64,000 bases of DNA from Marchantia polymorpha subsp. ruderalis (taxonomy: Eukaryota; Streptophyta; Marchantiopsida; Marchantiales; Marchantiaceae). The notes under the pieces were generated by a model. The model worked only from the letters and a program-made list of their open reading frames with translations. It had not been told where the DNA came from and ran no database searches. Position numbers and translations under genes: made by a program. Positions within the stretch are counted from its first letter, which is position 1. Each line of letters opens with the position of its first letter. Location: assembly GCA_037833965.1 (NCBI GenBank), contig AP031356.1:20730501-20794500 (forward strand), in the 5' to 3' direction. This document shows positions 1-64,000 of this stretch, in pieces.

Positions 1-2840
1 TACACGTGGTATTTCTTCAGACGCCATCCGTTCACGCGGGTGCCTAACCATTCTCCCGTCAGTTCTGCGAGTTGGATGGATCCATTTGGAAAAACTTCTA
101 TCACCTTGTAAGGTCCCATCCACCTCAAGTGGAGCTTGCCTGGAAATCTAGCATGTCTGCTATCGTATAGCAGAGCCAAATCGCCCTTCTCCAGCAGTAC
201 TGGTTTGAGCCTTCGATCGTACTTCTCCTTCCGCCTGAGTTGTAATTGCTTTGTCCGATCTTCGGCCTCTTGACGTCTTTCCTCCAGTGCCATTACCTCT
301 TGCAGTCGATATGCCTGACTTTCTTCCGCGTCCAGCCTTCTCTGATCTAAGGTCCTCTTGGTAGGTATCTCGAATTCGATGGGTAAGATCGGATGCTGCC
401 CATAAACTAGGAAGTAAGGTGTTTGCCTGGTGGTGACTTTTTCTGCCGTTCTATATGCCCATAAGGCGGCCGGTAGCTTGGTATCCCAGTCATGAGCATG
501 GTTTACAGTCACTTTGAGGAGTATCTTACAGAGTAATCCATTGGACTTCTCTGTCAGACCATTTGCCTTGGGGTTGTATGGAGTAGTCTTCCGATGCTTA
601 ATCTGGAAGTGCCGCGTCAAACTTTCTATCACCTGATTCAGAAAGTGCGTTCCTCTGTCACTGACTATTTCTAGTGGGCACCCGTAGCGGGTGATGATGG
701 ATTCGAATAGGAACCGTGCTACTGCGGCTGCGTCGTCGTGCCTTGTGGCTTCTGCCTCCACCATCTTGGTCGCATAGTCTGTTGCTACCAATATGTAGCG
801 CCTGCGCGTGCCTTTAGTGACAGGTTGTATTGGTCCCACGAAGTCGATCCCCCACTTTTCAAATGGTGCCAATGGCATTATTGGTGTAAGAGGCCATCTC
901 GTGGTCGGAGTCGGCCTTCCCGTCCTCTGGCAGCTGTCGCATTTGCGAACGTAGTCGTGTACATCTTTGAACATCGTCGGCCACCAGTATCCTGCATTCA
1001 CAATTTTGGTCACTGTGTTTCTGGTGGCGTAGTGACCACCAGCGTCTTCTGTGTGCATGGCTTTGACAACTCGCGGTACTTCAGACTCCTCTAGACATCT
1101 GCACAACCTCTCGTCTGCCATTTTCTTGAACAAGACCCCTTGTTGGAGCTGGTAAGGTCCCGCTTTATGAACGAAGACTGTGCGCTGCTCCGCATCCAAT
1201 CCTTCCGGACATTGGAGTGTGAGCAGAAACCTGTATAAGTCCGCGTACCTGGACTCGTGGCTGGCGGACAACTGAAAAAGTTGTTCGTCGGGAAAATCAT
1301 CCACTACTTCCTCCTCTATTGGTTCGGTCCATAGTCGGGAGAGGTAGTCCGCGTTCTCATGGTGAACGCCTTTCCGTGTCTGTACAGTGTAGGTGAATTC
1401 CTGCAGCAGTAGTACCCACCTGGCAATTCGTCCGGACAGATCCGCCTTCTTCACTAGGTGCTGTAAGGCGTAATGATCTACATGAAACACGAACTCATAG
1501 CAGATCAAATAATGTCGGAACTTCTTACAGGAGTACACCATTCCCAACGCCTCCCTCTCAGTTGTCGTGTACTTCTTCTCTGCTGCTGACAACTGACGAC
1601 TCGCGAAGTAAATCGGGTAGTCTTTCTTGTTGTCGTCCTTCTGACTGAGAACCACTCCGATTGCAAACGCCGACGTGTCTACATAGACATGGAAAGGTCT
1701 GTTCCAATCCGGACTTCTCAGAACCGGAGCAGTCGTCAGTTTGGCTTTGAGCGTTTCAAAGGCCAGCTGTTGCTCCTTGCCCCACACATAGGGTTCATCC
1801 TTCTTAAGCAGCTTCGTCAGATCGGCTGCCAAGATGGCGTACATATTTATGAACCTTCTGTAATAACCTACATGGCCAAGGAAGGCCCTCAACTCACGCA
1901 GATTCGTTGGCGGCTGCAGTTCGAGAATAATCTTCACCTTCTCTACATCCACTGCAATGCCATCGGACGAAACTCGGTGCCCCAGCAGGATTCCGCTGGT
2001 CATGAAGAAAAAACATTTCTCAGGGTGTAAGGACAAGCTGCTTTCCCTACACCTGTCGAACGTTTGCCGAAGATGGTTAAGGTGCTCCGACCTCTTACCG
2101 AAGACACAAAAGTCGTCGATGAAAATTTCTAGGAACTTGCTCAGGTGCTCTTGGAAGATGTTTGTCATCATCCGCTGGAACGTCGCTGGCGCGTTGCACA
2201 GACCGAACGGCATCTTGTGATAAGCATAGGTTCCCCAGTCGGTTGTGAAGGTTGTTTTGTCCTTGTCCTGTTCCCTGATGGACACCTGGTTGTAGCCGGA
2301 AAATCCGTCTAGGAAACTGTAGCATTCATGCCCTGCTACATGGTCTAAAATAGAGTCCGTGAAAGGAAGAGGGTGATGGTCCTTCCTCGTTGCTGCGTTC
2401 AGCTTTCGAAAGTCCTGGCACACCCGGATCTTACCCGTCAGTTTCTTGGGCACGATCACGATAGGCGACACCCACTCGCTACTAAGTACCGGGTAGATGA
2501 TTCCTGCGCTCAGGTACTTATCGATTTCGTCCTTCACCAATAATGAATATTTTGGGTTGAGCCTGTATTGGCGTTGGCGAACCGGAACTGCCTCGTCCAA
2601 CAAGTCGATCCTGTGCTCTCCATACCTTGCAGGTATGCCTTTCATGTCTTCAATCTTCCATGCGAAGACATCCTCATACTGGCGAAGAAACGCCTGTACC
2701 CTGTTCAACTCTTCGCCTTGTACCTGGCTTGACACCTTCAAGCCTTTACCTGGACTGAGCTGCAGTTCGCAGCAATCACTCGGGTCAACAATCCCCTCTG
2801 TGTGACTGATTTCGCTTCTGCCCAGTCCGGCTGCTAGTTG
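1..2840 (-). CDS. pol: pol polyprotein (RT, RNase H, integrase), partial; expressed by UAG readthrough
   Basis: This frame continues in phase from gag-pro after one UAG and stays open, as far as I translated it, to the window edge. It would copy element RNA into DNA and integrate it. The RT core shows LDGFSGYNQ, a KMPFGLCNAPATFQ block and the active site FIDD in place of the commoner YxDD; FxDDF is typical of the Athila/Tat side of plant gypsy elements. RNase H motifs follow (YVDTSAFAIG, then TTEREALGMVYSCKKF), and then a zinc-binding HHCC and a DDE integrase core. The run AACAAGAAAGAC near 1,618-1,629 keeps frame here, whereas the matching site in K has gained one A. The first ~280 bases of the window encode integrase C-terminal sequence that K has lost. 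I cannot see the 3' end, so a chromodomain or polypurine tract cannot be judged. Confidence 0.9.
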
Positions 2841-2843
2841 CTA
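2835..2843 (-). promoter_or_regulatory. Leaky stop context UAG-CAA-CUA between gag-pro and pol
   Basis: On the element strand the gag-pro frame ends in TAG, is followed by CAA CTA, and then continues open in the same frame into pol. UAG-CAR-YYA is the type I readthrough consensus of tobamoviruses, so a small fraction of ribosomes probably makes a Gag-Pro-Pol fusion. Element K has TAG CAA TTA at the equivalent place (59,838-59,846). Readthrough itself is inferred, not shown. Confidence 0.75.
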
Positions 2844-5678
2844 TTCCTCATCCGGATACACCTCGTCTCTTTCCTCCTCAATGGAGCAGCAAGTGACGTA
2901 GCCCACAAAGTCTTCCGACGTTTCGGTCTCTGAAGTGCATGTTGAGCTGGTCTCCCCTCCGGTTGTGTAACCGGAGGTGGTGGAAGGTGTTTCGCCCTCA
3001 TGGGGTACCTTGGTCCACGGTACGGTAATGACAGTCGGAGGGTCCGCAGGGCTACGGAACTGTAATCTCTTCCTACTCCAGTCACACCTTGCTTTGGCTT
3101 CGTATAGCCACGGTCTGCCAAGCAGCACATCATAACCTTTCTTCATCAGAGGTTGCAGTATTATGTAGGACAGTTGAAAGTCCACTCCTCCAATGTTGGT
3201 TCTCACATTGCTCAACATTCCTAGTGGCATTCTGCGTGTTTGATCGGCCAGTCGCAATACTCGGGATGTAGGCTCGAAGGTCTGGAACCCCAAGGAGTTC
3301 GCTGTCTCCTTGGTCATGATATTCACGCCCGAGCCGGAGTCCACTGGTACCTTCTGAATGACGCAGCCTCCGATCTCTACTTCGATCTCTGGAGGTCCCA
3401 GGTCTCCTCCTTCCACTCTGTACACAGCCGGAAGTTTCTCTTTTCGGGGTTTGCGTGGTCGGCGCAACGAAAGCATCAGCATCCTCCTGTACGTCTTATT
3501 GTCTTCCAACAACTGGTGGAAGGAAATATTTGCCCTCTGGCTCCCCATGTCTTTCACTATGTCGTAGGGAGTGCTGGAAGTCACGGCCGGAAGTTTCCCT
3601 GTACTCGCGGTCGGAAGGGGTGTAGGGGGCCTAACTGCCTTCCGGTCGTCGGATGTCATTCCGGCGCCCAATGCTTCCTTGATGAGGTGACTCACCTCAT
3701 CTTTGATGTCCGGAAGGTAATCTCGAGTCCGGAACTCTTCTGAATACCTGTCCGCCTTTTCTGAGTTCTGCTCCGGCTGGGTGTTTCTCATAGCCGGAGG
3801 TGTACTTGGCGTTCTCCTTTGGCCTTCTCTAACTTCTTTAGACTTCCTCCTCTCTTCCCTACGCTCGAGGCGGCGAGTGTCCTCATGGCCTTCTCCTCTC
3901 CTCTTCGAACTTCGGGTTTCTACCCGGCCGCACATTACTTCTTCCTCTGGCCATACTTCGTCTCCTTCAGCTGGGTCCAGACTCAGTTCTACCTGGTTGA
4001 CCTGCACCTCTTCCTTGCCAGGTGTTGATACGAAACGCACGGCTGGCCTAGGGATTTGGGGCTGGTCACATTCAGCTGCTGTATGTCCGGACTTCTTGCA
4101 ATTGCTGCACAATGGTGCATACCCCATTGGCTTCCTCGGGTGGGGACAACTTGGCGCGTAATGCCCCATGTCTCCGCAGTTGTAGCAACCATCGAATTGT
4201 GGTCGAGGTCGGGGATTTCCTGTGTGATTTCCTGGAGGTGCCATGCGTCTTGGTGGGAGTGTACCCGCCATTTCCCTCGGAACAAAGCGCGGTATATGCA
4301 CCGGTGGGTTCGGAGTTGTAGCTGGAGCTGTCTGTACCGAGTAGGCGGTGTCCTCCACCTGCTCAGCATAATACATAGGCGGCTCAGCATAATACATGGG
4401 GTTCTCCCACTGTGGTGCCCATTCGACCGCATTCACTGGGTAAGATGGCCTCGCGGACATGCACTCCGTGTTGGCATGTCCCACCTGTCCGCACGTAGTA
4501 CACCAGAGATTCGCTCGTTGTCTTGCAGGTGATTTACGTCGGTCTTGGCCTCCCACTACATGAACTTTCAGGTCCGCAAAATTCTTCACCAGGTTGTCTA
4601 CCTTGGCTGCGATGTCCCCTTGAGTCTTCACTGGGATTCCCTTACCTCGATCCTTCTTCTTGATCGCACTGCGTTTCTTCTTCCGTCTTTCTTCTTCTGA
4701 AGATGACGAGTCCTCTTCCTCTTCCGAGGAAGAACTTGATTCGGAGGAGCTTGATTCTTCTGTCGAGGAAGGCGAGTTCCTTCTCTTCCGACGTCCGCCT
4801 TGCGACTTCTTCTTCGTCGACCGTCGGTCGCGTCTTCGAGTGTCAAGGGTTGACGTCTCAAAGGTCTCCGCGGAAGCTATCACATCTTGGATTGTGTCAG
4901 TCTTGCCTCTCCTACAGAAGGTCTCCATTTCTCTTGGGAGCCCTGTCACATACCAATCCACTGCCTGTTGTACCGAATACGGTTCTCCCGGGCCTGTCTT
5001 CGGAATTCGATCTAGGAGGTCTTGGAATCTCTCAGTGTAGTCTCGAAGATTCTCCTTCCGCTCGCGTCGAAGATTTCGAAGCCGGGTCAGAACTCGACTG
5101 TCATATCCGAGTTCGCGGAACCGCTTCAGAAACTTTTCCTTGAGCTGAGCCCAGGTCCGGATGCCAGTGGGGTCGGTGCTCTCATGGTTGTACCAGCTAC
5201 GCGCTCGTTTGCGTAGCAGGCTAGGAAAGATTCGTAATCTGTCTTCATCACTGGTCTCACGATTGGCGATGGAGACAGACTCGAAGAGCTTTATGTATGA
5301 ATCTGCATCATCGTCGTCGCCCGTTCCCGTGTATCTTGGATACGAATGTTTGGTGGTAGGTTGGGAAAACACCTGGCGGAGATTGGCTTGATGTTCTGCC
5401 ATCGGTGATCCTGTCGACGGACTGATCCTAGGTTGGCCAAACTCAGGAAGAGTTCCTGTCGGAGGGATGTCCAATAGAATCGTTAGCTCAATGCTCTCGG
5501 TAGGTGAACTGGAACACCTTTGTCTTCCAGTAGTCGGTGATGGCGATCTTTCTGCAGAGTCCTCACCGGGAGTCTTCTTTTTAGTTCGCCGTTTTGTTTC
5601 CACGGCTTTTTCTGAATCTCGACGGAGTTTCCGTGTGGCTCTCGCACTCAGGTTTCCCACACTATCGCTCGTCGACAT
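2841..5678 (-). CDS. gag-pro: gag-protease polyprotein (945 aa)
   Basis: Structural protein of the particle plus the aspartic protease. A retrotransposon Gag domain lies at about residues 110-260 and includes an SWYNHES...WAQLKEKFLKRF segment. A Ser/Glu- and Lys/Arg-rich stretch follows (about 285-350). Three CCHC zinc knuckles, C-x2-C-x4-H-x4-C, sit near 393-406, 498-511 and 524-537. The protease active site is Asp780 in VDSGSGVNIMT, with a matching YDVLLGRPWL block about 70 residues on. The protein is about 60% identical by eye to its counterpart in K and one residue longer. The start at 5,678 is the first Met of the frame and is matched in K (MST start in both). It lies only 43 bases from the PBS. 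The stop is the readthrough UAG, so most product would be Gag-Pro without RT. Confidence 0.93.
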   Translation of the reverse strand: MSTSDSVGNLSARATRKLRRDSEKAVETKRRTKKKTPGEDSAERSPSPTTGRQRCSSSPTESIELTILLDIPPTGTLPEFGQPRISPSTGSPMAEHQANLRQVFSQPTTKHSYPRYTGTGDDDDADSYIKLFESVSIANRETSDEDRLRIFPSLLRKRARSWYNHESTDPTGIRTWAQLKEKFLKRFRELGYDSRVLTRLRNLRRERKENLRDYTERFQDLLDRIPKTGPGEPYSVQQAVDWYVTGLPREMETFCRRGKTDTIQDVIASAETFETSTLDTRRRDRRSTKKKSQGGRRKRRNSPSSTEESSSSESSSSSEEEEDSSSSEEERRKKKRSAIKKKDRGKGIPVKTQGDIAAKVDNLVKNFADLKVHVVGGQDRRKSPARQRANLWCTTCGQVGHANTECMSARPSYPVNAVEWAPQWENPMYYAEPPMYYAEQVEDTAYSVQTAPATTPNPPVHIPRFVPREMAGTLPPRRMAPPGNHTGNPRPRPQFDGCYNCGDMGHYAPSCPHPRKPMGYAPLCSNCKKSGHTAAECDQPQIPRPAVRFVSTPGKEEVQVNQVELSLDPAEGDEVWPEEEVMCGRVETRSSKRRGEGHEDTRRLERREERRKSKEVREGQRRTPSTPPAMRNTQPEQNSEKADRYSEEFRTRDYLPDIKDEVSHLIKEALGAGMTSDDRKAVRPPTPLPTASTGKLPAVTSSTPYDIVKDMGSQRANISFHQLLEDNKTYRRMLMLSLRRPRKPRKEKLPAVYRVEGGDLGPPEIEVEIGGCVIQKVPVDSGSGVNIMTKETANSLGFQTFEPTSRVLRLADQTRRMPLGMLSNVRTNIGGVDFQLSYIILQPLMKKGYDVLLGRPWLYEAKARCDWSRKRLQFRSPADPPTVITVPWTKVPHEGETPSTTSGYTTGGETSSTCTSETETSEDFVGYVTCCSIEEERDEVYPDEE

Positions 5679-5683
5679 TCACC

Positions 5684-5697
5684 GAGCATTGCTGCTC
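5684..5697 (-). other. Leader stem-loop with GCAA tetraloop
   Basis: On the RNA strand GAGCA-GCAA-TGCTC forms a 5-bp stem with a GNRA-type loop, ending a few bases before the gag AUG. K has the same stem (62,684-62,697) with loop GCCA. Because the leader is so short, this is a reasonable but unproven candidate for a dimerisation or packaging hairpin. Confidence 0.45.
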
Positions 5698-5721
5698 AAG
5701 GTTTCTGGTGTTGACGCACTG

Positions 5722-5739
5722 TCCCCGGCAGCGGCGCCA
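5722..5739 (-). other. Primer-binding site, tRNA-Asp type
   Basis: The element strand reads TGGCGCCGCTGCCGGGGA. From general knowledge of plant tRNA-Asp(GUC), whose 3' end is ...CCCCGGCAACGGCGCCA, this pairs at 17 of 18 positions. It lies 22 bases from the LTR end at 5,762. The identical site in K supports the call. Confidence 0.85.
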
Positions 5740-7383
5740 AAAAGAAGTTGTCGGCTCCTTATGTAATAACCCACCAAAGGCTAAAACTGCAGTATGGTGG
5801 TAAAAAGATCGAACCCACAGGGACAGAGGCAACACACAGAGTAAAAGTGTCACATTTAACAGACTTTTGGTAGAGTTTGAATTCTAGGCGACTGTCACTC
5901 CCAGAAATACTGTAGTGCTCGACTCGGAGGCTCGACTCGGAGGAGGAACTCAACTCGGAGGATGCTCGGAGGATGCACGGTACAGCTTGGTCACTCAACA
6001 CACACACACACACACACCTGAAACTGGCAAAAAGCACAACTCGGAGGTCGGTCAGGACCTCCGCTTCGGATTTCAGGAGGAAAGTGTCTCGCAAGTTCAC
6101 TCAGAGGTTCTGCAGGAAGTGCCTCCCACTCCGGCTTTTACTGCCCTTCCGCCAGGAACTAGCGGGGGTACCCGGACTGGACTTCTCACTTCGGAACGAA
6201 GCCTCTACGTACGCCGTGGACGTCACCCTCGACTATCACACAAAACGCAGGGAGTGCAGACCCGACTGAGAACTTACTGAAAACACGATCCAGTAACACA
6301 CACACAACCTGAATTACAAACCAAGGTTTACACGAAGTAATGAAACTTCACATTGGCATTCAGGGGAAACTTCCCGTAGGAGTACAATCAGGATATGTCA
6401 CTCGAAGGAGTAAGGGGGAACTGTTCAAGTCTCTAACTCGCAGCCGGCTCTGAGCATCAGAAATCACCCGCAGGTGCAGATCCGTGTAATAACCCACCAA
6501 AGGCTAAAACTGCAGTATGGTGGTAAAAAGATCGAACCCACAGGGACAGAGGCAACACACAGAGTAAAAGTGTCACATTTAACAGACTTTTGGTAGAGTT
6601 TGAATTCTAGGCGACTGTCACTCCCAGAAATACTGTAGTGCTCGACTCGGAGGCTCGACTCGGAGGAGGAACTCAACTCGGAGGATGCTCGGAGGATGCA
6701 CGGTACAGCTTGGTCACTCAACACACACACACACACACACCTGAAACTGGCAAAAAGCACAACTCGGAGGTCGGTCAGGACCTCCGCTTCGGATTTCAGG
6801 AGGAAAGTGTCTCGCAAGTTCACTCAGAGGTTCTGCAGGAAGTGCCTCCCACTCCGGCTTTTACTGCCCTTCCGCCAGGAACTAGCGGGGGTACCCGGAC
6901 TGGACTTCTCACTTCGGAACGAAGCCTCTACGTACGCCGTGGACGTCACCCTCGACTATCACACAAAACGCAGGGAGTGCAGACCCGACTGAGAACTTAC
7001 TGAAAACACGATCCAGTAACACACACACAACCTGAATTACAAACCAAGGTTTACACGAAGTAATGAAACTTCACATTGGCATTCAGGGGAAACTTCCCGT
7101 AGGAGTACAATCAGGATATGTCACTCGAAGGAGTAAGGGGGAACTGTTCAAGTCTCTAACTCGCAGCCGGCTCTGAGCATCAGAAATCACCCGCAGGTGC
7201 AGATCCGCACTACTCAAGTCTCTAACCGGGTGCGAGCTCTGAACATTCAGCCGAAGGCCTTCAACTACAACATACGGTAACTTCGCTATGCTGCAGCTTC
7301 TCTACGTGGTGCCAGGACCAAAATGCACAAACACGCCAAGAAAGTGAGTTCCTGATCTGCACTTCCGAAACTGGAAGAGTCAA

Positions 7384-7413
7384 AAGGCAAAACGCCTTGA
7401 ACTACTTTATACC
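7384..7413 (-). promoter_or_regulatory. LTR core promoter of F: TATA box and hairpin
   Basis: The minus strand reads GGTATAAAGTAG (7,413-7,402), followed by the inverted repeat AAGGC-GTTTT-GCCTT (7,398-7,384). This matches the arrangement in all other LTRs here. The outermost C-G pair of the stem is lost in this copy. Confidence 0.6.
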
Positions 7414-7419
7414 TTCTAA

Positions 7420-7716
7420 GGTCCTAACTAACACTACACTACCCGCTAGGGTGCGAGCCGCAACAGATCCTACACCTGAGAAGTCGGCGGCTACCTTCCC
7501 CTCTAACTTACAACCTAAATCTAACCCTAACCCTAAATCTAAATCCTAAGCCTACTGTACAGAGCCGCCAGCGTCTTTACATCCGAGATCTGAGGCTGAA
7601 TATTTGCAGGCATGCGTGGCCGACTGAGATCAACGGCCCCACCAAATTTCAGATCCATCCGACCGTCCATCGCAGAGATATGGACTCCGCAAGATCTCTG
7701 AACCGCATCCGGTTTG
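7420..7716. other. Interior of LTR F without a gene
   Basis: This stretch contains a short run of CCTAA-type repeats near 7,515-7,550 (ctaaccctaaccctaaatctaa). These resemble plant telomere units but are too few and imperfect to call a telomeric tract. I see no coding sequence. Confidence 0.4.
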
Positions 7717-7797
7717 CCGACCTTGAGTTCGCCGACTCCGAGTTTGCCGACTTGAAGTTCGCCGACCTCGAGTTCGCCGACTCCGAGTTCTCCGAAG
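7717..7797. repeat. Short block of the 15-bp minisatellite in F
   Basis: About five units of the pattern gccgacctcgagttc, with variants in which ctc becomes ttg or tcc. They are separated by 250 bp from the larger array at 8,054. Confidence 0.85.
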
Positions 7798-8053
7798 GCG
7801 TTGACCGCCGAAGACGCACTTCCGCATCTTTGCCTATTTGTAACAGTCACTCCCGACACCCATAACTCACAGATCCTTGATCCGTTTCAAGAGTTCTTGG
7901 GCTCGTTGGAACAAGCGCGTCGAGCTCTTTCTAACGAGACCCTAATTGAGTCAAACCGTTACGAGTTGAAAGAGTTATGCCGGTTTTATCCTTGGCCGAA
8001 GGCACACTGTCAAAGGCTTGTTATCTGTTATCGCCGAAGGCGCCCGCACGATG

Positions 8054-8476
8054 TTTCGCCGACTCCGAGTTCTCTGACCTCAAGTTTGCCGACCTCGAGT
8101 TCGCTGACTTGAAGTTCGCCGACCTCGAGTTCGCCGACCTCAAGTTTGCCGACTCCGAGTTTGCTGACTTGAAGTTCTTTGACCTCGAGTTTGCCAACCT
8201 CAAGTTTGCCGACTCCGAGTTTGCTGACTTGAAGTTCGCCGACCTCGAGTTTGCCGACCTCAAGTTCTCCGACCTCGAGTTTTCCGACCTCGAGTTCTTC
8301 GACCTCGAGTTCGCCGACCTCAAGTTTGCCGACTCCGAGTTTGCTGACTTGAAGTTCTTTGACCTCGAGTTCGCCGACCTCGAGTTTTCCGACCTCGAGT
8401 TCTCCGACCTCGAGTTCTCCGACCTCGAGTTCGCCGACCTCAAGTTTGCCGACTCCGAGTTTGCCGACTTGAAGTT
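8054..8476. repeat. 15-bp minisatellite, about 28 units, open in several frames
   Basis: The units alternate among gccgacctcgagttc, gccgacctcaagttt, gccgactccgagttt and gctgacttgaagttc. They form higher-order groups of several units; the same ~105-bp string recurs. Because 15 is a multiple of three and the units lack stops, one plus and two minus frames stay open for roughly 490-580 bases. The plus frame spells ADLEF/ADLKF/ADSEF pentads, which formally resemble pentapeptide repeats. No start context, flanking domain or conservation supports a gene. Confidence 0.9.
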
Positions 8477-8631
8477 GACACGAAGACGTCCGTCGCCAAA
8501 GGCGAACATCTAGGGCCGAAGGTGGATATTCTGCTAACGACGAACTCCTTCCGCCTATCCGTAGGCGTTCTCCTTCGCATCTTCCGACAGTCACAACTCC
8601 CTGAGTCCTCATCCGTTCCAGGCGTTCTTGG

Positions 8632-8647
8632 TCTCGTTAGAACGAGC
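8632..8647. promoter_or_regulatory. Conserved 16-bp near-palindrome (F copy)
   Basis: Reads TCTCGTTAGAACGAGC. It is the counterpart of GCTCGTTnnAACGAGC in other LTRs and differs at one arm base. It lies in the same AAAGAGCTC...ATGAGGA block kept in all LTR families here. Confidence 0.45.
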
Positions 8648-9111
8648 GCGTTCAGCTCTTTCCAACGAGACCCTAAGTAACTCAAGGCGTTAAGAATTTA
8701 GGAAGTTATGAGTGATCTACCGCCGAAGGTGCTCGAAGCGAGTCCTGCAGCGTGAACCGCCCGTTCCATTCCAAGCGTTCCACTGTGGCCTAAGCCCAAA
8801 ACCCCTCGACTGTCCTCGATCCTCTTTTTACTCTGGCTTTGCGTACCGATTACTATTTACAGCTGCTACCACGGTACTTACTAATCAAAAATGTTCTAAT
8901 TCCGACGAAAAACAAAAAGTGGGTTACCACAATCCGCACTACTCAAGTCTCTAACCGGGTGCGAGCTCTGAACATTCAGCCAAAGGCCTTCAACTACAAC
9001 ATACGGTAACTTCGCTATGCTGCAGCTTCTCTACGTGGTGCCAGGACCAAAATGCACAAACACGCCAAGAAAGTGAGTTCCTGATCTGCACTTCCGAAAC
9101 TGGAAGAGTCC

Positions 9112-9141
9112 CAAGGCAAAACGCCTTGATCTACTTTATAC
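9112..9141 (-). promoter_or_regulatory. LTR core promoter of E: TATA box and hairpin
   Basis: The minus strand carries GTATAAAGTAG (9,141-9,131), then CAAGGC-GTTTT-GCCTTG (9,128-9,112). The predicted transcription start falls just past the hairpin, at the U3/R boundary. It would drive the gag-pol RNA, and it lies directly after the stop of the LTR ORF. Confidence 0.7.
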
Positions 9142-9173
9142 TCTCAAAAGATCCTAACTAGCACTACGCTATC

Positions 9174-11894
9174 CTATCTACCACTCGCAGCATCTGCGCG
9201 AAACCAAACTACTCTACTGCACTCAGCAGATCCGGTGCTGCGCCTCCTGCGCGCCGGACTGCTCCGCGTACTATCTCTACCTTGCCAGTCTTCCGACCGG
9301 CTGCGTAACCCCAGGCGTCGGAGTGCTGCAGTGACTTCCGACTGCAAGTGCGCCATAGTGTCGCGCGCACCCGACAAGAAAGTTTCTAATTTTCTTGCCA
9401 CTCGCCGCCGACTCCGACTGTCACCTTCCGTCAATGCCGCCGCCCGAAGCTCGAACTCCCGGAGTGTAACCCTCTCTTGAGCTGCCACCTCCCAATGGGT
9501 GTATCCGTTTAGACAACGAGTCACCCGTGCCGCCAACTCTCCTCGTGCCCTGCAGCTGCTCTCCACCTCTGCCAGCTGCATTTCTAAATCCGCACGTTGT
9601 GTCCTCAAATCCGAGCACTCGGTTTGCAAGTTGCACAACAACTCCTCATCCTCCTTCCGGGCTCTTTGACTTTCCTCTAAGGCGCGCGTCTGGCGCGCAA
9701 GCTCGGCTGCTAGGACTTCGTTCTGTCTCCGCTCCTCCTGCAGTTCCGACTCGATCTTTGCCCGTATTAGTTCGGCCTCCGCCTGACTCTTCGTCGCCGC
9801 ATCCTCCTTCTGCTGCTGCAAGGCTTGGTACAGCTTCTGGGTGACCGCCAGGTGTTGTCGGAGGGCGGTGTTCCTATCCACATATACTCCGCATCTAGAG
9901 GCCCACCTTGCCACCTTGCTCCTCGTCCTTCGCCTGATTGTCTCCACATAAGACTGCGGTTTTAAGGCACTTGCGTATTTGGATGTCTTGCGATCCAGAT
10001 ATCGCAGGAGTGGAACTATCTGTTCGCACAGCACCCCTGTTGGCGTTTTCTGCACCGAATCCTCTTCTTGCTCTTCCGAGCTCGTCTCATCCTCAGTCTC
10101 GAGGATCTCAGTCGCCACTGAATCCCTTGGCGACTCCCTGGAACTGTGGCGCGCAGCAGCTTCTGCTGCGACTGCTGCTCCACTGCCTGCTAAAATATCC
10201 AGGGCAGTGGGAGATCCCACTGCTTGAGCCCCTGTTCCGGCTCGATCTTCGGTTTGTGAAGGGGTCGACGCCGCAGTGACTTTTGTCACTCTTGCACCGC
10301 CCGCTTCTGCTGCCTGTCCTTCCGGCGCAATCTGCGCGGAAGGTGTCCTTGCTGAAGGTGCGTCCGCCGAAGGCGTCCGCACACTGGTCGTTGGCCCCAT
10401 CCGTCTCGCAGTCGGCGAATCCGGCTGACTCTCTGTTGTCCGACTCGCAGTCGGCCGACCAGCAGTTGTCCGACTGGGAGTCGGATACACCCTGCGCGTC
10501 TTGACTCCACTTGGCCTGCTTGTTGGGGGCGTTCTTCCAGAAGTGCCTTCCGCCGAAGACGACCCTCTGAGGATTGTTGGCTCGTCAGCCAAACTCTCTT
10601 CCGTTTCCGGCCTGCTGTCCGGTTCAACGCGCCGTTCAGTTGGCCTTCCTTCCGTCTGTCGACCTTCAGTCATCCGACTCGCAGTCGGCCGGCTGTCAGT
10701 CCGTCCATCTCCTCCCGAAGGCCGTGGTGCCTTCTGTGCAGAGGTTTCTGCCGTCTTCCCTAGAACCTGAGCGATTATCTCTTCCTGTGTGAGATTCCGC
10801 CGGGTCGGAGTTCGCCTGGTCTCCTCAGTAACAGTTGGCATCCTGCGTGCCCTCTGTTTTGGTTGACTATGAGGCTCGGGGGTGGGCCGACCACGAGTCG
10901 GCGCAGCTGGTACTTCCGGCTGCCTGTCCTCAGGTCTCTCATCCCACTTCCGCTTGCGCGGAATGCGCTCACTTCGACGTTCTTCTGCTGCTCTGGCTGG
11001 AGCCGGAGCCGGAGGCGTACTGGCAGGTTCCTCGTCCGGATCCGTGTCTACTTCGGCCTCCCTCGAATATCTACCTGGATAAGACCGGCTCAGCTGCGGA
11101 AACCGAGTTTTCTCAGCATTCGTCAAACATCCCATCGCCCGGTAAAACACGATTAAGTAAGGCGATAGATGATTGAGCGTTCCTCCCCTCTCTTCTTGCG
11201 CATGTTGGCGCGTCACCTTCCACAGGAGCCGTGCCCAATGCACCGGAGCTCCTGACAACACTAGCTCCACGAACTCTACCTGCCAACCATGCATGTAAGC
11301 GGTCTTGGTCGGCTGCAATATCTGCAGCAATGCTGTCGCGACATTTCTCCGCAATCGATCCTTGTAATCCCGAGTCCGGAAACCGTTCTTGGGATGTCTG
11401 GCCACTTTGAAGAGCTCATTGTAAGAGACTTCTTCCTCCTGGGACACCTTCACGCTATCGGCCTCGAAGAGGAGATCCCCTTCCTCGCCGGCACACCTGC
11501 CCAACACCTGCGCCCAATTGCAAATTTCCCATCTCTCTGGGTGTGGGCGAAATCCGCGAGAAGGCTTGTGTCTCTCTTGCAGATACTCGCGCACCATCTC
11601 CGGACACGTCCAATTCCACCCCCAGAGGAGAAAATCGAGCTTCAGCCTCGTCAGCACATCTTGAAATGCGCGTAGACCGATCTGCGGCACCCTGAGTGGA
11701 GACACTCGCAGTTGGGGAACCTTCGACATTGCGTTGCCTGCACACACAAACGTTCTTTCGCTCACTCTCTCACAATCGCCACTGCGCGTCGGCCACTCAA
11801 GCACTGACTGCTCACTCTCTCTGCGCTCGTTCAAGATCGCTACTCCCAATTCTTTCGAGGTCCGCCAAGATCCTTGTGCAACTCGTCTCCGCAC
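9174..11894 (-). CDS. LTR-encoded protein, family 2 (906 aa), unknown function
   Basis: An intact frame inside U3 of the 5' LTR. Residues ~62-283 form the conserved domain (KLDFLLWGWN, MVREYL, LGRCAG, RTRDYKDR, a GWQVEFVE segment, GGTLNHLSP, then an EVDTDPDEEP end). Residues ~290-590 are Pro/Arg/Ser/Thr-rich and probably disordered. They include PTASR motifs encoded by CCGACTGCGAGTCGG palindromes. An EQIVPLLRYLDRK block, a long heptad-rich coiled coil (~660-800) and a conserved C-terminal block (GYTHWEVAAQERVTLREFELRAA) follow. An in-frame Met at residue 56 (11,729-11,727) aligns with the start region of family 1 and of G, where the upstream frame is broken, so it is an alternative start. I recognise no family. 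A distant tie to 'putative plant transposon protein' domains is only a guess. Confidence 0.8.
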   Translation of the reverse strand: MRRRVAQGSWRTSKELGVAILNERRESEQSVLEWPTRSGDCERVSERTFVCAGNAMSKVPQLRVSPLRVPQIGLRAFQDVLTRLKLDFLLWGWNWTCPEMVREYLQERHKPSRGFRPHPERWEICNWAQVLGRCAGEEGDLLFEADSVKVSQEEEVSYNELFKVARHPKNGFRTRDYKDRLRRNVATALLQILQPTKTAYMHGWQVEFVELVLSGAPVHWARLLWKVTRQHAQEERGGTLNHLSPYLIVFYRAMGCLTNAEKTRFPQLSRSYPGRYSREAEVDTDPDEEPASTPPAPAPARAAEERRSERIPRKRKWDERPEDRQPEVPAAPTRGRPTPEPHSQPKQRARRMPTVTEETRRTPTRRNLTQEEIIAQVLGKTAETSAQKAPRPSGGDGRTDSRPTASRMTEGRQTEGRPTERRVEPDSRPETEESLADEPTILRGSSSAEGTSGRTPPTSRPSGVKTRRVYPTPSRTTAGRPTASRTTESQPDSPTARRMGPTTSVRTPSADAPSARTPSAQIAPEGQAAEAGGARVTKVTAASTPSQTEDRAGTGAQAVGSPTALDILAGSGAAVAAEAAARHSSRESPRDSVATEILETEDETSSEEQEEDSVQKTPTGVLCEQIVPLLRYLDRKTSKYASALKPQSYVETIRRRTRSKVARWASRCGVYVDRNTALRQHLAVTQKLYQALQQQKEDAATKSQAEAELIRAKIESELQEERRQNEVLAAELARQTRALEESQRARKEDEELLCNLQTECSDLRTQRADLEMQLAEVESSCRARGELAARVTRCLNGYTHWEVAAQERVTLREFELRAAALTEGDSRSRRRVARKLETFLSGARDTMAHLQSEVTAALRRLGLRSRSEDWQGRDSTRSSPARRRRSTGSAECSRVVWFRADAASGR

Positions 11895-12634
11895 TCTCTA
11901 CTCTCACTGCAGGTCGCTCCGCCCTTGCGCGTAATCTTGGAACTGGAAATTGCAAAGTCAAGAATGAGAGAATGAGACTGGAGCGCAGTCTTTTCTTCTC
12001 CGATTTCAAGAACGTCCAACGTTCTTACTGGTTGCAACGTACGCAGCCGGCTATACGGCTTAACGGTTCGCCCTTTGCATGCGCGAATTCACGTCTCCGC
12101 CTTGCGCGCATTCGCATGCTTAAACGTTGAATTCTCCCGCCGCCGCCACCTTCCGGACTCGAGTCCGCTGCAGGGTATACGTCGGCCCTGTTGTCTTTTC
12201 CTAACCCGCCCTTCTCCGGAGGCGTGTCGCCGCTGGTGCGTTCATTATCCGTCGGCGCCTTGCTGGAGGCGCACATCCAGCCGGAGCGAATTACGCCGGC
12301 GCGCAGTCGTACCGCCTATTTTGTCCTTTATGCCTCGTCCGTTGCTGCCAGCGCATATCCGTCAGCGCAACTCGTGCCAGCGCATCCGGCCGTCAGCGCC
12401 ACGTCGGAGGCGTACATCCGACCGGCGCTTTCCTTCCATGAACAGCCGCCAAAGGCGCTTCCGACTCTGAGTTGGTTTCCTCCTGTGAGCGCGTGATTCC
12501 GCCGAAGGCGCATCGCCGAGGGCGTACGGGAATCCTTTCCGGCTGTGAACCCTAGCGCGAACGGCGCATGTCCGGCTACGAGTTTTCCGACGCTCATAAC
12601 TTCTCCATTCCTGATCCATCTCCGGCGCTCTTGG

Positions 12635-12650
12635 GCTCGTTAGAACGAGC
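12635..12650. promoter_or_regulatory. Conserved 16-bp near-palindrome in LTR E
   Basis: GCTCGTTAGAACGAGC: two 7-bp arms around a 2-base centre, in the 5' third of U3. Equivalent sites are at 15,728-15,743 (C), 36,653-36,668 (L), 37,896-37,911 (G, one mismatch) and 8,632-8,647 (F). It may be a protein-binding site. Confidence 0.5.
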
Positions 12651-13079
12651 GTCCCGAGCTCTTTCTAATGCAACTTCAACCAACTGGATCTACCGTGTAT
12701 CCCGATTGTTATGAAGGTTTTCCCTTTCCGCGCTAGCGGCGCTTCGCCGAAGGCGCACTCATGGTCGGATGCCTTTAGAGGTCCGGGCCCTTCTCCTGAC
12801 GTCTTTAGCAAAACCTCCTCCTGAGGTGTCTGCGCCGGAAGCGTAGCTTCCTTGTACGCTAGAGGCGCGTGAGTAGAGACACCTCAAAAAGAAGTCTTTG
12901 CCGAAGGCGCCGAAGACGTTGGCGTTGGTACATCCGACTACGTGATTCTTTGTGCCCTCGTGACGATCTCATCAATCCACTCTATTTAGCGTACCCTTCT
13001 CTAGCTACAAACACTGCTTTGGTACTAGTTTTCTAAAATTGTTTAAATTCTGCAAAAAAACAAAAAGTGTGTTACCACA

Positions 13080-13942
13080 ATATGCAAGGAATTTTTGCAG
13101 TTCTCACCGCATTGATAAGAGATAACAATCTTTAGATATTTTCTTAAGTGCATTGGCTAAAAGTCGTATTCTGGAATTAAAAATCCTTATCTCTGGAGTA
13201 AGCTAAAAAATAAGCCAGCTAGTCTATATTGTAGAATTTTTCATATCATATTAGACAATAATAGCCTAGAGTTTGTCTAAAGCTACCAACAATCTTGGAT
13301 CAGATTTGTTGACTTCAGTTATATCTTTTGCAATCCTTGACGCACTCTGAATTAACTTACCCATTGCTAGTATGCCTTGACTTCCATTTTCAAATTTGAT
13401 AAACTTTATGCAATTTTTTTGTTTGTACGATGGCAAGAGATAGCGGAACATGATGCATACTGTCAATCCATACGGAAAGCATTTCTTCAATCTCATTGAT
13501 ATAATAACCAACAGAGAATAATGCCAATGGAGTCTTCTCTTTAGCTTCACCCTTGTTCCGCATCTTTCTTACAGCTCCTTCACTAGCATTCTATTCATGC
13601 GCTAGAGTCACTTTACTGGAAGAATTTGTCTTCCTCGTTGGGATTCATTGATGAATTATTCTTCAAGGTTTTTTGACATTGCAATTGAACCAGAAGATTA
13701 CCCACTTATATTTCTAAAGGACTCATCTACCGGCTATGTATGCAAAATCCTTCCAAGTTCAATTGCGTAATTAGGAGTAAAACTCGGCAAGGTAAGGTAA
13801 CCTTTTGGGGCTACCCAGTAAAAGTATAAAAGTTGGAGGTTTGGGTTTTAGTAAGGTAAGGGTTAATGTAAAGGTAGAGCTAATTGGATTACCCGGTAAA
13901 TGTCGAATAATCCTCGAATTCGCGAGAACAAAAAACGCGGAC
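13080..13942. other. Host DNA between element E and LTR D
   Basis: A+T-richer sequence unlike the retroelements. A 94-codon open frame on the minus strand (13,266-13,550) has no recognisable domain, and I do not call it a gene. A 14-bp inverted-repeat end at 13,782-13,795 pairs with 30,794-30,807 on the other side of LTR D. Nothing else is recognisable. Confidence 0.6.
13782..13795 (+). repeat. Left arm of a possible ~1-kb TIR element split by D
   Basis: ACTCGGCAAGGTAA here is the exact reverse complement of 30,794-30,807. With LTR D removed, the arms lie ~1.0 kb apart, and both are followed inward by GGTAA-rich sequence, including TTACCCGGTAAA motifs near 13,890 and 30,780. I found no matching target duplication outside the arms and no transposase. 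Confidence 0.35.
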
Positions 13943-14379
13943 TGTGGTACCCCACTTTTGGTATTTTTGAGGGAATTAAAACATTTTTGGAAAACTGTAC
14001 CGCGGCAGTTGTGTAAATAGCCTTCGGTGCATCAAAACAGAGTGAAATCGGAAGATCGCAGAGATTCTCGAGAGAACTCGTAGAATCCAGGAGTGGAGTG
14101 CAACTTCGGGGACGGACACCACCCTCCATGCGGGCTCTGAAGGTATAACCCCTTCGACGCAAGGCGCAAAATCCGCCTTCGGCGCTAGAGGAATCCTTCA
14201 GAACTTGGTCAATTCCCGAACGCCTTGACTTGGTTAGGGTTTTGTTGGAAAGAGCTCGATGCGCTGATTCTAACGAGCCCAAGAAGGCCACAAACGGATG
14301 AGTACTCCGGGAGTTATGAAGGTCGCAAGATACTGAGCTTTCCGCCTACGAGTAGGCGAGGAAAGTTTGTCCTATGCGC

Positions 14380-14900
14380 GGACGAAGGCAGTTCGCCTAC
14401 GCATAGGCGAAATAGGGTTTGACGTGGGCGCGATGTCTGCCGCGAATGTTGCCTACGCGTAGGCGAGGAAACCTCTGCCCAGGCGGACGAGCGAAGTTCG
14501 CCTACGCAAAGGCGCTTCGGCGTCGGCGAGAAATCCGCCTTCGACCCTAGAAATGCGCCTTCGGGGGTAGAAAGTGTACGGCGTTTTCCGCGCCAGCGCA
14601 GCAGCGCGGACGGGCGAGGAACCACCGGAGTAGTAAAATCCGTACGGACTGTACGGACGGAATGGATGGATGCGCCTTCGGTCGGACGGAGTTACGGCGG
14701 CGAGAGCGCCGACGGAGAGACAAGAAATGGACAGACTGGACGGAGCCTGTTGACCGCGGTCAACGCCTTCGGCGCCAGCACAGCAGCGCGGACGGAATTT
14801 GCCTACGCGTAGGCGAGCGCCTACGCACAGGCGGAGAAAGTTCCACGCTGGCGGAGACTCCGCCGGGGATTCCGCCTACGCAGAAGGGAGTTCAACTTTT
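14380..14900. repeat. Palindrome-rich section of LTR D, GCCTACGCGTAGGC type
   Basis: Multiple short inverted repeats built on CGCCTACGC(A/G)(T/C)AGGCG and CGCCTTCGGCG. The homologous sections of B, C, I and J use a different core (GCCTGTGCACAGGC). A two-unit run of CCGTACGGACTGTACGGAC lies near 14,638-14,660. Confidence 0.7.
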
Positions 14901-15171
14901 GTCCGATGCGCGGACGATCGCCTTCGGCGGAGGGGGATTGGCCGAGGAGTGGTACGAACGAGTGTAGCGCGGAAGGCGAGAAATCCGCCTTCGGCCCTAC
15001 GCACCCATGTCCGCGGCGTAGTACGCTAGCGGAGTTCAACTTTGCCAATCCGAGCGTGTGAGTTAAATCGGCGTCGGCAGAGCGTGAAGCCGCGCGTGAG
15101 AGTGGAGACCGTTTTAGCACAAAGCCGGCGCGGCCATCAAGTGATTCGACCCTCATGACCAAGAGCCGACC

Positions 15172-15391
15172 ATGACCTTCGACCAGGAGACGGAGGGCGC
15201 CCCATTCTTGAATTCGCGATTTCATTTTCTAGTGCGAGCTGCGCGCGTCCACCTGCTAGCTGTTAAACATTCCAGACATCGCCGCACGGAGGATTACTTG
15301 TTGATTGAGAGAGAATTGAGTGCGCGCGATTTGGAATTGAGTGAGATTAGAGTTTGCAGAGGGAGCAAGGAGCTCGAGCGGAGCAGAGGGG
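15172..15391 (+). pseudogene. LTR ORF of D, 5' fragment
   Basis: Begins MTFDQE..., like the other family 1 proteins, and continues 73 codons until LTR C interrupts it. The frame resumes after 26,114. Around the junction D is one base shorter than I, so the two pieces are out of phase and the copy was probably already broken. Confidence 0.8.
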
Positions 15392-15839
15392 TGTGGTACC
15401 CCACTTTTGGCAATTTTGAGGAAATTAAAACATTTTTGGAAAACTGTACCCTGGCAGCATTGTAAATAGCCTTCGGTACATCAAAACGGAGTGAATCCGG
15501 AAGATCGCGGGGATTCTCGAGGGATCTTGTAGAATCTAGGATTTGGGGTGCAGCAGTAAGGACAGGCACCACCCTCCCTGCGAGCTCTGCAGTTAGGACC
15601 CCTACGACGCAAGGCGCAAAACCCGCCTTCGGAGGTTGCGTCCGCGGCGGTAGGGAAATCCTCCATATTTAGGTCAACCCTCGGGCGCCTTGACCGAGTT
15701 AGGGTCTCGTTGGAAAGAGCTCGCGACGCTCGTTCCAACGAGCCCAAGAACGCTTGGAACGGATGAGGACTTAGGGAGTTATCACTATTGGAAGATACGG
15801 AGACGGTCGCCTTCGGCGGAAGGAGTTCGCCACCGGCGG

Positions 15840-16360
15840 GAATTCCGCCTACGCGGAAGGGGAATCAAGTTTTGTCCTATGCGCGGACGAAGGCGTTCGC
15901 CTGTGCACAGGCGAAGTAGGGTTTGGGGAGGCGCGAAGTCCGCCTACGCACAGGCGTTCGCCTGTGCACAGGCGCTTCGGCGTCGGCGGGAAATCCGCCT
16001 TGGGCCCTAGAAATGCGCCTTGTGAGGTAGAAAGTGTACGGCGCCTTCTGCGCCAGCGCAGCGCCGCGTACGGCGGAAGAGCTGCCAGAGTAATCAAATC
16101 TGTACGGGCCATGCGGACGGGACGGGTGGATGCGCTCTTGGACGGACGGAGTTGCGGCGGCGGAAGCGCCGACGAAGAGACAAGAAACGGACAGGCTGGA
16201 CGGAGACGGCTGACCACGGTCAACGCCTTCCGCGCCAGCGCGACGCCGCGCACGGAATTCGCCTGCGCACAGGCGAGCGCCTGTGCACAGGAGGATGAAG
16301 TTCCGCGCCGGCGGAGAATCCGCCGAGGAGTCTGCCTGCGCACAGGCAGGAGTTGAACTT
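15840..16360. repeat. Palindrome-rich section of LTR C, GCCTGTGCACAGGC type
   Basis: At least six copies of CGCCTGTGCACAGGCG or near variants (CGCCTGCGCACAGGCG), several back to back, mixed with GCCTTCGGC and GCGCCAGCGC inverted repeats. Transcripts would be strongly hairpin-forming. B, I and J carry the same array at the same place in the LTR. Confidence 0.75.
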
Positions 16361-16634
16361 TTGTCCGACATGCGGACACACGCGTCAAGGCAGAGGGGGA
16401 TTGGCCGAGGGGCGGTACGAACAAGTTTACCGCGCAAGGCGGAAAACTCGCCTTCGGCGCTACGCCCCCATGTCCGCGGGGTAATACGCTCGCGGAGTTC
16501 AAATCCGCCAATTCGAGCGTGAGAGTTTAATCGGCGACGGCGGAGCGTGAAGCCGCGCGTGAGAGCGGAGACCGTTCCAGCGTAGAGCCGGCGCGGCCAT
16601 CAAGTGAGACGTTCTCCACGAGCAAGAGTCGACC

Positions 16635-16792
16635 ATGACCTTCGACCAGGCGGCGGAGAACGTCCCATTCTTGAATTCGCGATTCCAATCTCTTGTGCGC
16701 GCTGCGCGCATCCATCTGCTGGCTGCTAAACATTCTCGATGTCGCCGCACAGGAGATTTCTTGTTGATTGAGGGAGAAGTGAATGCGCGTGA
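16635..16792 (+). pseudogene. LTR ORF of C, 5' fragment (disrupted by B)
   Basis: ATGACCTTCGACC starts the frame just after a gccgacc-like leader shared by B, D, I, J and K. After 158 bases LTR B interrupts it at the cgtga duplication. Together with 22,153-25,102 it makes 3,108 bases (1,036 codons including stop) in one phase, so the ORF was intact until B landed. Confidence 0.85.
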
Positions 16793-17735
16793 TGTAATAA
16801 CCCACTAAAGGCTAAAACTGCAATATAGTGGTAGAAAGGTCGAACCCACAGGGACAGAGGAACACACAGGGTACAAAGTGTCACGTTTTAACAGACTATT
16901 GAGGAGTTTGAATTCTCAGGCAACTGTCACTCCCAGAAATACTGCAAGTGTCCACTCGGAGCGCACTCGGAGATCGCACAGTGCAGCGTAACACACACAC
17001 ACACACACCTGAAACTATAGAAACACAACCCAGAGATCCGTTAGGACCTCTACTTCAAGATTTCAGGGGGAAAGTCTCTCACGAGCACACTCGGCAAAGC
17101 TGCGGGCAGTGACTTCCAACTCCGGCTTTTACAACGCTTCCACTAGCTTGCTGCTAGTGTAGGAAACCCGGTTTGGACTACCTACCTCGGATCGAAGTCA
17201 CTCAGACGCGGTGAACAACACTCTCAACTCACAAAACGCGCAGAGAACACAGGTCCACACTGAAGGACTCACTGTGAAACATTCCAGTAACACAACAACA
17301 GTCTATTGAAGAGTTTGATTTCTCAGGCACTTGTCATTCCCAGAAATACTACAGGGGTTACCCTCAAGGCACCTGCTGCAGCGTAACCTGAATTTACAAC
17401 CAAGGCTTACACGAAGTAGCAAAACTTCACTTTGGCATTCAGGGGAAAAATCCCAAAGGAGTACAATCAGGAACAAACACTCGAAGGTGTAGGGGCGAAA
17501 CTATTCAAGTATCTAACTAGTCACTGGCTCTGAGCATCGGCAGTCACCCGCAGGTGCAGTTCCGAACTACTCAAGTCTCTAACCAATGTACTAGCTCTGA
17601 ACATTCGGCCGAAGGCCTTCAGCTACAAAATGCGGAACGCTAAGTTGTAACTCCTCGTGCGTGGTGACAGAACTCAAGGACACAAACACGCAAAGGAAAT
17701 GGGTTCCTGATCTGCACTTCTGATGGGAAAGAACC

Positions 17736-17766
17736 CCAGGCAAAACGCCTGGAACTATTTTATACC
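17736..17766 (-). promoter_or_regulatory. LTR core promoter of B: TATA box and hairpin
   Basis: GGTATAAAATA (17,766-17,756, minus) is followed by CCAGGC-GTTTT-GCCTGG (17,752-17,736). Confidence 0.7.
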
Positions 17767-17800
17767 TTCTAAGTCCTAACTAACACTACACTGCACTACG

Positions 17801-20800
17801 CTACACGCCTGCACGGAACCACGCTACACTACACTCCGCGGAACCTGTACTTCGTCTCCTGCGCGGCCGACTGCCGCGCACTAACTCCCTACCCTGCCAG
17901 TCTTCCGCTCGACTGCGCAGTCCCAACCGCTGCAACGCCGCGGACACCTCCCCCTCGAGGGCGGACATGGTATCCTGTGCCTTCGACAGAAAGGCCTCGA
18001 GCTTCTTCGCTACCTTCCGCCGACTCCTACTGTCGCCTGACAACAACCCGGCTGCGCGCAATTCAAACTCACGCAGTGTGAGTTTCTCCTGCGCCTTCAC
18101 TTCCCAGTGGGCGTAGCCCTTGAGACAGTGGGCGACTCGCCTCGCCGTCTCCACCTTCGTGCGATCCGCCTCCTTCCTGCGATCTTCTTCGAGTATCACT
18201 AATTGCGATTCGGCTTCAGCACGTTGCGCTCTCAATTCGCCACACTCTGACTGTAACCTGCGGATTAACTCTTCATCCGCCTGCCGTGCGAGCTGACATT
18301 GTTCCAACAACCGCGTCTGTCGCACGAGCTCCTCTGACAAAATCCGATTCTGGGCCTGCTCAGAGTTGAGTGCTTCCTTGACCTTCACCTGCTCCTTGGT
18401 GAGCTCGCCCAGTTTCTCATCCTTCATCTTCTCGGAGTGCTTGTAGAATTTCTGATTAAGCTTGTACTGACCCCACAAGCACGCATGCTTCTCCTTCAAG
18501 TCCCTCAACTCCTGGTCCACTCTAGCTAATAGCTTGCTGGTGTGGACTTTAGTGCGAGTCCGCCTGCGCACTAACTCGATGTAAGATCCCGGCTGGAGTG
18601 GGTCGGCGTATTTATCGACCTTGCGATCCAAGTACCGCAGCAACGGAATCACCTGCTCAGAGAGCGCCGCCGCCGGCGCTCCAACAATTTCCTCCTCCTC
18701 CTCCTCGGTGTCTTCTGCTCCTGACATTTCTTCCGTGGAGCCTCCGTCGTCATCATCCGAGTGGAGAATTTCAGTCGCCATTGATTGCGTCGGCGACTGC
18801 CCCGAGTGGGGCTGCACGTCGTCGACGTGTGCTGCCTGCGAAGGCACGGCTACAGCCTCGCTGCTCGTCGCCAAAATGTCTAAGGCGGAAGGCGAATGTA
18901 CCCGTGCGGCATCCCCGTCTCTCGCTTGTTGATGGTCTACCGCATCCTCTCTATCGCCGTCGTCCGCCGCCGAAGGCGGTCGAGCGGAGGGTGGCTGCGC
19001 GGGGTTTGATTGCGCATCGCGCATCGAGATTTCATCCCGCGGACAGTCACTCCGCTCCTCCGTCTACTGCTCCCTTGATCGGTCCGTGGGGGCTGTGCCC
19101 GGCCCGTGCGCAGGCGCATTTGCCGGCGCCTTGTCCGTCGCAGGCGTAGCGCCGCGGACATCTATCGCCGAAGGCGACATGGCCGGGGGCCGCACGCCCG
19201 ACGTTCCTTGGCCTATAGGCCCTACCGCCGAAGGCGCATCTATCGGCGGACTTCCCGCCGATGGTGCGGCCTCCGCACGCTCTCTGCTCGTATCTATTCG
19301 GCTCGAAGGCCTTGGCGCCGAAGGCGCAAATTGCGGCGCGTGGTGCGCCGGAGGGTCTGGCCCCGAGGGCCGGTGTCTCGTAGGCGGTTCTTCCGCCGGC
19401 TCCTTCTCCTTCCTACGTTGGAACGGGGGTGATTCTTGCCTGTGCACAGGCGGCACGTGTGGAGGTGTTCTGTGCACAGGCGAGCGCCTGTGCACAGGCG
19501 GACTGCTCCTTCCCACGCGTAAGCGTAGATCCACGTCCACTTGTGTTCGCCGGTCCGCGGAGGCTCGTCCGTCCGCGGAGGTTCGCCTGTGCGCAAACGG
19601 AACATCTGTCCGCATCGCACGTGGTAACTCCGGAGGCCCTTGGCCCGTAGGCGGCCTCTCTCCCGACGAGGTTGCAGCGTGGCCCGCTGCTCCTGCGGTC
19701 GTCCGCGCTTCCTCTCGCCTCTCTAGCGACGCACTTTCTATCTCCGTCGCAATCGTCGCCGTGTCTGCACTGTCAGCTGGCAACACCAGTCTGCGTGCCT
19801 TCTGCTTCGGCCGGCTGTATGGCTCGCACAGCGGCCGCGGTCGAATGGGAGCAGAGGGTTCTTGATGCTGCTCCTCTTCGGACTCTTCCCTCCATCGCCG
19901 CTTCCGCGGCACTCGCGCTGCAGGGGTGTGTCTCCCTTCGTCCCTCCGTCTTGATGGGGTAGAAGTCGGTGACTCCTCTGCATCCGTGTCGACCTCGTTC
20001 TCCCGCACATACTTCCCGGGATGGTCGATGGACAATGGCGGAAAATGTTCAAGCTCCGCCGCTGTCAAACAATTCCGCTGTCGATAAAAATTGATGAGGA
20101 AAGGAGAAAGATGGTTTAGAGTTCCCCCCTTCTCCTCAAACGCGTGCTGTCGCATCACCCTGTGCAGGATGCTCGCCCAGTGAATTGGAGTTCCCTCGAT
20201 GACGCACTCCACAAAAGAGACCTGCCACAATGTGATGTAGCAGGCGCGGTGCGGCTGCAGTAATTGCATCAGCGCCGCGGACAAAGTCCGGCGAAATCGA
20301 TCCTTGTAATCACGGGTCCTGTACCCATTCTTGGTAGACCTCCCGGTCTTGAACAGCTCCACAAATTGCGCCTCTTCTTGCTTGGTCACCTTGATGCTCT
20401 CACTGTCGAAAAGGAGATGCCCTGGCATGCCAGCACATCTTCCCAACGCCTGCGCCCAATCTTGGACTGTCCACCGATCAACATGCGGACGCAATCCGCG
20501 CGAGGGTGGTCCCTGTGGCTCTAGCCACTCGCGCACCATATTCGCACAGATGTAATTCCATCCCCATAGCAAGAAATCGAGCTTTCTTGCTATTAAGCGC
20601 TCCTCGAAAGCGCGCAGCCCGTTCTGCGGCAGGCGAAGTGGCACCATCCGCAATCTGCTCGGTCTCGTCATTGCGTTCCTGGGGTTCGCTCGCCCGCTCA
20701 TTCTACTTCCACACTGCCCGCGTTTCTTTCTCTCTCGGCAAACTCTAATCGCTCTCACTTCCAAATCACGCGCACTCACTTCTCCCTCAATCAACAAGAA

Positions 20801-20923
20801 ATCTCCCGTGCGACGACGTCGAGAATGTTCCGCAGCCAGCAGATGGATGCGCGCAGCGCGCACAAGAGATTGGAATCGCGAATTCAAGAATGGGACGTTC
20901 TCCGCCGCCCGGTCGAAGGTCAT
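17801..20923 (-). pseudogene. LTR ORF of B, one in-frame TAG
   Basis: The family 1 protein is readable over its full length in a single frame except for a TAG at 19,066-19,064, where K and C have CAG-CAA-CAG; B has also lost one codon there. The upstream piece is 619 codons and covers the N-terminal domain and most of the Pro-rich middle; the remainder holds the acidic segment, coiled coil and C-terminus. The TAG is followed by ACG, not a CAR-YYA context, so readthrough is not expected. The sequence is very close to C and K, so the lesion looks young. Confidence 0.85.
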
Positions 20924-21159
20924 GGTCGGCTCTTGGTCGTGAAGAACGTCTCACTTGAAGGCCGCGCCGGCTGTACGCTGGAACGGTCTTCGCTCTCACG
21001 CGCGGCTTCACGCTCCGCCGTCGTCGATTAAACTCTCACGCTCGAATTGGCGGATTTGAACTCCGCGAGCGTGTCACCCTGCGGACATGGGGGCGTAGCG
21101 TCGAAGGCGAGTTTTCCGCCTTGCGCGGTACACTTGTTCGTACCGCCCGTCGGCCAATC

Positions 21160-21700
21160 TCCCTCTGCCTTGACGCGTGTGTCCGCATGTCGGACAAAAA
21201 TTCAACTCCTGCCTGTGCGCAGGCAGGAGCCTCGGCGGATTCTCCGCCGGTGCGGAACCTCATCCTCCTGTGCACAGGCGTTCGCCTGTGCGCAGGCGAA
21301 TTCCTTCCGCGGCGCTGCGCTGGCGCGGAAGGCGTTGACCGTGGTCAGCCGTCTCCGTCCAGTCTGTCCGTTCCTTGTCTCTCCGTCGGCGCTTCCGCCG
21401 CCGCAACTCCGTCCGTCCAAGAGCGCATCCACCCGTGCCGTCCGCATGGTCCGTACCGATTGGATTATTCTGGCGGTCTTCCGACGTACGCGGCGCCGCG
21501 CTGGCGCGGAAGGCGCCGTACACTTTCTACCTCACAAGGCGCATCTCTAGGGCCCAAGGCGGATTTTCCGCCGACGCCGAAGTGCCTGTGCACAGGCGAA
21601 CTTCGCGCCTTCCCTAACCCTACTTCGCCTGTGCACAGGCGAACGCCTTCGTCCGCGCATAGGACAAAACTTGATTCCCCCTTCCGCGTAGGCGGAATTC
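21160..21700. repeat. Palindrome-rich section of LTR B
   Basis: Inverted copy of the array in C, with GCCTGTGCACAGGC units near 21,271, 21,590 and 21,627 and GCGC-type inverted repeats between them. Confidence 0.7.
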
Positions 21701-22152
21701 GCGCCGGTGGCGAACTCCTTCCGCCGTAGGCGACCGCCTCCGTTTCTTCCAGTAGTGATAACTCCCTAAGTGCTCGTCCGTTCCAAGCGTTCTTGGGCTC
21801 GTTGGAATCACTGCGTCGAGATCTTTCCAACAGGATCCTAACTTGGTCAAGGCGCCCGAGGGTTGACCTAATTACGGGGGTTTCCCTACAGCCGCGGACG
21901 CAACCTCCGAAGGCGGGTTTTGCGCCTTGCGCCGTAGAGATCCTAACTGCAGAGCTCGCAGGGAGGGTGGTGCCCGTCCTTACTGCGGCACCCCAAATCC
22001 CAGATTCTACAAGATCCCTCGAGAATCCCCGCGATCTTCCGGATTCACTCTGTTTTGATGTACCGAAGGCTATTTACAATGCTGCCAAGGTACAGTTTTC
22101 CAAAAATGTTTTCATTTCCTCAAAATTGCCAAAAGTGGGGTACCACACGTGA

Positions 22153-25102
22153 TTTGGAATTGAGGGCGATTAGAGTTTGCCGAGAGAGAAAGGAGCTCGG
22201 GCGGTGCGGAAGTAGAATGAGCGGGCGAGCGAACCCCAGGAACGCAATGACGAGACCGGGCAGATTGCGGATGGTGCCACTTCGCCTACCACAGAACGGA
22301 CTGCGCGCTTTCGAGGAGCGCTTAATAGCAAGAAAGCTCGATTTCTTGCTATGGGGATGGAACTACATCTGTGCGAATATGGTGCGCGAGTGGCTAGAGT
22401 CACAGGGACCACCCTCGCGCGGATTGCGTCCGCATGTTGATCGGTGGACAGTCCAAGATTGGGCGCAGGCGTTGGGAAGATGTGCTGGCATGCCAGGGCA
22501 TCTCCTTTTCGACACTGAGAGCATCAAGGTGACCAAGCAGGAAGAGGCGCAATTTGTGGAGCTGTTCAAGACCGGGAGGTCTACCAAGAATGGGTACAGG
22601 ACCCGTGATTACAAGGATCGATTTCGCCGGACTTTGTCCGCGGCGCTGATGCAATTACTGCAGCCACACCGCGCCTGCTACATCACATTGTGGCAGGTCT
22701 CTTTTGTGGAGTGCGTCATCGAGGGAACTCCAATTCACTGGGCGAGCATCCTGCACAGGGTGATGCGACAGCACGCTTTTGAGGAGAAGGGGGGAACTCT
22801 AAACCATCTTTCTCCTTTCCTCATCAATTTTTATCGACAGCGGAATTGTTTGACAGCGGCGGAGCTTGAGCATTTTCCGCCATTGTCCGTCGACCATCCC
22901 GGGAAGTATGTGCGGGAGAATGAGGTCGACACTGATGCAGAGGAGTCACCGACTTCTACCCCATCAAGGCGGAGGGACGAAGGGAGAAACACTCCTGCAG
23001 CACGAGTGCCGCGGAAGCGGCGATGGAGAGAAGAGTCCGAAGAGGAGCAGCATCAAGAACCCTCTGCTCCCATTCGACCGCGGCCGCTGTACGAGTCATA
23101 CAGCCGGCCGAAGCAGAAGGCACGCAGACTGGTGTTACCAGCCGACAGTGCGGACACGGCGACGATTGCGACGGAGGAAGGAAGTGCGTCGCCAGAGAAG
23201 CATGAGGAAGCGCGGACGACCGCAGGAGCAACGGGTCACGCTGCAACCTCGACGGGAGAGAGGCCGCCTACGGGCCAAGGGCCTCCGGAGTTACCACGTG
23301 CGTTGCGGACGGATGTTCCGTTTGAGCACAGACGAGACTCCGCGGACGGACGAGCCTCCGCGGACAGGCGATCACAAGTGGACGTGGATCTACGCTTACG
23401 CGTGGGAAGGAGCAGTCCGCCTGTGCACAGGACACCTCCACACGTGCCGCCTGTGCACAGGCAAGAATCACCCCCGTTCCAACGTAGGAAGGGGAAGGAG
23501 CCGGCGGAAGAACCGCCTACGAGACACCGGCCCTCGGGGCCAGACCCTCCGGCGCACCACGCGCCGCAATTTGCGCCTTCGGCGCCAGGGCCTTCGAGCC
23601 GAGGAGATACGAGCAGGGAGCGTGCGGAGGCCGCACCATCGGCGGGTAGTCCGCCGATAGATGCGCCTTCGGCGGTAGGGCCTATAGGCCAAGGGACATC
23701 GGGCGAGCGGCCCCCGGCCATGTCGCCTTTGGCGATGGATGTCCGCGGCGCTACGCCTGCGGCGGACAAGGCGCCGGCATTTGCGCCTGCGCACAGGCCG
23801 AGCACAGCCCCCACGGACCGATCAAGGGAGCAGCAACAGACGGAGGAGCGGAGTGACTGTCCGCGGGATGAAATTTCGATGCGCGATGCGCAATCAAACC
23901 CCGCGCAGCCACTCTCCGCTCAATCGCCTTCGGCGGCGGGCGTCGGCGGCAGAGAGGACACGGTAGACGACCAACAAGCGAGCGGCGGGGATGCCGCACG
24001 GGCACATTCGCCTACCGCCTTAGACATTTTGGCGAAGAGCAGCGAGGCTGCAGCCGTGCCTTCGCAGGCAGCACACGTCGACGACGTGCAGCCCCACTCG
24101 GGGCAGTCGCCGACGCAATCAATGGCGACTGAAATTCTCCACTCAGATGATGACGACGGAGGCTCCACCGAAGAAATGTCAGGAGCAGAGGACACCGAGG
24201 AGGAGGAGGAGGAAATTGTTGGAGCGCCGGCGGCGGCGCTCTCTGAGCAGGTGATTCCGTTGCTGAGGTACTTGGATCGCAAGGTCGATAAATACGCCGA
24301 CCCACTTCAGCCGGGATCTTACATCGAGTTAGTGCGCAGGCGGACTCGCACTAAAGTCCACACCAGCAAGCTGTTAGCTAGAGTGGACCAGGAGTTGAGG
24401 GAATTGAAGGAGAAGCATGCATGCTTGTGGGGTCAGTATAAACTTAATCAGAAATTCTACAAGTACTCCGAGAAGGTGAAGGATGAGAAACTGGACGAGC
24501 TCACCAAGGAGCAGGTGAAGGTCAAGGAAGCACTTATTTCTGAGCAGGCCCAGAATCGGATTTTGTCAGAGGAGCTCGTGCGACAGACGCGGTTGTTGGA
24601 ACAATGTCAGCTCGCACGGCAGGCGGATGAGGAGTTAATCCGCAGGTTACAGTCAGAGTGTGGCGAATTGAGAGCGCAACGTGCTGAGGCCGAATCGCAA
24701 TTAGTGATAATTGAAGAGGATCGCACGAAGGAGGCGGATCGCACGAAGGTGGAGACGGCGAGGCGTGTCGCCCACTGTCTCAAGGGCTACGCCCACTGGG
24801 AAGTGAAGGCGCAGGAGAAACTCACACTGCGTGAGTTTGAATTGCGCGCAGCCGGGTTGTTGTCAGGCGACAGTAGGAGTCGGCGGAAGGTAGCAAAGAA
24901 GCTCGATGCTTTTCTGTCGAAGACGCAGGATACCATGTCCGCCCTCGAAGTGGAGGTGTCCGCGGCGTTGCAGCGCTTGGAACTGCGCAGTCGAGCGGAA
25001 GATTGGCAGCGTAGGGAGTTAGTGCGCGGCAGTCCGCCGCGCAGGAGACGTAGTACAGGTTCCGCGGAGTGTAGTGTAGCGTGGTTCCGTGCAGGCGTGT
25101 AG
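22153..25102 (+). pseudogene. LTR ORF of C, main part, open to its stop (family 1)
   Basis: Resumes in phase with 16,635-16,792 and runs to the stop without lesions. It contains the conserved domain (LRMVPLRLPQ to EVDTDAEE), the Pro/Arg-rich middle with PVHR motifs encoded by palindromes, an acidic run (DTEEEEEE), the QVIPLLRYLDRK block, a coiled coil of ~120 residues and the basic tail (RRRRSTGSAECS). A continuous frame also extends left to 22,055 inside LTR B, giving a 1,015-codon chimera that is accidental. The product is unknown. Confidence 0.85.
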
Positions 25103-25136
25103 CGTAGTGCAGTGTAGTGTTAGTTAGGACTTAGAA

Positions 25137-25167
25137 GGTATAAAATAGTTCCAGGCGTTTTGCTTGG
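25137..25167 (+). promoter_or_regulatory. LTR core promoter of C: TATA box and hairpin
   Basis: GGTATAAAATA at 25,137-25,147, then CCAGGC-GTTTT-GCTTGG at 25,151-25,167 with a G-T wobble pair in the stem. Confidence 0.7.
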
Positions 25168-26114
25168 GGTTCTTTCCCATCAGAAGTGCAGATCAGGAAC
25201 CCATTTCCTTTGCGTGTTTGTGTCCTTGAGTTCTGTCACCACGCACGAGGAGTTACAACTTAGCGTTCCGCATTTTGTAGCTGAAGGCCTTCGGCCGAAT
25301 GTTCAGAGCTAGTACATTGGTTAGAGACTTGAGTAGTTCGGAACTGCACCTGCGGGTGACTGCCGATGCTCAGAGCCAGTGACTAGTTAGATACTTGAAC
25401 AGTTTCGCCCCTACACCTTCGAGTGTTTCTTTCTGATTGTACTCCTTTGGGATTTTTCCCCTGAATGCCAAAGTGAAGTTTTGCTACTTCGTGTAAGCCT
25501 TGGTTGTAAATTCAGGTTACGCTGCAGCAGGTGCCTTGAGGGTAACCCCTGTAGTATTTCTGGGAATGACAAGTGCCTGAGAAATCAAACTCTTCAATAG
25601 ACTGTTGTTGTGTTACTGGAATGTTTCACAGTGAGTCCTTCAGTGCGGACCTGTGTTCTCTGCGCGTTTTGTGAGTTGAGAGTGTTGTTCACCGCGTATG
25701 AGTGACTTTGATCCGAAGTAGGCAGTCCAAACCGGGTTTTCTACGCTAGCAGCAAGCTAGTGGAAGTGTTGTAAAAGCCGGAGTTGGAAGTCACTACCCG
25801 CAGCTTCGCCGAGTGTGCTCGCGAGAGACTTTCCCCCCCTGAAATCTTGAGTAGAGGTCCTAACGGATCTCTGGGTTGTGTTTCTATAGTTTCAGGTGTG
25901 TGTGTGTGTGTTACGCTGCACTGTGCGACCTCCGAGTGCGCTCCGAGTGGACACTTGCAGTATTTCTGGGAGTGACAGTTGCCTGAGAATTCAAACTCCT
26001 CAATAGTCTGTTAAAACGTGACACTTTGTACCCTATGTGTTCCTCTGTCCCTGTGGGTTCGACCTTTCTACCACTATATTGCTGTTTTAGCCTTTAGTGG
26101 GTTATTACAAGGGG

Positions 26115-28959
26115 GAATTAGCGGGCAAGCTAATTTCAAGAACGCAATGTCGAAGCTGAACAGATTGCGGATGCTGCCGCTCCGGCTTCCACAAAACGGG
26201 CTGCGTGCCTACGAGGAACGGCTGATTGCAAGAAAGCTCGATTTCTTGCTGTGGGGATGGAATTACATTTGTGTGGACATGGTGCGCGAATGGCTGGAAC
26301 CACAGCGACCACCTACGTGTGGATTGCATCCGCATGTCGATCAGTGGACCGTCCAAGATTGGGCGCAGGCATTGGGGAGGTGTGCCGGCATCGACGGGTA
26401 CCTTCTCTTTGATAGTGAGAGCGTCAAGGTGTCGAAGCAAGACGAGGCGCAATTTGTGGAATTGTTCAAGCGGGAGAGGTCTACCAAGAATGGGTACAAG
26501 ACCCGCGACTACAAAGATCGCTTCCGCCGAACTTTAGCGGCGGCGCTGCTGCAGTTGCTGCAGCCACACCGCACCTCCTACATCACCTTGTGGCAGGTTT
26601 CTTTTGTGGAGCTCATCTTGGAGGGAGCTCAAGTTCACTAGGCGAGCATCATGCACAGAGTGATGCGACAGCACGCATTCGAGGAGAAGGGGGGAACTCT
26701 CAATCATCTCTCCTCTTTCTTGATCAATTTCTATCGACAGAGGAACTGTCTGACCGCGGCGGAGCTTGCTCGCTTTCCGCCATTGTCCGTCGACCATCCC
26801 GTGAAGTATGTGTGGGATAACGAGGTCGACACCGATGCAGAGGACTCACCAGCTTCTACTCCGCCGACACGGAGGGTCGAGGGAAGAAGCACACCCGCAG
26901 CAAGAGTGCCGCGGAAGCGTCGATGGAGAGAGGAGTCCGAGGAGGAGCAGCATCGAGGACCCACTGCTCTCATACAACAGCGGCCACTACACGAAGTGTG
27001 CAGCCGGCCGAAGCAGAAGGCGCGCAGGCTTGTGTTACCAGCCAGCAGCGCGGACACGGCGACGATCGCCACGGAGAAGGGAAGTGCGTCGCCGGAGAGG
27101 ATCGAGAGAGCGCGCACGTCCGCAGGAGCGACGGACCACGCTACACCTCCGACGGACGAGAGGCGGCCTTCGGTCCAAGGGCCTCCGGAGTTACCACGTG
27201 CGATGCGGACGAGTGTTCCGCCTATGCATAGGCGAGTTTCAGCAGAAAGGCGACCTCAAGCGGACGTGGACCTCTGCCTACGCGTAGGCAGAGAAAGTTC
27301 GCCTACGCACAGGCGGCCGCCTACGCACAGGCAGGATTCACCCCCGATACAACGTAGGAAGGGGAAGGAGCCGGCGGAAGATCCGCCTTCGGGTCAAGGG
27401 CCTTCGGGACCAGACCCTCCGCCGTACAACGCGCCGCGATTTGCGCCTTCGGCGCCAGGGCCTTCGGGTCAACGAGTTTTGAGCAGGGAGCGTGCGGAGA
27501 CCGCACCTCCGGCGTATAACCCGCCGGCAGATGCGACTTCGGCGGTAGGGCCTTCAGGGCTAGGGACATCGGGCGAGCGGCCTCCGGCTCTATCGCCTTC
27601 GGCGCTGCGCCTGCGGCGGACAAGGCGCCGGTATTTGCGCCTACGCACAGGCCAGACGCAGCCCTCGCGCAGGACCGATCGAGGGAGCATGACCTAACAG
27701 AGGAGCGGATTGTCTGTCCGTGGGACGAAATTCGGGTGCGCGATGCGCAATTACACCTCGCGCAGACACATTCCGCTCGACCACCTTCGGCGGCGGACGT
27801 CGGCGGCGAAGAGGACACAGTCGACGATCGACAGGCGGGTGATGGGGATGTAGCACGACCACATTCACCCACCGCCTTGGACATTTTAGCGGGGAGCAGT
27901 GAAGCTGCAGGAGTGCCTTCGGAGGCAGCACCCGTAGACAACTCGAAGCCCCACTCGGGTCAGTCGGCAACGCAATCAATGGCGATCGAAATCCTTCCCT
28001 CGGATGATGACGAAGGAGGCTCCACAGAAGCAATGTTGGGATCGGGAGACACCGAGGAGGAGGAGGAGGTAATTGTTAGAGCGCTGGCGGCGGCGCTCTC
28101 TGAGCAGGTAATACCTCTGCTGAGGTACTTGGATCGCAAATTTGATAAATACGCCGATCCACTCCAGCCGGGGTCCTACATCGAGTTAGTGCGCAGGCGG
28201 ACTCGCACTAAAGTCCACACCAGCAAGCTACTAGCTAGGGTGGACCGGGAGCTGAAGGATTTGCGGGAGAAGCATGAATGCTTGTGGGGACAGTATAATC
28301 TCGTGCGGAAGACGCACACCCACTACGACACATTGAAGAAGGCGAGACTGGAAGAGCTCACCAGGGATGTGGTGAAGACCATGACGGATTTGATGTCTGA
28401 GAAAACTCAGAATCAGATTCTGTCAGAGGAGCTCGTGCGATAGACGCGTTTGTTGGCGGAGTGTCAGCTCGCACGGTAGGCGGATGAGGATTTAATCCGC
28501 AGGCTACAGTCAGAGTGTGGCGAATTGAGAGCGCAACGTGCGGAGGCCGAATCGCAGTTAGTGGTAATTGAAGAGGATCGCAGGCGAGAGGCATATCGCA
28601 CGAAGGAGGAGATGGCGAGGCGTGTCGCCCACTGTCTCAAGGGCTATGCCCACTGGGAAGTGGCGGCGCAGGAGAAACTCACACTGCGTGAGTTTGAACT
28701 TCGCGCAGCAGGGTTGTTGGCAGGCGACAGCAAGAGTCGGCGGAAGGTAGCGAAGAAGCTAGACGTTTTTCTGTCAAAGGCGCGGGATACCATGTCCACC
28801 CTCGAGGTGGAGGTGTCCGCGGCGTTGCAGCGGTTGGGACTGCGCAGTCGAGCGGAAGACTGGCAGGGTAGGGAGTTAGTGCGCGGCAGTCCGCCGCGCA
28901 AGAGACGTAGCACAGGTTCCGCGGAGTGTAGTGTAGCGTGGTTCCGTGCGGGCGTGTAG
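26115..28959 (+). pseudogene. LTR ORF of D, main part, several lesions
   Basis: Clearly the family 1 protein: the conserved domain from 26,148, the Pro-rich middle with PTHR motifs, an acidic run, and a coiled coil to 28,959. A TAG at 26,639-26,641 replaces a Trp codon, a frameshift lies between about 27,690 and 27,740, and TAG codons occur at 28,441 and 28,479. The last two are identical in I, which points to a shared defective ancestor. Confidence 0.85.
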
Positions 28960-28993
28960 CGTAGTGCAGTGTAGTGCTAGTTAGGATTTAGAA

Positions 28994-29024
28994 GGTATAA
29001 AATAGTTCAAGGCGTTTTGCCTTG
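28994..29024 (+). promoter_or_regulatory. LTR core promoter of D: TATA box and hairpin
   Basis: GGTATAAAATA at 28,994-29,004, then CAAGGC-GTTTT-GCCTTG at 29,008-29,024. Relative to B, C and K, the second base pair has changed on both arms. Confidence 0.7.
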
Positions 29025-30430
29025 GGTTCTTTCCCAATTTCAGAAGTATAGATCAGGAACTCATTTTCTCTGCGTGTTCGTGCCCTTAGTTCTGTCACCA
29101 CGCACGAGGGGCTACACCTTAGCGTTCCGCATTGTGTAGCTGAAGGCCTTCGGCCGAATGTTCAGAGCTAGTACATTGGTTAGAGACTTCAGTAGTTCGG
29201 ATCTACACCTGCGGGTGACTGCCGATGCTTAGAGCCAGTGACTAGTTAGATACTTGAATAGTTTTGCCCCTACACCTTCGAGTGTCTGTTTCTGATTGTA
29301 CTCCTTCGGGATTTTTCCCCTGAATGCCAAAGTGAAGTTTTGCTACTTTGTGTAAGCCTTGGTTGTAAATTCAGGTTACGTTGAAGCAGGTGCCTTGAGG
29401 GTAGCCCATGTAGTATTTCTGGGAATGACAAGTGCCTGAGAATTCAAACTCTTCAATAGACTGTTGTTGTGTTACTGGAATGTTTCTCAGTGAGTCCTTC
29501 AGTGCGGACCTGTGTTCTCTACGCGTTTTGTGAGTTGAGAGTGTTGTTCACCGCGTATGAGTGACTTCGATCCGAAGTAGGCAGTCCAAACCGGGTTTTC
29601 TACGCTAGCAGCAAGCTAGTGGAAGTGTTGTAAAAGCCGGAGTTGGAAGTCACTACCCGCAGCTTCGCTGAGTACTTGCGAGAGACTTTTCCCCTCTGAA
29701 ATCTTGAGTAGAGGTCCTAACGGATCTCTGGGTTGTGTTTTTGTAGTTTCAAGTGTGTGTGTGTGTGTGTGTGTGTGTTACGCTGCACTGTGCGACCTCC
29801 GAGTGCGCCCCGAGTGGACACTTGCAGTATTTATGGGAGTGACAGTCGCCTGAGAATTCAAACTCCTCAATAGTCTGTTAAACGTGACACTTTGTACCCT
29901 GTGTGTTCCTCTGTCCCTGTGGGTTCGACCTTTCTACCACTATATTGCAGTTTTAGCCTTTATTGGGTTATTACACGGACACTCTCAGAATTACTCAAAA
30001 TGTAACTCTGCACATTCTCCTTGAATACGGGAACAACATTCGACTTGGTATTTTTCTTTTGTTGGTTTGAATTTTGAATCAGGATGTTTTGCCTTTTACT
30101 TGGCTGTCCGTCAATAGTTTATATCTATTACCTTCGTTTTATGTAAGTAAAATTTCATCTACGGAATTTCACGTTCCCTAAACCACACACAGATTGGAAG
30201 AGACTGGCGAGTCTTTACTCATTTGTGCGTGTCCTCTAACTCAGGAGAAAGAGATGCACGAAGTCTTTGCAAACAGGTGAAGTTCTATGTAGAGATGATT
30301 GACAACATTTCATCTTCCTATCCGCAGAAGGCTGTTATTGTCGGTGCATCTATAATATCAATTTTGTCAAAAGTATATGCCTCTCTGCTTCTTCAGTACA
30401 AAGACGTACTCATCCAGAATACAACAATGC

Positions 30431-30492
30431 AAGTTTAAGCCGAATTGGTAATTCTGACTGCAGGTTTAAACCGAATTGGTAATTCCGACCGC
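30431..30492 (+). repeat. 31-bp tandem repeat, two units
   Basis: Two near-identical units around gtttaa(g/a)ccgaattggtaa, followed by ttc(t/c)ga(c)(t/c)gc. The unit length is about 33 bases with only a few differences. No function is evident. Confidence 0.6.
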
Positions 30493-30793
30493 AATTGATG
30501 TTCTCCATAATCTCCTAAAGGCACAAAGTGTAGATAAGGAGTTAAAGGTTAAGCTCATGCACATGATTGACTCCGACACAAATGATCTGGAGAGTTTTCA
30601 TTTGATCACGGAAATTGATAAAACAGAGAAAATGAAGTGCTTGATAAGATTTTTAATGGCAAGTTGAATTTTCCTAAACCCTAAATCCCTTTAGCAGGTA
30701 ACCGGATTAATACCCTGAGGTAGAGGTAAAGGTAGATAGTAGTGGTGCGATTAAGGTAGGGTAAAAGCCCATGCCTTACCCGGTAAACTTTAG

Positions 30794-30807
30794 TTACCTT
30801 GCCGAGT
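30794..30807 (-). repeat. Right arm of a possible TIR element split by D
   Basis: TTACCTTGCCGAGT, exact inverted match of 13,782-13,795. See the left arm for context and doubts. Confidence 0.35.
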
Positions 30808-31337
30808 CTTATTTAGGAGACTACTCTACAATTTGATATGAATTTATGATGAAGAGGTATTCTTTCCTAACGCTTTTTGTAAGTCAACAATCTAGTTATT
30901 CGGTGGTGAAAATGGACCGCCCGATCGGTACTATGGTTCAGCTATCCGAACTCTCAAGAAGTACCCTCAGCGGTTTGTGACGTTACCACGAAGTGGTGGG
31001 CACCTGCTGAAAGGATCCTCCTCATAAGAGAAGTTCTCGTCTCCATATGCTAGTGCTGTGGGAATCATGAAAGCAAGTAGCCTCTGTCTCTTAAAGACTC
31101 CACAACGAAGGTTTCTGAACTTTGTCATGGTTGCAAGTGACCTCGACTGCGGCATAGAAGCAACAGGTTCATAGTTCTGAACAGCTAATGGAATGGATAA
31201 AGATTCGTATCAAAGGATTGTGGAGAGTCTCTTGCATTATGAACAGTAGCATTAGAACTTTCTCACAAAACCATACATAGTGCAGAGGCACTGGGTTCTC
31301 TCGACAATCATAAATCTCCGGCCTCAGCTGGAGAGGC

Positions 31338-31561
31338 ATACCTTTCTCGGCCTTTTGGCTAAGATCAAGTGTAGTATCTGTTCTTATTAGTTTAATATCT
31401 GATATTGTTCTTATTAGTTTAATATCTGATATGAGGGTCATCGACCCTCACGATATTAATCTTATTTCTTTCACGGGTGCGAGTCCAATGGAGTAGCTAG
31501 GTGCCTCGGGCTCGCCAGTGCCGTCTTGGTATTGCACTACCTCCTTGGCCGGCGCAGCCCA
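31338..31561 (+). ncRNA. U2: U2 snRNA-like gene with a 27-bp internal duplication, probably non-functional
   Basis: Starts ATACCTTTCTCGGCC, the plant-type U2 5' end, and keeps the branch-point-pairing motif GTGTAGTA and the stem-loop IV core ttggtattgcactacctcc. A 27-base segment beginning tgttcttattag is exactly duplicated in tandem (31,379-31,405 and 31,406-31,432). Without it the length is 197 nt, about the normal size for U2. The duplicated part lies in stem-loop IIa and should disrupt it. A weak Sm-site-like run (atttcttt) follows. I see no plant upstream sequence element near -70 and no clear TATA at -30, so expression is doubtful. U2 would act in the spliceosome by pairing with the intron branch site. 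Confidence 0.75.
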
Positions 31562-32119
31562 TCCTCCCTCCATGGGGAGACCAAATCTAAACAAACAGGA
31601 CCTTATATCCACTTACATGCTGAGAAACTTAAATGTGTCCATAACAGAGCAACAGATGATTCAATAAACTTTTGTCACAGACAACTCGTCGATTCAAAAT
31701 ATCAAATTGTTCACCGAGTCGGCTCCACCCATTTGGTTTCATGCGGGGAGTCGACGTTTCGTGGTGAATAGACGGATATGTAGTTCGATTCAACAAACTC
31801 AGAAAACCGCGATGTGTGGAGGCTCATCTGGATTTGTGCTGCCCCGAACGGCTTTGGTTTGTGTAACATCTGCCACTCCCTTCGAACCAAGAAATTGGAA
31901 TGAACTGTACTGCAAAACTCCTAGTCAACGGTAACATTAGTATTCGAGAGACTCCGGGCAGATCTCTCAGATCTTTTGGAATCAACCTGCTTCTGGCGCG
32001 GGTCTTTCTGTGAGTCGCATCGGTTGAGAGCCATGATTCAAGCTGCTAGAACTTCACAACATGCGCTAGCTAGTTTGGCCGAGTCACACCTCCGGGACGA
32101 AAACACAAATCCCCTGGTA
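31562..32119. other. Spacer between two U2-like sequences
   Basis: No gene recognised. Weak similarity to the region after the second copy begins right at the U2 3' end (ctcc(c/t)tcc...gggga(g/c)acc), suggesting the duplication included some flank. Confidence 0.4.
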
Positions 32120-32285
32120 GAGATGATTACGAGTGTCATGGACCCTCACGAAATTAATCTTATTTCTTTCACGGGGTTCCTATGGAGTAGCTTGCTGCTT
32201 CGTACTCGCCAGTGTCGCCTCAGTATTGCACTGCTTCCTTGGTCGGCGCAGCCCACCCTCCTCCTCGCGGGGACCCAGACAATAT
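32120..32285 (+). pseudogene. Truncated U2 snRNA copy (3' half)
   Basis: Aligns with the 3' half of the 31.3-kb copy from the gagggtcat...accctcacga hairpin through ttatttctttcacggg to tattgcactgcttccttgg and beyond the mature 3' end. The 5' half with the branch-point and 5' stem motifs is absent. There are many substitutions. Confidence 0.7.
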
Positions 32286-35200
32286 AAAGAGGATTTATAA
32301 CACGCAACAAAATCATCAAATTCACCGATGTTGAGAAGTCTGGAATTGTTTGCCGGAAAGACGGAGTTGCCAAGTTGCGTGGTCTAACGAGCACACTGAA
32401 TTGGAAATCTGCGCTTTCCTGAGTGACTCTAGTTAATGGTTATTTTACCTACATACCCTTATTCATATGATTGAGATTGAAGAAATTAAATTTGTCAATA
32501 AGTATAAAAGAATGAAAATTCAAATCCCATGATTTATGTTCCATTTATCTTATTCAATTTATCCATAAAATTTACTTTACAAAAGTACTTTATCCTCAAT
32601 TGACTATATCTCTTGTACACCGCCAGAAACCCTGGTCAAGGGACCGAAGTAAAAACACAATATTCATGGATATATAGGAAGCTTTTTTCTCTCTTATATA
32701 AATTGAATAAATAAATTCTTGTACATGCTGACCAATTCCATCGAGAAAGCGTTGCAGATGGAAAAACAAATAAACTGGAATTTAAACAAATCTGTATGGA
32801 AAGGGCAGTGATAAAAGAATTAATTTTTTTAATCCAAAGCCTCTTAATCTCAGTGGAAAAACGATGTATCTTTCTATCCTACATATGGACTATTTTTCAA
32901 CTTCGAACTGAACTATGTTAGCAGGTTCTGGATCTTGAGAGAGCAAATTTATATATGCAGGCAGGGTGCAAGAGAAGTAACAGGCTGGAAAAAGCAATTC
33001 AGTAGAAAAGTATTTAAATCTTTATATTTACTTCGTGCTTAACGCTAAAACGTTGTCAAGAGATATTTAATTTGCAACGAAGCTCACTCTTTCCGGGAAA
33101 AGTGGCATTTACAAGCTGGAGCCGTATAAAACACTAGAAGAATTTCAAGGATCGAGTTGGAAAATATCGGGGACCTCGTACAGCAAGTTTCATGCAACAG
33201 AGAATAATCGGATCTAGCAAGTGGATCGTGCGTTGTGCTGTGCACCTCATCATGTCTTCCTGGCTCATTCGCAATGCAGTTTCACCTCCAAAGTCCTCGA
33301 AAGTATTGTCGTCGTACTCATGAGTGCAGAGAATCCAGTGAAGCTACGACGTCTGCATCGCTCGCTCTGTCTCGGGAAAGAAAAATCGCTCCCGTCTGAA
33401 GACATAATAATAGACGAAGGAACCTTTACATCGAAGGAAATGTCCTCATTCTTTACTTGTACTCTTGCCTGACTTATGACCAGGCATGCTTATATTAATC
33501 AGTCACTTTATTTAACTTGATTTAATCGCATCATGAATGGTTAGTTTAGGCGGGGTACACATGAACGGGAGAAAAGACGGGAAGGTTTTATGTTTCCCGG
33601 GGCGTAGTGGGTTCGATCTAGATATACCCATCCATATTCATGCAAGGCATGAACCTGGAGATGGTTTGTTGTTAAGTGTTCAAATTCTCCTCGACTATAT
33701 AAAAGAAAACTTTGTATTTTTTCGCATCGATATTTGGATGAGATCCGACGAGATGCCTGGAACGTTCAGAGCTCATGTCACAAATGACCAATTGGCCTGG
33801 TTTACATGGCCTATCATCCTAACATTGCCTGAAACATTTGTGAATCCTAGGGTACAACGAGATCATCAGCCGATGGATTGTAGGGAATTTCACCCCTTCC
33901 TTTAAGTTATAGCTCCCAGCGTTCTCACTTCTCCTCTCATACATATACCAGAATAATTGCGCACCACCAACGAACTGTCTAGGTCAGTCCTTTGGTAACG
34001 TGATTGCAGAGCAAAAACTTTGTGTAGCAAAAACAAAGTCGGGTCTTTCGAATCCATAATATGTGACAAAGGTTGAGACCAGGCGAACCAGTTGTGATCA
34101 ACCATAGCATGAGATGGGATTACTTTCAGGTTGCATGAATGCAAAATCTGACGAACAGAATCGTCAGTCCTGGGATACCCAAGATATTCATTCACAAACG
34201 AATAATTTCATCTCAGGAGTAGATCATCATGATAATCTCATGATAATAAGAGGAGCCACCATTCACTTCTGTGTCCAACACTTGCCCCAACGGATTTCTT
34301 GCTACCATGTTCTTCCAAACGGGTGGCGTTAAATTAGTCGCAACAGCAGAGGGACATTTAGGTCATGTTTGGCGTTGCGGGATACGATCGCCTATTTTGC
34401 GCATGCCTGCTTATGACCCTCAAGAAGTTGGCTCGAAGCTGAACCAGTTTGCGGTTATCGATTGGGACGTCGCACACCGTATCGCCCATGCGTACACTCA
34501 ACTGTATAACTGTCGAGTGCAATGTAGTGTAAAGATGTAATGGCTTGAGGAGCCCAGCCGTATATACGTTCAAACTTGTATGGTATGTCCTACGAGACGA
34601 AATTGTGCACGCTTTTCGTTCCAGCAGTCTTTACGGATTATGAAGTTCACACTCTGAGACAGACTCGGAAAGAGCTGGATGCCTTAAAAGCGAAATGTGC
34701 TGATAGGAGGTGCAGCGAGGAATTCGTTTCTGCGACAGTATGATAATTGGAATATGGGATCCATCATGGGTTGTTTCGTCTATACAAATCTTATGAACAT
34801 CGGCCCGGAAACAGCAAATAATCAAGAAGTTACGCAGGAAATGTAGTCCTGTGACTGATTACAGCGTTATTTCTTTCCCGCTTTGTGAGCACTATCAAAT
34901 GGCTCGGCTGCGGAACCAACGAGCACAAGCAGAATCAGTGAGAATGATTCGGATTCCAGATCCATGTACAAGCTTCGAGCAGATAAATTTTCCCTCCAGT
35001 TGTTTCTGGATCGATGAGAGTGTCATGTAGAGTGGCTTCGGTTCTAGCGAAATTGGGTGCACTTTCATGACACAGATAATGCAATAAGTGCAGTCGTTGT
35101 CAATTTTGGATGGCCAGGAATCATCATCTATCTCTATATGTACATATTTAATTTGTTTAGATCGTACAAAAATTTGTGAGCATTTGCTCCCCTTGATGAG

Positions 35201-36320
35201 CCTTGTCAGATTTCAAAAGTGTAAGAACGCGGAATCAAAGATGTGCATGCTTCGCTACTTCTCACTCCCTTCAGAGAAAGGGAACACCGACGGCCGCAAC
35301 ACCAAGAGTCTTGAAGTCTTGGATCAGTTGCAGGGCAAAATATATATTACAGACTGGGACTCATTATCTGACCTCCAAATCTAACCTCCCAGAGCAATGT
35401 GAATACGAATTCACCTCCATCACCGACGGAGATTTCTAGCACAACAACTTAGATTCATCCCGAGTGCCACTCGGGAATCGTAAACACCATGTGACTTCTG
35501 TGACCAAGCCCCTTGTGGCCCTCAGAGAGTATCAGTCGAAGACCCCATGGTGCCGCTGCCTGTATCTGATCTGACGAGAGACGAGTCGAGGCTGTGCGTT
35601 GTGGATCTGCCCTCACGGTTCGTCCAGAATCCATCTCCTCGTACTTGGGATCCAGTAGAGAATGGATGTTCATGAAGGAAAACATTAGCTTTCCGAGCTA
35701 TATACGGATTCTCTTGTGACGGTCCTTGCCAGATATGTTACTACCGTGGACGGTTTAAATACAAATGGATGTCGTGCACTCTCACACAGCGGTGATCTAG
35801 GCACTTGGCTACAATGAAATGTGGTTTTCTGTTGATGTAAGAACAAAGATGTAATTTAAATCTAGACTTGATGCAAACACTTGATGATGCAGTTTTGATT
35901 GTATTACTTCTTCATTGTGTCAAATCCTCGTGGCATGGAGTCCATAACTTGGGAAATGAAATCGGGAGATAATTGCAACATAGTTACAAAACTAAACGCC
36001 AAATAAGTCACTTGGCACTTGAATACTTTGAAATGGGCAATTTTCAGAAAACCTAGTGAACTTTGTCGTGTAAATATGTATCGCAATACACTCTACATCA
36101 CTAACATGCTACTCACATACACATATAGGACACGAGAGTATACACACTAAAATGTACCACAACTCGCTACCTAGTTGGCAATCATGTCTTTCTAACTCCC
36201 AAGTAACACTATTTACAACTCCATATTATACATCTTCATGGATATGCGAACCAATAGGCCGGTTGCTATGTCGTCTCATCTTTAATTGTCTATCTACATT
36301 TCATAACATGTGAAGATCAA
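32286..36320. other. Host DNA between the U2 copies and LTR L
   Basis: A+T-rich sequence without a recognisable gene. The longest plausible frames (33,537-33,905, 122 codons; 34,271-34,540, 89 codons; 35,088-35,384, 98 codons) show no known domain, are not flanked by a convincing exon structure, and may be chance. No tRNA, rRNA or transposon ends were recognised. Confidence 0.5.
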
Positions 36321-37281
36321 TGTGGTAATCCACTTTTTGTTTTTGTGCGGAATTTAAAACAATTTTGGAAAACAGTTGCGCAGCAGCCGTGTAAATGGTG
36401 ATCGGTACATTTAAATAGAGTGAAGATAGAGCATCGCGGGTCTCGTATGATCTCGTAGTATCCAGAAGTTGGGCGCAATGTCCGGAACAGGCGCCCCGAC
36501 CTGAATGATCAATTCTGGAGGAGTTCTCCTTCGCCACAAGGCGCATAATCCGCCTTTAGCGATACGTCTTCGGCGCTAGGAAAATCCCTCAGAGCTTATG
36601 CAATTCACAACGCCTTGACTTGGTTAGGGTCTCTTTGAAAATAGCTCAACACGCTCGTTCTAACGAGCCTAAGAACGCCTGGAACGGATGAGGAATCAGG
36701 GAGTTGTGACTATCGGAAGATACGAAGACATCCGCCTTCGGCCCTAGATGTTCGCCTTCAGGGGTGAAGTTTTTTGTACGACGCCTTCGGCGCCAGCGCA
36801 TCAAGACTAGGTAAGTACCTTCGGGGGTAGCGACTCCGTACGGTCCGCCTTCGGCTCAAACGCCTCCGGCGGGACGTACATGTGCGCCTTCGGCGGGACA
36901 GAACTCCGGCGGCGAGAGCGCCTGCGGAGGAACAAGAGGGATTGACAGACAAGACGAAATCCGTTGACCAAGGTCAACACCTTCGGCACAGCCGCCTTCG
37001 GCGCTGCGCCTTTGGCGATGCACCTACGCCGACGGACATCTTAAGGGAGTACGTCTTCGGCACTGGGAGTCAACGCCTTCGGCGGAAGGAGTTCGCCTTC
37101 GGCGAAGCGCGTGCGGCGGAACGCCTTCGGCGGTGCGGGATGGATGCGAGTAGCGAGTCGGCCAGAGGAAAAAGCCTTTGCCGCCGCACCTTCGGCGCTG
37201 CGCGACCATGGCCGCGGCGAAGTGCGATGGCAGAACTCAAATTGAAATTTTGAGTGTGTGAGTGCGTGCGACGGTGGAGCG
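36321..37281 (+). mobile_element. LTR L, 5' part, interrupted by H
   Basis: Starts TGTGGTAATCCAC at 36,321. The five bases before it (atcaa, 36,316-36,320) are the candidate target duplication. It carries the shared AAAGCTC-like block, the 16-bp palindrome at 36,653 and many CGCCTTCGGCG inverted repeats (36,730-37,200). LTR H enters at 37,282, ~90 bases upstream of where other copies start their ORF. The remainder of L is presumably beyond 64,000. Its sequence is intermediate between families 1 and 2. Confidence 0.85.
36653..36668. promoter_or_regulatory. Conserved 16-bp near-palindrome in LTR L
   Basis: GCTCGTTCTAACGAGC, with both 7-bp arms perfect. Confidence 0.45.
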
Positions 37282-37895
37282 TGTAATAACCCACTAAAGG
37301 CTAAAACTGCAATATAGTGGTAGAAAGGTCGAACCCACAGGGACAGAGGAACACACAGGGTACAAAGTGTCACATTTAACAGACTATTGAGAAGTTTGAA
37401 TTCTCAGGCGACTGTCACTCCCAGAAATACTGCAAGTGTTCACTCGGAGCTCACTCGGAGGTTGTGTGGTAACACACTTTTTGTTTTTTTTGCAGAATTT
37501 AAACAATTTTAGAAAACTAGTACCAAAGCAGTGTTTGTAGCTAGAGAAGGGTACGCTAAATAGAGTGGATTGGTGATATCGTCACGAGGGCACAAAGAAT
37601 CACGTAGTCGGATGTACCAACGCCAACGTCTTCGACGCCTTCGGCAAAAGCTCCTTTTCTGAGGTGTCTCTACTCACGCGCCTCCAGCGTATAAGGAAGC
37701 TACGCTTCCGGCGCAGACACCTAAGGAGGAGGTTTTGCTAAAGACGTCAGGAGAAGGGCCCAGACCTCTAAAGGCGTCCGACCATGAGTGCGCCTTCGGC
37801 GAAGCGCCGCTAGCGCGGAAAGGGGAAACCTTCATAACGATCGGGATACACGGTAGATCCAGTTGGTTGAAGTTGCATTAGAAAGAGCTCGGGAC

Positions 37896-37911
37896 GCTCG
37901 TTCTAACGAGT
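37896..37911. promoter_or_regulatory. Conserved 16-bp near-palindrome in LTR G
   Basis: GCTCGTTCTAACGAGT, one arm mismatch. Confidence 0.4.
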
Positions 37912-38731
37912 CCAAGAGCGTCGGAGATGGATCAGGAATGGAGAAGTTATGAGCGTCGGAAAACTCGTAGCCGGACATGCGCCGTTCGCGCTAGGGTTCA
38001 CAGCCGGAAAGGATTCCCGTACGCCCTCGGCGATGCGCCTTCGGCGGAATCACGCGCTCATAGGAGGAAACCAACTCAGAGTCGGAAGCGCCTTTGGCGG
38101 CTGTTCATGGAAGGAAAGCGCCGGTCGGATGTACGCCTCCGACGTGGCGCTGACGGCCGGATGCGCTGGCATGAGTTGCGCTGACGGATATGCGCCGGCA
38201 GCAACGGACGAGGCATAAAGGACAAAATAGGCGGTACGACTGCGCGCCGGCGTAATTCGCCCCGACTGGATGTGCGCCTCCAGCAAGGCGCCGACGGATA
38301 ATGAACGCACCAGCGGCGACACGCCTCCGGTGAGGGACGGGTTAGGAAAAGACAACAGGGCCGACGTATACCCTGCAGCGGACTCGAGTCCGGAAGGTGG
38401 CGGCGGCGGGAGAATTCAACGTTTAAGCATGCGAATGCGCGCAGTGCGGAGACGTGAATTCGCGCATGCAAAGGGCGAACCGTTAAGCCGTATAGCCGGC
38501 TGCGTACGTTGCAACCAGTAAGAACGTTGGACGTTCTTGAAATCGGAGAAGAAAAGACTGCGCTCCAGTCTCATTTTCTCATTCTTGACTTTGCAATTTC
38601 CAGTTTCCAAGATTACGCGCAAGGGCGGAGCGACCTGCAGTGAGAGTAGAGAGTGCGGAGACGAGTTGCGCAAGGATCTTGGCGGACCTTGAAAGAATTG
38701 CGAGTAGCGATCTTGAACGAGCGCAGAGAGA

Positions 38732-41377
38732 GTGAGCAGTCAGTGCTTGAGTGGCCGACGCGCAGTGGCGATTGTGAGAGAGCGAGCGAAAGGAAGAACG
38801 TTTGTGTGTGCAGGCAACGCAATGTCGAAGGTTCCCCAGCTGCGAGTGTCTCCACTCAGGGTGCCGCAGATCGGTCTACGCGCATTTCAAGATGTGCTGT
38901 TGAGGCTGAAGCTCGATTTTCTCCTATGGGGGTGGAACTGGACATGTCCGGAGATGGTGCGCGAGTATCTGCAGGAGAGACACAAGCCTTCTCGCGGATT
39001 CCGCCCACACCCAGAGAGATGGGACATTTGCAATTGGGCGCAGGTGTTGGGCAGGTGTGCCGGCGAGGAAGGGGATCTCCTCTTCGAGGCCGATAGCGTG
39101 AAGGTGTCCCAGGAGGAAGAAGTCTCTTACAATGAGCTCTTCAAAGTTGCCAGACATCCCAAGAACGGTTTCCGGACACGGGATTACAAGGATCGATTGC
39201 GGAGAAATGTCGCGACGGCATTGCTGCAGATATTGCAGCCGACCAAGACCGCTTACATGCATGGTTGGCAGGTAGAGTTTGTGGAGCTAGTGTTGTCAGG
39301 AGCTCCGGTGCATTGGGCACGGCTCCTGTGGAAGGTGACGCGCCAACATGCGCAAGAAGAGAAGGGAGGAACCCTCAATCATCTATCGCCTTACTTAATC
39401 GTGTTTTACCGGGCGATGGGATGTTTGACAAATGCTGAGAAAACACGGTTTCCGCAGCTGACCCGGACTTATCCAGGTAGATATTCGAGGGAGGCCGAAG
39501 TAGACACGGATCCGGACGAGGAACCTGCCAGTACGCCTCCGGCTCCGGCTCCAGCAAGAGCAGCAGAAGAACGTCGAAGTGAGCGCATTCCGCGAAAGCG
39601 GAAGTGGGATGAGAGACCTGAGGACAGGCAGCCGGAAGTGCCAGCTGCGCCGACTCGTGGTCGGCCCACCCCCGAGCCTCACAGTCGACCAAAACAGAGG
39701 ACACGCAAAATGCCAACTGGTACTGAGGAGACCGGGCGAACTCCGACCCGGCGGAATCTCACACAGGAAGAGATAATCGCTCAGATTCTAGGGAAGACGG
39801 CAGATACCTCTGCACAGAAGGCACCACGGCCTTCGGGAGGAGATGGACGGACTGACAGCCGGCCGACTGCGAGTCGGATGACTGAAGGTCGACAAGCGGA
39901 AGGAAGGCCAACTGAACGGCGCGTTGAACCGGACAGCAGGCCGGAAGCAGAAGAGAGTTTGGCTGACGAGCCAACAATCCTCAGAGGGTCGTCTTCGGCG
40001 GAAGGCACTTCTGGAAGAACGCCACCAGCAAGCAGGCCAAGTGGAGTCAAAACGCGCAGGGTGTATCCGACTCCCAGTCGGACAACTACTGGTCGGCCGA
40101 CTGCGAGTCGGACAACAGAGAGTCAGCCGGATCCGCCGACTGCGAGACGGATGGGGCCAACGACCAGTGTGCGGACGCCTTCGGCGGACGCACCTTCAGC
40201 AAGGACACCTTCCGCGCAGATTGCGCCGGAAGGACAGGCAGCAGAAGCGGGCGGTGCAAGAGTGACAAAAGTCACTGCGGCGTCGACCCCTTCACAAACC
40301 GAAGATCGAGCCGGAACAGGGGCTCAAGCAGTGGGATCTCCCACTGCCCTGGATATTTTAGCAGGCAGTGGAGCAGCAGTCGCAGCGGAAGCTGCTGCGC
40401 GCCACAGTTCCAGGGAGTCGCCAAGGGATTCGGTGGCGACTGAAATCCTCGAGACTGAGGATGATACGAGCTCGGAAGAGCAGGAAGCGGATTCGGTGCA
40501 GAAAACGCCAACAGGGGTGTTGTGCGAACAGATAGTTCCACTCCTGCGATATCTGGATCGCAAGACATCCAAATACGCAAGTGCCTTAAAACCGCAGTCT
40601 TATGTGGAGACTATCAGGCGAAGGACGAGGATCAAGGTGGCAAAGTGGGCCTCTAGTTGCCAAGTATATGTGGATAGGAACACCGCCCTCCGACAACACC
40701 TGGCGGTCACCCAGAAGCTATACCAAGCCTTGCAGCAGCAGAAGGAGGATGCGGCGACGAAAAGTCAGGCGGATGCCGAACTAATACGGGCAAAGATCGA
40801 GTCGGAATTGCAGGAGGAGCGGAGACAGAACCAAGACCTAGCAGCCGAGCTTGCGCGCCAGACGCGCGCCTTAGAAGAAAGTCAAAGAGCCCGCAAGGAG
40901 GATGAGGAGTTGTTGTGCAACTTGCAATCCGAGTGCTCGGATTTGAGGGCACAACGTGCGGGATTAGAAATGCAGCTGGCTGAGGTGGAGAGCAGCTGCA
41001 GGGCGCGAGGAGAGTTGGCGGCACAGGTGACTCGTTGTCTAAAAGGATACGCCCATTGGGAGGTGGCAGCTCAAGAGAGGATTACACTCCGGGAGTTCGA
41101 GCTTCGGGCGGCGGCATTGACGGAGGGTGACAGTCGGAGTCGGCGGCGAGTGGCGAGAAAATTAGAAACCTTCTTGTCGGGTGCGCGCGACACTATGGCG
41201 CACTTGCAGTCGGAAGTCACCACAGCGCTCCGACGCCTGGGGTTACGCAGCCGGTCGGAAGACTGGCAAGGTAGAGATAGTAAGCGGAGCAGTCCGGCGC
41301 GCAGGAGGCGCAGCACCGGATCTGCTGAGTGCAGTAGAGTAGTTTGGTTTCGCGCAGATGCTGCGAGTGGTAGATAG
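38732..41377 (+). CDS. LTR-encoded protein, family 2 (881 aa), unknown function
   Basis: Open frame inside solo LTR G, nearly identical to the 906-aa protein of E from the MSKVPQLRVSPLRVPQ start onward. The first ~30 codons are out of phase with E because G has four extra bases near 38,790. The in-frame ATG at 38,822 (MSKVPQ) is therefore the most likely real start, giving 851 aa. It contains the conserved N-terminal domain, a disordered Pro/Arg/Thr-rich middle with PTASR repeats from CCGACTGCGAGTCGG palindromes, the QIVPLLRYLDRK block, a Gln/Glu-rich coiled coil and the conserved GYAHWEV...FELRAA block. It ends 33 bases before the TATA box. No known domain. Confidence 0.8.
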   Translation: MSSQCLSGRRAVAIVRERAKGRTFVCAGNAMSKVPQLRVSPLRVPQIGLRAFQDVLLRLKLDFLLWGWNWTCPEMVREYLQERHKPSRGFRPHPERWDICNWAQVLGRCAGEEGDLLFEADSVKVSQEEEVSYNELFKVARHPKNGFRTRDYKDRLRRNVATALLQILQPTKTAYMHGWQVEFVELVLSGAPVHWARLLWKVTRQHAQEEKGGTLNHLSPYLIVFYRAMGCLTNAEKTRFPQLTRTYPGRYSREAEVDTDPDEEPASTPPAPAPARAAEERRSERIPRKRKWDERPEDRQPEVPAAPTRGRPTPEPHSRPKQRTRKMPTGTEETGRTPTRRNLTQEEIIAQILGKTADTSAQKAPRPSGGDGRTDSRPTASRMTEGRQAEGRPTERRVEPDSRPEAEESLADEPTILRGSSSAEGTSGRTPPASRPSGVKTRRVYPTPSRTTTGRPTASRTTESQPDPPTARRMGPTTSVRTPSADAPSARTPSAQIAPEGQAAEAGGARVTKVTAASTPSQTEDRAGTGAQAVGSPTALDILAGSGAAVAAEAAARHSSRESPRDSVATEILETEDDTSSEEQEADSVQKTPTGVLCEQIVPLLRYLDRKTSKYASALKPQSYVETIRRRTRIKVAKWASSCQVYVDRNTALRQHLAVTQKLYQALQQQKEDAATKSQADAELIRAKIESELQEERRQNQDLAAELARQTRALEESQRARKEDEELLCNLQSECSDLRAQRAGLEMQLAEVESSCRARGELAAQVTRCLKGYAHWEVAAQERITLREFELRAAALTEGDSRSRRRVARKLETFLSGARDTMAHLQSEVTTALRRLGLRSRSEDWQGRDSKRSSPARRRRSTGSAECSRVVWFRADAASGR

Positions 41378-41410
41378 GATAGCGTAGTGCTAGTTAGGAT
41401 CTTTTGAGAG

Positions 41411-41439
41411 TATAAAGTAGATCAAGGCGTTTTGCCTTG
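41411..41439 (+). promoter_or_regulatory. LTR core promoter of G: TATA box and hairpin
   Basis: TATAAAGTAG at 41,411-41,420, then CAAGGC-GTTTT-GCCTTG at 41,423-41,439. Confidence 0.7.
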
Positions 41440-43094
41440 GGACTCTTCCAGTTTCGGAAGTGCAGATCAGGAACTCACTTTCTTGGCGTGTTTGTGCATT
41501 TTGGTCCTGGCACCACGTAGAGAAGCTGCAGCATAGCGAAGTTACCGTATGTTGTAGTTGAAGGCCTTCGGCTGAATGTTCAGAGCTAGCACCCGGTTAG
41601 AGACTTGAGTAGTGCGGATCTGCACCTGCGGGTGATTTCTGATGCTCAGAGCCGGCTGCGAGTTAGAGACTTGAACAGTTCCCCCTTACTCCTTCGAGTG
41701 ACATATCCTGATTGTACTCCTACGGGAAGTTTCCCCTGAATGCCAATGTGAAGTTTCATTACTTCGTGTAAACCTTGGTTTGTAATTCAGGTTGTGTGTG
41801 TGTTACTGGATCGTGTTTTCAGTAAGTTCTCAGTTGGGTCTGCACTCCCTGCGTTCGGTGTGATAGTCGAGGGTGACGTCCACGGCGTATGTAGAGGCTT
41901 CGTTCCGAAGTGGAAAGTCCAGTCCGGGTACCCCCGCTAGTTCCTGGCGGAAGGGCAGTAAAAGCCGGAGTGGGAGGCACTACCTGCAGAACCTCTGAGT
42001 GAACTTGTGAGACACTTTCCTCCTGAAATCCGAAGCGGAGGTCCTGACCGACCTCCGAGTTGTGCTTTTTGCCAATTTCAGGTGTGTGTGTGTGTTGAGT
42101 GACCACGCTGTACCGTGCATCCTCCGAGCATCCTCCGAGTCGAGATCCTCCTCCGAGTCGAGCCTCCGAGTCGAGCACTGCAGTATTTCTGGGAGTGACA
42201 GTCGCCTAGAATTCAAACTCTACAAAAGTCTGTTAAACGTGACACTTTTACTCTGTGTGTTGCCTCTGTCCCTGTGGGTTCGATCTTTTTACCACCATAC
42301 TGCAGTTTTAGCCTTTGGTGGGTTATTACAGGTTGCACAGTGCAGCGTACAACACACACACACACACCTAAAACTACAGAAACACATCCCAGAGATCGGT
42401 TAGGACCTCTACTCAAGATTTCAGGGGGAAAGTCTCTCACGAGTACTCAGCGAAGCTACGGGTAGTGACTCCCAACTCCGGCTTTTACAACCCTTTCACT
42501 AGCTTTCTGCTAGCGTAGGGAACCCGGTTTGGACTTCCTACTTCGGATCAAAGTCACTCACACGCGGTGAACAACACTCTCAACTCACAAAATGCGCAGA
42601 GAACACAGGTCCGCACGGAGGTACTCAACTTAGAAACGATCCAGTAACACACCATAACAGTCTATTGAAGAGTTTGAATTCTTAGGGACTTGTCATTCCC
42701 AGAAATACTACAGGGGTTACCCTGAAGGCACCTGCTGCAGCGTAACCTGAATTTACAACCAAGGCTTACACGAAGTAGCAAAACTTCACTTTGACATTAA
42801 GGGGAAAAATCCCGAAGGAGTACAATCAGGAACAGTCACTCAAAAGTGTAAGGGGGAAACTGTCCAAGTATCTAACTCGTAATTGGCTCTGAGCATTCGC
42901 AATCACCCGCAGGTGTAGATCCGAACTACTCAAGTCTCTAACCAGCGTACTAGCTCTGAACATTCGGCCGAAGGCCTTCAGCTACACAATGCGGACCGCC
43001 AAGGTGTAGCTCCTCTTGCGTGGTGACAGAACTAAGGACACAAACACGTAGAGAAAATGGTTCCTAATCTGCAATTCCGAAACTGGAAAAATCC

Positions 43095-43124
43095 CAAGGC
43101 AAGACGCCTTGAACAACTTTATAC
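43095..43124 (-). promoter_or_regulatory. LTR core promoter of H: TATA box and hairpin
   Basis: GGTATAAAGTT (43,124-43,114, minus), then CAAGGC-GTCTT-GCCTTG (43,111-43,095). The loop differs from the usual GTTTT; the stem is intact. Confidence 0.6.
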
Positions 43125-43154
43125 CTTCTAAGTCCTAACTAACACTACACTACA

Positions 43155-45890
43155 CTATGCTGTGCTTCGCCTTCTGCGCGACGGACTGCCGCGCACTAAC
43201 TCTCTACCCTGCAAGTCCTTCGCTCGACTGCGCAGTCCCAATCGCTGCAACACCGCGGAAACCTCCGACTCGAGGGTGGTCATGGTGTCCCGCGATTTTG
43301 ACAGAAAAGAATCCAGCTTCTTCGCTACTCGCCGCCGACTCCGACTGTCACCTAACAACAACCCGGTTGCACGAAGCTCTAACTCGCGGAGTGTGAGTTT
43401 CTCCTGCGCCGCCACTTCCCAGTGGGCGTAGCCCCTGAAGCAGTGGGTGACTCGCCTCGCCATCTCTTCCTTCGTGCGATCTGCCTCCCGCCGGCGATCG
43501 TCTTCAACTACAACCAACTTCAATTTGGCCTCCGCACGCTGCGCTCTCAATTCCCCGCACTCGGATTACAGTCTACGGATTAATTCCTCATCCGCCTGCC
43601 GTGCAAGCTGACACTGCTCTAACAACCGTGTCTGTCGCACGACCTCCTCTGACAAAATTCAATTCTGAGCCTGCTTAGAATCCAGCTCCTCGGCGAGCTT
43701 CGCCTTCTCCTTGGCGAACTCTTCCAGCTTCTCGTCCTTCATCTTGTCGAAGGCTTTGTACAACTTCCTAGTGAGGTTGTACTGACCCCACAAGCACTCG
43801 TGCTTCTCCCGCAGATCCTTAAGTTCCTGATACACTCGGCTCAACAACTTGCTGGTGTGGACTTTAGTGCGGGTTCGCCTTCTCACTAGCTCGACGTAGG
43901 ACCCAGGCTGACGAGGATCCGCGTACTTCTCCACTTTGCGATCCAGGTACCTCAACAGAGATACTACCTGCTCACAGAGCGCCGCCGTCGGCACGCCTAC
44001 CATTTCCTGCTCCTCCTCCTCGGTGGATTCCGATCTCGACACTGATTCTGTTGATCCTCCTTCTTCGTCATCCTCCGAATTGAGGATTTCGGTCGCCATT
44101 GAATTCGTCGGCGACTGACCTGTGCGGGGCTGCGAGATGTCTATGTGCTCTGCCGCCGCTGGCACTCCTGCAACCTCGCTGCTCCCTGCTAAAATGTCCA
44201 AGGCGGTGGATGAATGCGGTCGTGCCGAATTCATATCGTCCGCCTGCCCGGCTGCGACTGTAACCTCCTCGCCGCCTGCGTCTACTACCGAAGGCGGTCG
44301 TGCGAAATGTACTTGCGCGGAGTGCAATTGTGCATCGCGCGCACGAATTTCACCCTGCGGACAGTCAATCCGCTCCTCTGTTAGGTCCCGCTCCTTCGAT
44401 CGGTCCCGCTCCACCGTTAGGTCCTGCGCCAGGGATGCATCCGGCCTATGCGTAGGCACAATTCCCGGCGGCGCTTCCGCCGAGGGCGCAGCGCCGAAGG
44501 CGGTTGAGCCGAAGGCGGCCGGCCCGATGTCCCTTGGCCCGAAGGCCCTTCCGCCGAAGGCGCACCTTCCGGCTCTCTACTCGTAACTCGGTGGCCCGAA
44601 GGCCCTGGCGCCGAAGGCGCATATCCCAGCGATCTCACCGCCGAAGGGCCTTGCCTCGAAGGCCCTTGAGCCGAAGGCGGATCTTCCGCCGGCTCCTTCC
44701 CTTTCCTGCGTTGCACCGGGGGTGAGTCTTGCCTATGCGTAGGCAAACTTCCTTCGCCTATGCTTAGGCGAAAGTCTTCGTCTGCAAGGAGTCGCCTATC
44801 CACAGGAAGTCGCCTATGCGTAGGCGGCACACTCATCCGTGCCGCACGTTGTTGCTCCTGAACCGAAGGTCGTCTCACTTCCGCCGAGGGCGTAGGGTGG
44901 TCCGTTGATCGCTCCGCCGTCCGCGCAGTCCCATCCTTCTCCGAGGATGGACTTTCCTTCTCTCCGGCGATCGTCGCCGTTTCTGCGCTGCTGGCCGGTA
45001 ACAAAAGCCAGCGCGCCTTCTGCTTCAGCCCACTGTAGATCTCGTGCAGTGGTCGCTTCCGGGTGAGAGCAGCTGATTCTTGATGTTGCTCCTTCTCCGG
45101 TTCCTCTCTCCATCTCCGCTTCCGCGGCACTCGTGCTGCTATCCTCCCCGCATCCTGTTGACCCGGTGGAGTGGAAGTCGGAGAGTCCTCCGCGTTGGTA
45201 TCGACTTCGTTATCCCGCACATACCCCCAGGGATTGTCGACTGTCAAGGGCGGAAATTGAATACGCTCGGTCGCGGTTAAGCAACCCATCGACCGATAAA
45301 AGTTTATCAAGAAGGGGGAGAGGTGATTGAGCGTTCCTCCCCGCTCCTCCAACGCATGCTGTCGCATCACCTTATGCAGGATACGCGACCAGTGAAGTGG
45401 AGCTCCGGCCAATGTGAGCTCCACGAAGTACACTTGCCAAGAAGTGATGTAAGTAGTGCGGTGCGGCTGCAAGAGTTGCAGCAGTGCCATTGCTACGGTT
45501 CTGCGGAAACGATCTCTGTAGTCCCGGGTCCTGTATCCGTTCTTGGTGGACTTATCCCGCTTGAACAATTCCACAAAGGAGGTTTCTTCCGCCTTCGACA
45601 CCTTGACGCTCTCACTGTCGAATAGGAGGAACCCGTCCTCGCCTGCACACCTTCCCAATGCTTGTCCTCAATCGTGGACAGTCCAACGATCTACGTGCGG
45701 ACGGAATCCGCGCGTAGGTTGCTCTCTCTTGCTCAGCCATTCGTGCACCATGTCTCCGCACACGTAATCCCACAGCAAGAAATCGAGTTTCCTCGCAATC
45801 AGCCGGTCCTGAAAAGCACGCAACCCAATCTGCGGAAGCTTGAGTGGGACCATCCGTAGCTTAATCGACGTCGACATCGCGTTCTTGAAA
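43155..45890 (-). pseudogene. LTR ORF of H, decayed
   Basis: Fragments in several frames follow the order of the LTR-encoded protein: LRMVPLKLPQIGLRAF near 45,860, LGRCAGEDG to the Pro-rich region in one 413-codon stretch (45,658-44,417), an acidic and QVVSLLRYLDRK segment in the next (44,459-43,659), and a C-terminal coiled coil (43,550-43,155). Frameshifts and stops separate them. A deletion shortens the WGWNYIC segment to WDYVC. It belongs to a third lineage between families 1 and 2, with GCCTATGCGTAGGC palindromes in the middle. Confidence 0.8.
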
Positions 45891-46369
45891 TCGGATTGCG
45901 CAAACCTCTCTCTGCTATGCCCGAGCCTCTTGCCCGCGGTTCTGTTTCCTCTGCAAACTTGTGGTACCCCACTTTTGGTAATTTTGAGGAAATTAAAACA
46001 TTTTTGGAAAACTGTACCAAGGCAGCAATGTAAATAGCCTTCGGTGCATCAGAACAGAGTGAATTCGGAAGATCGCAGAGATTCTCGAGGGACCTCGTAG
46101 AATCTAGGAGTTGGGTGCAGCGTCAAGGAAGGGCACCACCCTCCCTGCAAGCTCTGCAGTTAGGATCCCTACGGCGCAAGGCGCAAAATCCGCCTTCGGC
46201 GCTGCGTCCGCGGCGGTAGGGAAATTCTTCATATTTAGGTCAACCCCCAAACGCCTTGACTTAGTTAGGGTCTTGTTGGAAAGAGCTCGACACGCTGATT
46301 TCAACGAGCCCAAGAACGTCAACAACGGAGGAGGGCTCCGGGAGTTATGAAGGTTGCAAGATACTCAGC

Positions 46370-46890
46370 TTTCCGCCTGCGCACAGGCGAAGAAAGTTTT
46401 GTCCTATGCGCGGACGAAGGAAGTTCGCCTGCGCACAGGCGAAATAGGGTTTCGACGTAGGCGCGAAGTTCGCCTACACACAGGCGTTCGCCTGTGCACA
46501 GGCGCTTCGGCGTCGGCGGGAAATCCGCCTTGGGCCCTAGAAATGCGCCTTGGGAGGTAGAAATTGTACGGCGCCTTCTGCGCCAGCGCAACGGCGCGGA
46601 CGAGCAAGGAGCCGCCAGAATAGTAAAATCCGTACGGACCGTACGGACTGTACGGACGGGACGGATGGATGCTCTTGTGGTCGGACGGAGTTGCGGCAGC
46701 GAGAGCGCCGACGGAGAGACAAGGAACGGACAGTCTGGACGGAGTCGGTTGACCGCGGTCAACGCCTTCCGCGCCAGCACATCAACGAGGGCGGACTTCG
46801 CCTGCGCACAGGCGAGCGCCTGTGCACAGGCGGGTGAAGTTCCGCGCCGGCGGAGAATCCGCCGAGGAGTCCGCCTGCGCACAGGCGGGA
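46370..46890. repeat. Palindrome-rich section of LTR I
   Basis: CGCCTGCGCACAGGCG and CGCCTGTGCACAGGCG units. It also holds a three-unit run of gtacgga(c/t) palindromes near 46,631-46,660, where D has two. Confidence 0.7.
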
Positions 46891-47171
46891 GTTGAACTTT
46901 TGTCCGACGTGCGGACAAGCGCCGAGGCAGAGAAGGATTGGCTGAGGAGCGGTACGAACGAGTGTACCGCGCAAGGCGGAAAATCCGCCTTCGGCGCTGC
47001 GTACCCATGTCCGCGGCGTAGTACGCTCGCGGAGTTCAAATTCGCCAATTCGAGCGTGAGAGTTAAATCAGCGTCGGCGGAGCGTGAAGCCGCGCGTGAG
47101 AGCGGAGACCGTTTTAGCGTAGAGCCGGCGCGGCTATCAATTGAGTCGTCCTTCACGAGCAAGAGCCGACC

Positions 47172-49792
47172 ATGACCTTCGACCGGGAGACGAAGAGCGT
47201 CCCATTCTTGAATTCGCGATTCCATTCTCTAGTGCGAGCTGCGCGCGTCCATCTGCTAGCTGCTAAGCATTCCCGACATCGCCGCGCAGAGGATTACTTG
47301 GTGATTGAGAGAGAAGTGAGTGCGCGTGATTCGGAATTGAGTGAGATTAGAGTTTGCCGAGGAAGCAAGAAGCTCAAGCGGAGCAGAAGGAGAATTAGCG
47401 AACAGGCGAATTCCAAGAACGCAATGACGAGACTGGGCCGATTGCGGATGCTGCCGCTCCGACTGCCACAGAACGGGCTGCGCGCTTTCGAGGAGCGCCT
47501 GATAGCAAGAAAGCTCAATTTCTTGCTATGGGGATGGAACTACATCTGTGTGGATATGGTGCGCGAGTGGCTAGAGCCACAGGGATCACCTACGCGCGGA
47601 TTGCGGCCGCATGTCGATCGATGGACGGTCCAAGATTGGGAGCAGGCATTAGGGAGATGTGCCAGCATCCCAGGGCACCTCCTCTTTGATAGTGAGAGCG
47701 TCAAGGTGTCCAAGCAAGACGAGGCGCAATTTGTGGAGCTGTTCAAGCGGGAGAAGTCTACCAAGAATGGGTACAAGACCCGCGATTACAAGGATCGATT
47801 CCGCCGAACTGTGGCTACGGCGCTGCTGCAATTACTGCAGCCACACCGCGCCTGCTACATCACATTGTGGCAGGTCTCTTTTGTGGAGTGCATCATCGAG
47901 GGAGCTCCAATTCACTGGGCGAGCATCCTGCACAGAGTGATGCGACAGCACGCTTTTGAGGAGAAGGGAGGAACTCTAAATCATCTCTCTCCTTTCCTCA
48001 TCAATTTTTATAGACAGCGAAATCGTTTGACCGCGGCGGAGCTTGCTCGTTTTCCGCCGTTGTCCGTCGACCATCCCGGGAGGTATGTGCGGGAGAACGA
48101 GGTCGACACTGATGCAGAGGAGTCGCCGACTTCTACTCCGCCGAGGCGGAGGGACGAAGGGAGAAATACTCCTGCAGCAAGAGTGCCGCGGAAGCGGCGA
48201 TGGAGAGAGGAGTCCGAAGAGGAGCAGCATCAAGAACCCACTGCTCCCATTCGACCGCGGCCGTTGTACGAATCGTACAGCTGGCCGAAGCAGAAGGCGC
48301 GCAGGCTTGTGTTACCAGCCAGCAGCGCGGACACGGCGACGATTGCCACGGAGAAAGGAAGTGCGTCGCCAAAGAAGAACGAGGGAGCGCGGACGTCGGC
48401 AGGAGCAACGGACCCCGCTGCACCTTCGACGGACGAGAGGCCGCCTACGGGCCAAGGGCCTCCGGAGTTACCACGTGCGTTGCGGACAGGTGTTCCGCCT
48501 GCGCACAGGCGAGCCTCGACGGATCGGCGACCACAAGCGGACGTGGACCTACGCCTACGCGTGGGAAGAAGCAGTCCGCCTGTGCATAGGCGTTCGCCTG
48601 TGCACAGGTCGCCTCAACGCATGCCGCCTGCGCACAGGCAGGATTCACCCCCATTCCAACGTAGGAAGGGGAAGGAGCCGGCGGAAGATCCGCCTACGGG
48701 ACACAGGCCTTCCGGGCCAGACCCTCCGGCGCACAACGCGCCGCGATTTGGGCCTTCGGCGCCAAGGCCTTCGGGCCGAGGAGATGCGAGCAGGGAGCGT
48801 GCGGAGGCCGCACCATCAACGGGTAGTCCGCCGGTAGATGCGCTTTCGGCGGTAGGGCCTACGGGCCAAGGGACAACGGGCGAGCGGCCCCCGGCTATGT
48901 CGCCTTTGGCGATAGACGCCTTCGGCGCTGCGCCTGCGGCGGACAAGGCGCCGGCATTCGCGCCTGCGCACAGGCCAGGCACAGCCCTCGCGCAGGACCG
49001 ATCGAGGGAGCAGCACCTGACGGAGGAGCGGATTGACTGTTCGCGGGACGAAATTTCGGTGCGCGATGCGCAATCAAACCCCGCGCAGACACCCTCCGCG
49101 CGATCGCCTTCGGCGGCAGAGAGGATACGGTCGCAGACCGACACGCGGGCAACGGGGATGTAGCACGGCCACATTCGCCCACCGCCTTAGACATTTTGGC
49201 GAAGAGCAGCGAGGCTGCAGCGGTACCTTCGCAGGCAGCACACGTCGACGACGTGCAGCCCCACTCGGGTCAGTCGCCAACGCAATCAATGGCGACTGAA
49301 ATCCTCAACTCGGATGATGACGACGGAGGCTCCACCGAAGCAATGTCGAGAGCCGGGGATACCGAGGAGGAGGAGGAGGAAATTGTTGGAGCACCGGCGG
49401 CGGCACTATCTGAGCAGGTGATACCGTTGCTGAAGTACTTGGATCGCAAATTTGATAAATACGCCGATCCACTTCAGCCGGGATCTTACATTGAATTAGT
49501 GCGCAGGCGGACTCGCACTAAAGTCCACACTAGCAAGCTACTAGCTAGGCTGGACCAGGAGTTGAAGGAATTGAGGGAGAGGCATGCCTGTTTGTGGGGG
49601 CAGTACAACCTTGAGAGGAAATCGCACGCCCTCGACAGGATGAGGAAGGAGAGATTGGAAGAGCTCACCAGGGATGTGGTGAAGACCACGACGGATTTGA
49701 TGTCTGAGAAAACTCAGAATCAGATTCTGTCAGAGGAGCTCGTGCGATAGACGCGTTTGTTGGCGGAGTGTCAGCTCGCACGGTAGGCGGAT
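47172..49792 (+). pseudogene. LTR ORF of I, frameshift and nonsense codons
   Basis: Open for 663 codons from the MTFDRE start, covering the conserved domain and Pro-rich middle. A frameshift near 49,110-49,160 follows, then 185 codons in another phase to a TAG at 49,748-49,750 and a second TAG just after. Both TAGs sit at exactly the positions seen in D (28,441 and 28,479). J truncates the rest. Confidence 0.85.
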
Positions 49793-50209
49793 TGTGGTAC
49801 CCCACTTTTGGCAATTTTGAGGAAATTAAAACATTTTTGAAAAACTGTACCCTGGCAGCATTGTGAATAGCCTTCGGTACATCAAAACGGAGTGAATCCG
49901 GAAGATCGCGGGGATTCTCGAGGGATCTTGTAGAATCTGGGATTTGGGGTGCAGCAGTAAAAACAGACACCACCCTCCCTGCGAGCTCTGCAGTTAGGAC
50001 CCCTACGACGCAAGGCGCAAAACCCGCCTTCGGAGGTTGCGTCCGCGGCTGTAGGGAAACCCTCCATAATTAGTTCAACCCTCGGGCGCCTTGACCAAGT
50101 TAGGGTCCCGTTGGAAAGAGCTCGACGCACTGATTCCAACGAGCCCAAGAACGCTTGGAACGGATGAGGACTTAGGGAGTTATCACTATTGGAAGAAACG
50201 GAGGCGGTC

Positions 50210-50770
50210 GCCTACGGCGGAAAGAGTTCGCCACCGGCGCGAATTCCGCCTACGCGGAAGGGGGAATCAAGTTTTGTCCTATGCGCGGACGAAGGCGTTC
50301 GCCTGTGCACAGGCGAAGTAGGGTTAGGGGAGGCGCGAAGTCCGCCTACGCACCGGCGCTCGCCTGTACACAGGCGCTTCGGCGTCGGCGGAAAATCCGC
50401 CTTGGGCCCTAGAAATGCGCCTTGTGAGGTAGAACGTGTACGGCGCCTTCCGCGCCAGCGCAGCGCCGCGTACGGCGGAAGAGCCGCCAGAGTAATCAAA
50501 TCGGTACGGGCCATGCGGACGGGACGGGTGGATGCGCTCTTGGACGGACGGAGTTGCGGCGGCGGAAGCGCCGACGAAGAGACAAGGAACGGACAGACTG
50601 GACGGAGACGGCTGACCACGGTCAACGCCTTCCGCGCCAGCGCAGCGCCGCGCACGGAATTCGCCTGCGCACAGGCGAACGCCTGTGCACAGGAGGATGT
50701 TCAAGTTCCGCGCCGGCGGAGCATCCGCCGAGGCTCCTGCCTGCGCACAGGCAGGAGTTGAACTTTTGTC
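50210..50770. repeat. Palindrome-rich section of LTR J
   Basis: Same array as C and B, with GCCTGTGCACAGGC units near 50,301 and 50,681 and variants GCCTGCGCACAGGC near 50,661 and 50,739. Confidence 0.7.
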
Positions 50771-51039
50771 CGACATGCGGACACACGCGTCACGGCAGAG
50801 GGGGATTGGCCGAGGGGCGGTACGAACAAGTGTACCGCGCAAGGCGGAAAACTCGCCTTCGGCGCTACGCCCCCATGTCCGCGGGGTAACACGCTCGCGG
50901 AGTTCAAATCCGCCAATTCGAGCGTGAGAGTTTAATCGACGACGGCGGAGCGTGAAGCCGCGCGTGAGAGCGAAGACCGTTCCAGCGTACAGCCGGCGCG
51001 GCCATCAAGTGAGACGTTCTTCATGAGCAGGAGCCGACC

Positions 51040-52804
51040 ATGACCTTCGACCGGGCGGCGGAGAACGTCCCATTCTTGAATTCGCGATTCCAATCTCTTG
51101 TGCGCGCTGCGCGCATCCATCTGCTGGCTGCTGAACATTCTCGACGTCGCCGCACAGGAGATTTCTTGTTGATCGAGGGAGAAGTGAATGCGCGTGATTT
51201 GGAATTGAGGGCGATTAGAGTTTGCCGAGAGAGAAAGAAGCTCGGGCGGTGCGGAAGTAGAATGAGCGGGCGAGCGAACCCCAGGAACGCAATGACGAGA
51301 CCGAGCCGATTGCGGATGGTGCCACTTCGCCTACCACAGAACGGGCTGCGCGCTTTCGAGGAGCGCTTAATAGCAAGAAAGCTCGATTTCTTGCTATGGG
51401 GATGAAACTACATCTGTGCGAATATGGTGCGCGAGTGGCTAGAGCCACAGGGACCACCCTCGCGCGGATTGCGTCCGCATGTTGATCGGTGGACAGTCCA
51501 AGATTGGGCGCAGGCGTTGGGAAGATGTGTTGGCATGCCAGGGCATCTCCTTTTCGACAGTGAGAGCATCAAGGTGACCAAGCAGGAAGAGGCGCAATTT
51601 GTGGAGCTGTTCAAGACCGGGAGGTCTACCAAGAATGGGTACAGGACCCGTGATTACAAGGATCGATTTCGCCGGACTTTGTCCGCGGCGCTGATGCAAT
51701 TACTGCAGCCGCACCGCGCCTGCTACATCACATTGTGGCAAGTCTCTTTTGTGGAGTGCGTCATCGAGGGAACTCCAATTCACTGGGCGAGCATCCTGCA
51801 CAGGGTGATGCGACAGCACGCGTTTGAGGAGAAGGGGGGAACTCTAAACCATCTTTCTCCTTTCCTCATCAATTTTTATCGACAGCGGAATTGTTTGACA
51901 GCGGCGGAGCTTGAACATTTTCCGCCATTGTCCATCGACCATCCCGGGAAGTATGTGCGGGAGAATGAGGTCGACACTGATGCAGAGGAGTCACCGTCTT
52001 CTACCCCATCAAGGCGGAGGGACGAAGGGAGACACACTCCTGCAGCACGAGTGCCGCGGAAGCGGCGATGGAGGGAAGAGTCTGAAGAGGAGCAGCATCA
52101 AGAACCCTCTGCTCCCATTCGACCGCGGCCGCTGTGCGAGCCATACAGCCGGCCGAAGCAGAAGGCACGCAGACTGGTGTTACCAGCCGACAGTGCGGAC
52201 ACGGCGACGATTGCGACGGAGAAAGGAAGTGCGTCGCCAGAGAAGCATGAGGAAGCGCGGACGACCGCAGGAGCAACGGGCCACGCTACAACCTCGACGG
52301 GAGAGAGGCCACCTACGGGCCAAGGGCCTCCGGAGTTACCACGTGCGATGCGGACAGATGTTCCGTTTGCGCACAGACGAGCCTCCGCGGACGGACGAGC
52401 CTCCGCGGACAGGCGATCACAAGTGGACGTGGATCTACGCTTACGCGTGGGAAGGAGCAGTCCGCTTGTGCACAGAACACCTCCACACGTGCCGCCTGTG
52501 CACAGGCAAGAATCACCCCCGTTCCAACGTAGGAAGGGGAAGGAGCCGGCGGAAGAACCGCCTACGAGACACCGGCCCTCGGGGCCAGACCCTCCGGCGC
52601 ACCACGCGCCGCAATTTGCGCCTTCGGCGCCAGGGCCTTCGAGCCGAGGAGATACGAGCAGGGAGCGTGCGGAGGCCGCACCATCGGCGGGAAGTCCGCC
52701 GATAGATGCGCCTTCGGCGGTAGGGCCTATAGGCCAAGGGACAGCAGGCGAGCGGCCCCCGGCCATGTCGCCTTCGGCGATAGATGTCCGCGGCGCTACG
52801 CCTG
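51040..52804 (+). pseudogene. LTR ORF of J, one TGA and truncated by K
   Basis: Family 1 protein. Codon 122, Trp in the WGWN motif, has become TGA (51,403-51,405). The frame then stays open in the same phase to the K insertion in the Pro-rich middle. Apart from the TGA it is extremely close to K's own copy. Confidence 0.87.
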
Positions 52805-53745
52805 TGTAATAACCCACTAAAGGCTAAAACTGCAATATAGTGGTAGAAAGGTCGAACCCACAGGGACAGAGGAACACACAGGGTACAAAGTGTCACGTTT
52901 TAACAGACTATTGAGGAGTTTGAATTCTCAGGCGACTGTCACTCCCAGAAATACTGCAAGTGTCCACTCGGAGCGCACTCGGAGGTCGCACAGTGCAGCG
53001 TAACACACACACACACACCTGAAACTACAGAAACACAACCCAGAGATCCGTTAGGACCTCTACTTCAAGATTTCAGGGGGAAAGTCTCTCAAGAGTACAC
53101 TCTGCGAAGCTGCGGGTAGTGACTTCCAACTCCGGCTTTTACAACACTTCCACCAGCTTGCTGCTAGTGTAGGAAACCCGGTTTGGACTGCCTACTTCGG
53201 ATCGAAGTCACTCAGACGCGGTGAACAACACTCTCAACTCACAAAACGCGCAGAGAACACAGGTCCGCACTGAAGGACTCACTGAGAAACATTCCAGTAA
53301 CACAACAACAGTCTATTGAAGAGTTTGAATTCTCAGGCACTTGTCATTCCCAGAAATACTACAGGGGTTACCCTCAAGGCACCTGCTGCAGCGTAACCTG
53401 AATTTACAACCAAGGCTTACACGAAGTAGCAAAACTTCACTTTGGCATTCAGGGGAAAAATCCCAAGGGAGTACAATCAGAAAGGAACACTCGAAGGTGT
53501 AGGGGCGAAACTGTTCAAGTATCTAACTAGTCACTGGCTCTGAGCATCGGCAGTCACCCGCAGGTGCAGATCCGAACTACTCAAGTCTCTAACCAATGGA
53601 CTAGCTCTGAACATTCGGCCGAAGGCCTTCAGCTACAAAATGCGGAACGCTAAGTTGTAACTCCTCGTGCGTGGTGACAGAACTCAAGGACACAAACACG
53701 CAAAGGAAATGGGTTCCTGATCTATACTTCTGATGGGAAAGAACC

Positions 53746-53776
53746 CCAGGCAAAACGCCTGGAACTATTTTATACC
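53746..53776 (-). promoter_or_regulatory. LTR core promoter of K 3' LTR: TATA box and hairpin
   Basis: GGTATAAAATA (53,776-53,766), then CCAGGC-GTTTT-GCCTGG (53,762-53,746). Confidence 0.7.
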
Positions 53777-53810
53777 TTCTAAGTCCTACTTAGCACTACA
53801 CTGCACTACG

Positions 53811-56800
53811 CTACACGCCTGCACGGAACCACGCTACACTACACTCCGCGGAACCTGTACTACGTCTCCTGCGCGGCCGACTGCCGCGCACTAACTCCCT
53901 ACCCTGCCAATCTTCCGCTCGACTGCGCAGTCCCAAACGCTGCAACGCCGCGGACACCTCCACTTCGAGGGCGGACATGGTATCCTGTGCCTTCGACAGA
54001 AAGGCATCGAGCTTCTTTGCTACCTTCCGCCGACTCCTACTGTCGCCTGACAACAACCCGGCTGCGCGTAATTCAAACTCACGCAGTGTGAGTTTCTCCT
54101 GCGCCTTCACTTCCCAGTGGGCGTAGCCCTTGAGACAGTGGGCGACACGCCTCGCCGTTTCCACCTTCGTGCGATTCGCCTCCTTCCTGCGATCCTCTTC
54201 AATTATCACTAATTGTGATTCGGCTTCAGCACGTTGCGCTCTCAATTCGCCACACTCTGACTGTAACCTGCGGATTAACTCTTCATCCGCCTGCCGTGCG
54301 AGCTGACATTGTTCCAACAACCGCGTCTGTCGCACGAGCTCCTCTGACAAAATCTGATTCTGGGCCTGCTCAGAAATGAGTGCTTCCTTGACCTTCACCT
54401 GCTCCTTGGTGAGCTCGTCCAGTTTCTCATCCTTCATCTTCTCGGAGTGCTTGTAGAATTTCTGATTAAGTTTGTACTGACCCCACAAGCATGCATGCTT
54501 CTCCTTCAATTCCCTCAACTCCTGGTCCACTCTAGCTAATAGCTTGCTGGTGTGGACTTTAGTGCGAGTCCGCCTGCGCACTAACTCGATGTAAGATCCC
54601 GGCTGGAGTGGGTCGGCGTATTTATCGACCTTGCGATCCAAGTACCTCAGCAACGGAATCACCTGCTCAGAGAGCGCCGCCGCCGGCGCTCCAACAATTT
54701 CCTCCTCCTCCTCCTCGGTGTCTTCTGCTCCTGACATTTCTTCCGTGGAGCCCCTGTCGTCATCATCCGAGTGGAGAATTTCAGTCGCCATTGATTGTGT
54801 CGGCGACTGCCCCGAGTGGGGCTGCACGTCGTCGACGTGTGCTGCCTGCGAAGGCACGGCTGCAGCCTCGCTGCTCGTCGCCAAAATGTCTAAGGCGGAA
54901 GGCGAATGTACCCGTGCGGCATCCCCGTCGCTTGCTTGTTGGTTGCCTACCGCGTCCTCTCTGCCGCCGTCGCTCGCCGCCGAAGGCGATCGAGCGGAAG
55001 GTGGCTGCGCGGGGTTTGATTGCGCATCGCGCATCGAAATTTCATCCCGCGGACAGTCACTCCGCTCCTCCGTCTGTTGCTGCTCCCTTGATCGGTCCGT
55101 GGGGGCTGTGCCCGGCCCGTGCGCAGGCGCAATTGCCGGCGCCTTGTCCGCCGCAGGCGTAGCGCCGCGGACATCCATCGCCGAAGGCGACATGGCCGGG
55201 GGCCGCTCGCCCGATGTCCCTTGGCCTATAGGCCCTACCGCCGAAGGCGCATCTATCGGCGGACTTCCCGCCGATGGTGCGGGCTCCGCACGCTCCCTGC
55301 TCGTATCTCCTCGGCTCGAAGGCCCTGGCGCCGAAGGCGCAAATTGCGGCGCGTGGTGCGCCGGAGGGTCTGGCCCCGAGGGCCGGTGTCTCGTAGGCGG
55401 TTCTTCCGCCGGCTCCTTCCCCTTCCTACGTTGGAACGGGGGTGATTCTTGCCTGTGCACAGGCGGCACGTGTGGAGGTGTCCTGTGCACAGGCGGACTG
55501 CTCCTTCCCACGCGTAAGCGTAGATCCACGTCCACTTGTGATCGCCTGTCCGCGGAGGCTCGTCCGTCCGCGGAGGCTCGTCTGACCTGGCCGTCCGCGT
55601 GCACAGGCGGCACGTGTGGAGGTGTCCTGTGCACAGGCGACCTGTGCACAGGTGAGCGCCTGTGCACAGGCGGACTGCTCCGTCCCACGCGTAAGCGTAG
55701 ATCCACGTCCACTTGTGATCGCCTGTCCGCGGAGGCTCGTCTGTGCGCAAACGGAACCTCTGTCCGCATCGCACGCGGTAACTCCGGAGGCCCTTGGCCC
55801 GTAGGCGGTCTCTCTCCCGACGAGGTTGCAGCGGGGCCCGTTGCTCCTGCGGTCGTCCGCGCTTCCTCATGCTTCTCTGGCGACGCACTTCCTTTCTCCG
55901 TCGCAATCGTCGCCGTGTCCGCACTGTCGGCTGGTAACACCAGTCTGCGTGCCTTCTGCTTCGGCCGGCTGTATGGCTCGCACAGCGGCCGCGGTCGAAT
56001 GGGAGCAGAGGGTTCTTGATGCTGCTCCTCTTCCGACTCTTCCCTCCATCGCCGCTTCCGCGGCACTCGTGCTGCAGGAGTGTGTCTCCCTTCGTCCCTT
56101 CGCCTTGATGGGGTAGAAGTCGGTGACTCCTCTGCATCAGTGTCGACCTCATTCTCCCGCACATACTTCCCGGGATGGTCGATGGACAATGGCGGAAAAT
56201 GCTCAAGCTCCGCCGCTGTCAAACAATTCCGCTGTCGATAAAAATTGATGAGGAAAGGAGAGAGATGGTTTAGAGTTCCCCCCTTCTCCTCAAACGCGTG
56301 CTGTCGCATCACCCTGTGCAGGATGCTCGCCCAGTGAATTGGAGTTCCCTTGATGACGCACTCCACAAAAGAGACCTGCCACAATGTGATGTAGCAGGCG
56401 CGGTGCGGCTGCAGTAATTGCATCAGCGCCGCGGACAAAGTCCGGCGAAATCGATCCTTGTAATCACGGGTCCTGTACCCATTCTTGGTAGACCTCCCGG
56501 TCTTGAACAGCTCCACAAATTGCGCCTCTTCTTGCTTGGTCACCTTGATGCTCTCACTGTCGAAAAGGAGATGCCCTGGCATGCCAGCACATCTTCCCAA
56601 CGCCTGCGCCCAATCTTGGACTGTCCACCGGTCAACATGCGGACGCAATCCGCGCGAGGGTGGTCCCTGTGGCTCTAGCCACTCGCGCACCATATTCGCA
56701 CAGATGTAGTTCCATCCCCATAGCAAGAAATCGAGCTTTCTTGCTATTAAGCGCTCCTCGAAAGCGCGCAGCCCGTTCTGTGGCAGGCGAAGTGGCACCA

Positions 56801-57077
56801 TCCGCAATCTGCTCGGTCTCGTCATTGCGTTTCTGGGGTTCGCTCGCCCGCTCATTCTACTTCCGCACCGCCCGGGTTTCTTTCTCTCTCGGCAAACTCT
56901 AATCGCTCTCAATTCCAAATCACGCGCACTCACTTCTCCCTCAATCAACAAGAAATCTCCTGTGCGACGACGTCGAGAATGTTCCGCAGCCAGCAGATGG
57001 ATGCGCGCAGCGCGCACAAGAGATTGGAATCGCGAATTCAAGAATGGGACGTTCTCCGCCGCCCGGTCGAAGGTCAT
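53811..57077 (-). CDS. LTR-encoded protein, family 1 (1088 aa), unknown function
   Basis: The longest intact copy. Residues ~91-310 are the conserved domain (LRMVPLRLPQNGLRAF; KLDFLLWGWNYIC; WTVQDWAQALGRCAG; RTRDYKDRFRR; ITLWQVSFVE; GGTLNHLSPFLINFYR; EVDTDAEE). Residues ~315-770 are Pro/Arg/Ala-rich and probably disordered. A basic KRRWREESEEEQ motif sits near 341, and PVHR repeats are encoded by GTGCAC palindromes. Residues ~785-793 are acidic, ~805-840 hold QVIPLLRYLDRK, ~848-970 form a coiled coil, ~975-1050 are a conserved C-terminal block, and the tail is basic. Residues ~448-490 are imperfectly repeated at ~500-542. The ORF starts at the ATG shared by B, C, D, I and J and stops 35 bases before TATA. 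No family is recognised; oligomerisation through the coiled coil is likely. Confidence 0.82.
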   Translation of the reverse strand: MTFDRAAENVPFLNSRFQSLVRAARIHLLAAEHSRRRRTGDFLLIEGEVSARDLELRAIRVCRERKKPGRCGSRMSGRANPRNAMTRPSRLRMVPLRLPQNGLRAFEERLIARKLDFLLWGWNYICANMVREWLEPQGPPSRGLRPHVDRWTVQDWAQALGRCAGMPGHLLFDSESIKVTKQEEAQFVELFKTGRSTKNGYRTRDYKDRFRRTLSAALMQLLQPHRACYITLWQVSFVECVIKGTPIHWASILHRVMRQHAFEEKGGTLNHLSPFLINFYRQRNCLTAAELEHFPPLSIDHPGKYVRENEVDTDAEESPTSTPSRRRDEGRHTPAARVPRKRRWREESEEEQHQEPSAPIRPRPLCEPYSRPKQKARRLVLPADSADTATIATEKGSASPEKHEEARTTAGATGPAATSSGERPPTGQGPPELPRAMRTEVPFAHRRASADRRSQVDVDLRLRVGRSSPPVHRRSPVHRSPVHRTPPHVPPVHADGQVRRASADGRASADRRSQVDVDLRLRVGRSSPPVHRTPPHVPPVHRQESPPFQRRKGKEPAEEPPTRHRPSGPDPPAHHAPQFAPSAPGPSSRGDTSRERAEPAPSAGSPPIDAPSAVGPIGQGTSGERPPAMSPSAMDVRGATPAADKAPAIAPAHGPGTAPTDRSREQQQTEERSDCPRDEISMRDAQSNPAQPPSARSPSAASDGGREDAVGNQQASDGDAARVHSPSALDILATSSEAAAVPSQAAHVDDVQPHSGQSPTQSMATEILHSDDDDRGSTEEMSGAEDTEEEEEEIVGAPAAALSEQVIPLLRYLDRKVDKYADPLQPGSYIELVRRRTRTKVHTSKLLARVDQELRELKEKHACLWGQYKLNQKFYKHSEKMKDEKLDELTKEQVKVKEALISEQAQNQILSEELVRQTRLLEQCQLARQADEELIRRLQSECGELRAQRAEAESQLVIIEEDRRKEANRTKVETARRVAHCLKGYAHWEVKAQEKLTLREFELRAAGLLSGDSRSRRKVAKKLDAFLSKAQDTMSALEVEVSAALQRLGLRSRAEDWQGRELVRGSRPRRRRSTGSAECSVAWFRAGV

Positions 57078-57181
57078 GGTCGGCTCCTGCTCGTGAAGAA
57101 CGTCTCACTTGATGGCCGCGCCGGCTGTACGCTGGAACGGTCTTCGCTCTCACGCGCGGCTTCACGCTCCGCCGTCGTCGA

Positions 57182-59843
57182 TTAAACTCTCACGCTCGAA
57201 TTGGCGGATTTGAACTCCGCGAGCGTATTACCCTGCGGACATGGGGGCGTAGCGCCGAAGGCGAGTTTTCCGCCTTGCGCGTCATCCAGCAGCGTGACCT
57301 CCTGTAACCTGTAGAGCTGACTCTCCTCTGCGCCCATCCTCTGCAAATCCAACGTTCGTTGGGTGGGTACTTCATATTCGATCGGGAGGATCGGGTGTTG
57401 CCCATACACCAGAAAGTATGGTGTCTGTTTGGTCGTGATCTTCTCAGCTGTCTGGTACGCCCATAGAGCGGCTGCTAGCTTCGTATCCCAGTCGTGAGCG
57501 TGATTCACCGTGACCTTGAGTAGTATTTTACACAGCAGACCATTGGACTTCTCCGTCAGTCCATTTGCCTTGGGATTGTATGGAGTAGTCTTCCGATGTT
57601 TGATGTGGAAATACCGTGTCAGATCTTCGATGATCTGTTTCAGAAAATGCGTGCCCCGGTCGCTGACTAGCTCTAAGGGACATCCGTAGCGTGTGATGAT
57701 CGACTCAAACAAGAATGCTGCCACTGTGGCAGCATCATCCCTTCTGGTGGCCCTGGCCTCTACCATTTTGGTGGCATAGTCCGTTGCTACCAGTATGTAG
57801 CGCCTTCGTGTACTTCTAGTCACTGGTTGTATCGGCCCTACAAAGTCAATACCCCACTTTTCGAAAGGTGCTAGAGGCATGATGGGAGTCAGGGGCCAGC
57901 GTGTTGTAGGCGTCGGTCTCCCCGTCCTCTGGCAACTGTCGCACTTGCGGATGTAATCGAGAACATCCTTAAACATGGTCGGCCACCAATACCCCGCATT
58001 TAGGATCTTTGTGACCGTGTTCCTGGTGGCATAGTGTCCACCCGCCTCCTCTGTATGCATCGCACTCACTATTCTTGGTACCTCCGATTCCTCCAGGCAT
58101 CTGCATAAGCGCTCATCTGCCATCTTCTTGAACAAAACCCCCTGCTGGAGTTGGTACGGGCCTGCCTTATGAATAAAGACAGTTCGCTGTTCCAAATCCA
58201 TGCCTTCGGGACACTGGAGGGTTAGCAGATATCGATACAGGTCGGCATAGCGGGACTCATGTCCTGCAGACAACTGAAATAACTCTTCATCTGGAAAATC
58301 GTCCACCAATTCCTCCTCTGTCGGCTGGGTCCATAATCGGGACAAGTAATCCGCATTTTCGTGGTGCACCCCTTTCCTGGTCTGGACGGTGTAGGTGAAC
58401 TCTTGTAGTAACAACACCCACCTGGCGATCCGACCGGATAGGTCTGCTTTCTTGACTAGGTGTTGCAATGCGTAGTGGTCCACATGGAACACAAACTCGT
58501 AGCAGATTAGGTAGTGACGGAACTTTTTACAGGAGTACACCATCCCCAACGCTTCTCTCTCTGTCGTGGTGTACTTCCGCTCTGCTAGAGACAGCTGTCG
58601 GCTCGCGAAGTAGATCGGGTAGTCCTTTTTTGTTGTCATCCTTTTGACTCAGTACTACACCGATGGCGAATGCCGAGGTGTCAACGTAAACATGGAATGG
58701 TCGATTCCAGTCTGGACTCCTTAGTACGGGAGCAGTCGTGAGTTTCGCTTTAAGAGTCTCAAATGCTGACTGCTGGTTCGCACCCCAAGCATAAGGCTCG
58801 TCCTTCTTCAACAACTTGGTCAGGTCCGCCGCCAGTATTGCATACAGGTGTATGAATCTTCGGTAGTAGCCCACATGACCCAGGAATGCTCGCAGCTCTC
58901 TTAGATTCGTGGGTGGCTCAAGCTCGAGTATAACCTTGACCTTCTCGACGTCCACCGCAATGCCGTCTGCCGAGACCCGATGACCCAACAAGATCCCACT
59001 AGTCATGAAGAAAAAGCACTTCTCGGGATGCAGTGATAAACTGCTCTCTCTACATTTATCGAAGGTCTGCTTCAAGTGACTTAGGTGTTCAGACCGCTTC
59101 CCAAAGACACAGAAGTCATCTATGAATATTTCCAGGAACTTCCTCAGTTGTTCCTGAAAGATATTGGTCATCATCCGTTGAAAGGTGGCAGGCGCGTTGC
59201 ACAGACCGAAGGGCATCTTGTGGTATGCGTAAGTTCCCCAGTCGGTTGTGAACGTAGTTTTATCCTTGTCCTGTTCACGGATAGACACCTGATTGTAACC
59301 TGAGAACCCATCCAGGAAGCTATAACATTCATGTCCGGCAACATGGTCTAGAATGGCATCCGTGAATGGTAACGGGTGATGATCCTTGCGTGTTGCTGCA
59401 TTCAACTTCCGGAAATCCTGACACACTCGTATCTTACCCGTCAACTTCTTGGGTACGATAACAATCGGCGACACCCACTCACTGCTGAGCACAGGGTAAA
59501 TAATACCAGCGCTCAAGTACTTATCTATCTCCTCTTTAACTAGCAAGGAGTATTTTGGGTTGAGGCGATACTGGCGCTGTCGTATGGGTACTGAGCCGTC
59601 CAGTAAATCGATACGGTGTTCCCCATACCGTGCAGGTATCCCCTTCATGTCTTCGATCCTCCAGGCGAAGACGTCGACATAATGGCTAAGGAATGCCTGT
59701 ACTTTCCTTAGCTCGTCTCCTCTCACTGCGCTTGATACCTTCAAGCGCTTGCCGGGACTGAGTTGTACTTCGTGACAGTCACTAGGGTCGACAATGCCCT
59801 CGGTGTGACTCGTCTCACTCCTTCCCAGTCCCACAGTTAATTG
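57182..59843 (-). pseudogene. pol: pol of K: RT, RNase H, integrase; one frameshift, C-terminus lost
   Basis: Follows gag-pro in phase after UAG. RT residues (counted from 59,834) include LDGFSGYNQ at 174-182 and the FIDD site at 237-240. At 58,626-58,631 a run of six A (element strand) has one base more than E and shifts the frame within RNase H. The downstream frame (58,639-57,182) has RNase H YFASRQLS...TTTEREAL, an integrase HHCC (His195, His202, Cys233, Cys236 of that frame) and the DDE residues Asp265, Asp327 and Glu363. After about residue 453 the frame reads into LTR leader sequence, giving a meaningless tail. The integrase C-terminal domain is therefore absent and K should not encode a complete Pol. 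Confidence 0.9.
58626..58631 (-). other. Frameshift site in K pol (A run)
   Basis: E reads AACAAGAAAGAC here; K reads AACAAAAAAGGAC with one extra base. This moves the frame from ...QKDDNKK into a short spurious end, while the true RNase H continues in the next frame. A programmed shift is unlikely, because E needs none. Confidence 0.8.
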
Positions 59844-59846
59844 CTA
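59838..59846 (-). promoter_or_regulatory. Leaky stop context UAG-CAA-UUA between gag-pro and pol
   Basis: TAG CAA TTA, followed by an open pol frame in the same phase. This is the exact six-base context of the tobacco mosaic virus replicase leaky stop. E has CAA CTA, also within CAR-YYA. Confidence 0.78.
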
Positions 59847-62678
59847 TTCGTCTTCCGGCTGAATAGCTTCCGGCTCTTCTTCTTCTCCCACCGAATAGCA
59901 GGCAACGAATCCCACGAAGTAATCGGATTCGGTACCACTGGAATCCGATCGCGCGGTCGACTCACTGTCCTCGCCCGATGTGTAACCTGCACTTGTCGAT
60001 GGGGTCTCTCCTTCGTGTCTGACCCTATTCCAGGGCACCGTAATGGTTTTGGTCGGTTCCGAAGGATGGGGAAACTTAAGGCGATGCCTTCGCCAATCAC
60101 ATCTGACTTGTGCGCCATATAGCCATGGTCGCCCGCGCAGAACGTCATAGCCCTGCTTCATCATCGGTTGAAGGATGATATACGTCAACCGAAAGTCCGC
60201 ACCCCCGATGATTGTCTTGACATTGCGCAGCATACCTGCAGGCATTCTCCGCGTCTGATCCGCTAATCTCAACACACGCTTCGAGGGTTCGTATTGACTG
60301 AACCCCAAGGCTCTCGCTGTATCCTCCGTCATTATGTTGACTCCTGATCCAGAGTCGATTGGCACCCTGCGTACACAACATCCTGCTATTTCCACATCGA
60401 TCTCTGGTGGCCCTTGGTCTTCGCTCTCCACTTGATATACTTGAGAGGATGTGGATGCGCGCGGCTTCCGCGGATGCCGTAGCGAAAGCATCAACATTCT
60501 CCGATACGTCTTATTGTCCTCCAAGAGCTGCTTGAACGTGATGTTCACTTTTCGACTCCCGAGATCTTCGACCAAGTCATAGTGGGCGCGTTGGGTCGCC
60601 GGGGTCGGCGACGACGCTCTGCGAGGTTCCACGGTGGCTGCCAACTTCGCCCCAAGGGAGGATGTCAAGTCTGGCCGCGGTGGGTCCTTTTGCGTGCGGA
60701 TCGCTTCCTTCAACAGGTTGGTTACCTCGTTGCGGATATCCGGAGCATAGTCCCGTTTCAGTAGGCGCACTGGCTCGTCCTCGACTGCTGTCTGGGGGCG
60801 CACTGCTGGTGCCTCTCGCGTAGCCGAAGATTTCCGAGCAGATCGCAAGTCGGACTTGCTGGATGTCTTCTCCTTCCCTTTTCCCGTCCGGTCGTCGGGT
60901 CTCCGTTCGTGCTTGCGAGTGTCACGCTCTTGCTCCTTCGATTTCTTGGAACTACGAGTTTCGACCCGTGCGCACATAACCTCTTCAGCCGGCCACTCTT
61001 CGTCTTCGCCATCCCCGTCTGAACCTACTTCGACCTGGTTAACTTGGACGTCCTCCTTGGCAGGAGTGTTCACAAATCGTACCGCTGGCCGAGGGACTGG
61101 TGGCTGATCACACTCTGGCGCAGTATGCCCGATCTTCTTGCAATTACTACATGTCGGAGCATAATCGTTTCGCCTTTTTGGATGGGGACACTGCGGTGAG
61201 AAGTGCCCAACTTCCCCGCAATTATAACAAGCTCGCGGTGGCGGGGGGTCAAACGTCCCTGGAGGTGCTCTCCGCCTCACGGGTACTGTAGTGGCCCGAT
61301 CCACCGGGATATATCGTGGGACTTGCATTGCTGAAACTGCAGGAGGGGTAGGAACCGACTGGACGGCGTAGGCTGTTTCTTCGCTAGCCTCTCCATAGTA
61401 CTGAGGGTGCTCTCCATAGTACGGTTGTGCCCACTCTACTGCGTTGACTGGATATGACGGACGGGTGGTAAGGCACTCGGTGTTTGCATGTCCCACCGCC
61501 CCGCACGTAGTACACCATAAGTTCGCTCGCACTCTCCCGGGTGATTTTCGGCGATCATGCCCGCCTACCACTTGAACCTTGAGATCGGCGAAGTCCTTCA
61601 CAAGGGTCTCCATCTTCGAAGCTATATCTCCCGGCGCTCTGTCCGTAGTCACTCGTCGGATGCCCTTTTTCTTTGCTGACCCATGCTTCTTCCTCTTCTT
61701 CTCCTCCTCCGACGATGAGGTTTCCTCTTCTTCGGATGAGGAACGGTTCTCGTCCGAAGACGATTCCTCCGATGACGGAGTTGTACCTCTACGTCGTCTT
61801 CGCCCTCCCTTCGGTTTTCGCTCTTTCGACTCCCGTCTCTCTCTCCCTCTTCGGTTGAGAGTGGAAGTTTCGAAGGCTTCTGCCGATGCAATCACATCCT
61901 CAATAGTGTCGCACTTGCTGCGTCGGCAAAAAGTCTCCATCTCCCGAGTTAAACCGGTCACGTACCAATCCACAGCTTGTTGTACCGAGAAAGGGGACCC
62001 TGGTCCTGTTTTCGGTATTCTGTCGAGGAGGTCCAGAAATCTCTCAGTGTAGTCACGCAGACTCTCCTTCTTCTCTCGCTGCAAATTACGTAACTTTGTC
62101 AAAACCCGGCTGTCGTAGCCGAGCTCGCGAAAGCGGCGAAGGAACTTCTCCTTCAGCTGGGCCCATGTTGTCAACCCAGTCGGATCGATGCTCTCGTGAT
62201 TGTACCAACTCCTTGCTTTCTTCCACAGAAGGCTTGGAAAGATCCTTAGTCGGTCGTCGTCTGCGATCTCGCGATTGGCAATAGACACCGATTCGAACAA
62301 CTTGATGTATGAATCTGCATCGTCGTCATCCCCACTCCCTTTGTACTTCGGGTAGGAATGTTTAGTAATCGGCTGAGGTAGCCGCACATTGGCTTGTCCG
62401 TCCGCCATCGGTGTGTCTGTCGACGGTTCTCGGGCGGTCGGTTCTACTTCACTAGGCGGGTCCGTGCAAGGAATATCTAGTAGAACTGTAAGCATCAAGT
62501 TTGGTTCCGAGTCGCCGGGGGTAGGTTCCCCAAGGATGTCGGCCGAACTAGGCTTAGGCACTCTTTTTGGTGTTTTCTTGTTTTGACGCCGTGTCTCTTC
62601 CACGGCCTTCTCTGAATCTCGTCGGAACTTGCGGACAGCTCTAGCACTTAGGTTGCTCCCGCTAGCCCCAGTCGACAT
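59844..62678 (-). CDS. gag-pro: gag-protease polyprotein (944 aa)
   Basis: The Gag domain is at ~105-260. A Ser/Glu-rich then Lys-rich stretch follows (~300-340). The CCHC knuckles are at 389-402, 484-497 and 510-523. The protease site is Asp775 in IDSGSGVNIMT. The block 70 residues on reads YDVLRGRPWL where E has YDVLLGRPWL; this Leu-to-Arg change is in a normally hydrophobic retropepsin core strand and may harm the protease. The frame is otherwise undamaged. The start Met at 62,678 corresponds to that of E. The leader between PBS and AUG is 46 bases. Confidence 0.93.
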   Translation of the reverse strand: MSTGASGSNLSARAVRKFRRDSEKAVEETRRQNKKTPKRVPKPSSADILGEPTPGDSEPNLMLTVLLDIPCTDPPSEVEPTAREPSTDTPMADGQANVRLPQPITKHSYPKYKGSGDDDDADSYIKLFESVSIANREIADDDRLRIFPSLLWKKARSWYNHESIDPTGLTTWAQLKEKFLRRFRELGYDSRVLTKLRNLQREKKESLRDYTERFLDLLDRIPKTGPGSPFSVQQAVDWYVTGLTREMETFCRRSKCDTIEDVIASAEAFETSTLNRRGRERRESKERKPKGGRRRRRGTTPSSEESSSDENRSSSEEEETSSSEEEKKRKKHGSAKKKGIRRVTTDRAPGDIASKMETLVKDFADLKVQVVGGHDRRKSPGRVRANLWCTTCGAVGHANTECLTTRPSYPVNAVEWAQPYYGEHPQYYGEASEETAYAVQSVPTPPAVSAMQVPRYIPVDRATTVPVRRRAPPGTFDPPPPRACYNCGEVGHFSPQCPHPKRRNDYAPTCSNCKKIGHTAPECDQPPVPRPAVRFVNTPAKEDVQVNQVEVGSDGDGEDEEWPAEEVMCARVETRSSKKSKEQERDTRKHERRPDDRTGKGKEKTSSKSDLRSARKSSATREAPAVRPQTAVEDEPVRLLKRDYAPDIRNEVTNLLKEAIRTQKDPPRPDLTSSLGAKLAATVEPRRASSPTPATQRAHYDLVEDLGSRKVNITFKQLLEDNKTYRRMLMLSLRHPRKPRASTSSQVYQVESEDQGPPEIDVEIAGCCVRRVPIDSGSGVNIMTEDTARALGFSQYEPSKRVLRLADQTRRMPAGMLRNVKTIIGGADFRLTYIILQPMMKQGYDVLRGRPWLYGAQVRCDWRRHRLKFPHPSEPTKTITVPWNRVRHEGETPSTSAGYTSGEDSESTARSDSSGTESDYFVGFVACYSVGEEEEPEAIQPEDE

Positions 62679-62683
62679 TCACC

Positions 62684-62697
62684 GAGCATGGCTGCTC
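62684..62697 (-). other. Leader stem-loop of K
   Basis: GAGCA-GCCA-TGCTC, the same stem as E's but not a GNRA loop. It creates an upstream ATG inside the loop and stem. Confidence 0.4.
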
Positions 62698-62724
62698 GTA
62701 AAAACCCCGGTGTTGACGCAACTG

Positions 62725-62742
62725 TCCCCGGCAGCGGCGCCA
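62725..62742 (-). other. Primer-binding site of K, tRNA-Asp type
   Basis: Same 18 bases as in E, 22 bases from the LTR end at 62,765. Confidence 0.85.
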
Positions 62743-63689
62743 AAAAGAAGTTGTCGGCTTCTTATGTAATAACCCACTAAAGGCTAAAACTGCAATATAG
62801 TGGTAGAAAGGTCGAACCCACAGGGACAGAGGAACACACAGGGTATAAAGTGTCACGTTTTAACAGACTATTGAGGAGTTTGAATTCTCAGGCAACTGTC
62901 ACTCCCAGAAATACTGCAAGTGTCCACTCGGAGCGCACTCGGAGGTCGCACAGTGCAGCGTAACACACACACACACACACACCTGAAACTACAGAAACAC
63001 AACCCAGAGATCCGTTAGGACCTCTACTTCAAGATTTCAGGGGGAAAGTCTCTCTCAAGCACACTCGGCAAAGCTGCGGGCAGTGACTTCCAACTCCGGC
63101 TTTTACAACACTTCCACTAGCTTGCTGCTAGTGTAGGAAACCCGGTTTGGACTACCTACTTCGGATCGAAGTCACTCAGACGCGGTGAACAACACTCTCA
63201 ACTCACAAAACGCGCAGAGAACACAGGTCCGCACTGAAGGACTCACTGAGAAACATTCCAGTAACACAACAACAGTCTATTGAAGAGTTTGAATTCTCAG
63301 GCACTTGTCATTCCCAGAAATACTACAGGGGTTACCCTCAAGGCACCTGCTGCAGCGTAACCTGAATTTACAACCAAGGCTTACACGAAGTAGCAAAACT
63401 TCACTTTGGCATTCAGGGGAAAAATCCCAAGGAGTACAATCAGAAAGAAACACTCGAAGGTGTAGGGGCGAAACTGTTCAAGTATCTAACTAGTCACTGG
63501 CTCTGAGCATCGGCAGTCACCCGCAGGTGCAGATCCGAACTACTCAAGTCTCTAACCAATGTACTAGCTCTGAACATTCGGCCGAAGGCCTTCAGCTGTT
63601 GTAACTCCTCGTGCGTGGTGACAGAACTCAAGGACACAAACACGCAAAGGAAATGGGTTCCTGATCTGCACTTCTGATGGGAAAGAACC

Positions 63690-63720
63690 CCAGGCAAAAC
63701 GCCTGGAACTATTTTATACC
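63690..63720 (-). promoter_or_regulatory. LTR core promoter of K 5' LTR: TATA box and hairpin
   Basis: GGTATAAAATA (63,720-63,710), then CCAGGC-GTTTT-GCCTGG (63,706-63,690). This copy would drive the gag-pol RNA of K. Confidence 0.7.
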
Positions 63721-63754
63721 TTCTAAGTCCTACCTAACACTACACTGCACTACG

Positions 63755-64000
63755 CTACACGCCTGCACGGAACCACGCTACACTACACTCCGCGGAACCT
63801 GTACTACGTCTCCTGCGCGGCCGACTGCCGCGCACTAACTCCCTACCCTGCCAATCTTCCGCTCGACTACGCAGTCCCAACCGCTGCAACGCCGCGGACA
63901 CCTCCCCTTCGAGGGCGGACATGGTATCCTGTGCCTTCGACAGAAAGGCTTCGAGCTTCTTTGCTACCTTCCGTCGACTCCTACTGTCGCCTGACAACAA
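63755..64000 (-). CDS. LTR-encoded protein in K 5' LTR, C-terminal 81 residues visible
   Basis: The frame is open from the window edge to the stop at 63,755. It matches the C-terminal block (LSGDSRSRRKVAKKL..., basic tail) of the 1088-aa protein, so both LTRs of K carry the ORF. The remainder lies outside. Confidence 0.85.
   Translation of the reverse strand: MLSGDSRSRRKVAKKLEAFLSKAQDTMSALEGEVSAALQRLGLRSRAEDWQGRELVRGSRPRRRRSTGSAECSVAWFRAGV

What the first reader, a model, noticed from the sequence alone, without database searches (positions are those of the whole stretch)
37465..42330. Giant LTRs carry a ~900-1,090-codon gene in U3
Solo LTR G runs from TGTGGTAAC to TTATTACA with a perfect 5-bp duplication (ggttg), and an 881-codon ORF lies wholly inside it. 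B, C and D independently give the same boundaries with cgtga, agggg and cggac. In full elements E and K the ORF adjoins the LTR promoter of the 5' LTR, and in K it is in both LTRs. U3 is therefore ~4 kb and coding, comparable in layout to sag of mouse mammary tumour virus. I know of no plant gypsy element described with a protein this long in its LTR.
Basis: partly seen in the sequence, partly recalled or inferred. Interest (0 to 1): 0.92.

Follow-up and report, generated by a model that had tools for sequence, protein, structure and literature searches.

The report
Liverwort jumping gene with LTR-encoded protein
In the liverwort Marchantia polymorpha a large family of Ty3/gypsy-type jumping genes carries a conserved protein-coding gene of about 850-1,090 codons inside its terminal repeats, so even many lone leftover repeats still carry the gene; we found no description of this layout in plants, and the protein's job is unknown.

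Summary
The window lies in a 241-Mb Marchantia polymorpha assembly. G (37465-42330) is a 4,866-bp solo LTR with a perfect 5-bp target duplication and an ORF of 851 codons from its ATG (881 from a GTG). Six complete elements were resolved: five elsewhere in the genome, and E, whose 3' LTR lies just left of the window. All six carry the ORF in both LTRs (one copy has a stop), a PBS after the 5' LTR, a polypurine tract right before the 3' LTR, and matching 5-bp duplications. LTR pairs differ by 1-30 bases in about 4.9 kb. Pol stops 37 nt before the 3' LTR. In LTRs sampled without regard to the ORF, the ORF shows purifying selection: 1 indel against 19 outside it; nonsynonymous/synonymous 105/119 against 117/54 expected (p about 2e-11). 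The protein is basic, NLS-like, without a transmembrane segment or usable Pfam/PDB relative; all named relatives are from Marchantia. Best reading: a third gene captured into U3 of a Tat/Athila-like gypsy lineage, encoding a nuclear accessory protein; expression and function are inferred. Ten paper searches found no plant precedent.

The parts
37465..42330 (+). Solo LTR G, 4,866 bp, TGTGGTAAC...TTATTACA
37460..37464 (.). 5-bp target-site duplication GGTTG, left copy
42331..42335 (.). 5-bp target-site duplication GGTTG, right copy
38822..41377 (+). U3 ORF of G: 851 codons from ATG plus stop (open back to GTG 38732: 881 codons)
38822..39556 (+). N-terminal conserved module of the ORF (about 245 aa), predicted mostly helical at low confidence; no Pfam or PDB match
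40505..41374 (+). C-terminal conserved module: LCEQ..PLLRYLDRK motif, then a 233-residue proline-free stretch and an Arg-rich tail
41411..41416 (+). TATAAA box, 33 bp after the ORF stop; TATAAA present in 8 of 8 window LTR tails that cover this point
41822..41827 (+). GTAAGT splice-donor-like site downstream of the TATA box (GTRAGT in 8 of 9 tails aligned); untested
   Evidence: function inferred
5762..13079 (-). 5' LTR of complete element E, interrupted by the ORF-less LTR 6485-8931
9174..11729 (-). U3 ORF in E's 5' LTR, 851 codons from ATG, no stop inside
5722..5739 (-). PBS of E (TGGCGCCGCTGCCGGGGA), 22 nt after the LTR; tRNA-Asp type only by recall
2841..5678 (-). gag-protease ORF of E (Retrotrans_gag, zinc knuckles, weak Asp protease match)
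6485..8931 (-). ORF-less 2,447-bp LTR inserted in E's 5' LTR, duplication ATCCG
16793..22147 (-). Solo LTR B, duplication CGTGA; its ORF is split into two frames
15392..26109 (+). Solo LTR C (halves 15392-16792 and 22153-26109, B between), duplication AGGGG; no stop in the ORF part right of B
13943..29975 (+). Solo LTR D (halves 13943-15391 and 26115-29975, C between), duplication CGGAC; longest frame 348 codons
53811..57077 (-). 1,088-codon U3 ORF in K's truncated 3' LTR
52805..57281 (-). K 3' LTR, lacking its first ~1 kb and the PPT (joined to the integrase region at 57281)
57182..62678 (-). gag-protease, RT, RNase H and integrase frames of K
62765..64000 (-). Start of K's 5' LTR (cut by the window end; continues in L055, longest frame there 767 codons)

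Best explanation
This is a non-chromovirus (Tat/Athila-like) Ty3/gypsy retrotransposon family of Marchantia polymorpha in which a third gene lies in the LTR. Order: U3(ORF)-TATA-R-U5-PBS-gag-pol-PPT-U3(ORF)-TATA-R-U5. Shown: the ORF is in both LTRs of complete, recently inserted elements, is kept in solo LTRs, and is under purifying selection. Inferred: the ORF arose as a sense third gene downstream of pol, and a polypurine tract formed just after the pol stop put it inside U3, so that reverse transcription copies it into both ends. It is expressed either from the 3' end of the genomic RNA as a spliced message, or from a promoter in the first 1.36 kb of U3, which would make every LTR a gene unit of its own. 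The product is most likely a nuclear accessory protein (basic, NLS-like PRKRKW, long Pro/Ser/Ala-rich linker, helical-looking C-terminus) that regulates the element's own transcription, silencing escape or integration. It is not an envelope.
For: Structure: five complete elements, plus E, with matching 5-bp duplications, PBS, PPT and the ORF in both LTRs; 10 of 30 loci are solo LTRs with duplications, 8 distinct insertions; pol stops 37 nt before the 3' LTR in the 4 copies read. The K type has ORF matches at 42 scored places, and a shorter solo LTR of that type (L053, 4,565 bp, CTTTC on both sides) has a 777-codon ORF. Youth: LTR pairs differ by 1/4870, 1/4900, 3/4866, 7/4866 and 30/4866; E by 3/4148 plus 0/723. 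Selection: of 12 3' LTRs taken by their PPT junction only, 7 have exactly the 851-codon ORF. In 8 of those 12 plus G there is 1 ORF indel against 19 elsewhere, N/S 105/119 against 117/54 expected from the noncoding spectrum, p about 2e-11, and 0 stop substitutions against 6.9 expected. Between subfamilies, N-domain dN/dS is 0.14-0.20 in three pairs. Protein: pI 9.5, maximum 19-residue hydropathy 1.22, PRKR[KR]W cluster shared by G, E and K.
Against: No RNA or protein evidence was available, so expression is unproven. Function rests on composition only: Pfam and PDB sequence gave nothing usable, both structure models are poor (mean pLDDT 45.7 and 51.2), and Foldseek found no match with E up to 0.001. 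ORF-less or ORF-deleted LTRs exist (window 6485-8931; L041, L042 and L047 among 12), so the ORF can be done without in cis. One of the ten LTRs of the five pairs has a stop in its ORF (L022). No lineage tree was built. The PPT sample favours young, intact ends.
Confidence: 0.55

Rival explanations
1. The ORF is an envelope-like or movement protein, as proposed for the sense ORFs of Athila-type elements.
For: Same side (sense, downstream of pol) as env-like aORFs (PMC7264820, section 4 read).
Against: No transmembrane-like segment in G, E or K (maximum 19-residue hydropathy 1.12-1.22) and a basic, charged composition; no usable Pfam match.
Confidence: 0.05
2. The ORF is a second structural (Gag-like) protein or Gag helper used in particle assembly.
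For: A helical-looking N-module plus a long proline-free C-terminus could self-assemble (models poor).
Against: The element already has gag with a capsid domain and zinc knuckles; no Gag, capsid or zinc-knuckle match in the ORF.
Confidence: 0.15
3. The ORF lies internally between pol and a shorter 3' LTR; the long 'LTRs' are an artefact of nesting or tandem recombination.
For: K, read alone, looks like this (ORF next to integrase); tandem arrays do occur (PPT spacing 10,657 bp at C4; pairs at C7:1749772 and C4:11304387 have a PPT before both LTRs).
Against: Six elements with matching duplications and the ORF in both LTRs; solo LTRs with duplications at the same boundaries; PPT before TGTGGTAACA at 372 sites.
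Confidence: 0.01
4. The open frame is a by-product of selection on DNA or RNA (GC-rich sequence without stops), not a gene.
For: Noncoding LTR parts vary even less (0.068 per site) than synonymous sites (0.188), so DNA-level constraint may exist in the LTR.
Against: 886 codons against a shuffle maximum of 289; indels avoided, and nonsynonymous changes avoided relative to synonymous ones; protein similarity between subfamilies whose synonymous sites are near saturation.
Confidence: 0.02
5. The ORF is a host gene captured once and now maintained for the plant (domesticated), with the element only as carrier.
For: Public annotation lists it among plant genes, for example Mp_8g15400.
Against: The genome holds many copies in many subfamilies, some decayed (52, 42 and 84 places scored, out of 11,447-13,713 unconfirmed first-look candidates). 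A single-copy host relative was not specifically searched for; none stood out among the 99 proteins.
Confidence: 0.05

Closest known systems
Additional ORFs (aORFs/eORFs) of plant Ty3/gypsy Tat and Athila elements (Retand, Ogre, Grande, RIRE2, Athila)
   Same: Gypsy elements with an extra gene of unknown function, often downstream of pol; nuclear localisation reported for the Grande protein (passages of PMC11963269 and PMC6317226; abstract and sections 3-4 of PMC7264820).
   Different: Those ORFs are described in the internal region (PMC7264820, PMC11963269). Here the ORF lies past the PPT, inside U3, and so in both LTRs and in solo LTRs. The eORF domains named in PMC6317226 (plant mobile domain, Transposase_28, Athila ORF-1) were not among the Pfam hits.
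Mouse mammary tumour virus sag (recalled, not read)
   Same: A gene wholly inside U3, present in both LTRs, upstream of the LTR promoter.
   Different: Animal retrovirus, protein of about 320 aa and LTR of about 1.3 kb (recalled); no sequence relation found; here 851-1,088 codons, a plant retrotransposon without envelope.
Foamy virus and lentivirus genes that run into U3 (bel/tas, nef; recalled)
   Same: Accessory genes at the 3' end that overlap U3; tas is a nuclear activator of its own LTR, the kind of role proposed here.
   Different: Those begin before the LTR and only partly overlap U3 (recalled); no sequence relation found.
[not shown]
   Same: Reported in Marchantia genomes as Tat elements lacking the additional RNase H; K's pol frames here also show only RT, one RNase H and integrase.

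Membership tests
LTR retrotransposon, Ty3/gypsy | gag, protease, RT-RNase H before integrase, LTR pair with TG..CA, PBS, PPT, short target duplications | tested here: met
   (protease match weak)
Tat/Athila (OTA) superclade of plant gypsy | No chromodomain; PBS not tRNA-Met | tested here: met
   No chromodomain hit in K's frames, though K lacks the end of integrase; in other copies pol ends GTRVNGWRLKKYHV*. PBS TGGCGCCGCTGCCGGGGA; tRNA-Asp assignment and the tRNA-Met PBS are recalled
Tat/Athila (OTA) superclade of plant gypsy | Clustering in RT/INT tree | not tested
   No reference sequences at hand
Tat with additional RNase H | Second (archaeal-type) RNase H domain | tested here: not met
   (K only); agrees with PMC10508981 (none in Marchantia)
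Chromovirus | Chromodomain after integrase | tested here: not met
   the last part of pol in 4 copies was read by eye only, no profile run on it
Plant aORF element as described | Extra ORF in the internal region | tested here: not met
   ORF is past the PPT, inside U3
sag-like layout (gene inside U3 in both LTRs) | ORF wholly in U3, upstream of TATA, in both LTRs of an integrated element | tested here: met
   (layout only, not homology)
Env-like ORF | Transmembrane segment | tested here: not met
   (hydropathy scan of G, E, K)
Transposase_32 (PF20167), suspected from the look of the N-module | Profile match | tested here: inconclusive
   No hit; genome search with the family silent, but so were all 14 control genomes

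The most novel reading that the evidence does not exclude
Every ORF-bearing LTR of this family, solo ones included, is a self-contained gene: promoter in the first 1.4 kb of U3, the ORF, then the R/U5 end signals. Loss of gag-pol by LTR recombination would then not lose the regulator: the many solo LTRs would form a dispersed, element-encoded source of a nuclear protein acting in trans on the family, for example on transcription, silencing or insertion into its own copies. It would have been created by moving the polypurine tract to the end of pol.
Probability: 0.3. Interest if true: 0.88.

Novelty: new variant of a known kind. Interest (0 to 1): 0.74.

Why it matters
Plant retrotransposon extra genes are described between pol and the 3' LTR or elsewhere in the internal region; here the gene is inside the LTR. 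That changes what an LTR is: recombination between LTRs, which normally removes all genes, leaves this one behind in the solo LTR. The family is very common (6,451 LTR 3' ends within two mismatches and 1,106 PBS sites in 241 Mb; not all of these LTRs need carry the ORF) and recently active (LTR pairs with 1 difference in 4.9 kb), in a model plant with easy genetics. It makes testable an old question: what extra ORFs of plant gypsy elements do. It also warns annotators, since public Marchantia annotation lists fragments of this ORF as hypothetical plant proteins.

Tried and rejected
Tried without result: Pfam scans of the ORF and relatives. Best were DUF1690 0.015, Extensin_1 1.9e-4 in 1 of 23 members and CENP-K 0.0018 in 2 of 23, Cu_amine_oxidN3 0.0037 in P0070; I read them as low-complexity, coiled-coil or chance hits. 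A resemblance of the N-module to PF20167, from recall, could not be shown (silent, controls silent too). PDB by profile: 0 matches.

Rejected: the K-based argument (K is rearranged); the env reading; the reading that the ORF is internal. An indel contrast in the 20 LTRs kept from the protein search (0 ORF indels against 40 elsewhere) was set aside because those copies had been found through an intact ORF; the ORF-blind sample was used instead. That sample is 12 of 372 PPT sites, chosen by me from the listed part (+ strand, C1-C4 only). The selection count uses 8 of the 12 plus G; L039 was dropped from the final count as cut and divergent, and L041, L042 and L047 as deleted in or near the ORF. 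With L039 included the indel contrast is 1 against 26.

Full report
What was checked. The window is 64 kb of contig C7 of a 241-Mb, nine-contig assembly. The ORF's named protein relatives are all from Marchantia polymorpha (16 of 16; 14 of 14; 91 of 99, the other 8 being unnamed), so the host is taken to be this liverwort. The region is a pile of nested copies of one group of Ty3/gypsy elements. D contains C, which contains B. To the right, copies with ends at 36321, 37282 (F), 45960 (I), 49793 (H) and 52805 (K) sit in one another, with G inside F (the nesting order is my reading).

The observation. G is 4,866 bp, TGTGGTAACACAC...GGGTTATTACA, with GGTTG on both sides. The LTR has a stop-free stretch of 886 codons; shuffles reach at most 289 in 300 trials. 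From the first ATG (38822) the ORF has 851 codons, the same as in E, in 16 of 20 LTRs and in 7 of 12. It ends 33 bp before TATAAA (41411); all 8 window LTR tails that cover this point have TATAAA there. U3 is thus about 4 kb and mostly coding.

Do both LTRs carry it? A protein search of the own genome scored 52 places of the G type, 42 of them without a stop by my count of the table. Several lie about 10,660 bp apart on one strand. For five such pairs the flanks were read: TCTTC, ATATT, GCACG, ATCCT and TGACT, each identical on both outer sides. The PBS follows the left LTR, and CAATTGAGGAGGGGGGCA (A for one G in one case) directly precedes the right LTR. The LTRs are 4,866-4,900 bp and differ by 1, 1, 3, 7 and 30 bases. 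In four of the five pairs both ORFs are without stops; in the fifth (L022/L011) the left one has a TGA. Two other pairs looked at (C7:1749772 and C4:11304387) turned out to have PPT upstream of both LTRs, that is, tandem arrays. E itself is complete: its right LTR, just left of the window, has the PPT, an 851-codon ORF, and CATAT like the left flank, and the LTRs differ by 3 of 4,148 plus 0 of 723.

Element anatomy. Pol stops 37 nt before the 3' LTR in the 4 copies read, so the internal part is only leader, gag and pol (about 5.8 kb: pair spacing of about 10,660 less an LTR), and the two LTRs are more than half of an element of about 15.5 kb. The PBS sequence occurs 1,106 times, the PPT-LTR junction of the G type 372 times, and the LTR 3' end 6,451 times within two mismatches; reversed-pattern controls gave 0 each. 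Of the 30 G-type loci held, 10 were solo LTRs with duplications (two pairs of these share flanks and are taken as segmental duplicates), 6 were 5' LTRs, 8 were 3' LTRs, 1 had internal junctions on both sides and 5 were unresolved by my script. The K type has ORF matches at 42 scored places, 32 without a stop in the matched parts by my count. Another solo LTR of the TGTGGTACC type (L053, 4,565 bp, CTTTC duplications, 777-codon ORF, TATA downstream) shows the same plan. Of the other three diverged places fetched with it, L051 (439-codon frame, LTR start, TATA) and L054 (738-codon frame, TATA, LTR end) show parts of the plan, and L052 gave no frame of 400 codons. A search with a diverged relative scored 84 places, 41-99% identity among the rows listed.

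Is it a gene? Twelve 3' LTRs were taken by their PPT junction alone: 7 have exactly the 851-codon ORF, one stops at 440 codons, one (L039) is a diverged copy with an 807-codon frame, and three have deletions in or near it. In 8 of these plus G, the ORF (2,556 bp) has 1 indel against 19 in the remaining 2.3 kb. Variable sites in the ORF are 119 synonymous and 105 nonsynonymous, where the noncoding spectrum of the same LTRs predicts 54 and 117 (binomial p about 2e-11), with 0 stops against 6.9 expected. Between subfamilies the N-terminal module has dN/dS 0.14-0.20 (three pairs) with synonymous sites near saturation, while the middle linker is freest. A caution: noncoding LTR parts vary less per site than synonymous sites, so parts of the LTR may be under constraint of their own, and the sample favours young elements.

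The protein. About 95 kDa in G and 122 kDa in K, pI near 9.5; a conserved N-terminal module of about 245 residues, a basic PRKR[KR]W cluster, a variable linker, a conserved LCEQ..PLLRYLDRK motif, and a proline-free stretch of 233-241 residues with an Arg-rich tail; no transmembrane-like segment. Pfam, PDB sequence and fold searches gave no usable relative, and the structure models are too poor to use. So the function is inferred: a nuclear accessory protein of the element is the best guess by composition and by analogy with third genes of retroviruses (recalled), with a Gag helper as the main rival.

How it may be expressed (inferred). The genomic RNA should start after the TATA box, so the 5' copy of the ORF is outside it and only the 3' copy is carried. 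A message could come by splicing from a donor-like GTRAGT downstream of the TATA box (8 of 9 tails) to a site before the ORF, or from a promoter in the 1.36 kb before the ORF. No RNA data were at hand.

Verdict. Real, well supported and unusual: a new variant of a known kind (gypsy element with an extra gene), with the gene in a place known to us only from animal retroviruses (recalled).

Noticed in passing
window 13943-29975 and 36321-64000; loci L001-L030: Strong self-nesting: copies sit in copies many levels deep. Of 17 distinct insertions whose outer flanks were compared with the window's copies, 8 lie inside other copies of the group and one more (L030) touches one on one side, against a rough estimate of 16% of the genome occupied by it (chance p about 0.002 at 15%, 0.01 at 20%, not corrected for clustering in gene-poor regions). 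Could mean targeting of own copies.
   Followed up: partly
window 5762-7207: The ORF-less LTR inserted in E's 5' LTR has a 723-bp tail identical to the host LTR's own tail, but only about 95% identity just upstream; gene conversion or a recombination-borne insertion is possible.
   Followed up: partly
window 57281 and L055: K is a rearranged copy: integrase region joined to U3 about 1 kb inside the LTR, no PPT, and flanks that do not match.
   Followed up: yes
L040, L043-L046, L048-L050 (ORF-blind LTR sample) and G: Noncoding LTR parts vary less per site (0.068) than synonymous sites of the ORF (0.188); unexplained.
   Followed up: no
G000:C4:3412636, 3423293, 3433950: PPT junctions spaced 10,657 bp apart, which suggests tandem LTR-internal-LTR arrays.
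   Followed up: no
L047: A 3' LTR lacking the N-terminal part of the ORF but with a 607-codon open frame starting near the deletion point; may be a variant protein.
   Followed up: no
P0015 (MARPO_0006s0274): A public gene model fuses the middle of this ORF to a gag of another retrotransposon; probably an annotation chimera, though spliced read-through is possible.
   Followed up: no
P0070: An unnamed 484-aa relative (37% identity to the query) with both conserved modules; may come from another liverwort.
   Followed up: no
window 5722-5761, 62725-62764: The PBS lies 22 nt after the LTR end, farther than the 0-5 bases that the survey PMC6317226 used as a rule for one of its PBS tests.
   Followed up: no
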